From NCBI GenBank assembly GCA_949358305.1, contig OX442314.1, positions 56,429,369 to 56,493,368 of the forward strand: 64,000 nt of DNA, given 5' to 3'. Origin of the DNA: Strigamia acuminata. Its lineage: Eukaryota; Arthropoda; Chilopoda; Geophilomorpha; Linotaeniidae. Below the pieces are notes generated by a model, which was given only the letters and a program-made list of their open reading frames with translations, was not told where the DNA came from and ran no database searches. The position numbers were made by a program, and so were the translations under genes. This document shows, piece by piece, positions 1 to 64,000 of the stretch; position 1 is the first letter of the stretch, and each line of letters opens with the position of its first letter.

Positions 1-27
1 CAGGTTTTATTTTGTTTTTTATTTTTT

Positions 28-231
28 TTGCTCACTCCTGTGGTCATGGACGTTGCCCAAGAAGGTCATGTGTCGGTCGAGTCCGAAGATGAACTGTGGA
101 TGCTACTCAAGACTTTGGAACAAGACGAGTCGTCGTCTTCATCATCGGGAGACCTCAGTGTTGATCTTGTGACTGGATATGGTCTTACCCACTGCAGTAT
201 GAAGATTTACTACAATGGGAGCTACGCATAA
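28..231 (+). CDS. Unidentified small ORF, acidic with Ser run
   Basis: A 67-codon open frame with many acidic residues and a run of six serines near the middle. No family recognised, no membrane segment or signal peptide. It ends where a dispersed repeat begins, so it may be the tail of a gene or element cut by the window edge. Coding status is uncertain. Confidence 0.15.
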   Translation: MLTPVVMDVAQEGHVSVESEDELWMLLKTLEQDESSSSSSGDLSVDLVTGYGLTHCSMKIYYNGSYA

Positions 232-660
232 TCACCTAATGACAAGATAGGGGCGCCAAATTGTTGGGTTATGACATTTAATCTGTTGTCTAGGAGTGGG
301 GTCACCTATCTCACTGTGTGGCAGTGCTGTCAGGCACGCTACATCGGCAACCGTCCCATCACACAGAACCTAAGTCCCATGGGTGACGTGGTCGGTTATG
401 TCGGACGAACATTCTGCCGCACTTACCCCATACGACCCATGTAGCTGCTTATGGAGGCTGCAACAGCCACATCTTCCTGTCACTGAGCGTCACAGTAGTG
501 AATGGTGAGAGGAGCAGAGTCAGCAGTTGTCTCTGCTGGGGCCAGGACCGTATAGCACACGTCCTCACCCTCTGATCTCCCAGCAACGTCTCTCTCTCTC
601 ATCACACTGCTCAGCTCCCTCCTCCCCTGTTAGGCCAGTCCACTCTGTGAGGGGGCCACT
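222..660 (-). repeat. Dispersed repeat R1, copy 1
   Basis: Related to copies near 6240-6735, 8985-9250 and 15985-16765. Shared pieces include TGCCGCACTTACC, TACGACCCATGT, CACTGAGCGTCACAG and GGTGAGAG. Read in this orientation it contains GGGGCGCCAAATTGTTGGG near 251-269, which resembles a polypurine tract followed by an LTR start (TGTTGGG), so R1 may be an LTR fragment. Ends are not defined precisely. Confidence 0.55.
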
Positions 661-1047
661 AGGCGGTGTGTGGAGTGACGCAAATCACCGAGAGTGGCCA
701 AGCGGTCACAATCTTTTTGATACATCTAATCAGTCTTTATTTCTAGATGCTAGTAATCACCCTCTTGATGGCGCAGGAACTGATGTTTCTCCTCCGGGTC
801 CATCGTCTGTGGCTGGGGAGTCAGAAACATTCCTTGACGGAGGCGGTTGAGTGTATGTTTGGACCAGATTGATGACCAGGTTCCCGAGCACGCTTCGGAC
901 CGTTTGGCGGTGGTGATTCAGCTGCCAAACGTTGGAAACTTGGAGAGTGAACCGAGGTGTGAGGATGATTTGCTACCACCTGATTCTTGCCCGGCTGTGG
1001 CTAGACATAGTTCACAAGCGTCAAGATCGCTAAAAGTCGGAATTTGA
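661..1047 (+). other. Two short unidentified open frames
   Basis: Open frames end at 850 and 1047. The first is rich in Ser, Pro, Gly and Asp, the second acidic. They follow the R1 copy directly and match nothing I recognise. They may be remnants of the element that carried R1. No splice or promoter signal stands out. Confidence 0.15.
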
Positions 1048-1240
1048 ATTCCAGTCTTGCAGCACAGTATGTGTGTTCGATAAAAATTTGTAGGTTACTA
1101 AGTCACAAATTTGGGGAGTGTTGTTGTGTTCTGGTGTGCATTTCCGTTATTAATCTAGACTGCATTCTTTGTGTATGATTGTTGCTGCGGTTGCTAATCC
1201 GACGATAATTAAGAGAATTGTTTTTTTTTTTTTTTTTTAG

Positions 1241-1945
1241 TCTGACGTTACGGACAAAATAGATGTAAATGAAAACAAATACGATAAATTTCAACAATTG
1301 CAACAATTGCAGCAGCAAAACGATGAATTTCAATAAATGGTGCAAAATGAAGTATTTGGTCAAAACTATTTATTAAAGGAAATTGCAGAATTCGAGGATA
1401 ATGTCCATGTAAGTAAAAATCTTAGGAAAATTTTTACCAAAATTTATACAGTTTTTACGAAAATTTATATCATTTTTTTAAATTATTATAGACCACAAAC
1501 GCGCTTATCAGCCGAATTTATGGCCTAATCATTAATGTTCCTGGCACCATTGGCGCCAAACTCCTAGAAAGTGTTATTGAAAATGAACCAACCATTGAGG
1601 AAAACATATTGATATCCACCCACGTGCAAGTTCTTCAAACAATTTTTCTGACCAACCTTTTTTCTTCCCCCAGAGATGTCCAGTAAGTTGAATGTATTTC
1701 ATTTTTTTATTTACTATAGATTTAATATACAATATATTTTCAGTTGTGATACGTGCTGGTCATTCATCCAATCTAATCAAATGTTACCATTGGTCTTTTA
1801 CGATCTGGACTTCGATCCATTTGTCAGTTGTACTAATCGTAATTGCCATGAAATCTGGGGACATGTACAGTCGTGTTCAAAAAAACTGTACCCTCACTCT
1901 ATGCTGGCAATTGAAATTGTGAGTAGTTTCGTGTTTTGCCACTAG
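1241..1945 (+). pseudogene. Spliced gene fragment, three phase-matched exons, function unknown
   Basis: Three exons can be read. Exon 1 is 1241-1408, after a long T tract ending in TAG, with donor GTAAGT at 1409. Exon 2 is 1492-1682, donor GTAAGT at 1683. Exon 3 is 1744-1945, after TTTTCAG. Phases agree (0, then 2), which supports a real gene. Exon 1 has a Gln-rich coiled stretch and an in-frame TAA at 1334-1336, so the copy is probably dead, unless the start is the ATG at 1337 just after it. Exon 3 holds spaced cysteines (CDTC, then CTNRNCH and SC) that could bind zinc. I do not recognise the family. Upstream exons are absent or lie in repeat debris. Confidence 0.4.
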
Positions 1946-2440
1946 GTGAAGAACCAGGCATCAACAGGTGATATTATAGCCTTGCCAACAGTGATCCTTT
2001 CATAATTAAGTGGACAGTTTTAAAAGCTAAATGTAAATTATTCTTATAGAAAAACTGTATAAATTTGAAATATTAGAAAATAAAAAGTTTTTGTTCTATA
2101 TTTTTGAATAATAAACAATTTTTTTTAAACACAATATAAATTTGCATATTGTCAATCATTTGTAATAAATAATTTTTTATTTAATTTACAACTTGATTTG
2201 TGAGTTTCAATTCAAAATGCTTCCTAAACGAATCAGAAATCAAATTATTGGAATGCACAGAGCTGGAGTGAGTTGTTAAATTGACAGATTAACAAATTTC
2301 TAAAATGAAATGAAATCAGTTGTAGTGACCCTAGTGGTCACTAGAAGAATCAGAAATGTGTCTGAAATATTATTTTTGTGTTTTATATTTTTTATAAGTT
2401 GTTTAAGAGACTTGAAGAAAGTCTCTTCGAAAGCAGTTGA
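1946..2440. other. AT-rich stretch, no gene seen
   Basis: AT-rich DNA with homopolymer runs. An AATAAA lies within the sequence after the preceding gene fragment, but no supported gene or repeat was found. Confidence 0.4.
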
Positions 2441-2442
2441 AA

Positions 2443-2745
2443 CGGAAGTAAACAGCAATGCAATTACCACCGTGGCCCCAATGCGGAAAACAACAACAAT
2501 GCTAATCACTCTTTTCAGAAGCAGTCGCGTCCAGTGGACCCTGCAAGTCTTCAACACCCATCGAGCGACAGCCGTCACAAATGCTACTCGTGCGGATCTA
2601 CGGACCATCGTCGGCACGACTGCAAGTTTCGTCAGGCCAGGTGGCATGCTTGGTAGGCCACATTCAATCCACCTATTGGTCCGCTGCTCCGCCATTCGTT
2701 GCCGCGTCAACTGGCGTTAACAGCATGCATATTTAATAACCTCGT
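2443..2745 (+). pseudogene. Gypsy-type gag fragment with zinc knuckles
   Basis: In the frame with codons starting at 2576 there is a CCHC zinc knuckle, C-x2-C-x4-H-x4-C (CYSCGSTDHRRHDC, near 2582-2623). It is followed by KFRQARWHAW and a stop. In many Gypsy gag proteins a second knuckle starting C-H-x-C-G follows. Here its first Cys reads as Trp, the frame breaks, and GHIQST appears in the next frame, as expected of a decayed second knuckle. Upstream is an Asn/Gln/Ser-rich linker. Nucleic-acid binding is the usual role of this domain in retroelement capsids. No protease or RT follows, so this is an isolated fragment. Confidence 0.55.
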
Positions 2746-2909
2746 GTTTTGGATTTCTATTAGCTTTTCCAGCTTTCTTGGGGGTAGAGAGAGATATTCC
2801 AACTCTTGTTTTTAAATTCAATTTTTATATTACAATTCACTAAGCAAATTCAATGTTCTGTGAATGAAAACTTCGAATTGGTTTGTTCACCACGACGTAT
2901 GGATATGGA

Positions 2910-3271
2910 TATGGAATATGTAGCCTTTATGTCAAGAATTTAGTAATACATTGCAGAGTACAGCCCAGAATATAGCCCATGAAAACGATGTGAGTATATT
3001 TTAATGCTATTAGATGAAAAGTTTACTCAGTTGTAATAATGTTTTCTAACAGGTTCCAATTTACCCGGGTGCACAGCTAAACAGAAATGAAAGCGCTATA
3101 CATCTACCATCGTTTTATCTATGTTACAACCTTACGCAACAAGCTGATTACAAAGGAAGCAAGAAACTACCAAAGAAAGTTTGGGGGATTTGCCCAGCTT
3201 GGTTCCTGTGCAATGGCAGTTTGAAGTTGGGCGCGATTTTGGACAAAGATCCAATGTTTGGGAGTCTGTAA
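2910..3271 (+). pseudogene. Possible CACTA/EnSpm-like transposase N-terminal fragment
   Basis: A donor GTGAGT at 2990 and acceptor TTTTCTAACAG at 3042-3052 join a short upstream reading (ending AQNIAHEND) to a 72-codon exon at 3053-3271. The exon starts VPIYPGAQLNRNES and continues HLPSFYLCYNLTQQA. The pattern (aliphatic)-Y-(acidic/P)-G-A-x-L-...-(F/Y)-x-x-x-(H/Y)-N-L resembles the N-terminal signature I associate with metazoan EnSpm/CACTA-type transposases. The exon stops at 3271 with no catalytic region, so it would be a truncated copy. Identification is tentative. Confidence 0.35.
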
Positions 3272-3419
3272 CATTTTTATCCGAAGACCTGATGCCTTTG
3301 AGCAAATTTGAAGACTCACCACCTATTTGAATCCAAATGCATAAGTCTAAACCTTGAGTTGAGCTTTATTGCCCAGTGGAAGAAGGTTTGATAACCAGCC
3401 TTGTGTCTTCCAGCATCGC

Positions 3420-4215
3420 CGAGCACCCTCCACCCCACACTGTCCGCAACCCCCGTGAATGGATAGCACCACAAGTGGGCCCAAAACAGCATATTGAAAT
3501 TTTGAAGTGGCCACTCAGCCACAGCCTGAAGGCGCGCCAGGGCCTTGAAAAAGACGGACCACTAATCCAGATTTAATTTTCAAGGTCCTGCTTGATACCG
3601 GTGAAGTGAGGACTTTAAGCCCTATCGTAAGCAATGTGCTACATGCATCACCGACGCCGCATCACTTCCGTGAATGCCCGGTTAGAGGAAGAAGCCATCT
3701 GAGGGTTTTAAAAGCCTCCTAACCTGTGGATCTAGGTCCGGTCCCGGCTGGTTATTTTTTTTTTCAATTTGTTTAATGTTTTTTAATTTTTAATTTTGAA
3801 GGTCTGACCAACATTTAACATCTTTGTTTTCTTTTGTTTAAATTATTTGTTTATTTTATTTTTTTGTAATTATTATTTTGTCCCGAGTCTGCTACGCTCA
3901 GACTCGGTGGATTGTTCTTAACCTCGTGTAATTTTATATATTTTTTAAAATCTTTTTAGATGCAACAAGTGTTTTGCTATTATAACTGCAAAACACGAAA
4001 TTGCCTTTAAGTAAACGACGATAGTGATGGTTTTCCATGTACAACATGCCCAAGTTGCTGTTTGACAATTATGATTTTAATTATATAATTTGCTACTTTA
4101 ATTGTGTAGTATGTTAATTTTACTCTAATTTTAGTCGTTAGAAAAACCACTAGTGGGTATTTGAAATGGAACTGTAGCCTTGCATATGTGAGATGTTTAT
4201 GTTATGATTCCATTT
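3420..4215 (+). repeat. Dispersed repeat R2, copy 1
   Basis: About 800 bp, clearly repeated at 6737-7545 in the same orientation. Both contain CTTGAAAAAG..GAC, a T-rich block, and GGTCTGACCAACATTTA. A hairpin has 9-bp arms CCGAGTCTG/CAGACTCGG around CTACGCT (3883-3907). A short open frame reading EILKWPLSHSLKARQ is shared by both. The two copies flank a P-like transposase fragment. Probably a non-autonomous transposon, class unknown. Confidence 0.6.
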
Positions 4216-5120
4216 TCGTTTTCATGATGCCGTCTTTATTTATTTTTATTACTGCTGCTCTGTGCTGTTCATTATTGCGGGATATTCATACTTTTGTTTC
4301 AGTTAAAAAATTACATCAATCACCCATTTTAGCCTTCCATTACATACCAGAGCTTGGGCAACCGCATGGAATAAAATCAGTGTGTTTACCTCGATAACAA
4401 AGTAGGTGTTCCTACGTTGCCTCCCTGACGATTAATCGCATTACCGGTTCGGACTGATAATACGAAATTAAATAACAAAATTCATTTCTTTTCCAACAAA
4501 CCTTTTTTCAACGACCTGTAGAAAATCACTAAATTCCCTAAACGGCGATCCTGCTCCCCAAATGCCGAGTCGAGTCGTGTACGCCATATTTATCGGCTTC
4601 GACGCTCCAGTAGCAGTTCTAACACCGTCAAACCAGTTTTAGTCGATACCCGATCGAACACAAACTTCTTGCCTTGTGATATTCATCGAACACAATCTAA
4701 ATTCCACAAATTAAATCATTTCACATTCAAACAAAATCAAAATCCAATTCAATTTACAAAAGCAAAACCCCCCAATTTAGAGGTCCTTGTACAATGTATG
4801 GCTTCTTCATTAAATCTTTTTACACAGTGTTTTAAAAACAACATCCTGACATGAAAATATACTTTGTAACTATGAACAAGTAGGCTTTGAAACATAAATA
4901 TTGTTACGCGCCTGGACTTCGCTGTAAAGCAGCGAGTCCAAACATGCAGTTTTAATTGGTCCCTTAGCCAGAGTGGACTCAAGCATTTATTTGATTGTCA
5001 TTTGTCTTGTCTTTGATCTTTTTCCTTAGGTTTAGATTTAGATTAAGTTTATAATTCGATTTATGTTTGGTTATTTTCATTTAATTATTTAGAGCAAATT
5101 GTATTCAATCCCGTTGGTTT
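4216..5120. other. No gene seen; one strong hairpin
   Basis: Mostly AT-rich DNA. A hairpin at 4913-4940 pairs TGGACTTCGCTG with CAGCGAGTCCA (one bulged base) around TAAAG; it resembles in style the hairpin inside repeat R2. Short open frames at 4161-4397 and 4669-4854 have no recognisable features. Confidence 0.4.
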
Positions 5121-5123
5121 AAA

Positions 5124-5822
5124 ATGGACCACTTCATGTTTTATAGCCGGTTTGGAAAAAGCCAATCAATGCTTCCATTTCAACGTGGCATTCCACTTGG
5201 CACGGCTTGTGAAGTGAATGAAACTGATACCGACACATTAATCTCTTCCGCATTGCTGTCATCATTTGCAGAATCTGGAAATAGGGAATCAGAAATCAAT
5301 GAAGAAACAGAAATTCAACAGCTCCTTGAAGAATTTACAACTAACAATGTCTCCACAACCACAGCAACTACCACAAACACACGACTCTCCACCACTGAAC
5401 TTGCTGAAGCAGATGGCATTCGATATCTTGCTGGGTATATTGCGTACAAGTGCCAGGACGTTGATCCAACACTCGGCCACAAGATCTCAAGTTATAATGC
5501 ACCCACATGGCTGCATTCTCTTTCATACACGGGTAGCCTGTACGAGCCATCTGATGCGTGGCTGGAGTTGTTTAAGCAATTTGAAGTTCTCTTCTTTGAA
5601 TTTCATGGAAACTACATCAATAGAAAGCCAAAAGTCATCAAAAAATTGCAAGAACTGATAGCTTATAAATTTCCAAGCATTGACAAAAAAATAATTCGTT
5701 ATTGTAGCACTTCAAGAACATTTGCAAAAATTGATTTTTTGTATAATTTTGAAGAAGAGAATAGGTTAGAGCAGAAAACTCGCAGACAGTTACAAAAGGC
5801 GACAATGTGGTCAAAATCTTAA
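5124..5822 (+). pseudogene. P-element/THAP9-like transposase, C-terminal part
   Basis: A 232-codon frame. Its second half (from about residue 95) reads EADGIRYLAGYIAYKCQ, WLHSLSYTGSLYEPSDAW, FEFHG, and CSTSRTFAKIDFLYN. This order (AGY(I/V)A, W..SLS.G....PS, FHG, R/STRTF) matches the C-terminal region of P-element and THAP9-type transposases, which cut and paste DNA and need GTP in the Drosophila enzyme. The N-terminal THAP DNA-binding domain and most of the RNase H-like catalytic core are missing. The preceding 90 residues are Ser/Thr/Glu-rich and may be linker or chance. It sits between two R2 repeats. No terminal inverted repeats were identified. Confidence 0.55.
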
Positions 5823-6235
5823 TTACAATAAGTTACTTTAATTAAAATTATTGTTGATTATTTCTAAAATTATGATAAAGTACGTAACTACGTATACATA
5901 ATTTATAAATTTTCATTGTAGTTGACTATAACCTGTGTATAACTTTGGTGTTTACCTTTGCTTTGTTTTGCTTAGTATAATTTTTATTTAATGTATTTTA
6001 ATTTTTTATTGTAATTCATTTTAATTTTTAATTTTAATTCATTTTAATTTTTACTTTTAATTCCGTTTTAATTTTTAAATTTAATTAATTTTGATCTGTT
6101 CTCGCCTCCGAGCCTATTTTATTGCTTTCATTGTGTTTTTTTAGAGTAAATAACGTCAAATCAATAAGCCAATCACAGAAGACTTTCATGATGACTGAAC
6201 CTTATATCCTCGCTCGACCTTGTTAACACAGGCAC
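5823..6235. other. AT-rich stretch with short repeats, no gene
   Basis: Between about 5990 and 6095 the sequence is a degenerate tandem of ATTTTAATTTTTAATT-like units. No gene signal. Confidence 0.4.
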
Positions 6236-6239
6236 AGCT

Positions 6240-6735
6240 CTTGTTCACCATCGAGATGCTTGAGGACTTGGCCACTCTGCACAACCGGTGTGGTCGCAGG
6301 TCTGCTGCAGCAATGCAGCGATAGCAATAGGAGAAGCATGAGATTCTGACCCGCATCACTGCTACACACCGCCCAGTGGCCCTAAGGTTATCCCTTCTTT
6401 GCAGAGTGGCCCACCACAGCCTCCATGAGCGGTTACATGGATCGTGCAGGTAAGTACGATACGAAGGAATGGTTTTATTTTAGCGACCACGTCATACATG
6501 GGACTTTCGCTCTCTGAGTAACGGGTCGGTTGCCGCCAGGGCGTGCCCTCATGGCACACCCATCCCATCACACGCGGGTGATGGGATTCTCCAACCCCTA
6601 GACGAATGATTAAAGACCATCAACCAATAATCTGGAGTCCCTTGTCAATCATTACGTGAATATGCGTCCAAAACCATGGTAACCAGTCCCCAGGTTGTCA
6701 TGGCAAAGACAATACTGTTAGCTTTTCAACATATT
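6240..6735 (+). repeat. Dispersed repeat R1, copy 2
   Basis: Shares with copy 4 (15985-16765) the pieces ACAGCCTCCATGAGCGG, ATGATTAAAG, AATCTGGAGTCCCT, TATGCGTCC and AACCAGTCCCCAGGTTG in the same order. This copy is shorter and diverged. It abuts the second R2 repeat. Confidence 0.55.
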
Positions 6736-6736
6736 C

Positions 6737-7545
6737 AATCACCACCCCACACTGCCCACAACACCCGTGAATGGATAGCACAACATGTGGGCCCGAATCA
6801 GCATATTGAAATTTTGAAGTGGCCACTCAGCCACAGCCTGAAGGCGCGCCAGGGCCTTGAAAAAGGACAACTAATCCAGATTATTTACAAGGTCCTGCTT
6901 GATACCAGTGAAGCGAGGACGTTAAGCCCTCGTAAGCGATGTGCTACGTGCATCACAGACGCCGCATCACTTCTGTGAATGCCCGGTGAGGGAAAGAAGC
7001 CATCTGAAAGATTTAAAAGCCTCCCGACCCGTGGATCTAGGTCAGGTCCCGGCTGGTTATTTTTTTATATTATTATTTTCAATTTGTTTAGTGTTTTTTT
7101 GTTTTTAATTTTTAATTTTCAAGGTCTGACCAACATTTACCATCATTGTTTTCTTTTGTTTAAATTATTTGTTTATTTCATTTATTTGTCATTATTATTT
7201 TTTCCTGAGTCTGCTACGCTCAGACTCGGTGAATTGTTCTTAACCTCATGTAATTTTATATACTTTTTAAAATCTTTTTAGATGCAACAAGTGTTTTGCT
7301 ATTGTAACTGCAAATCACAAAATTGCCTTTAAGAAAATGATGATATTGATGGTTTTCCATGCACAACATGCCCAAGTAGCTGTTTGACAATTATGATTTT
7401 AATTTTATAATTTGCTACTTTAATTGTGTAGTTTGTTAATTTTATCGAATTTTACTTGTTAGAAAGAGCACTAGTGGGTGCAGAGTGGATATTTATAATG
7501 GAACTGAAGCCTTACATATGTGAGATGTTTGTTATGATTCCATTT
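6737..7545 (+). repeat. Dispersed repeat R2, copy 2
   Basis: Second copy of the unit at 3420-4215, same orientation, with small indels. The hairpin is kept (about 7204-7228) except for one changed base in the left arm. Confidence 0.6.
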
Positions 7546-7674
7546 TCGTTTGTAGTAAAATGTAGTAAAACATTAGCCAATGTCTTAAATATTTTTTTGA
7601 ATGTGAGAATATTTTCATATGTAAAATCTTTAAATAGACAATTCGATATTGAAAAAATTGATAAGCAAAAAGCA

Positions 7675-7831
7675 AGAAAACTGAAGAAAGCACAACACGG
7701 CAATTGCATCATCAGCCCCAGTAGAGAGGCTTTTCAGTCGAGCAAGCCTAGTCGCAATTCCAAGGCGCAGCTTGTTATCTGACAACAATTTCGAAAACTT
7801 GATTCTTTCTATGGTAAATTTAATTATTTAA
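7675..7831 (+). pseudogene. hAT transposase, C-terminal dimerisation fragment
   Basis: In the frame with codons starting at 7706 the translation contains ASSAPVERLFSRASL, IPRRSLLSDNNFE and LILSMVN, ending at TAA 7829-7831. This is the hAT C-terminal dimerisation motif (S-A-P-x-E-R-x-F-S-x-A...R-x-x-L), used for transposase multimerisation. Upstream catalytic parts are not readable. The DNA downstream (7935-8078) looks like the subterminal region and end of the same element. Confidence 0.6.
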
Positions 7832-7924
7832 GTGTTTTTACATTTTTTTACATTAAATAAATCTCTTATTCAAATATGAAATTGTGGAAAAAAAATTTAA
7901 ATTTAAAAAAAAAATTTGAAAAGT

Positions 7925-8078
7925 GAACTGAACTATTGGTTCAAGTTCGCGAACTAGAACTTAGTTCACTTTGAAAAATTTTTTAGTGAACGGGAACTAG
8001 AACTAGTTCAGTAAGTTCACGCGGTGATGAACGCGAACTTGAACTAGTTCGCGATTTGGTGAACGAGATACAACACTG
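7925..8078 (+). mobile_element. hAT subterminal repeats and likely right end
   Basis: A cluster of short direct and inverted copies of GAACTAGTTC, GTTCGCGAAC and TTAGTTCAC, ending at TACAACACTG (8078). Ends reading CAGTGTTG inward are common in hAT elements, and a hAT C-terminal fragment lies just upstream, so this is probably that element's right end. The left end was not found. Confidence 0.4.
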
Positions 8079-8185
8079 GTCCACGGTAAGTGTAATTTTA
8101 TTTTGGCCAGAATTTTTGTTGGACATTTAGTTGTAAAGTGCTAGTGAATTGTATACAAGTGCTTCTATTTATTTGGAATTGTGTT

Positions 8186-8393
8186 AGCCCAGGGTTTTAT
8201 GCAAAAAGCAGGAATCGACTACATGGAAGTTTTTTTACTGGTAGTCAACTTCATGCTTGTCCTGATTTTCTTCTGCACACTTGTTGTGCTAAGAGGATGG
8301 CGTGATACCGATTTGGACATCAAGGCGGCATATTCGTATGGGAACCACGAACGCCAATTTATAGAAATCCCCAAAGGGTACCGCACTTTGTAA
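8186..8393 (+). pseudogene. Ty1/Copia reverse transcriptase fragment
   Basis: The frame reads AQGFMQKAGIDYMEVF, then WRDTDLDIKAAYSYGNHER and FIEIPKGYRTL, then a stop. In Copia RT this corresponds to the A-Q-G-F/Y-x-Q-x-x-G-I-D-Y-x-E-x-F block followed by the D-(V/I)-K-x-A-(F/Y) motif with the first catalytic Asp. Only this N-terminal slice of the RT domain (about 70 residues) is present. The region between the blocks is diverged and hydrophobic. No YVDD box, integrase or LTRs nearby. Dead fragment. Confidence 0.6.
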
Positions 8394-8580
8394 AAATTAA
8401 TATATTTTTAGGTGTGAAGATTGCTGGTGGAGCATCATATCAGAAGTAAGACGACCACTAGTAGGGCTTTGATCCTCATCGTGGACCCTTGGCTTTGTCC
8501 CAGTTGTTCCCATATTTTTTAGATACGTACGCATTTTTTTAAATATTTTTACTTTTTAATTTCAATTTTTGTTAGATTAA

Positions 8581-8715
8581 TTTTCTTTCTTTTAGGATGT
8601 AAAAGGACGACCGGTCGGTTGTAATTTTTCTTTCTTTTAGGATGTAAAAGGACGACCGGTCGGTTGTAATTTTTCTTTCTTTTAGGATGTAAAAGGACGA
8701 CCGGTCGGTTGTAAT
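8581..8715. repeat. 45-bp tandem repeat, three copies
   Basis: Three near-perfect units start at 8581, 8626 and 8671. Each has a T/C-rich part, AGGATGTAAAAGG, and the palindrome CGACCGGTCG. The period is a multiple of three, so the minus strand stays open with a 15-residue repeat, which is likely fortuitous. Confidence 0.85.
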
Positions 8716-8984
8716 TTTTTTTAATGCATATTGTTTGTTATAATTTATTTGTAAAAAATAAAAATCCGAAAAAATTTTCACTTCGTTTCGTACCTTTCGT
8801 CGAAGAGAACAATGCTGCCGGATCTTCAATTTTTCTTCGCGCTTGCGATGTTTGTGATTTTTCACATCATCGTCTTTGTAAGTTTTCGGACTTCTATTTT
8901 AAGTGTTTTATTTTATTTTTTTTCATATATATTCCGCATCAAAATATTTTTTAGTTCCGCGTAGTATCCGCAAATTATCCGCGA

Positions 8985-9250
8985 AGTATCCTCGTGGCTG
9001 GACTCCTCGGACGAACACTCTGCCGCACTTACCCGTACGACCCATGTCATCTCATCCTGCCACTGAGCGTCACAGTGGTGAGTGGTGAGAGAAGCAGAGT
9101 CGGCAGTTGTCTCAGCTGCACCTGGTACGTCTTCAACTTTCGGCTCCCTCAGCAAAGTCTCTCTCTCACCACACCACTCTGCTCTGTACCTCCCCCACTA
9201 GACCGGTCCACTCCTCCAAGAGGGGGACGGTTTGGGGCAATTCCCCCCAG
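8985..9250 (-). repeat. Dispersed repeat R1, copy 3
   Basis: Parallels copy 1 at 396-680: ACGAACACTCTGCCGCACTT, ACGACCCATGT, CACTGAGCGTCACAGTGGTG, GGCAGTTGTCTC, CTCTCTCTCACC, GTCCACTC..AGAGGGGG. Orientation is as in copy 1. Confidence 0.6.
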
Positions 9251-9654
9251 GAACTTTGGTTACGCATTGACACAAATTTAACAGCAGCAGGAATCTACGT
9301 GCCACCACAAACGATGGATGGTTGCCACTATTGTCATTTCGTGATATTTAGATTTTTGTGTTTGAATACTTTAGTTACAATTGCATTTTCTTTTCTAAAA
9401 ATCTGTGATCATTTATGTGTTTCTGAATTCTTTTCTATTGATTTTTTCATTGATTTTTATCTTTGCTGTATTTATTTTTTCCCAAATTGTTGCGCTTGCG
9501 AACATTTGATTTTCTTTGTTTCTTGTTTGTAAGTTTTTGTGGAGTGAACACGGATCAAAGTTTGCTCCTGTTCAAAAAGCAGAATGATATGAAATAAAAA
9601 CCAGGAAGAGATAGAATCAATATTTGGGTGTTGACAGATGCAGTCATCTTATTG

Positions 9655-10465
9655 CTGTAATTTTCAAGTTTATGTAGAAAAAGAAAATGATCGACCTGAA
9701 AAAAATCAAGCTGCACGTATATTGAAAGATCTATCATCGGATGGAGCTACTCAGGACGAAATATAACGTGCGATAATTTTTTTTACAGACCCAGCATTAG
9801 CTTTAGATTTACTAAAGAAAAAACTTACAATTGTTGGAACAGTCAGAAAAAACAAAAAAAAGCACCAAAATCTTTTAGTAATACAAAAAATAGAGTGCAA
9901 TCTTCATTGTAATTTTTATTCACAAAGAATCTTACTATCGTGTCTTATGTCCCTCAACCAAAGAAATGTGTTGTTCTGTTATCGACAGCTCATCATGAAC
10001 TTTTCATCACTGGACCTGAAACCCACTTCAAACCAGCAATGATTTTAGACTACAATGCATCAGAAGGGGGAGTGGATATATTGGATCAGCTGACTCGCAC
10101 ATATAAATGCCGAAAAAAATGGCCAATTACATTGATATTGCAGCGTAAAAATCCCTCTAAAAAATTGGAAAAACAGCATTGCATATGTTAGGAATGGCAC
10201 TGGTAGAACCACAAATCGAAAGAGGGCTCAGAAGATTGAACAAAATCCAGTTGGTTACACAAAAACCAGTTTCAGCAATTGAAACAACTGGAAGGAAGAT
10301 CGTATTCCCACAGTGGTGTGAATGAGTCGTAAAACGAGGAAGATGCTATTTCTATACAAGAAATGATATTAAGTACACAAACAAATGTCACGAGTGTCCA
10401 AAGTTTGTTTGCAAGGAGCATTTAAAATTTGGAGAAAAAAAATTGCTGTTTAAAGTGTGATTAGT
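9655..10465 (+). pseudogene. piggyBac-type transposase pseudogene
   Basis: Pieces of a DDE_Tnp_1_7 transposase appear in order but in several frames: FQVYVEKENDRPEKNQAAR near 9661; LTIVGTVRKNK near 9830; then an open frame at 9940-10191. That frame holds SYVPQPKKCVVLLSTAHH, DYNASEGGVDILDQLTRTY and KWPITLIL, matching the N-K/A-x-x-G-V-D-x-L-D-Q block around the last catalytic Asp. Near 10344-10440 a cysteine-rich tail (GRCYFYTRN...KCHECPKFVCKEH) corresponds to the C-terminal zinc-binding domain that binds element ends. An in-frame stop and frameshifts separate the parts. Confidence 0.75.
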
Positions 10466-10541
10466 AATTAGTGTATTACTCTTTCTGGTGTTAACTGTAT
10501 TTTAAAATCTACGTAATTGTATTTTAATTGTAAGTTAATTG

Positions 10542-10696
10542 CAGTGCTGGACTGGCCCGGAGGGCTACCGGGAGTTTCCCGGTGGCCCGTGGCCGCTGTG
10601 GTCTGTCGCGGCCCGCTGTGGCCTGTTCCGACTTTATTAATTGTGGCCCGGACACCCAGATTTCCCGGCAATAAATTTGTTCCCAGTCCAGCCCTG
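10542..10696. mobile_element. hAT-type MITE with 8-bp target duplication
   Basis: A 155-bp element with 14-bp inverted ends CAGTGCTGGACTGG and CCAGTCCAGCCCTG (13 of 14 match), flanked by an exact 8-bp duplication GTTAATTG at 10534-10541 and 10697-10704. The 8-bp duplication and CAG ends fit the hAT superfamily. No coding capacity. The interior is G+C-rich, unlike the flanks. Confidence 0.8.
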
Positions 10697-10704
10697 GTTA
10701 ATTG

Positions 10705-11990
10705 TGTTATTAAATACTTTTTAAACGACAAAAAAATCATTAAAAAAATGATACCGGTAATCATTGATTGAATGCAATGCAATAAAACTATGCACACTAT
10801 TAGGAAAAAAGATACAACTAGCATTCTCTAATAACGGTGATGTAAAATTCAGCAAGCATTCAAACGATGTGGAAAGAGATCTTGTTTCAATTATCAATGC
10901 AAATGCCACATTCATGGAGGAATGGGGTCTTACAGTAGCAATAAATGTAAATGCCACATTCGTATGGGAATGCAGTCTTACAATACAAAAATATCAAACT
11001 CAAGAAACGTGAAAAGGAAAGCAAATATATGACCAGAGCTCTCTTCTGGTTCCACCGAGACATTCCAAGTCATCAGTTTATCCAGGGGTGACCACGCGGA
11101 GGTAGAGAGTTGGATTTTACACCCCCACAAGCAGAATTCTTACTTCAAATACTTCAAATTCTGTTTTACTACGCTTCACTCCGAACAATTGGAAGTTGGA
11201 AGTTCACTCGGCATCGTCACATCGGATGGGGAGAAAATTCTAACATGCAGATATCAAACCGAGCCTAAAAAACAAAAAATTATACATGAATTTCAATGAA
11301 AATGTCAAAAAATGTAAAACTTACATTAAATGCTGTGAGAAATAGCCGCATTTGAAGTTCAATTCGAGTAAAATCATCGCCTTCGCGTCGTTACTTGAAC
11401 GAACGAACCATTCCGTTCCGAGTCTCGATTCAAAATGGTTGTGTGTGGCTACGGGGTGTACGGAAGAAAAACAGGGATCTACTCTAGACAGAACAAATCT
11501 TTCAAGAAATCTCGCGGCAAATACGAATTCATATTTGAATGATGTGTGTACGTTTACACTTTAAGTAGAATTAGAATTGGATGTATTGGACAGGATACAA
11601 ACATTACAAAAATAAAAATATACCAATATACCAAGTGATGCATTTCATTTTCAGATGGCTTCTTTCTTCTTTCTTTAAAATACTCATTTCAATAAATATA
11701 TTTTGATAAAATTCAATGAAATTTGAAAATTGTTGACAACTTTAGCCAAATTTCACAATTTCTTTGCAGGATGAAAATAAATGTTTGATTATTTTTCACA
11801 AATTTTTAGTAGACAAATAAATAAAATGCATTCATATTTGACAAATAACCGTATTGGGAATGCATTTCATAATAATAAAAATGCGTTGGTTAAATAAAGA
11901 AGTGAAGCCAGTCAAAGACCATCCACGTCTCTTCGTCTATTGTCCATCCAAACTGGATTGCAGATGGCGCTGTCTCCAGATTGCGTTGAA
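10705..11990. other. No supported gene
   Basis: Short open frames only. The one at 10764-11012 contains an imperfect internal duplication (NANATFMEEW and NVNATFVWEC). The remainder is AT-rich with no recognised motif. Confidence 0.35.
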
Positions 11991-11993
11991 AGA

Positions 11994-12440
11994 TGTGGTG
12001 ACATCAAATGTACGCATTCGAGTGAGCACCATATTTCTAAATAATCTAATAATAATCTAATAAATAAAAAGCCCTTCCATTGAGGGAATTGACATTGAGC
12101 TTGCTCTGTCAATTCGGGAGGTGATTTCTGTGTTAAGCTTTCTCCAAGGAAGTCAGCACTGTGTGTTTGAGGAGATTTTGGCATTGAGTTTACTCTGCCA
12201 AAATCTGTCCTCACGCAACGCCATCTTGGATCGAGCAAACCGTGAGTGTGTACTTTGGAGAAGACGTTTTACCCCTATCTTATTAATATTATTTCCTACT
12301 GTGTTTTATTTGGAATAATTACAAAAATTATTATTTCAGTTTATTTTGTGTATTAAATCATTCCCCTAGACATCACAGCCATTGAGTAGAAGTCCCTTGT
12401 GGCATCTCAACGGTGATTTATAAAACCCGGATCGCCGCCA
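11994..12440 (+). mobile_element. Solo LTR related to element 1
   Basis: Starts TGTGGTGACATCAAATG like element 1's TGTGGTGACCTCAAATA and ends CCCGGATCGCCGCCA like its CCCGGATCGCCGCA. In between it shares the GAGCTTGCTC/GAGTTTACTC hairpins, CGCCATCTTGGA, GTGAGTGTG, TCATTCCCCTAGACA and GAGTAGAAGTCC. It is 447 bp against 1074 bp, lacking much of the U3-side sequence. No primer site or internal region follows, and I see no target duplication, so it is an old or truncated solo LTR. Confidence 0.8.
12076..12205 (+). promoter_or_regulatory. Two conserved hairpins in the solo LTR
   Basis: Hairpin a: arms GAATTGACA (12076-12084) and TGTCAATTC (12097-12105) around TTGAGCTTGCTC. Hairpin b: arms GATTTTGGCA (12174-12183) and TGCCAAAATC (12196-12205) around TTGAGTTTACTC. 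Both are perfect. A decayed third copy may lie near 12130-12150. They share their tops with the array in element 1's LTR, while the stem of hairpin b differs by paired changes. Confidence 0.75.
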
Positions 12441-12915
12441 ACTGGAGGTGAACGTTGTGAAACCGAATGGTTTTACTCAAATGCAATTTTAATTACTTCT
12501 TAATTTTGTATCAAGTGCCATTTTTATATTTTCCTAATTTTGTATTTTGTCTCAATTTTTAAACTCGATTTATTTTCTCAAACTCATGTACCAATTACAT
12601 TTCCTACCTTCTCATCCTACAAGTAAATTCCATATCTTACAATTTCCATCTGACCCTTCCAGGAACCCCCTAATTAGGTTCAGGTGTCCCTTGCTCACCA
12701 ATAAGAGAGCGCCACATACCCTTTCCCCCCCCCCCTTTTATTCTCTAGTCTTTTGAAAATAAAATATAACCAGTGTTCTTTTTACAACACACCAAGGTCT
12801 CCTTTATTTTCACCTCAATTTACATTTCAACCAAGACCTGAAGAAATCTAAAAACGTATTCCTCTAATCTGTGGACACGGTGTTCTTCGGCCGCCAATAC
12901 GTCACCAGGAGACGC
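12441..12915. other. No gene seen
   Basis: AT-rich with a C tract at about 12727-12736. The segment 12830-12915 may be 3'-end sequence of whatever lay upstream of the direct repeat that follows. Confidence 0.3.
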
Positions 12916-12921
12916 TTGGAC

Positions 12922-13056
12922 GTTGAAAATATGTCCACCAGACGCTCATGTGTAAGAACCAATCACGGCTAAGTGTTCTACTATTTATACCTGTGTAATT
13001 CCTGTAATAAATCACTTACCATTCGTTGTATTTGTTGATCGACTGATTTCCAACAA
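12922..13056 (+). repeat. LTR-like direct repeat, left copy
   Basis: Matches 13868-14010. Shared pieces in order: GTCCACCAGAC, GTGTAA, GGCTAAGTGTT, TTTA(T/A)ACCTGTGTAATT, CTGTAATAAAT and TTGTTGATCGACT. Contains a TATA-like TATTTATA and an AATAAA. The left copy also covers what looks like the last codons and stop of an upstream ORF, as the right copy does for the 282-codon ORF. Confidence 0.65.
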
Positions 13057-13905
13057 ATGGCTTCGCAAAACAAAAGCCAGCAGCAAACCGAATTACCGGA
13101 TGACGACATCGTCTACATAGTGTGGTCAACGAAAATAAAAAACATTCTGGAAGGACGAGAGCCGTTGGAATCTTTGATCGAACCGCCACGCGGAGTTAAA
13201 GGCGCGGCGAATTTCGAAGCTGTCGAAGCAGCGTGGAGAAAATGGCGGAGAAACAATAATGAAGAGATAGTCATTGGTGCCTTGACCAACGATCAGATAT
13301 TGCGTTACCTAAACGAAAATAAAGGTGAAGATGACGATGACGATGCGGAAAATGAAGATAACGGTGCGGAATATGAAGATGACGGTGCGGAAGATGAAGC
13401 CTACGATGCGTGGTGTAAATGGTTAGACGACGATGATGATCCAGGTTACAAAGAATATTGCACACACCGCCACGAATTGGATTTTGAAGATTTCGAAGAC
13501 GAAGAATGTGACGAAATTGGTGAAATGGACGGAAAGTGCATCGAGAAACACGAAGAAATAGACAAATCTGATGTGCATCTGGAATTCCAACGAGAAACAC
13601 GATTTGATAAGAAAAGCGCGGAAAACGAGTCGAGTGCTCCGCTGCCGTGCGGAGAAGCGCATAAGAGAGAATCAGGAGACGAAAACGGTTTCAACGAATG
13701 CAAACTAGAAGACGACGTAGCCGAGATGCGACGAATGGAAAGATTGAAAAGAACCAAGGAGTTGATCAGGAAGGGCATGAATGAAGATAATGTGAATTAC
13801 GATGAAGATGAGACGAAATCCGTGATCAAGATCAAGATCGACATCAAGGATGGGCCCAGCGTGACGCAAATGTTCAAGATACGTCCACCAGACAATAACG
13901 TGTAA
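13057..13905 (+). CDS. 282-aa acidic protein, possible Copia-gag-like N-terminus
   Basis: Intact ORF starting ACAAATGGC. Residues 15-90 read DDIVYIVWSTKIKNILEG, LIEPPRG, AWRKWRRNNNEEIVIGAL and TNDQIL. This resembles the N-terminal fold of Copia-type gag (W-x-x-K-(I/M)-x-x-(I/L)-L..., then W...N..(A/I)...I). From residue 91 the protein becomes extremely acidic, with repeats of NEDNGAEYEDDGAEDEAYD type, then a Lys/Arg/Glu-rich helical part and a short K-I-K-I-D-I-K tail. No zinc knuckle, protease or RT. The ORF fills almost all the space between two LTR-like direct repeats, so it may be a small non-autonomous retroelement or a tandemly duplicated gene. Function unknown. Confidence 0.55.
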   Translation: MASQNKSQQQTELPDDDIVYIVWSTKIKNILEGREPLESLIEPPRGVKGAANFEAVEAAWRKWRRNNNEEIVIGALTNDQILRYLNENKGEDDDDDAENEDNGAEYEDDGAEDEAYDAWCKWLDDDDDPGYKEYCTHRHELDFEDFEDEECDEIGEMDGKCIEKHEEIDKSDVHLEFQRETRFDKKSAENESSAPLPCGEAHKRESGDENGFNECKLEDDVAEMRRMERLKRTKELIRKGMNEDNVNYDEDETKSVIKIKIDIKDGPSVTQMFKIRPPDNNV

Positions 13906-14010
13906 CAGCCGTGAGCCGTTCATGGCTAAGTGTTGTACGATTTAAACCTGTGTAATTTCTGTAATAAATACCTTGTAATCATTTAACCTTGACAACTTCT
14001 TGTTGATCGA
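13868..14010 (+). repeat. LTR-like direct repeat, right copy
   Basis: Right partner of the repeat at 12922-13056. It begins inside the last codons of the 282-codon ORF (GTCCACCAGACAATAACG, then TAA) and ends at TTGTTGATCGACTCA. AATAAA at about 13963 could be the polyadenylation signal of that ORF. Confidence 0.6.
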
Positions 14011-14179
14011 CTCAATTCGAAATACGAGCGACGATAAAAAATGATGTTTTTTAGGCAAATTTCCTTTTTGTAACAAAAAATAAAAATTGTAAACCATCTT
14101 ACTAGCTTGGTACACGGATTCAGTTTTCTACAAAACTCGTTCTCTGTAAGAAGTCAACACATTAAAAATTAAAATGTAA

Positions 14180-14680
14180 AAAAACCAATATTTCCAACTT
14201 TGAGGATATAATTACAACCACCTGTTCTTCATAATTTGCAAATAATATGCTCAAAACATGACAAAACCGATGAATTGCTAGTTTAGCCATGTCATGAGAA
14301 TATAATTTTCTAATTACTTATTCCATTGAGCTGGTCTCATATCCAAGCAATTTTCAAAATTCAAACTAAAAGAAATGGAAACACTGTCGCGTGCGAACTC
14401 CCACGTAAACTAGAACAGCAGCAAGTTTACAACCTTTTTAAAAAAAAACCAATATTTCCAACTTTGACGATATAATTGCAACCACCTGTTCATAATTTGC
14501 AAATAATATGCTAAAAACATGACTGAACCGACAAATTGCTAGACCTAGTATATAATTTCCTAATTACCTATTCCATTGAGCCGTCTCATATCCAAGCAAT
14601 TTTCAAACTTCAAACTAAAAGAAATGGAAACACTATCGCATGCGAACTCCTGCGTAAACTAGAACAGCAGCCAGTTTTTA
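14180..14680 (+). repeat. Tandem duplication of about 250 bp
   Basis: 14180-14430 is repeated at 14445-14680. Both have AACCAATATTTCCAACTTTGA, AACCACCTGTTC, ATAATTTGCAAATAATATGC, TCTCATATCCAAGCAATTTT, AAGAAATGGAAACACT and GTAAACTAGAACAGCAGC. The second copy leads directly into the DEG/ENaC reading frame, so promoter or 5'UTR sequence may have been duplicated. Confidence 0.75.
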
Positions 14681-14713
14681 AAACGAAAAATTCATACTTC
14701 TTGTGTTTGCAAA

Positions 14714-15627
14714 ATGAGGATTGTAATGAGAAGGAATGCAGTTGCAGCTGCGGTAAAGTATAAAATCCGTAAAATTATACAACAACAAATGCCAAGACTT
14801 TGGATGTTTGAAAAGTCATTTCCCGAATTGCAAACGTTAATTGATCCCATGAGAAGCTTTAAAATCAAAATTGTTTGGAGTTTACTTTTAACCAGCTGCC
14901 TCGCTCTCTGTTGCTATCAAACTGGACAGAAAATCAAATATTTCTTTTCAAACCCCATCGATACTGACGCTTCTACGAGAGATGCAACCGAGATGTCATT
15001 CCCACCTCTGAAAGTGTGCACGAATGAAAACACATACGTAAGAAAAGCTTGGAAAAATATTTTACACTCAACACCAACCTCTTTCTTTGAGTGTGATGAT
15101 ATTCTGTTGGATTTATTTGAAAATGAGAATGTCAACATATCTGCATTATGGGATATTGATTTTCCTATATTAAACAAAACGGAATTTATTTCGGTAAGGA
15201 AATCTCGATTTATTTTGTCGACTGAAATGCAAAACACTACCTGACTTCTTACAGAAATCTACGGACAAACCAAATATTCGAATAAGCAAAGAATTGATCA
15301 CATATGGAACCTGCGCTGTGATAACGGTTGGTAAGTAATGATCGACCATTAACTGCAATAGACTTCTACTATGGAGTCATTTGTTGTTTTCTAGAAAATA
15401 TTACGGGTCGAAATTTATACGGCAAATTAAAAATGTGGTTCAATCGACCAGAATTCTGTCCACCAGGCACACTTTACGTAAATATCTTAACTACAATGAC
15501 AAAAGCAAATTTCTAGCTTTAAAATTTATTAAAATTATAGGTGTCAAACCCGATTCCAGGCAGATCTGTTTTATCAGTCAGTGAAAGTTCAAATGAAGCA
15601 AAAAGAAAGAAATTTAGTTTGAAAGAG
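14714..15627 (+). CDS. DEG/ENaC channel copy A, exons 1-4
   Basis: Exons at 14714-15193, 15255-15330, 15395-15477 and 15541-15627, with donors GTAAGG, GTAAGT, GTAAAT and GTATTT. Phases are consistent (0, 1, 0, 0). Exon 1 codes a cytosolic N-terminus, a first membrane segment (IVWSLLLTSCLALCCYQ) and the family's F-P-x-(L/V)-x-(V/I)-C block (MSFPPLKVCT). Exon 2 holds ITYGTCAVITVG, like the G-x-C-Y-T-F region; exon 3 has CPPGTLY. These trimeric plasma-membrane channels pass Na+ and are gated by ligands, acid or mechanical force. The true start may lie upstream of 14714. Extracellular sequence expected between exons 4 and 5 is missing; a repeat occupies that intron. Confidence 0.65.
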
Positions 15628-15984
15628 GTATTTACCATCACCATTTTATTAATTTCCCTACCATCTCTCCCAAGATGTTACATTACATACATTTTTTGAG
15701 TACAGTATCATATTTGTTAAAAGAAATAACCAAAAAAAAGTAAAAATGTAGGAAAAATAGTCGAAATGTTGAAAAAAAAAACAGATTTAAGATCCTGACA
15801 AGCAATGTTACATCCCCTCTCCCATCCAGACAACTTTATGGGAACCGTCCTACGTCCGGGCTACAGACTACAGTCATGAACTAAGAATAACATGTTCAGA
15901 GTGTTTTGTCGCCAATGCCGCGACATAATCTATAGTACACAGCCAAACTGTATTCTTGAATCCTGCCTCAGCTCAAACTTGTTA

Positions 15985-16765
15985 TCACAGGCGTGAACAG
16001 GAGTGGTAACCGCTCGTTCAGCAACCCATTCGCCGACCTCCATTGGCACTTAGGCAACCTGGGTCACGGTGTCAGTTGATGCGTTGTCCACGACAACCGT
16101 AGGCTGGGGTTTGGGTTGCAGTTGACAGGCGATCCGTTGCAACTTAGAGGCGGCCTTGGCTTCTGCTATGGCCTGCTTCTATGCCGCTTTCGATCGTGCC
16201 TTCCTTGCGTGCTCACAAATGCGAAGTTGCACTCGCTGGAATTCAAAGTCAGCCTCCAACTGACTGGCGAAGGGTTGCGTATCCCACCAGTCGGCCATGG
16301 AGGGAGCTGAGTGGTGTAGTGAGAGGAGAGAGTGTCACCGACCGTGACAGAAAGAAGAGCGGTGGGTCTCAACCGAGACAGACGTGCAAAGACAATCCTG
16401 AAGCCAGTAAGGGCAATCCCGCCCTGTGCTGACCCTGCTCTCCTCACCATTCACCACTGTGATGCTCAGTAGTATGGCAATGGGCCTGCTACAGCCTCCA
16501 TGAGCGGCTGCATGAGCCGTCCTGATGTGTACGGCGGAATGTTATGTGCGACCGGCCACGTCACTCATAGGGCTCATGCCCTGCGTGTGACGTGTCAGTT
16601 GCAGGTATAGCGTTCCTTCACAGCACTGCGACACTTGGGTAAGTGGAAGAATCCGACTACTAGATCAATGATTAAAGCCCATCAACCCAACAATCTGGAG
16701 TCCCTACTATATTTACGTGAGTATGCGTCCCAAACTAGAATAACCAGTCCCCAGGTTGCCCTGTG
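15985..16765 (+). repeat. Dispersed repeat R1, copy 4, inside DEG/ENaC intron
   Basis: Opposite in orientation to copies 1 and 3. Shares CTCACCATTCACCACTGTGA, ACAGCCTCCATGAGCGG, GGCGGAATGTT, ATGATTAAAG, CCAACAATCTGGAGTCCCT and AACCAGTCCCCAGGTTG. It lies between exons 4 and 5 of channel copy A, where family-typical coding sequence is absent, so it may have replaced an exon. The left end could extend to about 15800. Confidence 0.6.
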
Positions 16766-16902
16766 GTCATTCAATCAGCACACAAAACCACGAATCAAAT
16801 GGAAATAACACAGGGATACGTATCCATGTAATCCTTGGTACATGGTACAGTGTATAGAGTACATTGCAAATCTTGATTATTTTTTTACGTATGACATTAT
16901 AG

Positions 16903-17006
16903 TTTATATTTCTGAATACATCATCTAATCCATGCATTGACGAAAAGGATTTTATCAAATGTCAGGAGAAATGCCTTCAAGATTTTTACAGTCAACAACC
17001 TTGCAG
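16903..17006 (+). CDS. DEG/ENaC copy A, exon 5 (Cys-rich domain)
   Basis: Acceptor TTATAG at 16897-16902 and donor GTGAGG at 17007. It starts in phase 0 and ends in phase 2, fitting exon 6. It encodes FIFLNTSSNPCIDEKDF, IKCQEKC and QQPC, the extracellular cysteine pattern C-x7-C-x3-C-...-C of this family. The matching exon of copy B is at 31878/45034-45140 and aligns residue by residue at its start (FDRINTPIRKC). Confidence 0.65.
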
Positions 17007-17099
17007 GTGAGGGATCATTTTACACATAGAAATAACCATTTAAAATGAATTTGTGAACAAACACAATACTAATATAATTGAATTTTATTGTTTATTCAG

Positions 17100-17916
17100 A
17101 TTGCCATTTATGAGTGGAAAGACGGGCGACACATGCAATACGTCCATTACACTTAAGGTGTACAATAGCATTCTTTATAAACTGAGGAAAATAAACACAG
17201 AATTAAAGTGCTTGTGCAACCGAATGTGCACTCAAATAGAAGAGCAGATAAAAGTCTACATATCTACTAAATCAGATGCCCTGTTGACAGAATACGAAAA
17301 CGAAGCAGCATCAACTGTTATTGAAGTCATCAGAGAAAGATTTGCTTATGGATTTGTCAATCTACTCATTGATGCATCCGGAAACATTGGCCTTTACCTC
17401 GGGATGTCGATACTTTCACTTTTGGATTTGATCACATTAATTATCAATTATCGAAAACATAATGCAAAGTCACGAAACAATAGTAGAATTCACCTCAAAG
17501 TATGGCATTATCTGCACAAAACAAAAAGCCATTTCTCATTCCTAATGAAAAACAACGAGCCAATACCTCGCAGCTGTATTCAAAACATACTGGAAAAGGT
17601 TGTTTATCTCAACTGCACCTCTCTCTTTCTGGTTATGATCTATTTCAAATTGATGACTTACATGGCTTATCCCATACGAGTAAACATTGCAGTCGCGGAC
17701 GAAGCAAATGTAACCTTTCCAAACATAACAGATTGTGTAATAACGAATCCGACAACCATTGAATTGGAGAAGATGTATGTGGATGAAAATAATTTGAGTC
17801 AGAGTAATTGTCCCATTCACATGTTGAGCCTACTAGATCTAAAAGGAGAAAACCTCACAATAGAAGAACTATGGAAGCAATCTTCCTCTGCAGAAACTCT
17901 AATCCCCTTTGATTTC
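17100..17916 (+). CDS. Fusion exon: end of DEG/ENaC copy A joined to start of copy B
   Basis: Acceptor TTTATTCAG at 17091-17099, donor GTAAGT at 17917. The exon is open throughout. Its first half ends copy A: CLCNRMC, then the second membrane segment with the family's G-x-S hallmark (LGMSILSLLDLITLI). Without a stop it continues for about 70 residues into a new first membrane segment (NCTSLFLVMIYFKLMTYM) and the next F-P-x-x-x-x-C block (TFPNITDCVIT). It then continues with the extracellular start of copy B. So one exon encodes the inner join of two complete channel modules. Either this is a concatenated two-module channel, or a stop and start were lost as a tandem pair decayed. Confidence 0.65.
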
Positions 17917-17975
17917 GTAAGTAGGACAAATGCAACTTACCAGATAGTCATCTTATAAACGTTACCTTTTGGCAG

Positions 17976-18036
17976 GTCCAGTTTTCAGACGTCGAAATAA
18001 ATACCCCAAGAGGAATATGTACACATTACTTAATTG
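17976..18036 (+). CDS. DEG/ENaC copy B, exon equivalent to exon 2
   Basis: Acceptor TTTTGGCAG before 17976, donor GTGTGT at 18037. Phase 0 in and phase 1 out, the same as exon 2 of copy A. It encodes NTPRGICTHYLIG, parallel to ITYGTCAVITVG. Element 1 begins about 100 bp downstream, in the following intron. Confidence 0.55.
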
Positions 18037-18715
18037 GTGTGTCTTTAAATTCATGCTCTATTAAATAATTTCCAAAATTACTTATTATCCACCTTCTCAT
18101 GGAGTGGCAAACTTGTTGTTACAATCAACCTCTCAATATGTGGTGACCTCAAATATTCCTATTTGAGTGCGCACCATATTTCCAAATTGTCTTATAAACA
18201 TATTCAACAAGCTTATATGTTTTGTTTCAATGTAAATTGAAATAAAACATACATTAATAAAATATAAAACAAGACACAATATTACCCAAATAATATTGTG
18301 TTTTGCAGCAAGTTTTGGCCCAGCAACAGCGTCAACCAATCGCGCTGCAGCGTGCATTGCTTTGATGATGCTGCTAGGCGTGTGCCTGGGCGGAGCATCC
18401 CTTCCCCTCGCGCGTGCCCGGCTCAATTGTTGCACACGACCCGAAGGCGGCCGTGTGTGATCTTTGTGCAACTCGTCATCTGCGCAGCTTTTCTGAGCAG
18501 ATTTAGAAGTGAGCCAAACGGTTTTGGCCCACTCTTCCCGCACTCTTGATCCTGCTTCCAAACCTTTCACAACCGTGTCAAACTTATGCCCAAACTCGCT
18601 AAGTGTGATCTGTGATATTGGAAGAATCGAGATTCATTGCTGGTCCGTGCCAACTGTACGGAATAGCGCCCTTCTGCTTGAATTACTACGCGTAATTTAA
18701 GCCATTTCTGTGTGG

Positions 18716-18927
18716 AATTGACATAGAGCTTGCTCTGTCAATTTGAAGGCTTTGTGTTGAGTTTAACTCCACAAGGCAGATTGTGTTAAGACGGATTGTT
18801 ACGTCGAGCTTGCTCCGTAATAATCACTTTCACCGTGTGTGAGAAGTATTCTCGTGTCGAGCGTGCTCCACGAGGATTTTAGAATATTTAGCAACGTATT
18901 TTAGCGTCGAGTTTACTCCGCTAAAAT
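18716..18927 (+). promoter_or_regulatory. Array of five related hairpins in the element 1 LTR
   Basis: H1 18716-18743, arms AATTGACA/TGTCAATT. H2 18749-18777, GCTTTGTG/CACAAGGC. H3 18795-18824, ATTGTTACG/CGTAATAAT. H4 18848-18877, ATTCTCGTG/CACGAGGAT. H5 18898-18927, ATTTTAGCG/CGCTAAAAT. The stems have different sequences but each pairs over 8-9 bp, with at most one G-U. The tops are nearly constant: 2 unpaired bases on the 5' side (TA, TT or TC), GAG, a loop CTTG, CGTG, TTTA (TTTAA in H2), then CTC. As RNA, CUUG is a known stable tetraloop whose C and G pair. Repeated in the 3' LTR at 30113-30324. Confidence 0.85.
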
Positions 18928-18977
18928 CCCGCGCTCACACGACGCCATCAACGCCATCTTGGAGCCAACGGTCACCT

Positions 18978-18983
18978 GTGAGT
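18978..18983 (+). promoter_or_regulatory. Candidate splice donor in element 1 leader
   Basis: CCT|GTGAGT lies downstream of the hairpin array, after CGCCATCTTGGA. The solo LTR keeps GTGAGTGTG in the same context (12242). If used, it could supply the 5' exon of a spliced mRNA for ORF3. Position only; use is inferred. Confidence 0.35.
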
Positions 18984-19214
18984 GTAGACATTGAAGAAGA
19001 AGCCAGATCGACCCCAAACATTATTATTTCATTTCAAATATACCTCCTTTGTATTTTGAACAATTAAAACTATCTAATTTTTCCTTTACTCTGTGTAAAA
19101 TCATTCCCCTAGACAAACATTTGGCCACAGAGTAGAAGTCCTGTACGGCATCTCTACGACGATTGCTTATTGAATTTACATAATTTAATAAGTAAAAACC
19201 CGGATCGCCGCACT

Positions 19215-19232
19215 TGGGGGCCCGTCCGGGAT
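19215..19232 (+). promoter_or_regulatory. Primer binding site, tRNA-Pro-like
   Basis: TGGGGGCCCGTCCGGGAT starts 2 bases after the LTR. It differs at one position from the well-known tRNA-Pro primer site TGGGGGCTCGTCCGGGAT. Element 2 has the identical 18 bases at 33059-33076. Confidence 0.8.
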
Positions 19233-19304
19233 AGTTTTGATTGTTAAAATCCGATTTTTGCGAAAAAATCCTTTATTTCCATTGTTCTTTTTCAATTTGA
19301 CAAA

Positions 19305-22196
19305 ATGGCGACGCCAATGCAAATTGTAAAACGACAGCGAGGTCGACCAAGCACTCAGAAACGAGCAGCGACGGTTTTGCCGGCTCTCGAGCCTGAAATG
19401 CTTATGAAGAAAATTATTTCCGAGGAAATAACACCAGTTCCAGATCCGAAACAACTTAAGGATGCTGAAAATGAAGTTGCTAGAGCATTAAGCGCTTCAA
19501 GTGCGAGTTCTAACGACCAAGAACTCCCGCCACTTCCACTGGAGAAAGTGGAAAATACGTTACGTGAAATGGAAAGTGAATCGTCTCACGAATCACCTCC
19601 TCGCATGACCATGCTGGATGCTTTGAGAAATCAAGCACGCCAGGATGGCGCCCAAATAACGGACGACATGACGGTGGAAGAGATTCATCGCGCCATGATA
19701 CGACTTCACACTGACCGAGCCGTTTCAAATTTAAAATTTGAAATGGAACGGAAAGAAGCAGAGCTTCAACAACAAAAAGCTGAGGTTGAGCTTCAACACA
19801 TGGAACTCAATCGACAAAATGAAGAATTTCTAGCCCAAAAAGCTAGAGAATACCGATTAAAAGGTGAAGTGGAAGATCTTTCTAAAATGAACGCTAGAAA
19901 TGAACTTTCAATTCGCTCACACCAAGAGGCGCGAAGACAGCTCGAGCTTACCAAAAGTAAACTGGAGCAGAAAAATAAAGAACTGATTGATTTGGCAGAC
20001 CACTACCAACGCAATCATAATCAACTAGTGAGATATGCTGCTGAATTAGACACACGTGCTAAAACACAGCGTACTCGCGAAAGCAAAATAGCTAAGCGCG
20101 AAGACGAGATTTTCCACTCTCTGGATCAACCCAGTACGAGCGGACAAGTCAAGTCTAGCGGCCCTGCTAAGCGATTACAAGAAGAATCGCAAAATCAAAT
20201 AAATGAGAATGAAATTCTCCGAGCTGATTTGTTGCGCGCTCAAGAGGAGCTTGCAGAAATGAAAGATCATTTGCAAGCAAGGAATTATACTGACCAATTG
20301 GTACAACCAGAAATGGCTGCGCCAACTGTCCCTATTTTGACTCCCGAAACAATAACAATTTCCGTTGTTTCAGAGTTAAGTAGCCAATCTGGATTATCGA
20401 GTGATGACGACCAACGTTCGCGTCGCCGCCATCGCTCAAAAAGAAAACGTCCTTCAGATTCCGAGGAAAGGAGAGCTGATCGCAATCCACTTCCTGGTAA
20501 TCGAAATCCTATTTTTCACAACAGTGACCGACTGTTGGGGATGGTAGACGATCGAAATAGGCGGCATGAAACTGGTATTCATGTTACTCGAACGATACCA
20601 CTGGCTCAACAGCAAGACTCGTCGAAAAGAAGTCGACGAGACACGAATCCAGCACGCGAACCACCCGACGGACATGAAAGCCCACCAGGTGGGGGACAGT
20701 ATCGGAGAAATCCACCAGATGGAGGAAATCCAGATGGACATGGAGATGGACCACCTGGAGGTGGACGTCGACCGCCAGACGATGACGGCGACCCACCCGA
20801 CCCACCTGAAACACCACATTTTAACACGCCTTCAAATTCACAATCTGATTCAAGGTCGGATTCTGATGTGAATGCGCAACAAGAACGCGATAATCGACAT
20901 CGATCTCATCGACGTCGACATCGAGGCCATTCTTCTCGGCGTAATACACATTATTACACCGCTGAAGAAATTGATCGATTATTAGCTGATCGTCGATCTT
21001 CCGATCGATCTGACGCTACTGCCGATAATGCTGACATTGCATTACGACAAAAAATTGCACAATACACTGCCAACAACTGGACTCACGATCTAGTTGATGA
21101 AAGAACTATTAGATGGGATCACATCAAACCCGCTTTATTCGATGGAGAATGGGAAGCTGGATCCACTCTTTTAGATGAAGTTTTACGAATTTCAAGGTTG
21201 AATGGCATTGCATGTCACACTGCTTTGAAAAGAGTAGTACCTAAAGCTCTTATAGATCGAGCTGAGAAATGGTTTTATTCTAAACAATTTCAAAATTGGA
21301 ACCACTTTGTAGAAGAATTCATGACTGAGTATGGAGAGTCAAGTGAAGACTTATTACAAATGTGGGATAATCTTTCTCAAAATAAAGGCGAAAGTCTTCG
21401 CTCTTATTTAAGAAGGACTGAGGATTTATTGGTCACTCTCCCTTATACGATGGGAGATGCAGCCATTGATCGTCAATTCCGACGTGGATTGACAGATTAT
21501 TCAAAAAATGTTCTACTTTCAGTACGAGCACCTTATCCGGGTGGTTTCGCTGAATTAGCCAAATTTATGCGAGCCAATCAGATAAGGATTGATGAAAATT
21601 ATAAAGCTTATCTACCAGCTGATGAAAAAGTTGCGTACGCTAAGCGACAGCAACGGAGAAAGGAGTTGGCAAAAGACACACGTTTTGCTAACACCCCTCT
21701 TTTGCAACCCCCAAAACGAGGAGATTTTTTGGCAGAGACTGCTAAGGAATCTAAAAAGGGATCGGATGGGAAAAATCCACATCCAACCCCTAAAGCTCAC
21801 TTAGCTGAAGTGACAGAAATGGAAACTGTTTCTGAACCAGAGAAATCTGACTCGGAACCAGAAAGCGAGGCTGCAGCTGCTTTATTAGCCCGTAATAACG
21901 CAGTAGCTCGAAAATTTGGACCAAAGATGGCGCCTAAAAACGTTACTTTTGGTTCACCAAAGACAGACGCGCTCAGTAGACCGAAGTCGCCGACCCCTAA
22001 AAAGGACGAAGCCAAACGTTCAAGTTCGCCTTCGCCAAAAGTCGCGAAATCGCCTGCTACTGACCCGTGTAATATTTGTAAAAAATTAGGACATTGGGCT
22101 AAAGAATGTCCTGACAGAAAATCGAGCAAAGACAAGATTTTGGAAGAGTTCGAAAAATCGATGAAATCAATCGGCGAACTTCTAAAAAACTTGTAA
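19305..22196 (+). CDS. gag: Element 1 gag polyprotein (963 aa)
   Basis: Structural protein that would form the particle and package RNA. Start is CAAAATGG. The N-terminal third is basic, then a long Glu/Gln/Lys-rich coiled coil (about residues 135-265). A low-complexity region rich in Arg/Ser and then Pro/Gly/Asp/His follows (about 355-560). The conserved capsid-like domain is at about 575-740 (TIRWDHIKPALFDGEW, WNHFVEEFMTEYGE, LRSYLRRTEDLL). A single zinc knuckle, C-x2-C-x4-H-x4-C (CNICKKLGHWAKEC), is at about 922-935. This is much longer than usual Ty3/Gypsy gag because of the coiled-coil and RS/Pro-rich insertions. The stop overlaps the open pol frame by about 80 nt. Confidence 0.9.
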   Translation: MATPMQIVKRQRGRPSTQKRAATVLPALEPEMLMKKIISEEITPVPDPKQLKDAENEVARALSASSASSNDQELPPLPLEKVENTLREMESESSHESPPRMTMLDALRNQARQDGAQITDDMTVEEIHRAMIRLHTDRAVSNLKFEMERKEAELQQQKAEVELQHMELNRQNEEFLAQKAREYRLKGEVEDLSKMNARNELSIRSHQEARRQLELTKSKLEQKNKELIDLADHYQRNHNQLVRYAAELDTRAKTQRTRESKIAKREDEIFHSLDQPSTSGQVKSSGPAKRLQEESQNQINENEILRADLLRAQEELAEMKDHLQARNYTDQLVQPEMAAPTVPILTPETITISVVSELSSQSGLSSDDDQRSRRRHRSKRKRPSDSEERRADRNPLPGNRNPIFHNSDRLLGMVDDRNRRHETGIHVTRTIPLAQQQDSSKRSRRDTNPAREPPDGHESPPGGGQYRRNPPDGGNPDGHGDGPPGGGRRPPDDDGDPPDPPETPHFNTPSNSQSDSRSDSDVNAQQERDNRHRSHRRRHRGHSSRRNTHYYTAEEIDRLLADRRSSDRSDATADNADIALRQKIAQYTANNWTHDLVDERTIRWDHIKPALFDGEWEAGSTLLDEVLRISRLNGIACHTALKRVVPKALIDRAEKWFYSKQFQNWNHFVEEFMTEYGESSEDLLQMWDNLSQNKGESLRSYLRRTEDLLVTLPYTMGDAAIDRQFRRGLTDYSKNVLLSVRAPYPGGFAELAKFMRANQIRIDENYKAYLPADEKVAYAKRQQRRKELAKDTRFANTPLLQPPKRGDFLAETAKESKKGSDGKNPHPTPKAHLAEVTEMETVSEPEKSDSEPESEAAAALLARNNAVARKFGPKMAPKNVTFGSPKTDALSRPKSPTPKKDEAKRSSSPSPKVAKSPATDPCNICKKLGHWAKECPDRKSSKDKILEEFEKSMKSIGELLKNL

Positions 22197-25100
22197 GCGC
22201 GCATCCAGACGGTCTAGTGGATGCGACGCCTACCGCCTCGGAAAACGAACTAACACCATCTCAAATTTTAGATGAATTTTTAAATAAACAGATTAAATTA
22301 GAATTAGAAAATAATTTAATATTTCCAAAAATTGATGTTTCCAGTTTAAGGCTTGTACTGCAAAATGAAAACATCACTGAAGAATTTTTTAAAGAAAAAG
22401 TTCAACAATTAAAAGTTAATTGGGAATCTAAAATAAAAGATGCTGTTACTTTACTAGATGAAAAAGCTAGGCCAACACCTGAAATTGTTGAAAGGTCAGA
22501 TAAAATTGATTTACCTGGTCTTGACGATTGCATTAAAAAATTGATGGCTACAACGTTAGTCACTAATGATTTATTGGACGAATTACCATTGGATCCGCCG
22601 ATAGAAATTAAACCACCGCGACGTTTTAAATGCAAGTACGCGGACATACCAAACAGCAATGATTTGCCGACGATTCGATTGCAGACGGCAAACGGTATGA
22701 TAACAGGGATGTTAGACTCTGGAGCTAATCGAAGCTTCATGGCCTACTCCATAGTAATTTCACTGAAACTGGAAGATGAAATTCGACCAATTGGACCGGA
22801 TGTGAGAGTTACGACTGCTTCCGAAGATGTAGTCCCTGAAGGAACTCTCCTACTTTCTTTTGCGTGGACTCACGGGATGTTAAGTCATCCATTCATAATT
22901 TTAAGAAATAAATATCCTATTGTTTTATTAGGATGTGATTTTATGAATCGACTCAACATACAACCAAATCCTAAGACAATGTCTTGGAATTTTGTCAAGT
23001 CTTTGAAAGAAGATTTACCTTTTGTTCCTCAAGCGATTCTTGATCGTTATCAAGAGTTTCTTGATCCACCCGAAGAAATCATGAAACGCGACTTTATTAA
23101 AGCAAATCACATGAAAGCTGGTTCCGCCACTGCATGTCAAGCTAAAGTTGCCGATGAAGAAAATATAGTACAAAGACTTGTTAGCGACGCTAATTTGTCG
23201 ATGGAAAATAATTTAATGCTTGAAAGAGTATTAAAGAAACATGAAAAGATTTTATCACGCCGACCAGGTAGAACACACCTCGTTAGGCATGAAATTAAAC
23301 TGGACACTAAAGTTCCAATTAGAGTTCCGTTTAAAAGCGTAAATCCACAGAAACGTGAAATTATCCGTCAAATCTGTCAAGACATGTTGGATAATGGATA
23401 CGTTGAACAAGCCACTGGAGACTATGGAATGCGAATAGTTCTAGTGATGCGTCCGGATTGTGATCCGAGACTCTGCATTGATTTTAGACCACTCAATGCG
23501 CATACATTATACGATCCTCCTCAAATGCCGAGCATTGAGGAAATCTTGCGAGAACTCGGAAGATTTGAATGGGTCACAACGATAGATTTGTCAAAAGGCT
23601 ATTGGCAAATAGAGGTTCATCCGAATGACCGTGCTAAAACTGCGTTTTGGAGCCCTTTGGGTCGACTTCAATTTCGAGTCATGCCCTTTGGTCTCGTAAA
23701 TGCGCCGTCAACTTTCCAAAAGTTGATAGAAAAAATTTTGGGGGACGCCTATCGAAAATTCGCATGGGCATACCTCGATGATATAATTATTATATCAAAA
23801 AATTTTGAAGAACACATGATTCATCTGGAAGAAATCCTGAGTAAACTTGAAAATGCAAATCTTCATGTTCATCCAGAAAAATCAAAATTTGGCAGAAAGG
23901 AATTAACTTTTCTTGGTTACAAGTTAAGTGTTCAAGGAGTTAGTGTCGACCCTAAAAAAGTCGCAGCTATTAAAGAAATGCCAGCTCCTTCGAATTTGAA
24001 AGAGTTGCAAAGATTTTTGGGAATGGTGAACTTTTTTCACCGATTACTTAAAAATCTTGCAGTAATGACAGAACCTCTGCGTCCTTTACTCAAAAAGGAT
24101 GTGGAATTTATTTGGTCAGAAATTCATCAAGAAGCTTTTAATCAAATAAAAGATGCTTTAACAAATGCAGAAACAATGGCCATGCCTGATTTGACAGAAC
24201 CATTTATTGTGCATACCGACGCCAGCAGAAAAGGACTTGGCGCCGCGCTTATGCAAATGAGGGAAATCGATGATCAAAATATAGAAGTGCCTTGTGTTTA
24301 TGCCAGCAGAAGTTTGCAACCTGCTGAGATAAATTACAGCGCCACAGAATTGGAGTGCCTAGCGGTAATCTGGGCATTACGTAAATTTCGACATTACTTG
24401 GAATTTACAACATTCATAGTAAGGACTGACCATCAAGCACTAAAATGGTTGATGCAGTTAGACGAACCTGCCGGAAGGTTAGCACGTTGGCAAATGGAGC
24501 TAATGCGCTACTCTTTCGAAATACAATATATTAAAGGTCCACTAAATGTTTTAGCGGATGCTTTATCCAGATCACCGATTGATAAACCGGAAAATCCTGA
24601 AGATGATGGAGATAATGATGAATTATTATCTTACTGTCCATCACCACAACGAAATTGGAAAATGGGAAAATTTCATGAGCTTCCTGTCTCCACGCTGGAG
24701 GAAAAGGAAGATCACGAATTCGTCAACTATTGGACTAAAATCTATGACCCCTCTGAGGAATCAGATGACGTCATAAGAGCGCAAATTTCAAGGAAATTCC
24801 AAGTTCCTTCGTCAAATGTTTTAATAAAAGCATTTGTCGCCAAAATTGTAGAGCGTCTTGATTGTGAACCTCCCACAAGGGAAGACATAATCAAGGCCCA
24901 AAAAGAAGATAAAGTTTGCCAATTGATGCGTAATTTTTTAAATTGTAATCAATTTCCGCCTGACGTCACAACGCGACTCCAGAGGAAACAATATAGAAAA
25001 CACGCAACCACCTTCTTAATTGAAGATGACTTATTAATGCAATTTCATCCCACAATGTCTGATGAATTGGGGGAGGATGGGAGAGCACTCAAAGTTTTTG

Positions 25101-26665
25101 TACCTCAGACATTGAAGTATAAAATTATTTGGCTAATGCATGGCCACCCACTTTCTGGCCACCCAGGAATTGCAAGGACTCTTTATCGAGCACGCCGAAT
25201 TTATACCTGGAAAGGCATGAAATCGGACATTACGAGATTCATTCGACATTGTGAGCGTTGCCAAGCTTGCAAGCCTCGAACGAAAGGACAAATTGAAGCA
25301 GCGCAAATGGGTCCTTACAGCCCATTTGACTGCCTAAGTGTTGATTTGACCGGCCCGAAACCTCGGACGCGCAAAAACAACACACATATTTTAGTCATAC
25401 TTGACGTGGCAACTCATTGGCCAGAATTATATCCAATGTGTAACCCCACTGCTGGAAAAGTAGCAAATTGTATTTATCACCTTTCCATGAGCATGGGATT
25501 CCCTCGTAAAATTATTTCTGACAACGGCCCGCAATTTCGTGCCCAAGTCTTTAAAAAATTTTGTGAAAAGTTCAAGATGGTTCCAACACCAACTTCAACG
25601 TATCACCCACAAGCTAACCCGGTTGAAAGGGTTAACCGTGACATCAAATATTTGGTTGCAATTTATTCATCTATTCATTCCAAATGGGACGAATATTTGC
25701 GTGAATTTGCATTTAGTTTGAGAACTACGGTGACGAGAGGAAGAGACTTCTCTCCCGCATTTCTTAACTTTTTTCGCGAACTCAGAGTACCTTGGGATCC
25801 AAGAATACCTGAAGGAATTTTGGTCGTAGATCCAAAAAACCCACATTTATACGTGCAAAAATTAGAAGCCGTTATCGCCGAAACATATCAGCACATGATG
25901 TCACACGTGTTAGATTTGCGTAGACGAGTAAATCTTAAGAAAGAAGGTGAGAAGTTCTCCAATTTTAAATTAAACGATTTAGTTTGGAGAGATTCTCATG
26001 TTTTGTCGAGCGCTGCCCGCGGCATTGCAGCTGGCATCGCTGATAAAAGAACAGGACCATATGTAATAACCAAAGTATTACAGGGAGGATCCGTAGAATT
26101 GAGAAAGCTAGAAAATAACGAAATATTTCCAGCTGTCCATTCGTCTGAATTAACTCCGTATTTCCCGAGTTTCGATCAGGAAGTATGGTTAGAAGGCGAA
26201 GAAGTCGGTCAAAAGACCGAAAATATAATTAATACGTTAGATGACGATGAATTAAAGAAAATACCTGTCGATAATTCATCCAAACCACAAATGGAGTCAG
26301 ACCTCGTGAATAACGACGTTGAACTTCGTGACAGTTTCAAAAAGCTTGAAATTGCTAAAAAATTAAATAAAAAGGTGTTTTTAGAAAAGAAACAAAAAAC
26401 ATCTGAAATAAAAGACTCATCTGACTCAGTCTCCGATGACAATGAAGACGGCGATTTAAATACAATAAATCCCTCGCCGACAAAGAGATATAATCTTCGG
26501 ACTCGTAAACCGAGAGGAAAAAACAACATGTGTCTTCTCCCCTCGATAACCTCGAGATCCAGGGATCAGCCTTATGACGTCAGGAGCAATTCCTCGAGCC
26601 CTAAGGTAACCAATCAACCAATGAGATTGGATGACGTCGCTAACAGCGACGTTACCCAAACGTAA
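22115..26665 (+). CDS. pol: Element 1 pol polyprotein (protease-RT-RNase H-integrase)
   Basis: The frame is open from 22115 with no ATG near its start. It is entered by -1 frameshift from gag; the GTG at 22217 is not a likely start. Positions counted from 22217: protease LDSGANRS (Asp about 167); RT with YLDD (about 519-522); RNase H TDAS (Asp about 668) and TDHQAL. The integrase has the zinc domain H..H..C-x2-C (HGHPLSGHPG...CERCQACK, from about 975) and catalytic D1063, D1102, E1137 (LDVATHW, SDNGPQF, NPVER), followed by a GPY module (TGPYVI, about 1280). The last 150 residues are charged. All catalytic residues are present; the product should copy RNA to cDNA and integrate it. Confidence 0.95.
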   Translation, partial: QKIEQRQDFGRVRKIDEINRRTSKKLVSAHPDGLVDATPTASENELTPSQILDEFLNKQIKLELENNLIFPKIDVSSLRLVLQNENITEEFFKEKVQQLKVNWESKIKDAVTLLDEKARPTPEIVERSDKIDLPGLDDCIKKLMATTLVTNDLLDELPLDPPIEIKPPRRFKCKYADIPNSNDLPTIRLQTANGMITGMLDSGANRSFMAYSIVISLKLEDEIRPIGPDVRVTTASEDVVPEGTLLLSFAWTHGMLSHPFIILRNKYPIVLLGCDFMNRLNIQPNPKTMSWNFVKSLKEDLPFVPQAILDRYQEFLDPPEEIMKRDFIKANHMKAGSATACQAKVADEENIVQRLVSDANLSMENNLMLERVLKKHEKILSRRPGRTHLVRHEIKLDTKVPIRVPFKSVNPQKREIIRQICQDMLDNGYVEQATGDYGMRIVLVMRPDCDPRLCIDFRPLNAHTLYDPPQMPSIEEILRELGRFEWVTTIDLSKGYWQIEVHPNDRAKTAFWSPLGRLQFRVMPFGLVNAPSTFQKLIEKILGDAYRKFAWAYLDDIIIISKNFEEHMIHLEEILSKLENANLHVHPEKSKFGRKELTFLGYKLSVQGVSVDPKKVAAIKEMPAPSNLKELQRFLGMVNFFHRLLKNLAVMTEPLRPLLKKDVEFIWSEIHQEAFNQIKDALTNAETMAMPDLTEPFIVHTDASRKGLGAALMQMREIDDQNIEVPCVYASRSLQPAEINYSATELECLAVIWALRKFRHYLEFTTFIVRTDHQALKWLMQLDEPAGRLARWQMELMRYSFEIQYIKGPLNVLADALSRSPIDKPENPEDDGDNDELLSYCPSPQRNWKMGKFHELPVSTLEEKEDHEFVNYWTKIYDPSEESDDVIRAQISRKFQVPSSNVLIKAFVAKIVERLDCEPPTREDIIKAQKEDKVCQLMRNFLNCNQFPPDVTTRLQRKQYRKHATTFLIEDDLLMQFHPTMSDELGEDGRALKVFVPQTLKYKIIWLMHGHPLSGHPGIARTLYRARRIYTWKGMKSDITRFIRHCERCQACKPRTKGQIEAAQMGPYSPFDCLSVDLTGPKPRTRKNNTHILVILDVATHWPELYPMCNPTAGKVANCIYHLSMSMGFPRKIISDNGPQFRAQVFKKFCEKFKMVPTPTSTYHPQANPVERVNRDIKYLVAIYSSIHSKWDEYLREFAFSLRTTVTRGRDFSPAFLNFFRELRVPWDPRIPEGILVVDPKNPHLYVQKLEAVIAETYQHMMSHVLDLRRRVNLKKEGEKFSNFKLNDLVWRDSHVLSSAARGIAAGIADKRTGPYVITKVLQGGSVELRKLENNEIFPAVHSSELTPYFPSFDQEVWLEGEEVGQKTENIINTLDDDELKKIPVDNSSKPQMESDLVNNDVELRDSFKKLEIAKKLNKKVFLEKKQKTSEIKDSSDSVSDDNEDGDLNTINPSPTKRYNLRTRKPRGKNNMCLLPSITSRSRDQPYDVRSNSSSPKVTNQPMRLDDVANSDVTQT
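22184..22229 (+). promoter_or_regulatory. -1 ribosomal frameshift signal, gag to pol (element 1)
   Basis: Slippery heptamer A AAA AAC at 22184-22190, in register with gag codons. The spacer is TTGTAA (22191-22196, including the gag stop). Then comes a stem: GCG plus CGCATCCA (22197-22207) pairs with TGGATGCG (22218-22225) and CGC (22227-22229) with one bulged A. A shift of -1 enters the pol frame, which is open from 22115. The same arrangement with different stem bases is in element 2. Confidence 0.85.
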
Positions 26666-26788
26666 CTTCCGGTATTTGAACTAATCACTTCGCGTCTGAG
26701 TTCACTTCGATCTCACACGTGTGCTAAGTGCTCATCTCCGAAAAACCAAAAGCGAAACAACTGGATAAATTCTCCCGAATCTTCAATT

Positions 26789-26865
26789 GTAAGTAGTTTT
26801 TTCTTTGGAATTTTCCAAAGAAAAACTAATAAATTAATTTTCGTTTTTCTTTCCATTTGGATTAG
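26789..26865 (+). promoter_or_regulatory. Candidate 77-nt intron just before ORF3 (element 1)
   Basis: Donor GTAAGT at 26789-26794, branch-like CTAAT at 26826-26830, pyrimidine-rich tract, acceptor TTGGATTAG ending at 26865. ORF3's ATG is 8 nt further on. Inside, TTTTTCTTTGGAA and TTCCAAAGAAAAA form a hairpin that would bring the donor close to the branch site. Element 2 has a donor and an acceptor in the same relative places. Confidence 0.5.
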
Positions 26866-26873
26866 TCGTTCAA

Positions 26874-29360
26874 ATGGAAGGAGAGGAACCGAAAGAAGGA
26901 AGCGAAGCCGGCGCCAACAGCCTCGAATTAGAAACAAATTCGACGCTGCTTGGTTCCGCAAATACTTCGAATACATCCGTGGATGTCACCGAAGAGTCCG
27001 CCGAAGCGTCCGCCGAAGCTCAAGCCGCTCTGGCCGACGCTGCTGCCCGTTTGCCAGTCGCGCCGCCCCGACCACAACTTCGAGGAGGCCTATTCGCCGA
27101 TCCAAACGGCGAAACTCGTGCACAGAGACACGACCGGATCATCCAGCTTCGGGAGACGCATCTCGAACTGCACCCCGATGTTCCAACAGCTCCTGGTGTC
27201 TGGCGACATGCATTGCCGCCAGAAATCATAAAGTCTAAAGGACGACTGACGTTTTGGGCGGCCCGACACAAGTTCTCCAAGGCCTTAAACAAGCGATGGG
27301 GAACGAAGTTTCGGATCGCCTATTTAATCGATGGATTCGGTCATCGCGACGCCCTCGAGTGGGCAATGAAGCGCGATACCTTCGGACCACTGCGAAACGT
27401 GTTGCTTGACTTCGCCTTCACAGTGATCAATCAAGAAACGCGAGACCATCGCCGTTACTTCAACGCTCCTGCGTGGGAGCGTCGACAGATTCTAGAGGAC
27501 ATTTTCCAACGCTTGGACCAAACCAAAGCCGAGGTTGTGCGCCTCTACCACGAATCTTTCCGTGTAACAACGGACGGAAAGAAACGTTGGGTGCCGACAT
27601 GCCAGTCGGAAATGCATCAACTAGCCATGGGCGGATGTTTCCATGCTGATTTTGTGCCAAACCCGTATCCAGAGCCTGAGCCCCGGGTACAGGTCGCTTT
27701 CACCATCCACGTGGTGCCACCGCGCTCCACGTCGAGGTCACGATCATCGAGGTCGCCCTACAGTGGCCGTCGCTCCTCCCCAACACAGTCGTCGGGGGAA
27801 GGCGCCATTGGAGGGTTACCTCCACTCCAGAAGGCTCGTCATCGCTCGCATCACCGACGCGAGTCGACGCCGCCAAAAAGACATTCGAAGTCCGTGTCGA
27901 GACCCGCATCCCGAAGCCGACCTCGAGTGCAATCGCGCCAATCTTCCACGAGGAGTTCACTCTCGTCGCGCGAAGAAAGATCCAACGCTTCTCAGCTTAG
28001 CGCTTCCACCTCCTCCTGCCAGATTGACTGGTCGGATGAGATAGCGAAGGAAGATCGTCGCATCGCCGCATTGCAAGCCGGTCAGGGAGACGTCACAACC
28101 TCTTTACCGTTCGCTTGCCGTCCAGTCACCAGCGACATGCGACCAGACCCATCGGTGCCCGTGCCACACGTGACATCGGTCATCCGTTTTGAGGGATACG
28201 TCTCTCAAGAACCATTTCCCGCACAGGAGTGCGCTGATCTCTGGAGGCGATTCTCATCGTTTCCCGAGACAGCCCAAACGATGTACCTCGCGCATCTGGA
28301 CGAATACCAACTCGCTCAGATCCGCGAAGGAGAGAAGGAATGGCAATGGCTTGCCCGAGAGCTTGCGTCGTGCAAGTCCGACAAGCAACTGCAACGGACG
28401 CTGCAGAAAATGAACAGGAAATTGTCGGAGGGACTGCTTCGAATCCTGTTCCAAGGAGTCTTTCCCGACCCACAGATTGCTCTGGCGGCCGCCACTCGAT
28501 TGTGGACCGTGCCGTTAGGGCTTCCACGAGCCTTGCTGGACGATTGGGAGTCAGTTCGCCCCGATCCTCCAACGATGCTCGCCGAATTGACGCAACAAGC
28601 CGAGGCGACTGGCGAAACTCCGGCTGGATCCGCCATTCGACTACGGCAGGAATGGGCTGCGCTGAAGCAGCGACGCGCAGCAGAACGAGCTACCGCCCGT
28701 CCCGCTGGCGCACCACCGTCATCCGCAGCTCCACTCCACGCTGCCATCACGGCAACGTCGAGTGTTTCCCGTGCAACCGAGGCACCGAGTTGCAACATCT
28801 CGTCTCCGATGGAATGGCTCGACAGCGACGATCGCGAGTTCGTCGTGCCTGTGGCCTGCGGTGCCAGACCAAAGACGCGCACCCCGGCTTTGCGCAGATC
28901 CAGATCCCTCTCGATCTGCAAAAAGTCGCCGCCACCGCCGCCTCCTCCAAAGGATTCGCCGCCAAGAGATAGGGGATCGAGTATGGCCACCCACCTCACC
29001 GCCTATCAACGTTTGCGCTCATTATACGCCTTTTGCTACATAACGAGCGCGACGAAAACGATTCTCCAGAACAGCGAGGATTTATGCAACCGAGTCCTCG
29101 CGTGGCTGGAAAACCACATCAAGGAACAGCAGCCGTGGATCCTGCATCAACGCCTGGTGTTCGCTCGAATTACGCCTCAAGACCCGCAGGAGTATTTCGA
29201 GATGGGTTTTGGACGAAGGGATGGTGTGGACCGCATCAAGCAAGTGTGGCTCCACATCAACCCTGGCTTCCGGTCAGGACCAAACGCCGGCCGACCTTTG
29301 TGCACCGTCACAGAGCACAAAGATCCCAACGATCATTCAACGGACATGCTGCCTAAATAA
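26874..29360 (+). CDS. Element 1 ORF3, 828-aa protein of unknown function
   Basis: Occupies the position where errantiviruses have env, but shows no signal peptide, membrane segment or fusion-like stretch. The N-terminus is acidic/Ala-rich (1-60). A helical, Trp/Arg-rich region follows (about 100-265: FWAARHKFSKALNKRWG, SEMHQLAMGGCFH). An Arg/Ser-Pro region spans about 285-380. A second helical domain covers about 440-610 (ILFQGVFPDPQIALAAATRL, DPPTMLAELTQQAEATGETP). The well-conserved C-terminus is RVLAWLENHIKEQQPWILHQ, DPQEYFEMGFG, WLHINPGF. ORF3 of element 2 aligns along its whole length. By eye the DNA is much richer in G+C than gag and pol of the same element. ATG context CAAATGG is good. 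Role unknown; RNA or gag partner is only a guess. Confidence 0.8.
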   Translation: MEGEEPKEGSEAGANSLELETNSTLLGSANTSNTSVDVTEESAEASAEAQAALADAAARLPVAPPRPQLRGGLFADPNGETRAQRHDRIIQLRETHLELHPDVPTAPGVWRHALPPEIIKSKGRLTFWAARHKFSKALNKRWGTKFRIAYLIDGFGHRDALEWAMKRDTFGPLRNVLLDFAFTVINQETRDHRRYFNAPAWERRQILEDIFQRLDQTKAEVVRLYHESFRVTTDGKKRWVPTCQSEMHQLAMGGCFHADFVPNPYPEPEPRVQVAFTIHVVPPRSTSRSRSSRSPYSGRRSSPTQSSGEGAIGGLPPLQKARHRSHHRRESTPPKRHSKSVSRPASRSRPRVQSRQSSTRSSLSSREERSNASQLSASTSSCQIDWSDEIAKEDRRIAALQAGQGDVTTSLPFACRPVTSDMRPDPSVPVPHVTSVIRFEGYVSQEPFPAQECADLWRRFSSFPETAQTMYLAHLDEYQLAQIREGEKEWQWLARELASCKSDKQLQRTLQKMNRKLSEGLLRILFQGVFPDPQIALAAATRLWTVPLGLPRALLDDWESVRPDPPTMLAELTQQAEATGETPAGSAIRLRQEWAALKQRRAAERATARPAGAPPSSAAPLHAAITATSSVSRATEAPSCNISSPMEWLDSDDREFVVPVACGARPKTRTPALRRSRSLSICKKSPPPPPPPKDSPPRDRGSSMATHLTAYQRLRSLYAFCYITSATKTILQNSEDLCNRVLAWLENHIKEQQPWILHQRLVFARITPQDPQEYFEMGFGRRDGVDRIKQVWLHINPGFRSGPNAGRPLCTVTEHKDPNDHSTDMLPK

Positions 29361-29521
29361 TTAGGGAACATGCCCATTCATTAAAAAATAATTCCTTTTT
29401 TATTTTTTATATTGTAATAAAAAAGAATAAATATATATCCTGTTCCATTTTACTTTGAAACCTTGTGTATTTATTCATATACTTACCTGTCTCTTTTTGG
29501 AAAAGAATAAGATTCTTTCTT

Positions 29522-29535
29522 AAAAGGGGGGGAAG
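29522..29535 (+). promoter_or_regulatory. Polypurine tract, element 1
   Basis: AAAAGGGGGGGAAG directly abuts the 3' LTR and would prime plus-strand DNA synthesis. Confidence 0.85.
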
Positions 29536-30609
29536 TGTGGTGACCTCAAATATTCCTATTTGAGTGCGCACCATATTTCCAAATTGTCTTATAAACATAT
29601 TCAACAAGCTTATATGTTTTGTTTCAATGTAAATTGAAATAAAACATACATTAATAAAATATAAAACAAGACACAATATTACCCAAATAATATTGTGTTT
29701 TGCAGCAAGTTTTGGCCCAGCAACAGCGTCAACCAATCGCGCTGCAGCGTGCATTGCTTTGATGATGCTGCTAGGCGTGTGCCTGGGCGGAGCATCCCTT
29801 CCCCTCGCGCGTGCCCGGCTCAATTGTTGCACACGACCCGAAGGCGGCCGTGTGTGATCTTTGTGCAACTCGTCATCTGCGCAGCTTTTCTGAGCAGATT
29901 TAGAAGTGAGCCAAACGGTTTTGGCCCACTCTTCCCGCACTCTTGATCCTGCTTCCAAACCTTTCACAACCGTGTCAAACTTATGCCCAAACTCGCTAAG
30001 TGTGATCTGTGATATTGGAAGAATCGAGATTCATTGCTGGTCCGTGCCAACTGTACGGAATAGCGCCCTTCTGCTTGAATTACTACGCGTAATTTAAGCC
30101 ATTTCTGTGTGGAATTGACATAGAGCTTGCTCTGTCAATTTGAAGGCTTTGTGTTGAGTTTAACTCCACAAGGCAGATTGTGTTAAGACGGATTGTTACG
30201 TCGAGCTTGCTCCGTAATAATCACTTTCACCGTGTGTGAGAAGTATTCTCGTGTCGAGCGTGCTCCACGAGGATTTTAGAATATTTAGCAACGTATTTTA
30301 GCGTCGAGTTTACTCCGCTAAAATCCCGCGCTCACACGACGCCATCGACGCCATCTTGGAGCCAACGGTCACCTGTGAGTGTAGACATTGAAGAAGAAGC
30401 CAGATCGACCCCAAACATTATTATTTCATTTCAAATATACCTCCTTTGTATTTTGAACAATTAAAACTATCTAATTTTTCCTTTACTCTGTGTAAAATCA
30501 TTCCCCTAGACAAACATTTGGCCACAGAGTAGAAGTCCTGTACGGCATCTCTACGACGATTGCTTATTGAATTTACATAATTTAATAAGTAAAAACCCGG
30601 ATCGCCGCA
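29536..30609 (+). mobile_element. Element 1, 3' LTR
   Basis: 1074 bp, identical by eye to the 5' LTR except one base (30347). It carries the second copy of the hairpin array (30113-30324). Followed by the AATA target duplication. Confidence 0.93.
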
Positions 30610-30714
30610 AATACAAATAATTTATTGTATCGAGAATGATTTCAACATTTTTCGATGTATACAATTTAACACAGTTTCCTTCGACTTCTTTTGTTTTTAA
30701 TATTATTTTACATT

Positions 30715-30812
30715 ACCGTATTTTGCAGACCATAAGACGCACATTGAAAAGTCAACCAAAAGTTGGGTGCTTCATATGGTGCGAAGTGCGTCTTATAATC
30801 CAAAGTTATAGC
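30715..30812. mobile_element. MITE fragment with TACCGTATTTT end
   Basis: TACCGTATTTTGCAGACC at 30715, then CATAAGACGCAC and its inverted partner GTGCGTCTTATA about 55 bp later. Ends reading TACCGTATTTT with an inner AAGACGCAC palindrome are typical of ISL2EU-like MITEs. The right terminal TACGGTA is not seen, so it is truncated or decayed. Confidence 0.5.
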
Positions 30813-31136
30813 AAATCTGTGGAATCCCATAAAATTAATTCCGCAATAATAATAATCATCAAAGAAAATAATAATAAAAAATTAAATTTTAAAATTTTAA
30901 AATCTTTTGGTCCTATCATTTAAAATTTTTTTTCCCTACGAATTGACTGATAAATTTAAGGTACATCTAATGGTCTAACGCATCTTATCGTCCCCAAATT
31001 ATGCAAATGCCGATTAACTAATTGAATGATGGATTTTACTAAAAATGAGTGAAAACCAATTTAATCAAAACTCCTTTTTTCCTAGATGAATCTCCTTACA
31101 ACGGTTAAGCCACAATGCTTTTGAAATATTATGACG

Positions 31137-31657
31137 CTCCTACATTGCTGCTATGTGACAAATACTACGAGGTATAAAAAGCACACCAATCAGACATTTT
31201 ATTTCATATGTTAATTGATTGTCATGTATCACAAAGTTTTTCATAACAACAAGAGAAGACCAAGATTTGGATTTGACTTCAAATGGATTATTACCGTTCA
31301 GAGGTGGCGTCTTAGCAGGTGTTGGATATCGCATGATAAAGGTGAGAAAACTTAAATATGTCTTACTTTAGTCGAACACATCATTTGGTTCCAAACTCAA
31401 AAAGAAATTTACCCGACTGCTATTATACAGTTTTCCAAGGCATTAGACAAAATAAAACTTCAACCCCAGTTAATATACAATTCACCTGGTGGACACTTGC
31501 TTTGTCGTTTCTTCAACTTGCATTTTAACTTCATACGAAGCCAGAGACTTTTAGAACCGTGATTAACCACAAGACTCGTTTTAAAATGAATCTCAACCAG
31601 ATTTTTCCAAGGACAACAACTCTTGACTATATTGTAAAACATAAGTTGTTGAGTCAA
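31137..31657 (-). pseudogene. DEG/ENaC copy B middle exons, lying in reverse orientation
   Basis: On the minus strand two exon-like stretches match the missing middle of copy B. The first (about 31580-31475) reads KLKKRQSKCPPGELYIN, parallel to exon 3 of copy A (RPEFCPPGTLY). The second (31322-31138) starts TPPLNGNNPFEVKSKSWSS, continues VVMKNFVIHDNQLTY and ends PRSICHIA, fitting the following extracellular part of the family. Both are in phase 0. The donor after CPPGELY reads ATTAAC, where copy A has GTAAAT, so the splice site is lost. The flanking copy B exons are on the plus strand, so this piece is inverted. Confidence 0.5.
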
Positions 31658-31877
31658 AAGAATTTTTTTTCTCGAAAATTTGGGTTGGGATAAAAAAACA
31701 TTAAGTCATTTGGAATAGCCTAGGCCCCAAAAAATGTGCCCAGTCCACACTCAACAAAATCCAGCCTGAGTAGTACGAGCTTTGTTGGCTGAACTAAGAT
31801 TGATTGATTAAATCCTGGTGACTGTGTAATTATTACAAATATAAACTGACAAATATTTTTTTTAATTTATTAATAGT

Positions 31878-33056
31878 TGTTACGATCTCAAATGTTCACT
31901 TCATTTGTGAAGAAGTTTTTCTACCACGTTTTTTAAATATTATTTATATTTAAACCATAATCATTAGAATTGTGTTTTTTGCCGTGCACCTGTTGCGCTT
32001 TTGGGCAATTGGCCCAGAAGCTGTAACGGCTGCCCTGGCATTTTGAGCCCTGGATTGGGGCGTTGCTAAGTCAATCCCCAAATTTTGCACCGTTGCTAGG
32101 GCTGAAGCGTGCCTTGGCACACGCCACGCCTGCGCACTGGCCGTTTTCCGGCCATATTCCGAGTAATAATTCGAATTATTACTCACTCTTTGCATCACAC
32201 TCATACCGTTCACACCGACACAGCTTTGTTCACAACCAAAAACACTGTTTTGTCCGTGACTCGTGAGTTTTGCCAAGTTTCAACCCGATTTGTTTGAACC
32301 AACGTTCAAACGAATCACTTTCCGAGCCGCGAAGACGACGCACGACGGCCCAAACCACCGTCGTTCCCGCCGCCGCCCGAAGACCAACGCGCCCACGCCG
32401 TTGAAGATCGACGCCAGCCAGCCGCCGAGGATTGCAGAGCCATCGTCGCCGCTCCTCGACCTGTTGACGACGATTCCGATTCAGATTGTAGCGGATCTCC
32501 AGTCAGGTTTTAACGATCGGCGGTACCCGCCGTTTGACTACTTGTCTCCAACGGAAATCTCCCGTTGCAATCTAGGGTTTAACCCAAGATTTCCCGTCTT
32601 ATCAGGCTTAACAGCCGACACTCTTTGTGAAGTCTTTCGGCTTCGCACTTCCTTTCTCACTTCGCAGAATTTGCGCGGCGACGTGTCGCCATTTCTGCAC
32701 TGCTTTTTCCCGCCCGAAGGAGTCCCGCGCTGCTTCGAGCACGTCGCCTTCTACGCCGACGATCTTATCCTCATAGAACCCATTTTATTAACATTCACTT
32801 CAATTGAACCTGTAATTAACGCTCAATAAATTGATTAACTGTTTGATTTAAAATAACTAAACTAGCCTTTATTCGAGATCAAATCCCTAGACACCGACTT
32901 AACGGCTAACCCACCCGATAGAAGACCTATAAACGGCATTCAACTGCTTCCACAGGTGAACGCCGGGATCTCTTGCAATTGGAAAAATCCCATAGTGACT
33001 AAATATAAATTTAGTGTTGTTGTGAAAAGTCAATTGGAACCAGCAGGAACGCAACA
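31878..33056 (+). mobile_element. Element 2, 5' LTR
   Basis: 1179 bp, TG...CA, the same length as the 3' LTR. One difference found: A at 32275 against G at 44249. TATTTATATTTAAA (31940-31953) is the likely TATA region; AATAAA at 32825-32830. It contains a 24-bp perfect palindrome (32161-32184, arm GAGTAATAATTC), a 13-bp stem (32287-32316), and several G+C-rich stems (CGGCGG/CCGCCG at 32518-32532, GGCGAC/GTCGCC at 32677-32690). CCCTAGACA near the end is shared with element 1. Confidence 0.93.
32263..32829 (+). CDS. 188-codon ORF inside the LTR of element 2
   Basis: Open from an ATG at 32263 to a TAA overlapping the AATAAA. The 3' LTR copy (44237-44803) differs at one residue (Lys to Glu at residue 5). 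The predicted protein is Arg/Pro-rich at first, then contains FPPFDYLSPTEI-like and LTADTLCEVFRLRTSFL stretches. No family recognised. The same region folds into many hairpins, which could keep stop codons rare by chance. It would lie in the transcribed leader, so it might act as an upstream ORF. Coding is uncertain. Confidence 0.3.
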   Translation: MSFAKFQPDLFEPTFKRITFRAAKTTHDGPNHRRSRRRPKTNAPTPLKIDASQPPRIAEPSSPLLDLLTTIPIQIVADLQSGFNDRRYPPFDYLSPTEISRCNLGFNPRFPVLSGLTADTLCEVFRLRTSFLTSQNLRGDVSPFLHCFFPPEGVPRCFEHVAFYADDLILIEPILLTFTSIEPVINAQ

Positions 33057-33058
33057 CT

Positions 33059-33076
33059 TGGGGGCCCGTCCGGGAT
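33059..33076 (+). promoter_or_regulatory. Primer binding site, element 2
   Basis: Same 18 bases as in element 1 (TGGGGGCCCGTCCGGGAT), 2 nt after the LTR. tRNA-Pro-like. Confidence 0.8.
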
Positions 33077-33147
33077 AACCAATTGTTTAAACTTAGAATT
33101 TATTCCTACTTTCCTATCATCTTTCTCTCTTATCTGTCTAACTCAGT

Positions 33148-35733
33148 ATGTCTAACTCAGAAGGAGAAATTCCTATTGATGATGAAGGAGTACAGACTCG
33201 TACAAAAACGGGCGCTAAGCGCCGTAGATCGGGTCGTCCTCGAACGGCACGTAATAGTCTAACGGCTCAACATTTGGCCGAAACTATTGACGCTGTTGCC
33301 ACCGAGGGTGCCACGACTAAGGACGTTGGAACAGGCGGTGAAGAACGCGAAGTAGCGATTTCCACTGGACCAACGAACTGGGGCGATTCTTCCATGGATT
33401 TGGACACCATCGAGATTCCTGACACGCAACCGGTGGGTTACAAGGAACTTCTGGATCGAGCAATTCTCCAGGGGGTACAAGTGACTGATCAGATGACGAT
33501 TATGGAAATTTACGAAGCAATGTCTAATCATGAAAGAAAACGCCTGGTCGATCATATGAACGAGCAGATGGCTGCTGTTACTCGAAAAATGAACTTAGAG
33601 TCTCAAGCCAAGGAAATTGCTGAAAAATCGAATCAAGCTTTGCGAGAAATAAACGCTCAGTACCGTCACAGTGAAGAAAAGCTGAAAAAACAATCGGACG
33701 AACTGGAGCGCCAACGCATGGAATTCGATGCTCGAAAGAAACATTTGTCTAAAAAAGAGAATGAAGTCTTTAATAGAGAGCAGAAGATTGCTTGGGATTC
33801 CATAAAGCAACAGGAATCATCTAATGAAGAACTCCGTAGACAAATGGCAGCCGCCGACAAAAAAGCTCAAGAAACTGAAGATGAGCTGCGGCGAGCCAAA
33901 TTGCTGAAAGAACAAGAGGAATTTGAGGAGGAACAAGAACGAATACGTGTTGCTGAATTCGCCTCTAAACAGAAAAGTCCTGCCGCCAAGGTGAAAAAGA
34001 AAGTCGTGCGGCTAGGAGATGCTGCAAACGACGAATCGTCTCAATCATCAAGTGAAGATGAGCGACAGTCGCGCAAAAGAAGATGTTCCAATGCTGAAGG
34101 GCCTACATCAAAAAAGAACGGCGCTTCAGACGCCGAAATTTTCACTAATAGCGACAAACTCATGACCATGATGGATGAGAGAAATCGTATGAAGATACAA
34201 AACGATAATTATGACCAATCTGGAAGTCAAAGTGCGTCTCCGGACCCCGAAGATCGTGATAAGGGGGATGAACGTCAGAAATACGACGATGTACCTCCGC
34301 CACGAGGGTCGAAAGACGAATCCCTTTCGGAAGGCGAAAAATCTACTCGATCTGAGACGCGGAAAGAGCGAAAGAGTCGTTCAAGGACGAAATCCAGAAG
34401 ATCTCAATCCAGCGACGAACGTTATTACACTGCTGAACAGATTGATGCAATGTTTCAAAAACAAGCGCAGTCAGCAAGTCGAACCACACGGCTAGCAGAG
34501 TTACGTAAATTCGACTTGAAGCGCAAAATTGCAAAATACACCACTGATAAGTGGCGGCATAAAATTGCCGATGTGAAAACAATTCGATGGGATCGATTAG
34601 TCCCTGATCGTTTTAATGGAGAATTCCAAATGGGATCAACCTTTTTGGAAGAAATTACCAGAATGGCTCGACTAAATGGTATAACACCTCAAGATACTTT
34701 GGAGAAGTTAGTCCCAAAATCATTGGTGGCACGCGCCGAAAATTGGTTCGTTGAGCGTGAATTCGTGCATTGGAATCAATTTGTAGAAGCATTCATGCGA
34801 GAGTACGCTGAACCTACTGAAGATATTTATCAGTTATGGGACAATTTAGCTCAATCAGCGGGAGAAGACATCCGTTCCTATCTTCGCCGAACCGAAGATT
34901 TGTTGTCATCGTTACCTACGCCATCTACTGACCATGATGTGGACAGAAAATTTCGAAAGGCAATGACACCATATTCCCGAAGTATTCTACAAAATGTTGA
35001 TGCACCGCCGGTCGGATCATTCAAAGAACTCTCCCAATTTTTAAGGGATAATGACCTGAGAATTGAAGAAAAGTATAATGAATATTTGACTCCGGAGGAG
35101 ACTGCAGCTATTAAAAAACGGCAGTTACGCATTAAAGAATATGTGAAAGAAGCTAGGCTTGGACAAGCTCCTTTAATGCAACCCCGAGATCGAGGGGATT
35201 ACTTTGCGGAGAAGACGGATAAAACTACCAGTGCCGGACCTCCGAACCCCCACAAACTACCCAAAAATTCTCGAGCTTACGCGAATCTTGCCTTGTCGGA
35301 AGACAGCACTGATGTAGTCGAAGAAGACGACCCAGGGCTAGACCCTTTAGTTGAGAATGCTATTGTATTACTCGCGAAGCATGTCACTGAGAATAAATTT
35401 AGACCAAAAATGGTTGGTAAAAACGTTACTTTTAATACAGCAAACCTTAATACAGATGCTCGATCAAAATCACCTTTGCCGCTACCCATCAAGCCCGAAG
35501 TGATGCCGGATACTGAAAAGGAATCGGCTACAGATAAAAAGGCCGTAGAACCTCGTTCAAAGTCGCCCACTTCAGGAAACGGTCCTAGGCGCAAGTCACC
35601 GGAAACCGATCCGTGCCATAGATGTGGAAAGTTGGGGCATTGGTCCAATCAGTGTCCTGATAGAAGTCCGGTAGCTGCCGAGATAGAAGGTCTTGTCAGC
35701 AAGTTGGGGGAACTGCTCCGAAAAAACTTGTGA
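33148..35733 (+). CDS. gag: Element 2 gag polyprotein (861 aa)
   Basis: Homologous to element 1 gag with the same domain order. A basic N-terminus (KTGAKRRRSGRPRT) is followed by a Glu/Lys/Gln-rich coiled coil (about residues 130-270), an Arg/Ser-rich region (about 290-430), and the capsid-like domain (about 455-640: TIRWDRLVPDRFNGEF, WNQFVEAFMREYAEPTED, IRSYLRRTEDLL). One zinc knuckle, CHRCGKLGHWSNQC, is at about 823-836. The proline/glycine-rich block of element 1 gag is absent here. The pol frame begins just before the stop. Confidence 0.9.
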   Translation: MSNSEGEIPIDDEGVQTRTKTGAKRRRSGRPRTARNSLTAQHLAETIDAVATEGATTKDVGTGGEEREVAISTGPTNWGDSSMDLDTIEIPDTQPVGYKELLDRAILQGVQVTDQMTIMEIYEAMSNHERKRLVDHMNEQMAAVTRKMNLESQAKEIAEKSNQALREINAQYRHSEEKLKKQSDELERQRMEFDARKKHLSKKENEVFNREQKIAWDSIKQQESSNEELRRQMAAADKKAQETEDELRRAKLLKEQEEFEEEQERIRVAEFASKQKSPAAKVKKKVVRLGDAANDESSQSSSEDERQSRKRRCSNAEGPTSKKNGASDAEIFTNSDKLMTMMDERNRMKIQNDNYDQSGSQSASPDPEDRDKGDERQKYDDVPPPRGSKDESLSEGEKSTRSETRKERKSRSRTKSRRSQSSDERYYTAEQIDAMFQKQAQSASRTTRLAELRKFDLKRKIAKYTTDKWRHKIADVKTIRWDRLVPDRFNGEFQMGSTFLEEITRMARLNGITPQDTLEKLVPKSLVARAENWFVEREFVHWNQFVEAFMREYAEPTEDIYQLWDNLAQSAGEDIRSYLRRTEDLLSSLPTPSTDHDVDRKFRKAMTPYSRSILQNVDAPPVGSFKELSQFLRDNDLRIEEKYNEYLTPEETAAIKKRQLRIKEYVKEARLGQAPLMQPRDRGDYFAEKTDKTTSAGPPNPHKLPKNSRAYANLALSEDSTDVVEEDDPGLDPLVENAIVLLAKHVTENKFRPKMVGKNVTFNTANLNTDARSKSPLPLPIKPEVMPDTEKESATDKKAVEPRSKSPTSGNGPRRKSPETDPCHRCGKLGHWSNQCPDRSPVAAEIEGLVSKLGELLRKNL

Positions 35734-35769
35734 GCGCGAGTTTGGCAGCGAATACGCTGAAACTCGCGC
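35721..35769 (+). promoter_or_regulatory. -1 ribosomal frameshift signal, gag to pol (element 2)
   Basis: Slippery A AAA AAC at 35721-35727 in gag register, spacer TTGTGA (6 nt, with the gag stop). A perfect 10-bp stem GCGCGAGTTT (35734-35743)/AAACTCGCGC (35760-35769) then encloses a second stem CAGCG/CGCTG with loop AATA. The pol frame is -1 relative to gag. Layout matches element 1 to the nucleotide, although stem sequences differ. Confidence 0.9.
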
Positions 35770-38700
35770 CCGTTGCCTCGGAAACAATTAAGGAGATAGA
35801 CGTCGACGTTTGTCCCAAGATGGAAGTAACCCATGATTACCGTGAACCATTGGACAAAAACTATTTAGACTACTGGGATTCAGTAGACAAGAAACATTTG
35901 ATGGTAGCTCAGTTTAAGCCATGTGATCTGAGATTTCCTAAAGTTGACATTGCAAAACTTAACGAAGTCTTGGCCGAAAAAACGGCCGACAAACGATACT
36001 TTCAATATCACGTTAGGAAAGCGCTACAGTGCTATCCCAAACCAAGTAAAAATTGGATGGACAAACTTTGGGAAAAATTCCGTCCCAGGTCAAAAGAGGT
36101 CGATGAAATTGAAGAAATGACTAGAGCTATGGAAAAAGTCGTTCTATCCTATAACGATGAAATGGACGAACTACCTATTGATTATCCTGCATTAGAACAT
36201 CGGATACGTAGAGTCACCTGCAATTTGAACATGGAAGATTTTACGGGAATTCCGAAAATACAACTACAAACCATGAAAGGACCAATTACTGGATTGTTAG
36301 ATTCTGGAGCCAATAGAAGCTTTATGGCGGCTTCGGTAATGGAAAATCTGAAATTGGAAAAAGAATTACGGTACATCTCACCAGGTCTCTGTATTGGAAC
36401 GGCTGGCAAAGATATTCAACCAGTCGGAACCCTGTTGGTATCATTTCGATGGACACATGGAGTCCTTGTGCATCCTTTCATAGTTATTGAACACCGTTTC
36501 CCGATGATTTTATTGGGAAATGATTTCATGAAGCGGCTAAGTATACAGCCGAATCCGAAGACGCTGTCATGGAATTTTATTACTCCATTGACCGAAACTT
36601 TACCATATATACCGCAGTCAGTTTTGGACAGATATAAAACCAAAATTGAAGAATTACCGCCAGACAATGCTACGTTTGTATGTCATGAAGGAATTTTGGC
36701 TGGCGCAGCTACTCTGAAAATGGGAGATGATATCACCAAAATGGTGAATGATGCCAATCTAACATTGGAGCAAGGACTCTCATTGGCGGAAATATTAAAG
36801 AGACGACAGAGAATTCTATCAAGAGTTCCTGGCCGTACACACATAGTGCAGCACGATATCAAGCTGACAACTGATAAACCTATAAGGGTACCATTTAAAA
36901 GTTATAACCCTCAGAAAAGGGAAATAATTCGGCAAATCTGTCAGGATATGGTGGACAAGGGAATCGCTGTGCCTGCCACTGGAGATTATGCCATGCGAAT
37001 TGTTTTAGTGGTCAAACCAGGGGCCGAACCACGCCTCTGTGTAGATTACCGGCCATTAAACGAGCATACAGAATATGATCCTCCTCAGATGCCGACAATC
37101 GAAGAAATTTTAAGAGAAATTGGTTCATTTGAGTGGGTCACCACGATCGACTTGACAAAAGGCTACTGGCAGATAGGTTTAACCCCGTCTGCGCAGCCGA
37201 AAACGGCTTTTTGGAGCCCTATAGGCCGATTGATGTTTTTAGTTATGGCATTTGGACTGAAAAATGCGCCGACTAGTTTCCAACGTTTAATTGAGAAAGT
37301 CCTCGATGAAATGTATAGGCGACAAGCTTGGGCGTACCTAGACGATATCATAACTGTTTCGAAGACATATGAAGAACATTTAATCAATGTCGATAAAATT
37401 TTAGGAAAATTAGAACAAGCTAATTTGTGCGTCAACCCGGATAAGTCAAAATTCTGTAGAAAAGAATTGATTTTTCTTGGGTACAAATTAGGAACCGGCG
37501 GACTCGCCGTTGACCCCAAGAAGTTGGATGCAATTACGAAATTCCCAACCCCAACTAATTTAAAAGAACTTCAGCGTTTTTTGGGGATGGTTAACTTTTT
37601 CCATCGACTTCTAAAAAATTTATCGGTCATGGCAGAGCCATTGAGGCCTTTATTGAAAAAGGATATGGATTTCAATTGGCAACCCAGTCATCAAGAGTCT
37701 TTTGAAAAAATTAAGAAGGCCCTCACAGATTCGGGAACAATGGCCATGCCAGATCTGTATCAACCTTTCATAATTCATACGGACGCCAGTCGTCAAGGAT
37801 TGGGCGCCGCATTAATGCAAATCCAGCCTGAAAAAGGTGGACAAGAAGAACTACCGTGCGTTTATTCAAGCCGTAGCTTGCAGCCGGCTGAAGTAAATTA
37901 CACGGCTACTGAATTAGAGTGTTTGGCCGTTGTTTGGGCGCTGAGAAAATATCGCCCTTACATCGAATTTACCAAATTCACCGTTCAAACGGATCATCAG
38001 GCCTTGAAATGGCTAATGTCTCTGGAAGAACCGGCAGGACGTCTGGCGCGATGGCAACTTGAATTAATGGCGTATACATTTGAAATCCAGTATATTAAAG
38101 GGCCGTTAAACGTGTTGGCCGATGCTTTGTCTCGAGCTCCTGTCTGCACGCCCGAAGAAGATAACGTAGACGGTGAAGATGACGATTTATTGGCGTACTG
38201 TCCATCGCCATATCGACACTGGAAGCTGGGGGGACCGAATCAGCTTCCCACATCGGAAGTTGTTGAAGACGAGAGAATAATCAATTTTTGGTCGCATGCT
38301 TACGATCCTCCTAATGGTGAATCCAATGAAAAAATTCATCTCATGATGACTCAAGAGTTCGAATTCCCGTCATCAAATGTCCTCGTCCACACTTTTGCAG
38401 CCAACGTTGTGAAGAAATTAGAATGTGAGCCGCCTACAAGAGAAGAAATTATTGTTGGGCAAAAACAAGATAAAGAATGTCAAAAAATTCGAAATTTCCT
38501 GCTCAATGGCTGTTACCCTCCTGAACTTAAGCACGCGATGAGCAAGAGACGTTTTAAACGAAAGGCGTCCGCTTATCTAATTGAAGAAGATTTACTTCTG
38601 AAATTCCATCCAACTCTCACCGACGAGTTAGGAGAAAACGGAAGAGCGTTGAAAGTGGTTGTACCGGAAAATCTCGTTTACAGAGTCATCTGGACAGCTC

Positions 38701-40157
38701 ACGGACACCCGTTGTCTGGACACAGTGGTATTACTCGAACGATGTATCGAGCTAGAAGAATCTACGCATGGCCAACGATGAAACGAGATATTACTCGCTT
38801 TATCAAACATTGTCAACGCTGCCAGGCTTGCAAGCCAAGGCAAAAATTAGAAATTGAAGCAGCTCAAATGGGTCCATATGCTCCCTTTGATTGCTTGAGT
38901 GCTGATCTCATGGGGCCAAAACCAAAAACTCCACGAGGTAACACTCACATACTCGTTATAATCGATGTCGCTACAAAATGGCCAGAGATGCGGCCAATGT
39001 CGAAACCAACTTCGGCTAAAATAGCTGATTGTATTTATAACTTGTCACTCCAATTTGGCTTTCCACGCAAAATACTGTCTGATAATGGCTCGCAATTTAG
39101 ATCGCAAGTATACCAGAAGTTTTGCGAGAAATTCAAAATGTTACCGGCTTATACTTCGCCGTACCATCCTCAGGCGAATCCTGTTGAAAGAACCAACAGA
39201 GATATTAAATATTTGATTGCTTTATACACTGATGTTCACACCCGTTGGGATGAATATTTACGAGAATTTGCCTTTAGTCTGCGAACTACGGTCGCAGCCG
39301 GAAGAGAATTCTCACCGGCTTATTTAAATTTCGGCAGAGAATTGAGAGTGCCGTGGGATCCGCGCTTGCCAGATGAAGTTCTTGTCGTGGACCCAAAAAA
39401 TCCTCATGTTTACATTCATCAACTGGAGAAAGTGCTCGCAAGCACATATCAACACATGATGTCACATGTATTTGATCTACAAAAAAGAGTACAAGATCAC
39501 CAATCAGAAAAGAAGTTCGATAATTTCAAAGTAAACGACTTAGTCTGGAAAAATGCACACGTATTATCCAGCGCCGTTAAAGGAATTTCAGCAGGGATCG
39601 CTGATCGCCGAACAGGACCTTTTGCCATTATTCGTGCACATCAAGGCAATGCCTTTGAATTAAAGCGCTTGGAAGATAATGCAAAATTCCCGTCTATCCA
39701 CGCATCCGAACTTACACCATATTTCCCTCAATTTACTCAGGAAATTTGGCGGAGGGGAGAGGTGGTGGGACAACCCACTGAAAATAAAATTAATACATTA
39801 GTTGAAGACGAAGTACAAACTTTACCGTCGCTGCCAAATTCCGATGACGAAGTTGAACACGTGGCGATTAGTTTTGAGAACATTCAAATAGCCCAGGATG
39901 ATCTACAAACCACGCTGGAACCGGCCACAAAGCCGAAAAAAGCAAAGCGAAGATCCATGCTACACCCGGTGGTATCTCAAAATGCAGATTTAGAAAAAAA
40001 TAACGAAAAATCGGCTAAAAAATATAACATGAGAAGCCGGAAATCACCAAAACAGAGAGTAACTAGTCGATTCTGCGCAGAACGCGAACGACAAGACAGT
40101 ACTCTAGTGAGTGATGGAGACATAATGATGTCACATCATTCTAAAAATAGTAATTAA
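35730..40157 (+). CDS. pol: Element 2 pol polyprotein (protease-RT-RNase H-integrase)
   Basis: Entered by -1 frameshift; there is no ATG at the frame start. Residues counted from 35730: protease LDSGANRS (Asp about 191), RT YLDD (about 536-539), RNase H TDAS (Asp about 685) and TDHQAL. The integrase zinc domain begins at about 991 (HGHPLSGHSG...CQRCQACK), catalytic D1079, D1118, E1153 (IDVATKW, SDNGSQF, NPVER), then a GPF-type module (RTGPFAII) and a basic tail. All catalytic residues are intact and spacing equals element 1. The closest relative in the window is element 1 pol. Confidence 0.95.
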   Translation: MSASLAANTLKLAPVASETIKEIDVDVCPKMEVTHDYREPLDKNYLDYWDSVDKKHLMVAQFKPCDLRFPKVDIAKLNEVLAEKTADKRYFQYHVRKALQCYPKPSKNWMDKLWEKFRPRSKEVDEIEEMTRAMEKVVLSYNDEMDELPIDYPALEHRIRRVTCNLNMEDFTGIPKIQLQTMKGPITGLLDSGANRSFMAASVMENLKLEKELRYISPGLCIGTAGKDIQPVGTLLVSFRWTHGVLVHPFIVIEHRFPMILLGNDFMKRLSIQPNPKTLSWNFITPLTETLPYIPQSVLDRYKTKIEELPPDNATFVCHEGILAGAATLKMGDDITKMVNDANLTLEQGLSLAEILKRRQRILSRVPGRTHIVQHDIKLTTDKPIRVPFKSYNPQKREIIRQICQDMVDKGIAVPATGDYAMRIVLVVKPGAEPRLCVDYRPLNEHTEYDPPQMPTIEEILREIGSFEWVTTIDLTKGYWQIGLTPSAQPKTAFWSPIGRLMFLVMAFGLKNAPTSFQRLIEKVLDEMYRRQAWAYLDDIITVSKTYEEHLINVDKILGKLEQANLCVNPDKSKFCRKELIFLGYKLGTGGLAVDPKKLDAITKFPTPTNLKELQRFLGMVNFFHRLLKNLSVMAEPLRPLLKKDMDFNWQPSHQESFEKIKKALTDSGTMAMPDLYQPFIIHTDASRQGLGAALMQIQPEKGGQEELPCVYSSRSLQPAEVNYTATELECLAVVWALRKYRPYIEFTKFTVQTDHQALKWLMSLEEPAGRLARWQLELMAYTFEIQYIKGPLNVLADALSRAPVCTPEEDNVDGEDDDLLAYCPSPYRHWKLGGPNQLPTSEVVEDERIINFWSHAYDPPNGESNEKIHLMMTQEFEFPSSNVLVHTFAANVVKKLECEPPTREEIIVGQKQDKECQKIRNFLLNGCYPPELKHAMSKRRFKRKASAYLIEEDLLLKFHPTLTDELGENGRALKVVVPENLVYRVIWTAHGHPLSGHSGITRTMYRARRIYAWPTMKRDITRFIKHCQRCQACKPRQKLEIEAAQMGPYAPFDCLSADLMGPKPKTPRGNTHILVIIDVATKWPEMRPMSKPTSAKIADCIYNLSLQFGFPRKILSDNGSQFRSQVYQKFCEKFKMLPAYTSPYHPQANPVERTNRDIKYLIALYTDVHTRWDEYLREFAFSLRTTVAAGREFSPAYLNFGRELRVPWDPRLPDEVLVVDPKNPHVYIHQLEKVLASTYQHMMSHVFDLQKRVQDHQSEKKFDNFKVNDLVWKNAHVLSSAVKGISAGIADRRTGPFAIIRAHQGNAFELKRLEDNAKFPSIHASELTPYFPQFTQEIWRRGEVVGQPTENKINTLVEDEVQTLPSLPNSDDEVEHVAISFENIQIAQDDLQTTLEPATKPKKAKRRSMLHPVVSQNADLEKNNEKSAKKYNMRSRKSPKQRVTSRFCAERERQDSTLVSDGDIMMSHHSKNSN

Positions 40158-40312
40158 AATGACGTAGTTCATACGGCGACCAATCAGCATCAAGTTGGGG
40201 GACTTTGCAAAAATTTGTTACTTTCCAAAGTGAAACCACTCCGACAACACACTGATTGGGACGATCCGCCGATTAACGAAGGAAAAGAATAGATTCAACT
40301 TCGTAAGTGAAA

Positions 40313-40914
40313 CAGTTAGTTTGAAATGATTAGATTTGTTATGAAAAACAAACGGCCCATTCGCAGAATCATGGCCGAAGGTGGCGAAGGACCGCCCAAC
40401 ATTGATTCGGACTCGGAGCCCGAAAGAAATCTCGTGATGAATCCACCCGACGAAATGTTAAATGAAGAGTTCGATCTGCAAAATCAGGTGAATATCGCCA
40501 TTGAAAAAATTAAAAAAGCCGTTGAAATGTTGAAATCGGCTGACAAACGAATTTATAACCAAGCCCGACGGACGCTCGAAAAATACCGAAAGTTCGTAAA
40601 AACTGAGTCAGATCGTATTGAAAGTATGTTAAACGAATAGCTCGTTAAATTTCACGTAGTTACGTTCCACTTTTCTATCACGAAAGTTGGCTAAAAAGGC
40701 CGAAAAAATTCAAGAAAAACTTTGTCAGTTCAAAAAATCACTTAACAAATTTTAAATGGCGCCATTTTTTATGATCATGTGACTTCGCCCGACGGCTAGT
40801 AAGCGTTGTGAGGGAGTTGCCATGACGACGGCGCTCAATTGCCTTTTGCTAGAAAATATTTAAACCAAATAATATTTACCAGTTAATAATTAAAACTTTC
40901 AAACGTTTCTGTAG
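40313..40914 (+). promoter_or_regulatory. Candidate 602-nt intron between pol and ORF3 (element 2)
   Basis: Donor TTC|GTAAGT at 40313 and acceptor AACGTTTCTGTAG ending at 40914. ORF3's ATG follows at 40963. The donor lies 156 nt after the pol stop, compared with 124 nt in element 1. The intron would contain the whole 104-codon ORF, so splicing would switch between the two products. Confidence 0.45.
40326..40640 (+). CDS. Element 2 small ORF, up to 104 aa, coiled coil
   Basis: Starts 168 nt after the pol stop. The Met at codon 16 (ATCATGGCC) has a better context than the first, giving about 89 residues. It is acidic at first (PPNIDSDSEPERN), then a long Lys/Glu-rich amphipathic helix (FDLQNQVNIAIEKIKKAVEM, TLEKYRKFVKTESDRIESML). 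No family recognised. It lies inside the candidate intron before ORF3. Element 1 has no room for an equivalent. It may be an accessory protein. Confidence 0.45.
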   Translation: MIRFVMKNKRPIRRIMAEGGEGPPNIDSDSEPERNLVMNPPDEMLNEEFDLQNQVNIAIEKIKKAVEMLKSADKRIYNQARRTLEKYRKFVKTESDRIESMLNE

Positions 40915-40962
40915 ATTTTAAACGCAATCAATCAACCGTACGAATTACCAGATTACGTACCC
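40641..40962. other. AT-rich leader of element 2 ORF3
   Basis: Noncoding 3' part of the candidate intron and a 48-nt exon piece before ORF3. No other motif found. Confidence 0.4.
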
Positions 40963-43596
40963 ATGGTAACGGGAATTTTTAGAGGCGAATTATCCGCCGA
41001 AGTCCGACGTTTACGACAACTTGGTCAGACGTGGGAAGATGTGAGACAAGAGTTCTCAAATGCCATCGCCGCACATTGGGGCTGTAGATGCCGAATTTGT
41101 GGACGGCTAATGGTAGCCGACCCCGTTTCCTGGAACCTAAGGATCGATCCGCCATCACCGTTGAGATCCAGATTGCTTTTTGGCTGGCTCTTTCCCACGG
41201 AGGAGGAAGACACGGACTTCTACGGGTTTTTCCGAATCCCTCACGCCAAAAGGAACGATTATTTGGACGCCATTTGGGAGAAACTCAAGGCCCGGAAGGA
41301 TGAAGTTATGCGAAAGCTGCAAGAAGAGCAGGCCTGGTGGGCCGATCGACATAAACATTACGATTTGGCAGATCTCGCCAGTTCCCAATATGAGATGCAT
41401 ATTCTGGGAATGGCCGGACATTTCGGCCACGCTCGTGCCCGATTCCGAGACTGGGAACGTCAAAGAGACGCATATCACGACCAAGGACGCAATGATAAGC
41501 GAGAGCGATCGAGTTCAGTTGCATCAAACGAACCACGTGCCAAGATGACCTGTGGCAATCACCACCATACGGCTTCGAGAGCCGTCGATAATGTTTTGGA
41601 AGCCAGAGTTTCACGATGGGACGCGGCTTGCCGATACCCTGGAGGAGTGGATCCATACGTCGCTCGCCCAGGAACCAGACCAGAATTGCTTCGTGCCAAC
41701 GGCCGACTCAAGCATCGTGCAGGCCGACAAAATCGTGAAAAGTTGGAGCGCGAACGCTTGGCCCTGATGCCACCACCGCCCAAGGACGACGAATTGCCTG
41801 GCAGATGGGATCGTGAAGTCGAAGAGCATTCCATGCAAGTCACTCTTCGCAAGAAAGCAGCATTGGAGCAACAGCAAGCCGATTGGGATGCCTGTTTCCA
41901 ATCGCCTGATGCAGAAGAACCAACGATAGGATCTAATGAGACTTTGATGTTAAATACACCAACGTCAGTGTCCGCCTTGGAGGGAGGAAGTTCCGCAGAA
42001 GTCCACATCGTAGACCGAAGCTACAGAATTTCACCCCCCGCGATGGCCGACAACACGGCCTGTGAATGGAAGAGCCTTCCAAACACACAAAATTCGAATG
42101 ACCAGGCGAACCACCGGCCAATCGAAGGGCTGATTCCTGTAGAGTGTAGAGAGTACACGGATTCGATAAATCCGGACCCGAGTCTTCCAGAGCCTCGATT
42201 GCCCACGAGAAAATTCGGAATGGTATCCCAAGTTCTGAAAAAGGGATTCGATCAGCATTACGACGCCATGTGGCAGAGGTTCTGCGAAGCGCCGTTAGAG
42301 ACTCAGGAGATTGAGTTGTCTGATATGGACTTATACCAGATAGCTCAAGTCACCGAGAGTTTGAAAGGTAGTCGTCGTGTCGCCGGCTTACTGAACCGAA
42401 TGGAGCCGACGGGACCCGACGACCCACGTTTGAACGAGTTACAGCGACAGCTTGTGCCGAGTTATCGGAGAATTTTGTTTCCCGGGGTGTTCGACAGCCC
42501 GAGACCAGGCTTCGCTGCCACCACGTGCCTAAGAACGGCCGCCATGGCCGTTAAACCAGAATTTCTAGATTGTTGGCGGTCCATCCAATTGGATCCGCCC
42601 ACCATGTGCAGCGAACTGATGCGCCAAGTCGCCGTCATTGGGGAAAATCCGGCCGCATCGGCCATTCGTCTCCGACGCGAGTGGGACATGCGCAAGATCA
42701 CGTTCCAGCAAGAGCTGAAAACGATTCGACCGGCAGGAATGCCGTCGAGGGATCAGACGCCTAGAAGGAAGACGCCAGAAGCCACTTACACGCCAACTGC
42801 TGCCGCAATCGAAAGCCGAGCTGTTGCCCAAACTACGACTGAACCGTCCAGTGGTCCTGTCCCTATGGAGATAGAAAATTTCGACGATCCAAGACCTGGA
42901 CCGAGTCGAGGACGAGCTGCAGCACCAAGCTCAACTACGTTTTTCACGCACGTCGAAAACACCGATTCAGGGGCGCGACCCAAAACGCGACCGAAACCGC
43001 GCGGAGCTTTGACCCTCCGGCCAGGGGGCCGATCTTGTTACGTAAAACGTCCAGACGAGTCAGCTGCGGCGCCCAACCCGCCAACACCACCAAGGAGCGT
43101 TCATTCGCCTATCCGAGCACCCACACCATCGCCCGGAAAAGACGATCCGAAGATGCAGATTCAATCGGCGGCCGGAGCTGCCGAAACCAAGAAGCAAGAA
43201 AGCAGTCCAATCTACATTAAGCTGCGAAGAACTTACCCAAGACTCGAGATGCATCCGCATACGAGGATTTTGCTCAAACACAATGTGGAACTTTGCCACC
43301 ACGTTTTCAACTGGCTTGAGCGGAAGATACGAAAGAAGAGGCCGTGGATGTTGCATCAACGGCTAATCCGAGCTCGCCGACGCCCGTCCAACCCGCAAGA
43401 ATTTTACGAAATGGCGTTTGGAGATGACGCCTTATCCCGACTCATCCGAAGTGTGTGGATACACGTCAACCCCGGCCTGTCATCTGGGCCGAATACGGGA
43501 CAACCGTTCATCAATGTTAACGAGAGTGGAAATCCGTTATCCGACGAGACGGACATGATGTCAATAGACCTACCTTCACCTAAAACACCCGAGTAG
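40963..43596 (+). CDS. Element 2 ORF3, 877-aa protein of unknown function
   Basis: Homologue of element 1 ORF3. Shared landmarks in order: YEMHILGMAGHF (against SEMHQLAMGGCF), YRRILFPGVFDSPRPGFAAT (against ILFQGVFPDPQIALAAAT), QLDPPTMCSELMRQVAVIGE (against DPPTMLAELTQQAEATGE), SAIRLRREW, SGARPKTRPKPRGALTLR, and the C-terminal HVFNWLERKIRKKRPWMLHQ, NPQEFYEMAFG, WIHVNPGLSSGPNTG. A CRCRICG cysteine cluster near residue 43 is absent from element 1. No signal peptide or membrane segment. The middle is low complexity, Pro/Arg-rich. As in element 1, the DNA is richer in G+C than gag and pol. ATG context CCCATGG is strong. Confidence 0.8.
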   Translation: MVTGIFRGELSAEVRRLRQLGQTWEDVRQEFSNAIAAHWGCRCRICGRLMVADPVSWNLRIDPPSPLRSRLLFGWLFPTEEEDTDFYGFFRIPHAKRNDYLDAIWEKLKARKDEVMRKLQEEQAWWADRHKHYDLADLASSQYEMHILGMAGHFGHARARFRDWERQRDAYHDQGRNDKRERSSSVASNEPRAKMTCGNHHHTASRAVDNVLEARVSRWDAACRYPGGVDPYVARPGTRPELLRANGRLKHRAGRQNREKLERERLALMPPPPKDDELPGRWDREVEEHSMQVTLRKKAALEQQQADWDACFQSPDAEEPTIGSNETLMLNTPTSVSALEGGSSAEVHIVDRSYRISPPAMADNTACEWKSLPNTQNSNDQANHRPIEGLIPVECREYTDSINPDPSLPEPRLPTRKFGMVSQVLKKGFDQHYDAMWQRFCEAPLETQEIELSDMDLYQIAQVTESLKGSRRVAGLLNRMEPTGPDDPRLNELQRQLVPSYRRILFPGVFDSPRPGFAATTCLRTAAMAVKPEFLDCWRSIQLDPPTMCSELMRQVAVIGENPAASAIRLRREWDMRKITFQQELKTIRPAGMPSRDQTPRRKTPEATYTPTAAAIESRAVAQTTTEPSSGPVPMEIENFDDPRPGPSRGRAAAPSSTTFFTHVENTDSGARPKTRPKPRGALTLRPGGRSCYVKRPDESAAAPNPPTPPRSVHSPIRAPTPSPGKDDPKMQIQSAAGAAETKKQESSPIYIKLRRTYPRLEMHPHTRILLKHNVELCHHVFNWLERKIRKKRPWMLHQRLIRARRRPSNPQEFYEMAFGDDALSRLIRSVWIHVNPGLSSGPNTGQPFINVNESGNPLSDETDMMSIDLPSPKTPE

Positions 43597-43842
43597 GCCG
43601 ATTGCGGCCAGAGATCAGAGACAAATATAGTTGTTTCCGAAAATAAGTCTTTTCGAGAAACGTTTATTTTTATGAATATCCCTTTCATTTAATTATTTAA
43701 TCACCAATGTTTTCTTTTAATGCATGTATCTATTATTATATAACGAATATTAAAAAATATCTATGTCAAATTTGAAAAAAGAAAATTACCTGGTCTTGTT
43801 GTAATTAACTAAGAAACAAACAAAAAATTGTAAAAGTTAATT

Positions 43843-43851
43843 GGGGGGAAG
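43843..43851 (+). promoter_or_regulatory. Polypurine tract, element 2
   Basis: GGGGGGAAG immediately before the 3' LTR, as in element 1. Confidence 0.85.
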
Positions 43852-45030
43852 TGTTACGATCTCAAATGTTCACTTCATTTGTGAAGAAGTTTTTCTACCA
43901 CGTTTTTTAAATATTATTTATATTTAAACCATAATCATTAGAATTGTGTTTTTTGCCGTGCACCTGTTGCGCTTTTGGGCAATTGGCCCAGAAGCTGTAA
44001 CGGCTGCCCTGGCATTTTGAGCCCTGGATTGGGGCGTTGCTAAGTCAATCCCCAAATTTTGCACCGTTGCTAGGGCTGAAGCGTGCCTTGGCACACGCCA
44101 CGCCTGCGCACTGGCCGTTTTCCGGCCATATTCCGAGTAATAATTCGAATTATTACTCACTCTTTGCATCACACTCATACCGTTCACACCGACACAGCTT
44201 TGTTCACAACCAAAAACACTGTTTTGTCCGTGACTCGTGAGTTTTGCCGAGTTTCAACCCGATTTGTTTGAACCAACGTTCAAACGAATCACTTTCCGAG
44301 CCGCGAAGACGACGCACGACGGCCCAAACCACCGTCGTTCCCGCCGCCGCCCGAAGACCAACGCGCCCACGCCGTTGAAGATCGACGCCAGCCAGCCGCC
44401 GAGGATTGCAGAGCCATCGTCGCCGCTCCTCGACCTGTTGACGACGATTCCGATTCAGATTGTAGCGGATCTCCAGTCAGGTTTTAACGATCGGCGGTAC
44501 CCGCCGTTTGACTACTTGTCTCCAACGGAAATCTCCCGTTGCAATCTAGGGTTTAACCCAAGATTTCCCGTCTTATCAGGCTTAACAGCCGACACTCTTT
44601 GTGAAGTCTTTCGGCTTCGCACTTCCTTTCTCACTTCGCAGAATTTGCGCGGCGACGTGTCGCCATTTCTGCACTGCTTTTTCCCGCCCGAAGGAGTCCC
44701 GCGCTGCTTCGAGCACGTCGCCTTCTACGCCGACGATCTTATCCTCATAGAACCCATTTTATTAACATTCACTTCAATTGAACCTGTAATTAACGCTCAA
44801 TAAATTGATTAACTGTTTGATTTAAAATAACTAAACTAGCCTTTATTCGAGATCAAATCCCTAGACACCGACTTAACGGCTAACCCACCCGATAGAAGAC
44901 CTATAAACGGCATTCAACTGCTTCCACAGGTGAACGCCGGGATCTCTTGCAATTGGAAAAATCCCATAGTGACTAAATATAAATTTAGTGTTGTTGTGAA
45001 AAGTCAATTGGAACCAGCAGGAACGCAACA
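43852..45030 (+). mobile_element. Element 2, 3' LTR
   Basis: 1179 bp, identical by eye to the 5' LTR except 44249. Palindrome at 44135-44158. Followed by the TAGT duplication. Confidence 0.93.
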
Positions 45031-45033
45031 TAG

Positions 45034-45140
45034 TTTGACCGCATAAATACACCAATACGAAAATGTATACCACCAAAAGATTTCTATCAGTGCAAAAAGC
45101 AATGTTACCACAAAAAACTAAATGGAAAATTAACATGCCG
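45034..45140 (+). pseudogene. DEG/ENaC copy B, exon equivalent to exon 5
   Basis: Reads FDRINTPIRKC, IPPKDFYQCKKQC and KLTC, ending at donor GTATGT (45141). It aligns with exon 5 of copy A (FIFLNTSSNPC, IDEKDFIKCQEKC). The exon's acceptor ...TTTATTAATAG is left of element 2 (ending 31876). The insertion duplicated TAGT, so the exon's first base and AG now occur on both sides of the element. Confidence 0.6.
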
Positions 45141-45421
45141 GTATGTTTGTATTGACGTACATTATATGCACCCAGTCATTAAAATATAAAAGTTCCGAAA
45201 CCAAACATCAGAAAAAATATTTATTCACTTCTATCACACAAATTCTATTTTTTGTTTTGGCAACAAATTATTCACTCCTCATCTTTCACTCAAGAAGGAC
45301 TTAAAATCCTCCAAATAAAAATATTGTTCTCTCCTAATATTAATTTCCCCGAATAAGAGATTTTACACCCCAACATTTCCCCCAAATTATTGCCAAAGTA
45401 CACCAATTCTTATTTTTAGTT

Positions 45422-45850
45422 TTATTGTGAATACATCTTGCTTAGTATTTGAAGAGCGTTGTCGATGGTGTTTCTGACCAATGGGTACAGTTTTTGCCTC
45501 TGATCGACAATCATATCTTTCAAACGTACATCTTTGCAAACTTGGGGCATGTGCAAGTTCCAGTCAACGTTTTCAATCTTGTCAAGCCACAAATGATTTC
45601 TTGATTGCCTGACCAAAAATCATTTGTGGCATATCAAGATTGAGAACAATGACTGAACCATGGAACACGCAAATGCTCAGTGTTTGCAAAGATGCGCTGT
45701 ATATTTGCAAGCTATTGTTTCCGTACCACCAAAGGCAAAATCTGTACCCACCGATCAGAAACATCATCGAAAGCTATAAAAGCACTGTGTTTACAATAAA
45801 AATAAAAATAAAAATTGGGGTACATTTGGCAATAATTAGGATAAATAAAC
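45422..45850. repeat. Inverted duplication of a coding-like fragment
   Basis: The minus strand of 45422-45616 reads WNLHMPQVCKDVRLKDM, QRQKLYPLVRNTIDNALQIL. The plus strand of 45640-45800 reads WNTQMLSVCKDALYICKLL, QRQNLYPPIRNIIESYKSTV. These are diverged copies of one sequence facing each other, with CCACAAATGATTT/AAATCATTTGTGG near the centre (about 45590-45630). Family unknown. It lies in the intron of DEG/ENaC copy B. Confidence 0.6.
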
Positions 45851-46082
45851 ATTATTAGAGAACTAACTTATAGTTTTGTTAAGGGTTTTTTGAGTTGGAG
45901 ATTTTAAGTCATTCTTGGGTGGAAAATGAGTCAAAGATAATGGGTAAATAAATCGAGTTCTATTGTTTGAGATTGATACTTTCAGATTGTGATTAACAGA
46001 GCACAAATATTTCACTTTGAAATTAACTGCACGTTAATCAAAATAGCAAAGACAGATTTGTAAAACGCAGAAACCACTAGAT

Positions 46083-46513
46083 CAGAGTTTCCCAAATGGT
46101 GAGGCGCGCCTCACTGGTGAGGCGTGAGCTGATTTTTGATGGGGCGCAATGCATCGCTCACAAAAAAATTTTGTTTTTTAAATTTTAACAATCAAACTAA
46201 CTTATAGACATGATGCCCTCCCCTTAGAATAGTGCACTTGTCTTGTTGTCTAGAAGAGTCTATTCTATCTAGACAATACACAACTGCTAAATTCAAATCC
46301 ATTTCAGTTTGTGTGCTCAATTCTATTATGGATAAATGGCTGATAAATAAGCCTTCATGCTCATAAAATTATATGTAAAATTGTATAAAATTTTATGCAA
46401 TATATTTAGTAGTTCATTTTTTAAAAATTTAATGCACCGGTAGATGAAGTGGGGCGCGGAAGATCGCCTTGCTTAAAAATGGGGCGCGATGCTAAAAAGT
46501 TTGGGAACCCCTG
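46083..46513. mobile_element. hAT-type MITE with 8-bp target duplication
   Basis: 431 bp. Left end CAGAGTTTCCCAAATGG; right end TTTGGGAACCCCTG, whose reverse complement CAGGGGTTCCCAAA is a typical hAT terminus. Exact duplication CACTAGAT at 46075-46082 and 46514-46521. No ORF. It sits in a DEG/ENaC intron close to the acceptor at 46550. Confidence 0.8.
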
Positions 46514-46550
46514 CACTAGATCATAGCTAACGAAATTTTTCTCTCCCCAG

Positions 46551-47413
46551 ATTACCGTACATAGACCAACTGCAATATCCCATGTGCAACACTTCTGAAG
46601 ATGCCGGGTCGTTTAGTCGTAATTCACGTAGTCGACGCCGTTTAGTCGACACGGTCACTTAGTCGACGTTTTTTGACGACTAAGTGACCTGTTCGACTAA
46701 ACGGCGTAGACTAAACGGCGTCGACTAAGCGACAAATAAAACCATTTTTTTTTGTAATTTAAAACTTTTCCCCCAAAAAACTGTTAAAACATAAAATTTA
46801 TTTTTGTAAAATTACTCTTGGGCTTTGATGGTGCACCTAACCATTTTCTTGTAATTATGGGCCATGCCACGCAAGAAGTCTAAGACGTGCATGTTACGCC
46901 TATCACCCATCAAGGTTCTAATCCTTACTTCCCGTCGTACGTGAGCTGGCTTTTTTCTAGGCGCCGGTTCTCCTCTATTTATTGCGTCGTATGTAGCCTC
47001 GGTTTCTCCTTGTTGCTGAATGATTTAATGACTGATACTCAACTACTTATATACCCCTATGACAAGCATTTAACGTCGACTAGACGGCGAAAACAACTGA
47101 TTCTATCTACAAAAAGACTTTTCTTGACACAAATGTTAAAGATGAATGTGAATGTCACATTCCCTGCAAAGAATCTAAGTACTCTAGCTTGGCACTACAG
47201 ACAAGTCAAAAAATCCTTGAGACCAATATGATAGCCCATTATTTCGAAACAAACAAAATTCAAATTTTTATTGACCGGCTTGAATATGACATTATCTCGT
47301 TCATATGTGACATCGGAAATGTTTTAAGTTTATCGCTAGGTCTGTCAATATTGAGTGTGGCACGAAACACAGATAAAAAAGTTTTTCAACATCCGAAAAA
47401 CCAAATTTATTGA
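46551..47413 (+). pseudogene. DEG/ENaC copy B last exon, split by a MITE
   Basis: Acceptor CTCTCCCCAG ends at 46550. The exon reads LPYIDQLQYPMCNTSED (against LPFMSGKTGDTCNTS in copy A) and is interrupted at about 46603. Coding resumes near 47088 in one frame: TDSIYKKTFLDTNVKDECEC, HIPCKESKYSSL, and FICDIGNVLSLSLGLSILSV, the second membrane segment with the G-x-S motif. The 485-bp insertion carries stops, so unless it is spliced out copy B is non-functional. Confidence 0.6.
46603..47088. mobile_element. MITE with GTTTAGTCGAC-rich termini in an exon
   Basis: Left part (46603-46735) is a dense set of inverted copies of CCGTTTAGTCGAC, CACTTAGTCGACG and CGACTAAACGGCG. The right end is ACGTCGACTAGACGGC near 47087. 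Edges coincide with the break in the DEG/ENaC exon. Superfamily not identified; target duplication is unclear (possibly GCC). Confidence 0.5.
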
Positions 47414-47549
47414 ATTGTAGTAATATTGTATTTCAAATATGTTATCTCAATTTTCAAATACGAACAATTTGTACACCAGTGTTTTCTAGTAATTTCTGTA
47501 ATTACACTCGAAATTGAGTGGTCAAACGACATTCCTGCAAAAATCTTAC

Positions 47550-47735
47550 TACAATTTATTCATGCATAATTTATTCCTGCACAATGTCAAATTATTCATG
47601 CACAGTGACAATTTATTCAGGCACATTGACAACTTATTCAGGCACAATGACAATTTATTCATGCACAGTGACAATTTATTTATGCACAATGTCAGTTTAT
47701 TCATGCACAATGATAATTTATCGGCACAATTAATT
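47550..47735 (+). repeat. 21-bp minisatellite, about eight units
   Basis: Variants of AATTTATTCATGCACAGTGAC in tandem. The period is seven codons, so frames stay open and give LFMHSDN/LFRHNDN-type repeats. Likely not coding. Confidence 0.8.
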
Positions 47736-47739
47736 AGAT

Positions 47740-48240
47740 TTTGACTATTTTCTATCTATTCACAACTAAATCTTAATATAACGTTGTATATTTGAGTGAC
47801 AAACTAATAAACCACACTTGAGTAAAAAGTGTCAACCTTTATTCATACTAGAAACCACGTAGAACAAACAGCCGATTGCATTGTTAACAGAGACCAGCAC
47901 TGCCCGATCAGACTCACGTGTATCACACAGACAAAGTGACCACAGTGAGAAACTAGCAACTGAAAACGGCTGGAGATTGCATTTTTGGATCACAAAATTT
48001 TCAGTTGCCCCAAGAAACCTCAAATAATCAAACAAAAATTGCAATATTCCATTTTATACCGGCATGCCGCTTAGAAGCGATATAATATGTTAAGTTTCCA
48101 TCACTTCATTATCAACAAATCAATTGATTCATACATTTTTCCTACCTCGTAGTTTTGGCAGCTTCACCGCCATTTTCCAATTTAAATTATTTCCATTTCA
48201 AGATTTCTCCGCTGCGGCATTTCTGGCAGCTCGTTATCAC
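47740..48240. other. No supported gene
   Basis: AT-rich sequence without recognised repeats or motifs. A minus-strand open frame at 47832-48044 has no family features. Confidence 0.35.
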
Positions 48241-48247
48241 ACGTCCT

Positions 48248-48490
48248 TCATGGCTTCGGAGATCTAACTGTTCGCGTATTCATCACAATTTTCTTCATTT
48301 GTTTCGATAATTTTGCCGCAGTTATGGTGCACACCACACACTGATGAATCATTGCTGTCATTTTGCCATCCAGACCAGTTTCCGGACGATTATAAACTGA
48401 AAATAGATCTCCAAACATTAGAATACGTGCGGACAATTTACAGCATTTACCTTTTGATCCGACTGTCACAGCTTTCACTTGCGCCAACAC
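48248..48490 (-). CDS. Unidentified minus-strand exon-like ORF
   Basis: Minus-strand frame reading VKAVTVGSKGKCCKLSARI, VYNRPETGLDGKMTAMIHQC and VVCTITAAKLSKQMKKIVM. Within it, minus-strand AAAG|GTAAAT and TTTTCAG|T could bound a short intron. No domain recognised; it could be a first exon with 5'UTR. Low confidence. Confidence 0.2.
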   Translation of the reverse strand: MLAQVKAVTVGSKGKCCKLSARILMFGDLFSVYNRPETGLDGKMTAMIHQCVVCTITAAKLSKQMKKIVMNTRTVRSPKP

Positions 48491-48607
48491 AACAACAAAG
48501 CGTAGGCTAACGGGGACACCCCTCCGTGCGCCGGTAGTTCTGATTTAAACTAGTTTAGTGAGCTGGTTTGGTTTAATCATGATTTATCGGAACAATTTTA
48601 CTTCATG

Positions 48608-48782
48608 GACCACCTCTCAGATCATCTCCAAAATTTGGATTTAGGGGTAGTCAAGAGTGAGGCTCTGCCATTAATCTCCTGATTTCCGCTTCCGTTTTAG
48701 ATTGCCCCAAAAACCATCAACGCCATTCCTCATCCTCGACTACCCCTAGATCCAAATTTTGTAGATGATCTCAGAGGTACTC
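48608..48782. mobile_element. Foldback MITE with about 54-bp inverted arms
   Basis: Left arm ACCTCTCAGATCATCT, CAAAATTTGGAT, TAGGGGTAGTC; the right arm is its reverse complement with a few mismatches (GACTACCCCTA, ATCCAAATTTTG, AGATGATCTCAGAGGTAC). About 65 bp of loop. No coding. Confidence 0.75.
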
Positions 48783-49077
48783 TTTAATTATACCCAAATG
48801 AATATGTATTTACCTTTGGTTAAGCAGTTGAGTGAGAGAGTCAAAACCTGTGAAAACCGTGTGGTTTTACAAATTTCATGTTTGTTTACTTTTTTGAATT
48901 ATTGTATTTTACTATTTTGTGCATTTTTATATTGTAATTTTTAAATACCTTAAGTGTGCAATTTGTGTGTTTTTAATTGCTAAATTGCTTAAATCTATTT
49001 TGATAGATCACTTAATAGTGACGATACCACGATTACAAGACTGATACTCTCAACATCCTCTCAATTCCGAGGCATTC

Positions 49078-50657
49078 ATGGTAGTGAAATCAATCTCAGT
49101 GCAAAGTCGCCATTGCAATATCGGTCTGACAGAAATGAAATGCATTGAAATATCGTTAATGGTTAATTTTTTGATAGGATATGTACAAATAGAGCTCTTT
49201 TTCTTATTCCCTGATATGCATTCGGCAATGATAAATACAGCTATATTGAATTATCTAGGTGCTGAATTACCATGGTTTCTTTTAGTGAAATTCATATATC
49301 AATCAAGAACATTACCTTTAGCATCTGCACGAGAAAACTTCACTACCCGTACCTACTGTATGTGTTACCATAATCGTGCGAAAGCTTCACATTACGTGGG
49401 TTGGCAATGAATAGTCTTTGCTCGAACCAGGAACATGTGACAAAATTAGTGATTTTGAGCTATTATCAAGAAACAGACGTTTTACGTCACTGGAAGTCAA
49501 GATCAATTGATGTTATGGGAATTATTTGGAATTCGACGTATCGTCCCTGTATAACAACATTGAAAATTGATGATGCAGCAGCTATTGAATTGACAGCAGA
49601 AATGATAATGTTTCTTAGCGTAAACTCTCTTCTAGATGTCAGGTTCTCCGTTGATGATTTACAGAAGAGCGAAACCGATAATAATGTGTGAAATATGTTA
49701 TCAACATGTGATTTGGATAGAAAAATGTTTGAATTCCTGTTAGAGGGAAAATTCCCTGAGTCTGTAAATTTTAATTCCAAATATCTTGCAGATATTCCTC
49801 AAGCATTTTGGCCAAAAGCACATTCGGTATTAATGAGAAAATTCGACGCTCTCCAGGAAAAAGTCGATGATAGATTATTGAACTATCCTACAACAGTTTT
49901 TGTTAGCAATGTGTCTACGTGCATTTCAGTGATAACATGTCATCGCCCTAACGAATTAGACGATACGAATTTGCCACCATCTAAATTTCTAACAGAGTAC
50001 CACATAACCTACGATATCATTACACGCGATGCTGAAGTGGCTGATGTAACGGATGAATCTTGGACTAAATTAGTTATCAATGTTGTCAAATTCTTTCTGA
50101 GAAATTCAGTTAAAAATTGTGTTAATACTCAAAATGTCTATATTCGAGCCAAATAACATTTTGCGAGTGATACATTATATTCAATCTAAATTTCTATCGA
50201 TTTACATGTATAAACCCGAATCATCAATGTTGAATGGTGAATTCTATATGGTTTGTTTTCAAATCACCCACACCTGTTTTATACAGTATACGAGTACAAG
50301 TAAACAGATTAAAGTATTAAAGAATTTCAATCAGAGACTGGTTGGGTATTTAAATCGTTTTTCACACACAACCAATGTGTATACTGTATATAGACTCGAA
50401 ATTACTCACACCAAACTTTCTTATTTTTGCAGAGTATTACAATTTACGATCGAATGATGCCCTCATTTCAGAATAGATGGTTTAATCAGTTAGCAAGTCT
50501 AATCAGTATGGGATCATTTGATATTAAAACACCACATGATTTCCAGGATCTTCTAAACACTATTACCTTTAAATGTAACCAATTGCTGAAAGAAATGTCT
50601 GCTAATACAATCCAAATTGGTACCGACGAGCATTGGAATCAAAATACGCAAATGTGA
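49078..50657 (+). CDS. Cluster of five unidentified intron-poor ORFs
   Basis: Open frames at 49078-49410, 49401-49691, 49695-50156, 50119-50457 and 50427-50657, all plus strand, nearly contiguous or overlapping. The second and third share a frame and are separated by one TGA (49689-49691). Notable stretches: LEGKFPESVNFNSKYLADIP, FWPKAHSVLMRKFDALQEKV, MMPSFQNRWFNQLASLISMG. No family recognised. The tight packing suggests a decayed intronless gene, possibly a Polinton-like or DNA-virus-derived fragment. No hallmark gene (polymerase, ATPase, capsid) was recognised to support this. Confidence 0.3.
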
Positions 50658-50701
50658 GTTCTACATTTATCTTACAACTGGCTAAAAATACAGGGGGCTG
50701 G

Positions 50702-51247
50702 CTATATCATACAACATCTGATTTTTAATGTTCGACGATTGTATTTTTCCAAAGTGAAAATCGGTTCCAACTTTTCCGACGATCGAGTCACGTTGATGCG
50801 CGTACAATTCTCTTCAAATTCCTCGAGATGAGCTCCCATTCCTTCGTTTAGTCCTTGTAAGCCAATGCTCTTCATTTGTTCGTAGCCACTCAGGGCCATT
50901 CCACCACTCGCTATCGTTGACCAGCTTCTCTGCCTCCATCCCTCTTGTTAATTTATCCGCAGGATTTAGCCTGCCCGGGCAGTGTCGCCAGCAATCGATG
51001 TCCGTGTTGGTGCAAATTTCGCGCACACGATTCGCGACGAAGGGGTTCGTTTTCTTTTGCTGTTTGCGGATCCAGAAGTATGTGATCGAGAAATCGGTCC
51101 AACAAAGAATCCGACGTCCCGTGTCATGTATGGCCGACGATCGAGACCAAGACCATTTCTGACGCCTGGTTCCCCTCTTGGGCAACACACGCGTGCCTTT
51201 GAGCGGCCAATGGTCAGGGCATGGATTCCATGACTCAAGTTTTCCAC
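50702..51247 (-). pseudogene. BEL/Pao retrotransposon RNase H fragment
   Basis: The minus strand reads RRILCWTDFSITYFWIRK, PFVANRVREI, WRHCPGRLNPADKLTRGM and LVNDSEWWNGPEWL. This is the BEL/Pao RNase H to integrase linker pattern (W-x-D-S...W-I, F-V-x-N-R-V-x-E-I, W-R-H-x-P-(G/S)-x-x-N-P-A-D-x-x-(T/S)-R-G, W-W-x-G-P-x-W-L). Upstream RT parts are in other frames or absent. Fragment only. Confidence 0.75.
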
Positions 51248-51249
51248 AG

Positions 51250-51740
51250 ATAAGTAATTACAACTTTTTCAGTTGTAAAAGAAAATTTTTTAATATTTTT
51301 AATTCAAATTTTTTTCACTTTTCTCAGCACACAATTGATGTGGATGAGGACTTTGCGGACTGTCGCGATGGCAGCTTTCCACCCATTTCCCACAGTTATG
51401 CGAACTGGGATTATTTGGAGCATGATTCCCGTTGATTTAGACCCGTTTCGCCGAATCCCGTTTCGCCGAAAAGAAAATTCCCATTTCGCTGAAAATGAAA
51501 AAAGTGAGTCATCGATCAATTTTTCAAATTTTTTGTTTTCCCACATTTCCACACAATCTCCACACAATTCATAAGAAGGGCTAACAAGGGGGGGTTGAGC
51601 TTTTCCTTGACCCCCCCGCGAACCTAACCTTACTGCTTTTTTAATGCAAAACCTTTTTTTTATGTAGAAATTTCCACACAATTCCTAAGAAGGGCTAACA
51701 AGGGAGGAAGAGGAAGAGTTACGGCTATACTGTCTCGAAG
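51250..51740. other. No supported gene; short repeats
   Basis: GTTTCGCCGAATCCC and GTTTCGCCGAAAAG occur in tandem near 51448-51475. A phrase near AATTC(A/C)TAAGAAGGGCTAACAAGGG occurs twice (about 51568 and 51680). May be the edge of a non-autonomous transposon. Confidence 0.35.
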
Positions 51741-51742
51741 CA

Positions 51743-51970
51743 ATGAGGATTGCAAAAATGCGTCTATATGAAGCCGACATACATTTAGATCTCGAAATTA
51801 TTGATAGACAACCCACAAAAGCCGAATTGGAAGAATTAGATAATTCGATTAGTGAATCACTCTCTGATGAATTTTTCAATATATTATCTGGATCAAGTAG
51901 CGAATCATCTGGCACATCCACTGGGGATTCCACTGCAGAATCATGTGGAATTTTTAATAAATCAAAATTT
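51743..51970 (+). CDS. Unidentified acidic Ser-rich ORF
   Basis: The start of a longer open frame: helical and acidic (HLDLEIIDRQPTKAELEELD), then a Ser/Thr-rich run. The rest of the frame enters T-rich DNA and is probably not coding. No family recognised. Confidence 0.2.
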
Positions 51971-52179
51971 CATTTTTTTTTTTATTTTAATTTTTTAAAA
52001 ACTTTTTACAGACGCATACCACAAATAACTGTCGCTCTGACGTTTGTCTTTTTCAAGGATTTTTTGTTGTACTTTTTCGTGTCATTAAACACAACAGTTA
52101 ACTTGTTTTGGTTTGAGTGGATAAGTCTCCACTCATTTTATTTAGTTTATTATTTGTTAGTGCTCCGAGTTGTGTGGTA

Positions 52180-53030
52180 GCTATACGTTTTTACCGACTG
52201 TGATATTAATTTATTTTATTTCTTTTTTCAATTTTTTCACGTCTTGCTGCAGCCATTCACATGATCCGGGGATACTTCATTCCTCCTCCGACAATCACTC
52301 ATCGGTTGGAGAAGTTCATTAATTCTTTCCTCGGGTCGTGTGAGTGGGGGTAGCGGACGTGAGGTTTTCCAACAATCAAGAATAAGTTGGAGATTTTGTT
52401 TTGTATTTTTTGCACAGGTTGTGCCTTCGTGATAGCTGAGTGTTTAATTTTAACGCGTTTGACGCGGTAATATTTTATTTAATCACGCTTTTCAACTTTT
52501 ACATTGTATTCTTTGACTTTGATTTAGCATAAGTTTGCTAACATTGCGACTAGTCAAGTGTACTGATTGTTATTGATTTGCTTCATTCGTCTTTTTTATT
52601 TTGTATCGTTTCATTGCCCATTGTTTAATTTTATTTTAACTAAAGCAATAAAACTCTGGCTTTGGGGGCGTGTTTTGTTATGTTTTTCTTTTACTTTCTC
52701 CTAACTTTTCATTTCTCTGTCTCTTTTCACTTGCTCTTTCCTAGTTTTCTATCTTTAGTGTATAATTTTGATGCAATCTCTTTTGCATATTCCAACTGGT
52801 TGGTACGCGTCGTCATGAGTCATGCCCATCAGCATGCACCGACGCTTCCGATTGGTTTCTGTCTTTTCCGTGATTGGTTGAGCTTGGCCCAGTCTATTCT
52901 GAACCAAGTTTACCTCTCACCCTTTTTTCCCAGTTTCCAGTTAGTTGTGCATGGTACGCCAGACGCATAAGAGCTTTCGTTAGCCAGTGTTCATCGCCAA
53001 GTATAATTCGATGGGAGCTGCCACTAAGCT
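52180..53030. other. No supported gene
   Basis: AT-rich DNA with scattered short open frames, none with recognisable features. Confidence 0.35.
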
Positions 53031-53037
53031 ATCCCTT

Positions 53038-53567
53038 GCCCTTGAAGAGACTTGTGGAGAATTTCCTGGCCAGAATCCATGAGAAATAACTGCTAAACGG
53101 GTTAAAAATGAGCGGGATGCCGTCCTTGGTATCTCGGTTGTTGCTTATTTGAGCACACAACCGTCCCGAAATGATCCTACGACGTCTCGAAGCACACACT
53201 CGGCGGTTAGGCTTCGCCGCAACTCGTAATGCACGAGAATGACCGTCGTTTGATCGTACGACGCCAAAACGTTGACAACGCTTATTTCCGCGTTGAAAGA
53301 CACAAATAATAGTTCGAAAATACCCGTACAGTTCTCCGCACACGTTCCAACAACGATTACCGCACCGAAAAATTCGTTTTTGCGACAAACTGGGCGGGCG
53401 CGACCTTCGCGACTTCACACCGTTGAAAAATGGTCGTGCAACTCTTCAAAACTTCCTAACAGGATCGTTTTGACCCTCTGCTACCACTTGAAGAGACTTG
53501 TGGAGAATTTCCTGGCCAGAATCCATGAGAAATAACTGCTAAACGGGTTAAAAATGAGCAGGATGCA
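53038..53567 (+). repeat. Direct repeat of about 80 bp, 450 bp apart
   Basis: CTTGAAGAGACTTGTGGAG, AATTTCCTGGCCAGAATCC, ATGAGAAATAACTGC and AACGGGTTAAAAATGAGC occur at 53041-53120 and 53488-53567. Between them the minus strand has a 129-codon basic open frame of unknown nature. The duplicated part could be terminal repeats of a small element. Confidence 0.6.
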
Positions 53568-54270
53568 GACAATGCGTCCGCCATGTTTTATTCATGAGAA
53601 TGTATGGTTTGAGGCTAGTTCGCTCTCGAACCGTACAAAAGAAAAAACAGAATAAATCATCAGCCTTATGCAATGATTTATTCTTCACAACAATACAGAA
53701 TGGCATGAATAATTGATAATGCACTGGCATTAATAAACGATAAACAAGGAAAAAGGATAAAACACAAATCGCTTTTCCAAGCAGACGATATCAGGGACGT
53801 GTGCTGTAAAGAAGAGAATATTCAACCGCGTTACGTAACAAGCATTGATAAAAATCATTATCGGTTGAATACTGGATCGGGACATTAATTTACAACACAC
53901 TTGTTACACCTATCCGGAAGTTGTGTAACCAATAAATCACGCAACACAGAAACAAATGTTTAGGCACCACAAAATGGGTTTGCAACCCAACAGCCCTGTG
54001 GTTCTGAAACAAGGCCACTGGCTTCTTTTTCCATCATCATTCGCGTTTAAATACGCCTTTTATTCCACTCGTTTTCTCCCTTTGTTCGTTTTTAGCGCCG
54101 TGACGCGTTACCTTGAGCTGGATAAATTAACTGGCCATTAATTTGAGTCTGTGTGTTCATTCATTTCGCGTCGCTTGCTCATTGCTTAGTTTCGCCGCTC
54201 AACGCATTGACCTTTAGCTTAATTAGGCATCGATATTCCCAACGAAATTCAAACAAAATTCAAAGCCATT
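53568..54270. other. No supported gene
   Basis: No recognised coding or repeat signal. Confidence 0.35.
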
Positions 54271-54296
54271 GACTCAGTGACAAACAAACTATTTAT

Positions 54297-54952
54297 TTGC
54301 AGAAATTTTGGCGCCAAATTCGAAATGAATTCTATCATAAAATATGCACTCGAGTGCCCGTGCAAGCAAAGTGTCCATCTCGCCAAGCGATCTTCCCGCA
54401 TCCCAGAGTTAATAATTGCATTGCGGAAAAAAAATTTTACGAAATTAATTTATCTATTTTCGAAAAATCCGCCGTGTCCAAGACTATCAAGAACGACGTC
54501 AGAACTACAGCAACCAGCGACAATACCGAGTCTCGGTGTTTGATCGACTGGCACAGAGACAACCGAGCGAGTGCGAAAAAAACGAATCAACGCGTTCAAG
54601 ATCCAGTCATCACCACCTCAATATGCCCAGCATCCGACGAGACTCGTGCTAATCGTTTAGCCCAATATGGCCCAAGCTCTCCTCCAAAAAGAAGCTACGC
54701 GAACTCACAACAGATGAAAATTATCGGTTTTTGAGTGTGCAGGAAATGATCGGCGAGAAACTAATTCCTTTTTGTTATTGTCTGATGACAAGAAAATCAC
54801 GTGTCGCACACAGCCAGATATTTGGACACTTAGCTTCTTTCATGACTGAAAAAGTTCCGATGGCTGCAAGCGACAGGAAAAAGCGAACGGGCAGACGACG
54901 TTCCCCAGTGCAGGAAGTGATAGATGAGGTATTGTGTATCAAAAATAAATAA
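54297..54952 (+). CDS. Unidentified ORFs, Ser/Thr- and Lys/Arg-rich
   Basis: Open frames 54297-54734 (145 codons, ending SYANSQQMKIIGF) and 54731-54952 (73 codons, ending in a Lys/Arg-rich tail, GRRRSPVQEVIDEVL) overlap by 4 nt in different frames. No domain recognised. They may be parts of one gene separated by a frameshift. Confidence 0.2.
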
Positions 54953-55070
54953 AATTAGAATTTATAAAAACATTCGTTCACAAATACAAAATGTGTGTGA
55001 CACAGTTTACTGTCAAAAGTCCGAAACAAGTCTCAAACTGACCAAATCGTAACTAAAATACGACCACTTT

Positions 55071-55560
55071 TTGAATAAAAAAGCGCGTACGGAACCAAAG
55101 CCGACGGACGGATTGTTGGTGAACGTCCGACGGACGTCGTGTTCCAGGGATTCACGGATCGCTCGGCAATACAAGTCGTCAATTTCACCAGATGACCTGA
55201 GAGACCAAAGGTTGGACAAAATAACCGACAATATGGCTAAGTTGCAAGCTATGATGGCCACTTTATTATTAAAATATGAAGCTCCTAATAAAAGGAGGTT
55301 GGAAAATTGGAATGTTGCAAAAGCCGAAAAAAAAAATTACAAAAAACCAAAAAAAAGCAAAAAAGGAAATGATGCAAAAATATGCACTGGAAATGGAGAA
55401 AAGTACGAAAATTACGAAGAGAAAAAAATGGCAGTAATGCTACGTGCAGATGTAGATGTAGGAGAAGAAGTCGTGGAAATTACTGCAGTAAATGCAGAAG
55501 AAAACGCCATGATCGCGGAAGAAAAGGTGGAAAGCAAGGTGAAAGGAAACCAATGTTTTA
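55071..55560 (+). CDS. Charged coiled-coil ORF before the Helitron remnant
   Basis: Lys/Glu-rich frame. Start is basic, then DITDNMAKLQAMMATLLLK-type helix and poly-Lys stretches (KKPKKSKKG). In another frame the same DNA encodes Cys/Arg-rich sequence. It resembles 5' parts of Helitron transcripts only by position. Not identified. Confidence 0.2.
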
Positions 55561-56720
55561 TTCCTATCGAAATGCCATACGACCTGATTAATTCAATCCA
55601 ACTCATTACTCCGGAAAACTGTATCAACAATACACTGTTGACAGTTATTTGAATGTTAAAAACTTTGACGTGATCCGCGACGACATTTCTGCTTTTGGTA
55701 ATTCTTTTTCCATCCATTATGATTTCGAAAAGAACTTATACGGTGTGCTGGATGATGGCAAAATGACACTGAACCGTGGTCAAACACTAACACAAGCTCT
55801 GAATATACTTTTTGCGAAGCACAGCTCTAGAATTCTTGACATCGAAAGAGCCGCAGGTTGCCGACCCCTGACCTAAGGTATTCAATCCAATTCATTACTC
55901 CTGAAAACTGTATCAACAATACGCTGTTGACAGTTATTTGACTGTGGAAAACGATCGATTGACCTTCCACACCAAAAACCAAGAAAAATTACGAGCGGAG
56001 CTGTACGTGGGTTTGCACGATTACGTTGCCAAACACGCAGACGCCGACCCGGAGGCGCCCAAGAAGGTGGGCCAGATTGTTATTTTGCCATCTTCGTTCA
56101 TAGGAGGGCCCCGAGCCATGCAGCAAAGCTATCAAGACGCCATGTCCATTGTACGAAAGTGTGGCAAGCCGGACCTGTTTATAACGTTCACATGCAATCC
56201 AAATTGGAGAGAAATCACAGAGAATTTGTACCCGGACCAAGAGGCCACGGAAAGGCCAAATTTGATTTGTCGAGTTTTCCGACTTAAACTCAAAGAATTT
56301 ATGGACGACATTCTTAAACGTCACGTCCTTGGTGTTGTGACAGCTTACGTCAAGGTGATCGAATTCCAGAAGCGAGGTCGGAGGACAAGCTCCGCTCCGA
56401 CGAAGAAATCGACGCCATGACGTGTGCCGAACTTCCCGACCCTGACAAAGACACCACACTGTATAATATTGTCAAAAGGACAATGTGCCACGGGCCGTGC
56501 GGAAATCTATTCCCAAATTCCCCGTTCATGGTAAAAAATGATAAAGGAGTCATGGAATGCTCAAAGAAATTCCCGCAACCGTGGCAAGAAGCGACGTTGC
56601 AAAACGCAGCCGTAGCGTTACTCCAACCAGGCACGGTAATCGTCGCGTTACCCACAGCAGATCTCAGAGTCGTCGTCCTAGCAACCAAACTCCAAATCGG
56701 CGAGGACGTTGTAGCGTAAG
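55561..56720 (+). pseudogene. Helitron Rep/helicase N-terminal region, disabled
   Basis: GKLYQQYTVDSYL occurs twice because a segment of about 65 bp is duplicated (55587-55651 and 55879-55943). Then LRAELYVGLHDYV, VILPSSFIGGPRAMQQSYQD, PDLFITFTCNPNWREITE and AYVKVIEFQKRG follow, which is the Helitron_like_N domain. In intact proteins the HUH nickase motif (P-H-x-H) comes right after FQKRG. Here the DNA jumps at about 56376 to EDKLRSDEEIDAM in another frame, then MCHGPCGNL, CSKKFPQPWQEAT. So the HUH histidines are deleted, and the helicase domain is absent beyond 56720. Confidence 0.75.
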
Positions 56721-56780
56721 TCGTAACGGATCTACGAGTTGTCACCGCCATCGTAGAGCTACTCCTAGCCCATGTCCACA

Positions 56781-57207
56781 TACCGTATATTTGCAAATAG
56801 CGCACCCATGCGCTATTTGCAAAAATTTTTTTCGACTTCCGCGCTATTTGAGGTCCGCGCGCTATTTGAGGCCCGCGGTTTATTCCGAATTAGAAAAAAG
56901 CATCGGCCAATTTGCGACGAAAATCACCAAAACAGTGTGATAAATGGAACATTTTGCATACATTTCGGTAATTTCTACTGAAACACATGCAAAACGTTCC
57001 ATTTATCATCCATTTTCGGCAAATTTAAAAAATTTTCGGCCTAGTTTCCGAGACGTAACAACAATTATGATACGTTTCGGAAACGTAACAATTGGCCCGC
57101 GCGCTAAACAAGGCCCGCGCCTTATTTGCAAAAATCATTTTTCCCCGCGTGTTAATTAAGGTCCGCGGGCTATTAAAGGCCCGCGTACTAATCGATAATA
57201 TACGGTA
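56781..57207. mobile_element. MITE with TACCGTATATT inverted ends
   Basis: Starts TACCGTATATTTGC and ends AATATACGGTA. Inside are repeated GCGCGCTATTTGAGG, GGCCCGCG and GTTTCGGAAACG palindromes. Terminal motifs resemble ISL2EU-like MITEs. It interrupts the end of the Helitron remnant. Confidence 0.6.
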
Positions 57208-57245
57208 GATATGCACAGAAGATCAGTGATAACTTTAATGTCGCA

Positions 57246-57878
57246 ATGAATCCAGAAACTCGGTCCTACATGGTCGGTCTTCGCGACCACGGGAAACACT
57301 TTTATTATTATTTAAAAAATTATATTAAATATACCGAGGCGTCCCTCTTGCCGGAGACCTTGTGGGTCCATCGTCGAACCGGCGCTAGCCATGAACCCGC
57401 AATTACAAAAGGGAAGGACCAGAAATTCTACCTGTCCGGCAAAGAAAACCCTGCGAGACCTGTCGAGACCTCATCCCGTATTTTCAAAATTGATGAGTTC
57501 CCGCATCTCTCAATGACGACCGTTGCAAGTAAGTTGATTCTCGGTCTTCAAGACAAGGGCCGATTTGCTTTTATCTGGCTGCACAACCAGATATGCAAGA
57601 CCACAGATCTCGTTTTCCATCAACGATTATTGAGGGCAAAAGCAAGAGGCCAACGAGATGCCCTCATAGACGTGTTACTGAGAATTAAGGTCGATCGTAC
57701 GACAAACAACGTTGCTGCAGTATTTTTCGGTCAGACTGGAGCAGTGGCACTTAACCATGAATTGTTATTACTCCGAATATGGTGGATGGGCGAGCCCCGA
57801 AACATATTCCGTACACCCAACCGAACAAAGATCCGATGTCCTATGCCGTGCTTTTCCGCCACGGCAAACAAGGTTTAA
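57246..57878 (+). CDS. Unidentified 210-codon ORF
   Basis: Starts ATGAATCCAG. Mixed charged sequence without membrane segments; contains LPETLWVHRRTGASHEPAI, FPHLSMTTVASKLILGLQD and KGRFAFIWLHNQI. No family recognised. It may be a transposon-carried gene or decayed gag-like protein. Ends in a different composition (last 40 codons probably chance). Confidence 0.25.
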   Translation: MNPETRSYMVGLRDHGKHFYYYLKNYIKYTEASLLPETLWVHRRTGASHEPAITKGKDQKFYLSGKENPARPVETSSRIFKIDEFPHLSMTTVASKLILGLQDKGRFAFIWLHNQICKTTDLVFHQRLLRAKARGQRDALIDVLLRIKVDRTTNNVAAVFFGQTGAVALNHELLLLRIWWMGEPRNIFRTPNRTKIRCPMPCFSATANKV

Positions 57879-57894
57879 CATAGTTGCATCATGA

Positions 57895-58720
57895 TAAATA
57901 ATACATCTTGTTTATTTTTAGGAAACCAACTCAACCACCTCAAACAAAAGTCAGGATTCGAATGTAAATGAAAATGAACGCCTGACTAACGCGGGACATA
58001 CCGTATCGGTTTGACCAGGATTGTGTGCGCCTGTGTCCAGTCAAGTGTCCGGTCGTGCGCAATCGACCGCTGTGCGCCATTCAAGGAGTGTGCAGTGTTC
58101 CTGCCAGTTTTTGTGTGCCGTGCACTTCCAGAGTGTGTTGTCTTCAAGGTGGCCCGAGTCACAAGAGCGAGACATTGTCTGCACTCAAAGTGGAAGTCGT
58201 GTGGATACGTTTTTTCAACTGACATCTTGTGTTTTTCCATGGATACACAACGCAGCATGCCAAGGAACTTTTGTTTCTGCAAAAGAAGACATTTTTAGAT
58301 GTTTTAAGTTGTTTTTTGGTGGGATTTCGCATTTTGAGTGCATTAGGGAGTTGTTTTAGGGGGGTTAGTGTGTGTTTATTTGCATTTATGTACAGTAAAG
58401 TAACTTTTTTGCCTCATATAACTGCATCAAGCAGAGAGATATAAGTTAGAGATCAATAGAGATCAAGAACCGTTGTATTTAAAGTACAGTTGTGGACAAA
58501 AAAATGGAATTCCCAAAACTTGAAGCAGCTGGCATTGTTATTGTATCACTGTGTCAGCAGTGGTAGCGCACTGTTTGAAATTCCTGCAGGAAGAGGTTAT
58601 ACAACCCAAAAATTGCTAAAGGTTTTGCCAAAAGACCTTATTCATATTGTGCCAATTAAACACGACTTGAATATTGAGGAAACTGAAGTAATTCAAACAG
58701 CAGAAATGTGCCTGTAAATA
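57895..58720. other. No supported gene; overlapping short frames
   Basis: Three overlapping short frames at 58011-58360 are Cys/Val-rich and mutually exclusive. The frame at 58490-58717 (ALFEIPAGRGYTTQKLLKVL, IEETEVIQ) is unidentified. Nothing decisive. Confidence 0.3.
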
Positions 58721-59139
58721 GTTATTTTAATATTTCTAGCACAGGATAAATACATTAATAATGCTTTTTATTATAGCTATTCATTGCCACAAGGATTGAT
58801 TCACCTTGTCATGCACCGACCAAATATGACCGATGGGGACCACCATATGACCACCGTTTGCTCGTGGAATTGCAAATGAAAGCAATACAGTATAAATATA
58901 AAATATAAATACAAAATCTCTCTCTCTCTCTCTTCATCAGCGCAATTACGATATCAACTGGCTTCACATACAATTTTCCAAATGGAATTAACATGCTCTA
59001 AAATATATAGAGAAATCTTCTTCATTCTGAAGGTAATTTAATAATGACTCAATAAATGTTACGGAGTATTATATTTTGTTACATTATGTTTTTTTATACT
59101 ATTTTTACGGTTCGAGCATCTTGGCATCAAGGCAATGAC

Positions 59140-59300
59140 GCTATCTTCAATGCAATTAATGTCATTAAACAGTGCATTGCAATGGCATTGTCAGCAATCC
59201 TAAAAGCTCAAATGATGTACTTTTTGCTGGCGATGAATTGTATAAAACGATTCACATGTCATCGCAACCCATCCCCTGTTCATGACCTCTGTTTTGAACG
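59140..59300 (+). pseudogene. Partial copy of the 63.4-kb gene end
   Basis: Matches 63428-63575: GGCATTGTCAGCAATCCTAA, GATGTACTT, TTGCTGGCGATG, TTGTATAAAAC, CATGTCATCGCAACC and ATCCCCTGTTCATGACCTC. This copy lacks about 40 bp from the middle. It shows that the gene at the right edge belongs to a multicopy family. Confidence 0.65.
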
Positions 59301-59699
59301 TACAACCTACTTATTTTTTATAATATTCTTTCATTCTTTCATTTTGTATATTTAATAAATAACTAAGTTTACTTTTAATTATAACATGTTTTTATTTTTA
59401 AATTTTTTGAAATTATACGGAATTATGTTGCGGATTTCGGAACTATAAAGAATCTCTTCTCCCGAATGCGCGTTCGTTCCTGCGCCGAACGAGAAGCGGC
59501 AGAGAAAGCGTTTTACGCAAACGCAACCGCGTCGACTTCTTATCAACCGCCACGAACGAACCGAAGAACATTCGATCATTGCAAAAAATCGACAGCAAGA
59601 GCGTCGACCGAAAGCTGAAATGACCCTTAGTAAAGAAGTATAAAAACTTTAAAGATTCACTGGAGGAATCAAAAACACCAAGAGCTTCAAGTGTAGGAA

Positions 59700-60453
59700 A
59701 GTTTAATGATATTGTGACCAGCTGCCCACGCAAGCTGATCACTTGCCTGCAACACACGGCACTCCACAGCTCTCGCGCACCACGAGTTTCTCGTGCGCAA
59801 CCAGGTGGAGCTGCGGGCCGTTGGCTTCGGCCAATTGGAACCCAGAAGTGTCCTTCCGGAAATGGATGGGCTAGCAAGGCAAACGGTCGCTTCCACGACC
59901 GCTCTTTTAAACTAACTTTGATGACGATCCAAACGATAAGCATGGCGACTATGTCGCACGCCCTGCAAATAAGGTAGCAACTCCCACTTGTGGCTTTGCA
60001 GAGGTATCAAAGCTATTGGGCACAGAGACGACTTTTGGCTAATAACATCTGAGAACGCCACGGTCAGGTTCAAATTGCTCCAGAAGAGGGAATTGAAAAG
60101 AGAAAGATGACGCCGAAAGGCTTGAAGGTGATCAAGGATCAAGCGGAGAGATCAGTTAAGCGGTATGGTCGCCGCTTGCTTGAGATTACCGACAAGCGTG
60201 GAAATTTGGCAGCGGCGGTTATTCCGCTTAAGCCATAAGGACCGGAAAGAAGGCCAATATACGAAGCATATAAAGAAGAGGCACAGTATTTATTGGTCGA
60301 GGAGGCTAAGATTAAAAATAGAATTGAAAGAGCAAAGCAGTTAGGCAAACGAACTGCACTTTATGACCCACAAATTAATTTGCCACCACCTCCAAAGGAC
60401 TATAATGTTCGATTGCCAGTTAAAAAGATGATGGCCAACTTTCTTCCAACATG
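59700..60453 (+). pseudogene. Decayed coding region, family unknown
   Basis: One frame from 60107 to 60453 reads MTPKGLKVIKDQAERSVKRY, GRRLLEITDKRGNLAAAVIP, a stop at 60236, then EAYKEEAQYLLVEEAKIKNR, YDPQINLPPPPKDYNVRLPV. Upstream (59780-59910) NQVELRAVGFGQLEPRSVLP is open in another frame. Average composition is protein-like but I recognise no family. Confidence 0.3.
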
Positions 60454-60830
60454 ATCCAAACAAGGCGTTGTACGTGTCGAAGATTAGACCGCACATTGTA
60501 ATATGGCGCCAGGAGATGATTGCACTTGGAGCCCTGATACTCGGAACAATATCATGGGTACATGATACCATCGTGGACGTATATCTTGGAATGATAATGC
60601 AGCGATATCCACATATATGCATTCCCAGTTTCAACAGTTGGAATGCTGATGTCTGATGCAGATAAGCCTGATATTTGGAGATAGTATAGAGACCAAGTGG
60701 ATCAGCCGAAAAAGAGCCATACCATTTAGTTCTTCCCGATTGCCGGGAGGGAACATTGGATCATTTACGTGTATGATAGAAGTCAGTCTCCAAATTGCGT
60801 CGGATTTTACGATTCTACGATTCTACGATT
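60454..60830. other. No supported gene
   Basis: Short frames only. GATTCTACGATTCTACGATT near 60810 is a small tandem at the edge of the SINE copy that follows. Confidence 0.3.
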
Positions 60831-60832
60831 TA

Positions 60833-61095
60833 CGGGCAGAGCTACCTGCCGTACAGAGCTGTGGACCGAGGGTTCGAGTCCCGCTCCCGCAACTTTTCCT
60901 TTCTGACAAAGCTGTATTGTCAAACACGCATTCCCACGCGTTTCAATGATATTGCCACATATCGTACCGTTCCAATTTGGTCCTTTATTAGTTCGAGTCT
61001 CTTCAGATGGTGATGATGAACCCTCTCCCGCGGGGTGGCGGGAGGGGGGGGGGGGGGAGTCGAAAGATTCGGCGCTCTTTTTATTTTATTTTTTT
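60833..61095 (+). mobile_element. tRNA-headed SINE, copy 1 (5' truncated)
   Basis: Begins inside the tRNA-like head (CGGGCAGAGCTAC) and keeps the B box GGTTCGAGTCC at 60871-60881. The body follows: TTCTGACAAAGCTGTATTGT, CAAACACGCATTCCCA, GATATTGCCACATATCGT, GGTCCTTTATTAGTT and GAGTCTCTTCAGAT. A G run and T-rich tail end it. The A box is missing. Confidence 0.6.
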
Positions 61096-61280
61096 TCATT
61101 TATATATATATTTTTTTTTCTTTTTCTTTTCCTTTATTTTCCTTCTCCTTTTTGACAAGATTCGAACAAACGAAACTGCGAAGTTAAACTAAGTTAAGTT
61201 AAGACGGAAAAGGAAGAAATTTGAAGCGACGAATCTAGACGGAGAGCGTGAAGACCGACTACTGGGGTGGTTTATCTTCG

Positions 61281-61560
61281 GGCCCGGGTGGCCGAGCGGG
61301 CAGAGCTACTTGCCGTACGGAGCTGTGGACCGAGGGTTCGAGTCCCGCTCCCGCGACTTTTTCTTTCTGACAAAGCTGTATTGTCAAACACGCATTCCCA
61401 ACATTTCAATTGATATTGCCACATATCGTGTCGTTCCAGTTTGGTCCTTTATTAGTTTGAGTCTCTTCAGATAGTGATGGTGAACACTCTTGCGGGGTTG
61501 CGAGAGGGTGGGGGAGAGTCGAAAGATTCGGCTCTCCTTTTGTTTTATTTATTTATTTAT
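61281..61560 (+). mobile_element. tRNA-headed SINE, copy 2
   Basis: The head has an A-box-like TGGCCGAGCGGG (61289-61300) and B box GGTTCGAGTCC (61335-61345). The 3' acceptor-like CTCCCGC is not matched by the 5' end, so this is tRNA-derived rather than a functional tRNA gene. The body is the same as copy 1, ending in TTTATTTATTTATTTTATT. Internal polymerase III promoter expected. Confidence 0.65.
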
Positions 61561-62270
61561 TTTATTTGTTTTATTTTTAATTTTCAATTTTATTTTATTT
61601 TTCTTCCCCATCGTCTCCTTCGCATCGCCGCAACGCGATGTGACGGAAGGGCGCGTGAAAACCCGTTAGCCCATTCTCCGCGGTTGTGTTTTCGACGTTT
61701 TGTCACTGGATGTCGCGCTCACACCGCACTCGTCCGTTTTCCTCCCACCCTCGCTCGCTGATTGATTGTGTATGTATGTATGTCCGCCCGTGACCTACTG
61801 ACTCCTTAGTCTTCTCCTAAGTCGCTCCCGTCGAAAAAAAAGATCGTCAATCGGATCGGGTCGGACCGAAACCTGCTCGACTGATCGACACGCGCCCTTC
61901 CATTTCTCGACCGCCGACGCGCGGCCGGGGTTAATTGATTAGTTTGGTTCGGTTCAACCCGATCGACGAATTTTCTTAGTTTTTCGTCCGTTCGTTTACT
62001 CGTTTACCTACTTACTCATTTACTTATTTATTTAGATCCAGTTATTTTATTCATTCGCCCGTTTCTTTCTCCTCACCGCCGTCAACATCATCGCCGACAT
62101 GTCGGAACACCACGGGGACGACGCGGGATGGGGTAGAGTGGCTCACGGTCGTCGTTCATAAGTTTCGAGATTAGATAGTTAATTAATAAACCAGCTAACT
62201 AACTAACCGATTTTCTTCTATTTTATTTTTATTTTTTATTTTTTTAAGGACTCCACCACCACCACCGCCA
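61561..62270. other. G+C-rich stretch, possible promoter/5' region
   Basis: Richer in G+C and CpG than its surroundings, with pyrimidine-rich runs. It precedes a small two-exon reading frame. An ATG at 62099 (MSEHHGDDAGWG) stops soon after. No TATA seen. Confidence 0.25.
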
Positions 62271-62276
62271 CGCGCC

Positions 62277-62558
62277 ATGGTCGAATGGAATTTAACCGTT
62301 GGACGGGGCAGGGCGGCCCGATACGTCGGTCGCGCGGCCTGCGGCTACCCGTGAGTACCGTAATCAATCAATTACTCGTGGTATTTATTCATTTATTTGT
62401 TTATTTATTTATTTAGAATTCCACCGCCACCCATCACGCCGGTCACGGAGGTGATCGGCGCGGCGGTGGAAGCGGCCGGTTGCTCCGCCGCGACGAGCAG
62501 GGCGGCCGAGGAAGTCGCCTACGGTCCCGGAGGTGGCCGTTGTTGGGTTATTCCATAA
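62277..62558 (+). CDS. Possible two-exon 71-aa protein
   Basis: Exon 1 62277-62350 (ATGGTCGAATGG..., donor GTGAGT at 62351), exon 2 62417-62558 after TTATTTAG. Phase 2 in both, giving WNLTVGRGRAARYVGRAACG, then IPPPPITPVTEVIGAAVEAA and a stop. Ala/Gly/Arg-rich, no known domain. Splice signals are good but the length is short and the DNA G+C-rich, so it could be chance. Confidence 0.3.
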
Positions 62559-62819
62559 CTGTTGATCGGTTATAACCGTATATAATCGTGCGCGTTTACG
62601 GTTTAGCGCATCTGTAACGATATGGATTACGGTGCAGTGCTGCGCCACATTGTTTCGTGTCTGTGTGATTGTTAATGCCAATGTGCCTGAAGAAAAAACA
62701 TAAATATTATTATGAGGTAAGCACACATAAATTTGACTCCATACAGTATGATGAAAGTTTGCCTAGCTGCTCAAGTATTCTACTTATTAAATTATATTTT
62801 GAAGCATAATCAAACGCCG

Positions 62820-63574
62820 CATCGACGCAACCCCCGAAAAAGAAATTGAAGACGGCCGCAAAGAGCGTACGCTCTCAGCCACAGTCTACTTCTGCCGGCG
62901 CTACAACGCAAAAAACCGAAGCGTCAACGTCGCGAAAGGTTCTTCGTCCGCCACGAAGGCTGCTTGTGCCTAAAAATCTGACTGCCAAGAAGACGAAGAC
63001 GACCGTATCTAGTACCGTCGTCCAAACTTCTCAACAACCACCAACCGTCAATTCAAACATGTCGCAAGAATTGTTGGACATGCGACGACTTGTGGCAGCC
63101 GAACAGCCCACGTGGAAAGAGAAAAATGTGAATATCGAAGCTAAATTTCGATATAGAGCACAGAAACACGCAAACCACAAGGCGCGAATGGCGATACGAG
63201 ACGCCGAGAGAGCGGCCCGGCAACAATCAAGTGCGACATCGACAACTATCACTTCGAACGCACTCGTGGAAATCGCAACACGTACGGAGAAAACTCCCGA
63301 TGAATTGCGAACAGCTTGGGCGGGACAGTTTGGCACTAAGCCACCCCAATTGACATTAAGTCTTGTCCCAACCAAAGCCACGGCAGCCGCAATCGCTTTT
63401 CCTACGGAATTCCAAAACTCCAACGATGCGATCACGGCATTGTCAGCAATCCTAAAAGCTCAAGTGATTACACCGTCTCACTGGAATGACAATGTCTACA
63501 ATGATGTACTTCTTGCTGGCGATGGATTGTATAAAACAATTCGCATGTCATCGCAACCTATCCCCTGTTCATGA
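62820..63574 (+). CDS. Basic protein fragment, multicopy gene family, unknown
   Basis: Open from about 62808; no ATG near its beginning, so an upstream exon is likely. It starts with a Lys-rich PPKKKLKTAAKS (nuclear-signal-like) and a Ser/Thr/Gln-rich tail. A helical part follows (MSQELLDMRRLVAAEQPTW, YRAQKHANHKARMAIRDAER). The end is conserved: ITPSHWNDNVYNDVLLAGDG, LYKTIRMSSQPIP. This last block recurs in the partial copy at 59.2 kb. It stops at 63572-63574, where an overlapping acidic frame begins. Family not recognised; probably transposon-associated. Confidence 0.4.
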
Positions 63575-63732
63575 CCTCATGTGGCATCAGTAATTCACAG
63601 GATGGAACTGAGAATGACGCCATTTACAACAGTGAGGACGACGATCTTGATAGTAAGGATGACGATGACGACAACTACACTGAAGACACAATCCCGGATG
63701 ATGAGGAGGAAGAATTTTTTGGATTTGAATAA
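63571..63732 (+). CDS. 53-aa acidic ORF overlapping the previous frame
   Basis: ATG at 63571 overlaps the preceding stop (ATGA). It encodes SQDGTENDAIYNSEDDDLD, then a nearly all-acidic end (IPDDEEEEFFGFE). AATAAA at 63743-63748 follows. The acidic end is typical of protein C-termini, so a single-base frameshift or programmed restart at the ATGA may separate it from the basic part. Confidence 0.4.
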   Translation: MTSCGISNSQDGTENDAIYNSEDDDLDSKDDDDDNYTEDTIPDDEEEEFFGFE

Positions 63733-63789
63733 TTATGTTTTAAATAAATAAATTTTACTAACTTTGCAATTCTCGTGCGACCAGTAAAT

Positions 63790-63907
63790 TCTCAATTGCT
63801 AACTCGGCTTATACCCGCAATCTACCATTTATTAGCAAAATGATGCCCCAGAATGGGGGATCGGCTGATACATGGGTTGGCTTATACCCGAGGTTATATA
63901 CGGTATA
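63790..63907. mobile_element. MITE end with TATACGGTA terminus
   Basis: GGCTTATACCCG occurs twice (about 63804 and 63879), and the segment ends at TATATACGGTA (63907), like the right end of the MITE at 56781-57207. The left end is unclear. Confidence 0.4.
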
Positions 63908-64000
63908 CAGTGTGAAAACTGGCGTTTTACTGTTCACATTCCCTTTAATGTGTTGATTTTATTTGTTATTTTGTATTTTTATCCTACATTTAATATTTGT

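Follow-up and report, generated by a model that had tools for sequence, protein, structure and literature searches.

A five-hairpin array with constant tops and covarying stems in the LTR leader of a Ty3/gypsy-type element of Strigamia acuminata

A young Ty3/gypsy-type element of the centipede Strigamia acuminata carries five hairpins at 18715-18927 (~212 nt), repeated in both of its LTRs. Positions are those of the window, the whole stretch of 64,000 nucleotides of contig OX442314.1 that was analysed. The tops of the hairpins are nearly constant, while their stems vary in sequence and stay paired across the copies of the host genome; selection almost certainly acts at the level of RNA. The pattern of constraint within the top suggests how a protein might read the array, as argued below.

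The five hairpins are where the first-pass annotation placed them, all on the plus strand, and have the geometry it described: stems of 8-10 bp, a 2-nt bulge on the 5' side and a GAG/CTC top. H1 (18715..18744) has a TA bulge and a CUUG loop, H2 (18749..18777) a TT bulge and a five-base UUUAA loop, H3 (18794..18825) a TC bulge and again CUUG, H4 (18848..18877) a TC bulge and a CGUG loop, and H5 (18898..18927) a TC bulge and a UUUA loop. The description of the loops as CUUG-type thus stands for H1 and H3 only of the window's array, and not for H2, H4 and H5. A solo LTR (about 11990-12437) contributes two further units on the same strand, hairpin a (12086..12115) and hairpin b (12175..12204), the latter a compensatory relative of H5. 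Direct reading of ATTTTGGCA/TGCCAAAAT in hairpin b against ATTTTAGCG/CGCTAAAAT in H5 confirms the two compensatory pair changes reported between them.

The host element is a Ty3/gypsy LTR retrotransposon by its LTR pair, its PBS, its gag and a pol in which RT-RNaseH precedes integrase. The 5' LTR (18139..19212, plus strand, 1074 bp, with TG...CA ends) and the 3' LTR (29536..30609, plus strand) are 99.907% identical over 1074 bp, so this copy is young; the 3' LTR holds the same array, with hairpin units at 30112-30324. Gag (19305-22196) has Pfam matches to Retrotrans_gag and CCHC, and pol (22217-26665) to reverse transcriptase, RNase H and integrase. After pol comes a third frame (ORF3), which matches nothing in Pfam, either here (828 aa, 26874-29360) or in a second element of the window, element 2 (877 aa, 40963-43596). 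The PBS-like sequence (19215..19232, plus strand) recurs in element 2 at 33059. Its complement is found at 323 places in the genome, and the four of these that were scanned showed no tRNA gene. The LTRs of element 2 contain a 188-aa open frame (32263-32829 and 44237-44803) with a GTG start and an HRRSRRRPK stretch; given that start, in a stretch with one ATG, it was not called and is probably no gene.

Within the window the design is confined almost entirely to these LTRs. A scan of both strands (stem of at least 5, bulge of 2, GAG-N4/5-CTC) returned 12 units, five in each LTR of the element and two in the solo LTR, vs a mean of 0.35 units in 20 first-order Markov simulations of the window. 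Looser settings (bulges of 0-4, loops of 3-6) added three isolated hits, at 33458, 59784 and 59792 (minus strand). A covariance model of the hairpin unit gave 12 matches at the same places and no others at E<=5; the model was built partly from those same places, and the search shows only the absence of further units.

The design recurs across the host genome. Searches with the array and its relatives as queries scored the best candidates only, and copy numbers are accordingly lower bounds. Places where one match spans all five hairpins, some of them fetched twice, gave 101 extractions, which reduce to 69 distinct arrays and to 65 distinct over the H1-H5 core. The 69 do not count solo-type and truncated arrays, whose hairpins, where they keep the top pattern, are included in a set of 116 units. 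In three copies (L110, L111 and L114) H1 is preceded by two further hairpins, one H1-like and one H2-like, an extra H1-H2 module that makes apparently seven hairpins. At two more places six tops stand in a row (G000:C1:8946769-8947036 and C1:8968049-8968316), where the arrays are apparently extended as well. In the genome as a whole there are 1395 occurrences of the top pattern TYGAGYKTRCTC, vs 758 of the backwards pattern. In many copies (L097, L020 and others) CTGTGTG-type linkers recur before H1, H3 and H4, and these could be a second, single-stranded binding site.

Pairing is kept throughout this variation. Tallied over the 69 arrays, standard base pairs fill 3055 of the 3093 cells proposed for the stems, 1015 of the 1029 for the tops and 340 of the 342 for the inner loop pair. 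The covariation claimed for the inner pair is borne out: among 322 countable cells of the 65 distinct cores, 317 are Watson-Crick, 3 are G-U and 2 are mismatched, and in the 116 units the pair is CG in 81, UA in 31 and UG in 4. To assess covariation over the family's LTR copies, the check proposed with the initial description, we used our own implementation modelled on R-scape, not R-scape itself. It takes a FastTree tree and parsimony, re-deals the substitutions on the branches, and scores column pairs by a G-test with average-product correction against 200 uniform and 100 rate-weighted null alignments. Four of the 30,135 column pairs tested reached E<0.05 under both nulls, and all four lie in proposed helices. 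Significant were stem pair 6 of H1 (TA 48/CG 19; E 0.02 under one null and 0 under the other), the inner pair and stem pair 8 of H2, and stem pair 1 of H5 (GC 37/AT 31/GT 1). With the test limited to the 65 pairs that had been proposed, significance was reached by 6 under one null and by 7 under the other. A wider alignment (645 columns, 205,761 pairs, 60 null alignments), made from the 53 of the 69 arrays with enough flank, gave three pairs at E<0.05. Two are inside H2 and H5; the third, 18594-18626 (A-A/C-G), is no base pair, so the test does yield false positives. The H1 pair had E=0.13 in this alignment.

The set of 116 units, picked by the top alone, gives a second view of the stems. In 110 of them 7-9 of the 9 stem positions pair, and 95.1% of the 1508 cells are paired vs 75.7% after shuffling. 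The covariation score is 0.632, vs 0.250 for shuffled units (0/500) and 0.095-0.192 for slid ones, and two-sided changes account for 351 cells vs 108.4 when shuffled. The number of pairs with a two-sided change shows no difference (10 vs 9.3 shuffled; 181/500). Thermodynamic support from predicted folds is moderate. The folding energy of the 212-nt array is moderately low (z -2.57, with 3 of 200 shuffles as good); the minimum-energy fold holds all five hairpins (at least 75% of their pairs) in 32 of the 69 arrays, and each single hairpin in 48-57 of them.

The kinds of non-Watson-Crick pairs found bear on whether the paired molecule is RNA or DNA. Cells of this class include 254 G-U and 29 A-C. 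Inferred changes away from Watson-Crick pairing led 73 times to G-U and 26 times to A-C, vs 92:80 for the equivalent mutation types in linkers and flanks (Fisher p=0.0012), the count and its linker control following slightly different parsimony schemes. The bias rests on the stems, since the three top pairs alone give 7 changes to G-U and 9 to A-C. The excess of G-U over A-C points to plus-strand RNA, and a DNA palindrome or cruciform is disfavoured, as G-U is tolerated and A-C much less so. Covariation, G-U bias and unit statistics agree, and they uphold the earlier claim that the stems vary yet pair under selection for RNA structure.

The array very probably sits in leader RNA, as judged from the avoidance of ATG up to gag, which argues for a scanned mRNA leader. 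The stretch of 716 nt that contains the array and runs up to the gag start codon (18589..19304, plus strand) has 0 ATG vs 12.1 expected, with AGT, GAT, GTA, TAG and TGA present 9-13 times each. Among the 32 complete LTRs (those of 44 listed rows with both ends found), 27 lack ATG from the start of the array onward; the other five are L094, L020, L032, L070 and L071. Four leaders of sister families (L129-L132; 629-649 nt) contain 0 ATG each vs 8.9-10.2 expected, and the corresponding 1270 nt of element 2 (31878-33147) contain one. The first-pass annotation had set the array in leader RNA downstream of a TATA. The place in leader RNA is supported; the TATA, TAATTTAAG at ~18692-18700, is rejected, being part of the 3' arm of a covarying hairpin, H0. 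A transcription start downstream of the array would still leave an RNA role possible, because in LTR elements the copy in the 3' LTR would still be transcribed. Directly 3' of the array, at ~18944-18963, ACGCCATC is repeated with a CATCTTGG end, which could bear on the start site; these CATCTTGG-ended repeats resemble a YY1 site.

Conserved structure extends past the array on both sides, on the same strand, in three more covarying hairpins whose tops differ from those of the array. Upstream are H-1 (18644..18662), which has another top and 7 pairs, paired in 51-53 of 53 rows with C-G/T-G/T-A and A-T/G-T exchanges, and H0 (18676..18702), with 11 pairs, paired in 49-53 of 53 rows, one of them T-A 44/C-G 7/T-G 2. 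Near the LTR end is H6 (19166..19192), with 10 pairs, paired in 49-52 of 52-53 rows and with several exchanges. No array-type hairpin was found in the four sister-family leaders (0/4), and element 2 also is without the array. The sister leaders fold into other stem-loops, one of them like H0 by eye, and the Gag segment of those families is 33-47% identical to the query. Judged by these four leaders and by element 2, the array seems to have arisen within this lineage.

Rates of change single out two features of the top. Pair-2, with 0.10 changes per site, and the first bulge base, with 0.20, are the slowest. Pair-3 (0.70), pair-1 (1.10), the stems (1.90) and the inner pair (1.90) form a middle range; the loop (2.70), the linkers (3.16) and the second bulge base (9.00) are fast, the last perhaps partly by CpG decay (TCG/TTG), in our own reading. 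Over the 65 distinct cores the first bulge base is a pyrimidine throughout, T in 323 of 324 cells and C in one. Pair-2, the second above the bulge, is A-U in 322 of 323 cells. A purine precedes the bulge just as often (322 of 323). The pair before the bulge is nearly always Watson-Crick (G-C 220, A-U 94, G-U 8 and T-C 1 of 323).

This pattern can be set against a known motif. In the arginine sandwich, as described in the parts of PMC9378691 used here, a bulge pyrimidine and the n+2 base pair together make up a triple, and the nucleotide before the bulge is Watson-Crick paired. The portion of PMC6189040 on which we draw gives the triple U23:A27-U38 for TAR, with A22 before the bulge, and U40:A43-U66 for 7SK, with A39 before the bulge; it counts four arginine-sandwich bulges in one 7SK stem, and reports that placing G-C before the 7SK bulge abolished the binding of HEXIM and left that of Tat. 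The two slowest features of the array's top, the U at bulge-1 and the A-U at pair-2, are both partners of this triple. By our own rough estimates, a 2-nt bulge suits the motif on base identity by chance in about 1 in 8 cases, and the two slowest of seven features are the triple partners in about 1 in 21. The case for an arginine sandwich therefore rests on the constraint pattern. The match of the top to the motif is suggestive, not proof, and recognition of the hairpins through an arginine sandwich is a serious possibility that falls a little short of probable.

Our preferred explanation is that the array would act in cis within the transcript of the retrotransposon, as an RNA element of its 5' leader. 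On each hairpin there would be an identical small protein-docking surface, with the stem sequence free provided that pairing holds. The bulge U and the A-U pair may form a U.A-U triple that caps an arginine sandwich as in TAR and 7SK; an arginine-rich protein would then insert one arginine per hairpin, with several molecules side by side. Taken as a whole chain with the ligand left open, a multivalent binding site for some arginine-rich protein is a tentative reading, to which we give not quite an even chance.

The likeliest candidate ligand would be the element's own Gag, through residues 371-385 (RSRRRHRSKRKRPSD; 20415..20459, plus strand), marking genomic RNA for packaging. This stretch is the sole 15-residue window with at least 8 R+K in Gag, and pol and ORF3 of the array-bearing element have none. 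Over the 101 residues that surround it, 92 of the 107 matches listed reach 91-100% identity and the rest 33-83%, among the best 150 of 274 candidates, which were the ones scored. An arginine-rich stretch is present in five of five Gag segments from sister families (L124-L128); it is thus not specific to array-bearing families, since sisters without the array keep a related one, and there is no basis for tying it to the array. The stretch could be a nuclear-localisation signal. We consider Gag a possible ligand of the hairpins, on the doubtful side.

The host also has components that such hairpins might engage. Its 7SK gave one match over cut-off (56.6 bits, or slightly better at 58.8 bits with the arthropod model, as would suit an arthropod host; G000:C1:11838216-11838504). 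The UU of its bulge region, CAUUGAUC, is unpaired in the structure line of the covariance model and when a 55-nt piece is folded, not when a 75-nt piece is. Two HEXIM loci exceed the Pfam cut-off, one of them with a basic KTKKHNRGKGRKHKWRPYYKL stretch. The sequence CAUUGAG, close to CAUUGAUC, occurs in both solo-LTR hairpins and in many array hairpins.

The hairpins might accordingly be copies of the bulge of host 7SK stem-loop 1 that engage HEXIM/P-TEFb or another host arginine-rich protein, binding on the nascent transcript so as to regulate elongation, in convergence with lentiviral TAR. The host's 7SK and HEXIM loci and the nearness of CAUUGAG to CAUUGAUC fit such mimicry. However, TAR uses its hexaloop too, and the loops of the array have 2-3 free bases. 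In the portion of PMC6189040 cited above, moreover, G-C before the bulge abolished HEXIM binding, and here that pair is mostly G-C, a pair other than G-C being found only in H1 and part of H5; HEXIM mimicry is therefore less likely, and we regard this reading as distinctly improbable. Since Tat tolerated G-C at this place, we favour Gag, or some other arginine-rich protein resembling Tat. A reader that is not arginine-rich, either the zinc knuckle of Gag or a host RNA-binding protein, could recognize the bulge-GAG-loop top in the service of packaging, export or translation. Constraint on the entire GAG/CUC top, beyond the triple, would suit such a reader, as would the CCHC match of Gag and the CTGTGTG-type linkers; but by itself it gives no account of why bulge-1 and pair-2 are slowest and the loop nearly as fast as the linkers. 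We think it unlikely, if worth keeping in view. A wider claim, that this invertebrate element evolved in its LTR leader, apart from lentiviruses, an array of 7SK/TAR-like arginine-sandwich hairpins, near in sequence to the bulge of the host's 7SK and capturing the host's elongation machinery or the element's own arginine-rich Gag, with hairpins multiplying (five, apparently seven) while stems drift, would as a joint claim be rather unlikely.

Two further explanations dispense with a protein that reads the top. The hairpins could adjust how ribosomes scan or shunt to gag, with the constant top serving stability or unwinding; an ATG-free leader here, and likewise in the four sister families, with one ATG in element 2, agrees with control of translation. 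Yet stability needs neither an unpaired 5' U nor an A-U at a fixed step, and the sister leaders manage without the array, which leaves this a very improbable account. Selection on RNA might also be lacking altogether, the inverted repeats being similar through template switching between arms or through recent shared ancestry. The copies are indeed related and many are young, and template switching can copy arm to arm in inverted repeats. Against this, the one-sided 2-nt bulge and the G-U pairs persist, and arm-to-arm copying would not spare such a bulge; the preference for G-U over A-C exceeds the linker control; and phylogeny-aware nulls fall short of the scores of four helix pairs, with the reservation that one non-helical pair passed in the wider alignment. 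We judge this explanation extremely improbable. Loop-loop kissing or dimerisation looks unlikely on direct reading, with 2-3 free loop bases.

Parts of the design have counterparts in known systems. Retroviral and retrotransposon packaging leaders contain several hairpins in the LTR or leader upstream of gag; the array differs from them in its identical tops on sequence-unrelated, covarying stems. The Su(Hw) insulator array of Drosophila gypsy consists of tandem protein-binding repeats in the leader region, but these are DNA sites, whereas the pairing and the use of G-U in the hairpin array point to RNA structure. HIV TAR, with its hexaloop and its Tat transactivator, has in common with the array a 5' pyrimidine bulge followed by G-C and A-U pairs in an LTR leader. 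The array differs in its 2-nt bulge, in its loops of 4-5 positions with the closing pair, which are not hexaloops and have 2-3 free bases, and in the number of its hairpins, five or, in some copies, apparently seven. A search for Tat gave no match at E<=0.001 in four proteins (Gag, pol and ORF3 of the array-bearing element and ORF3 of element 2). Rfam gave no match in the window at gathering score, TAR and 7SK included; with the array at E<=10 it gave neither TAR nor 7SK, and only a weak tobamovirus pseudoknot (E 1.8) and PYLIS_3 (E 8.1).

A limited search of the literature on LTR leaders, weak as evidence of absence, found nothing like the array in the parts of the sources that it covered. 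To our knowledge, covariation supports RNA elements in the leaders of few LTR retrotransposons other than vertebrate retroviruses. Structured LTR leaders and the TAR/7SK-type bulge are known; what appears to be new is such a bulge repeated along leader RNA. Each leader holds five hairpins, and the copies number in the scores; the array thereby supplies natural replicates. These set the positions that would be read by a partner (the first bulge base and the A-U pair) apart from those that need only pair. The two features so separated correspond to U23 and A27-U38 of TAR, as numbered in the portion of PMC6189040 used here. With 7SK stem-loop 1, the host's own included, the array shares a 2-nt pyrimidine bulge followed by G-C and A-U; by the same portion of PMC6189040, 7SK sets four bulges in one stem, where the array has one bulge per hairpin, usually preceded by G-C. 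Should the partner prove arginine-rich, TAR-type recognition would have arisen once more in an LTR element, and the host's own 7SK and HEXIM would allow the two to be compared directly.
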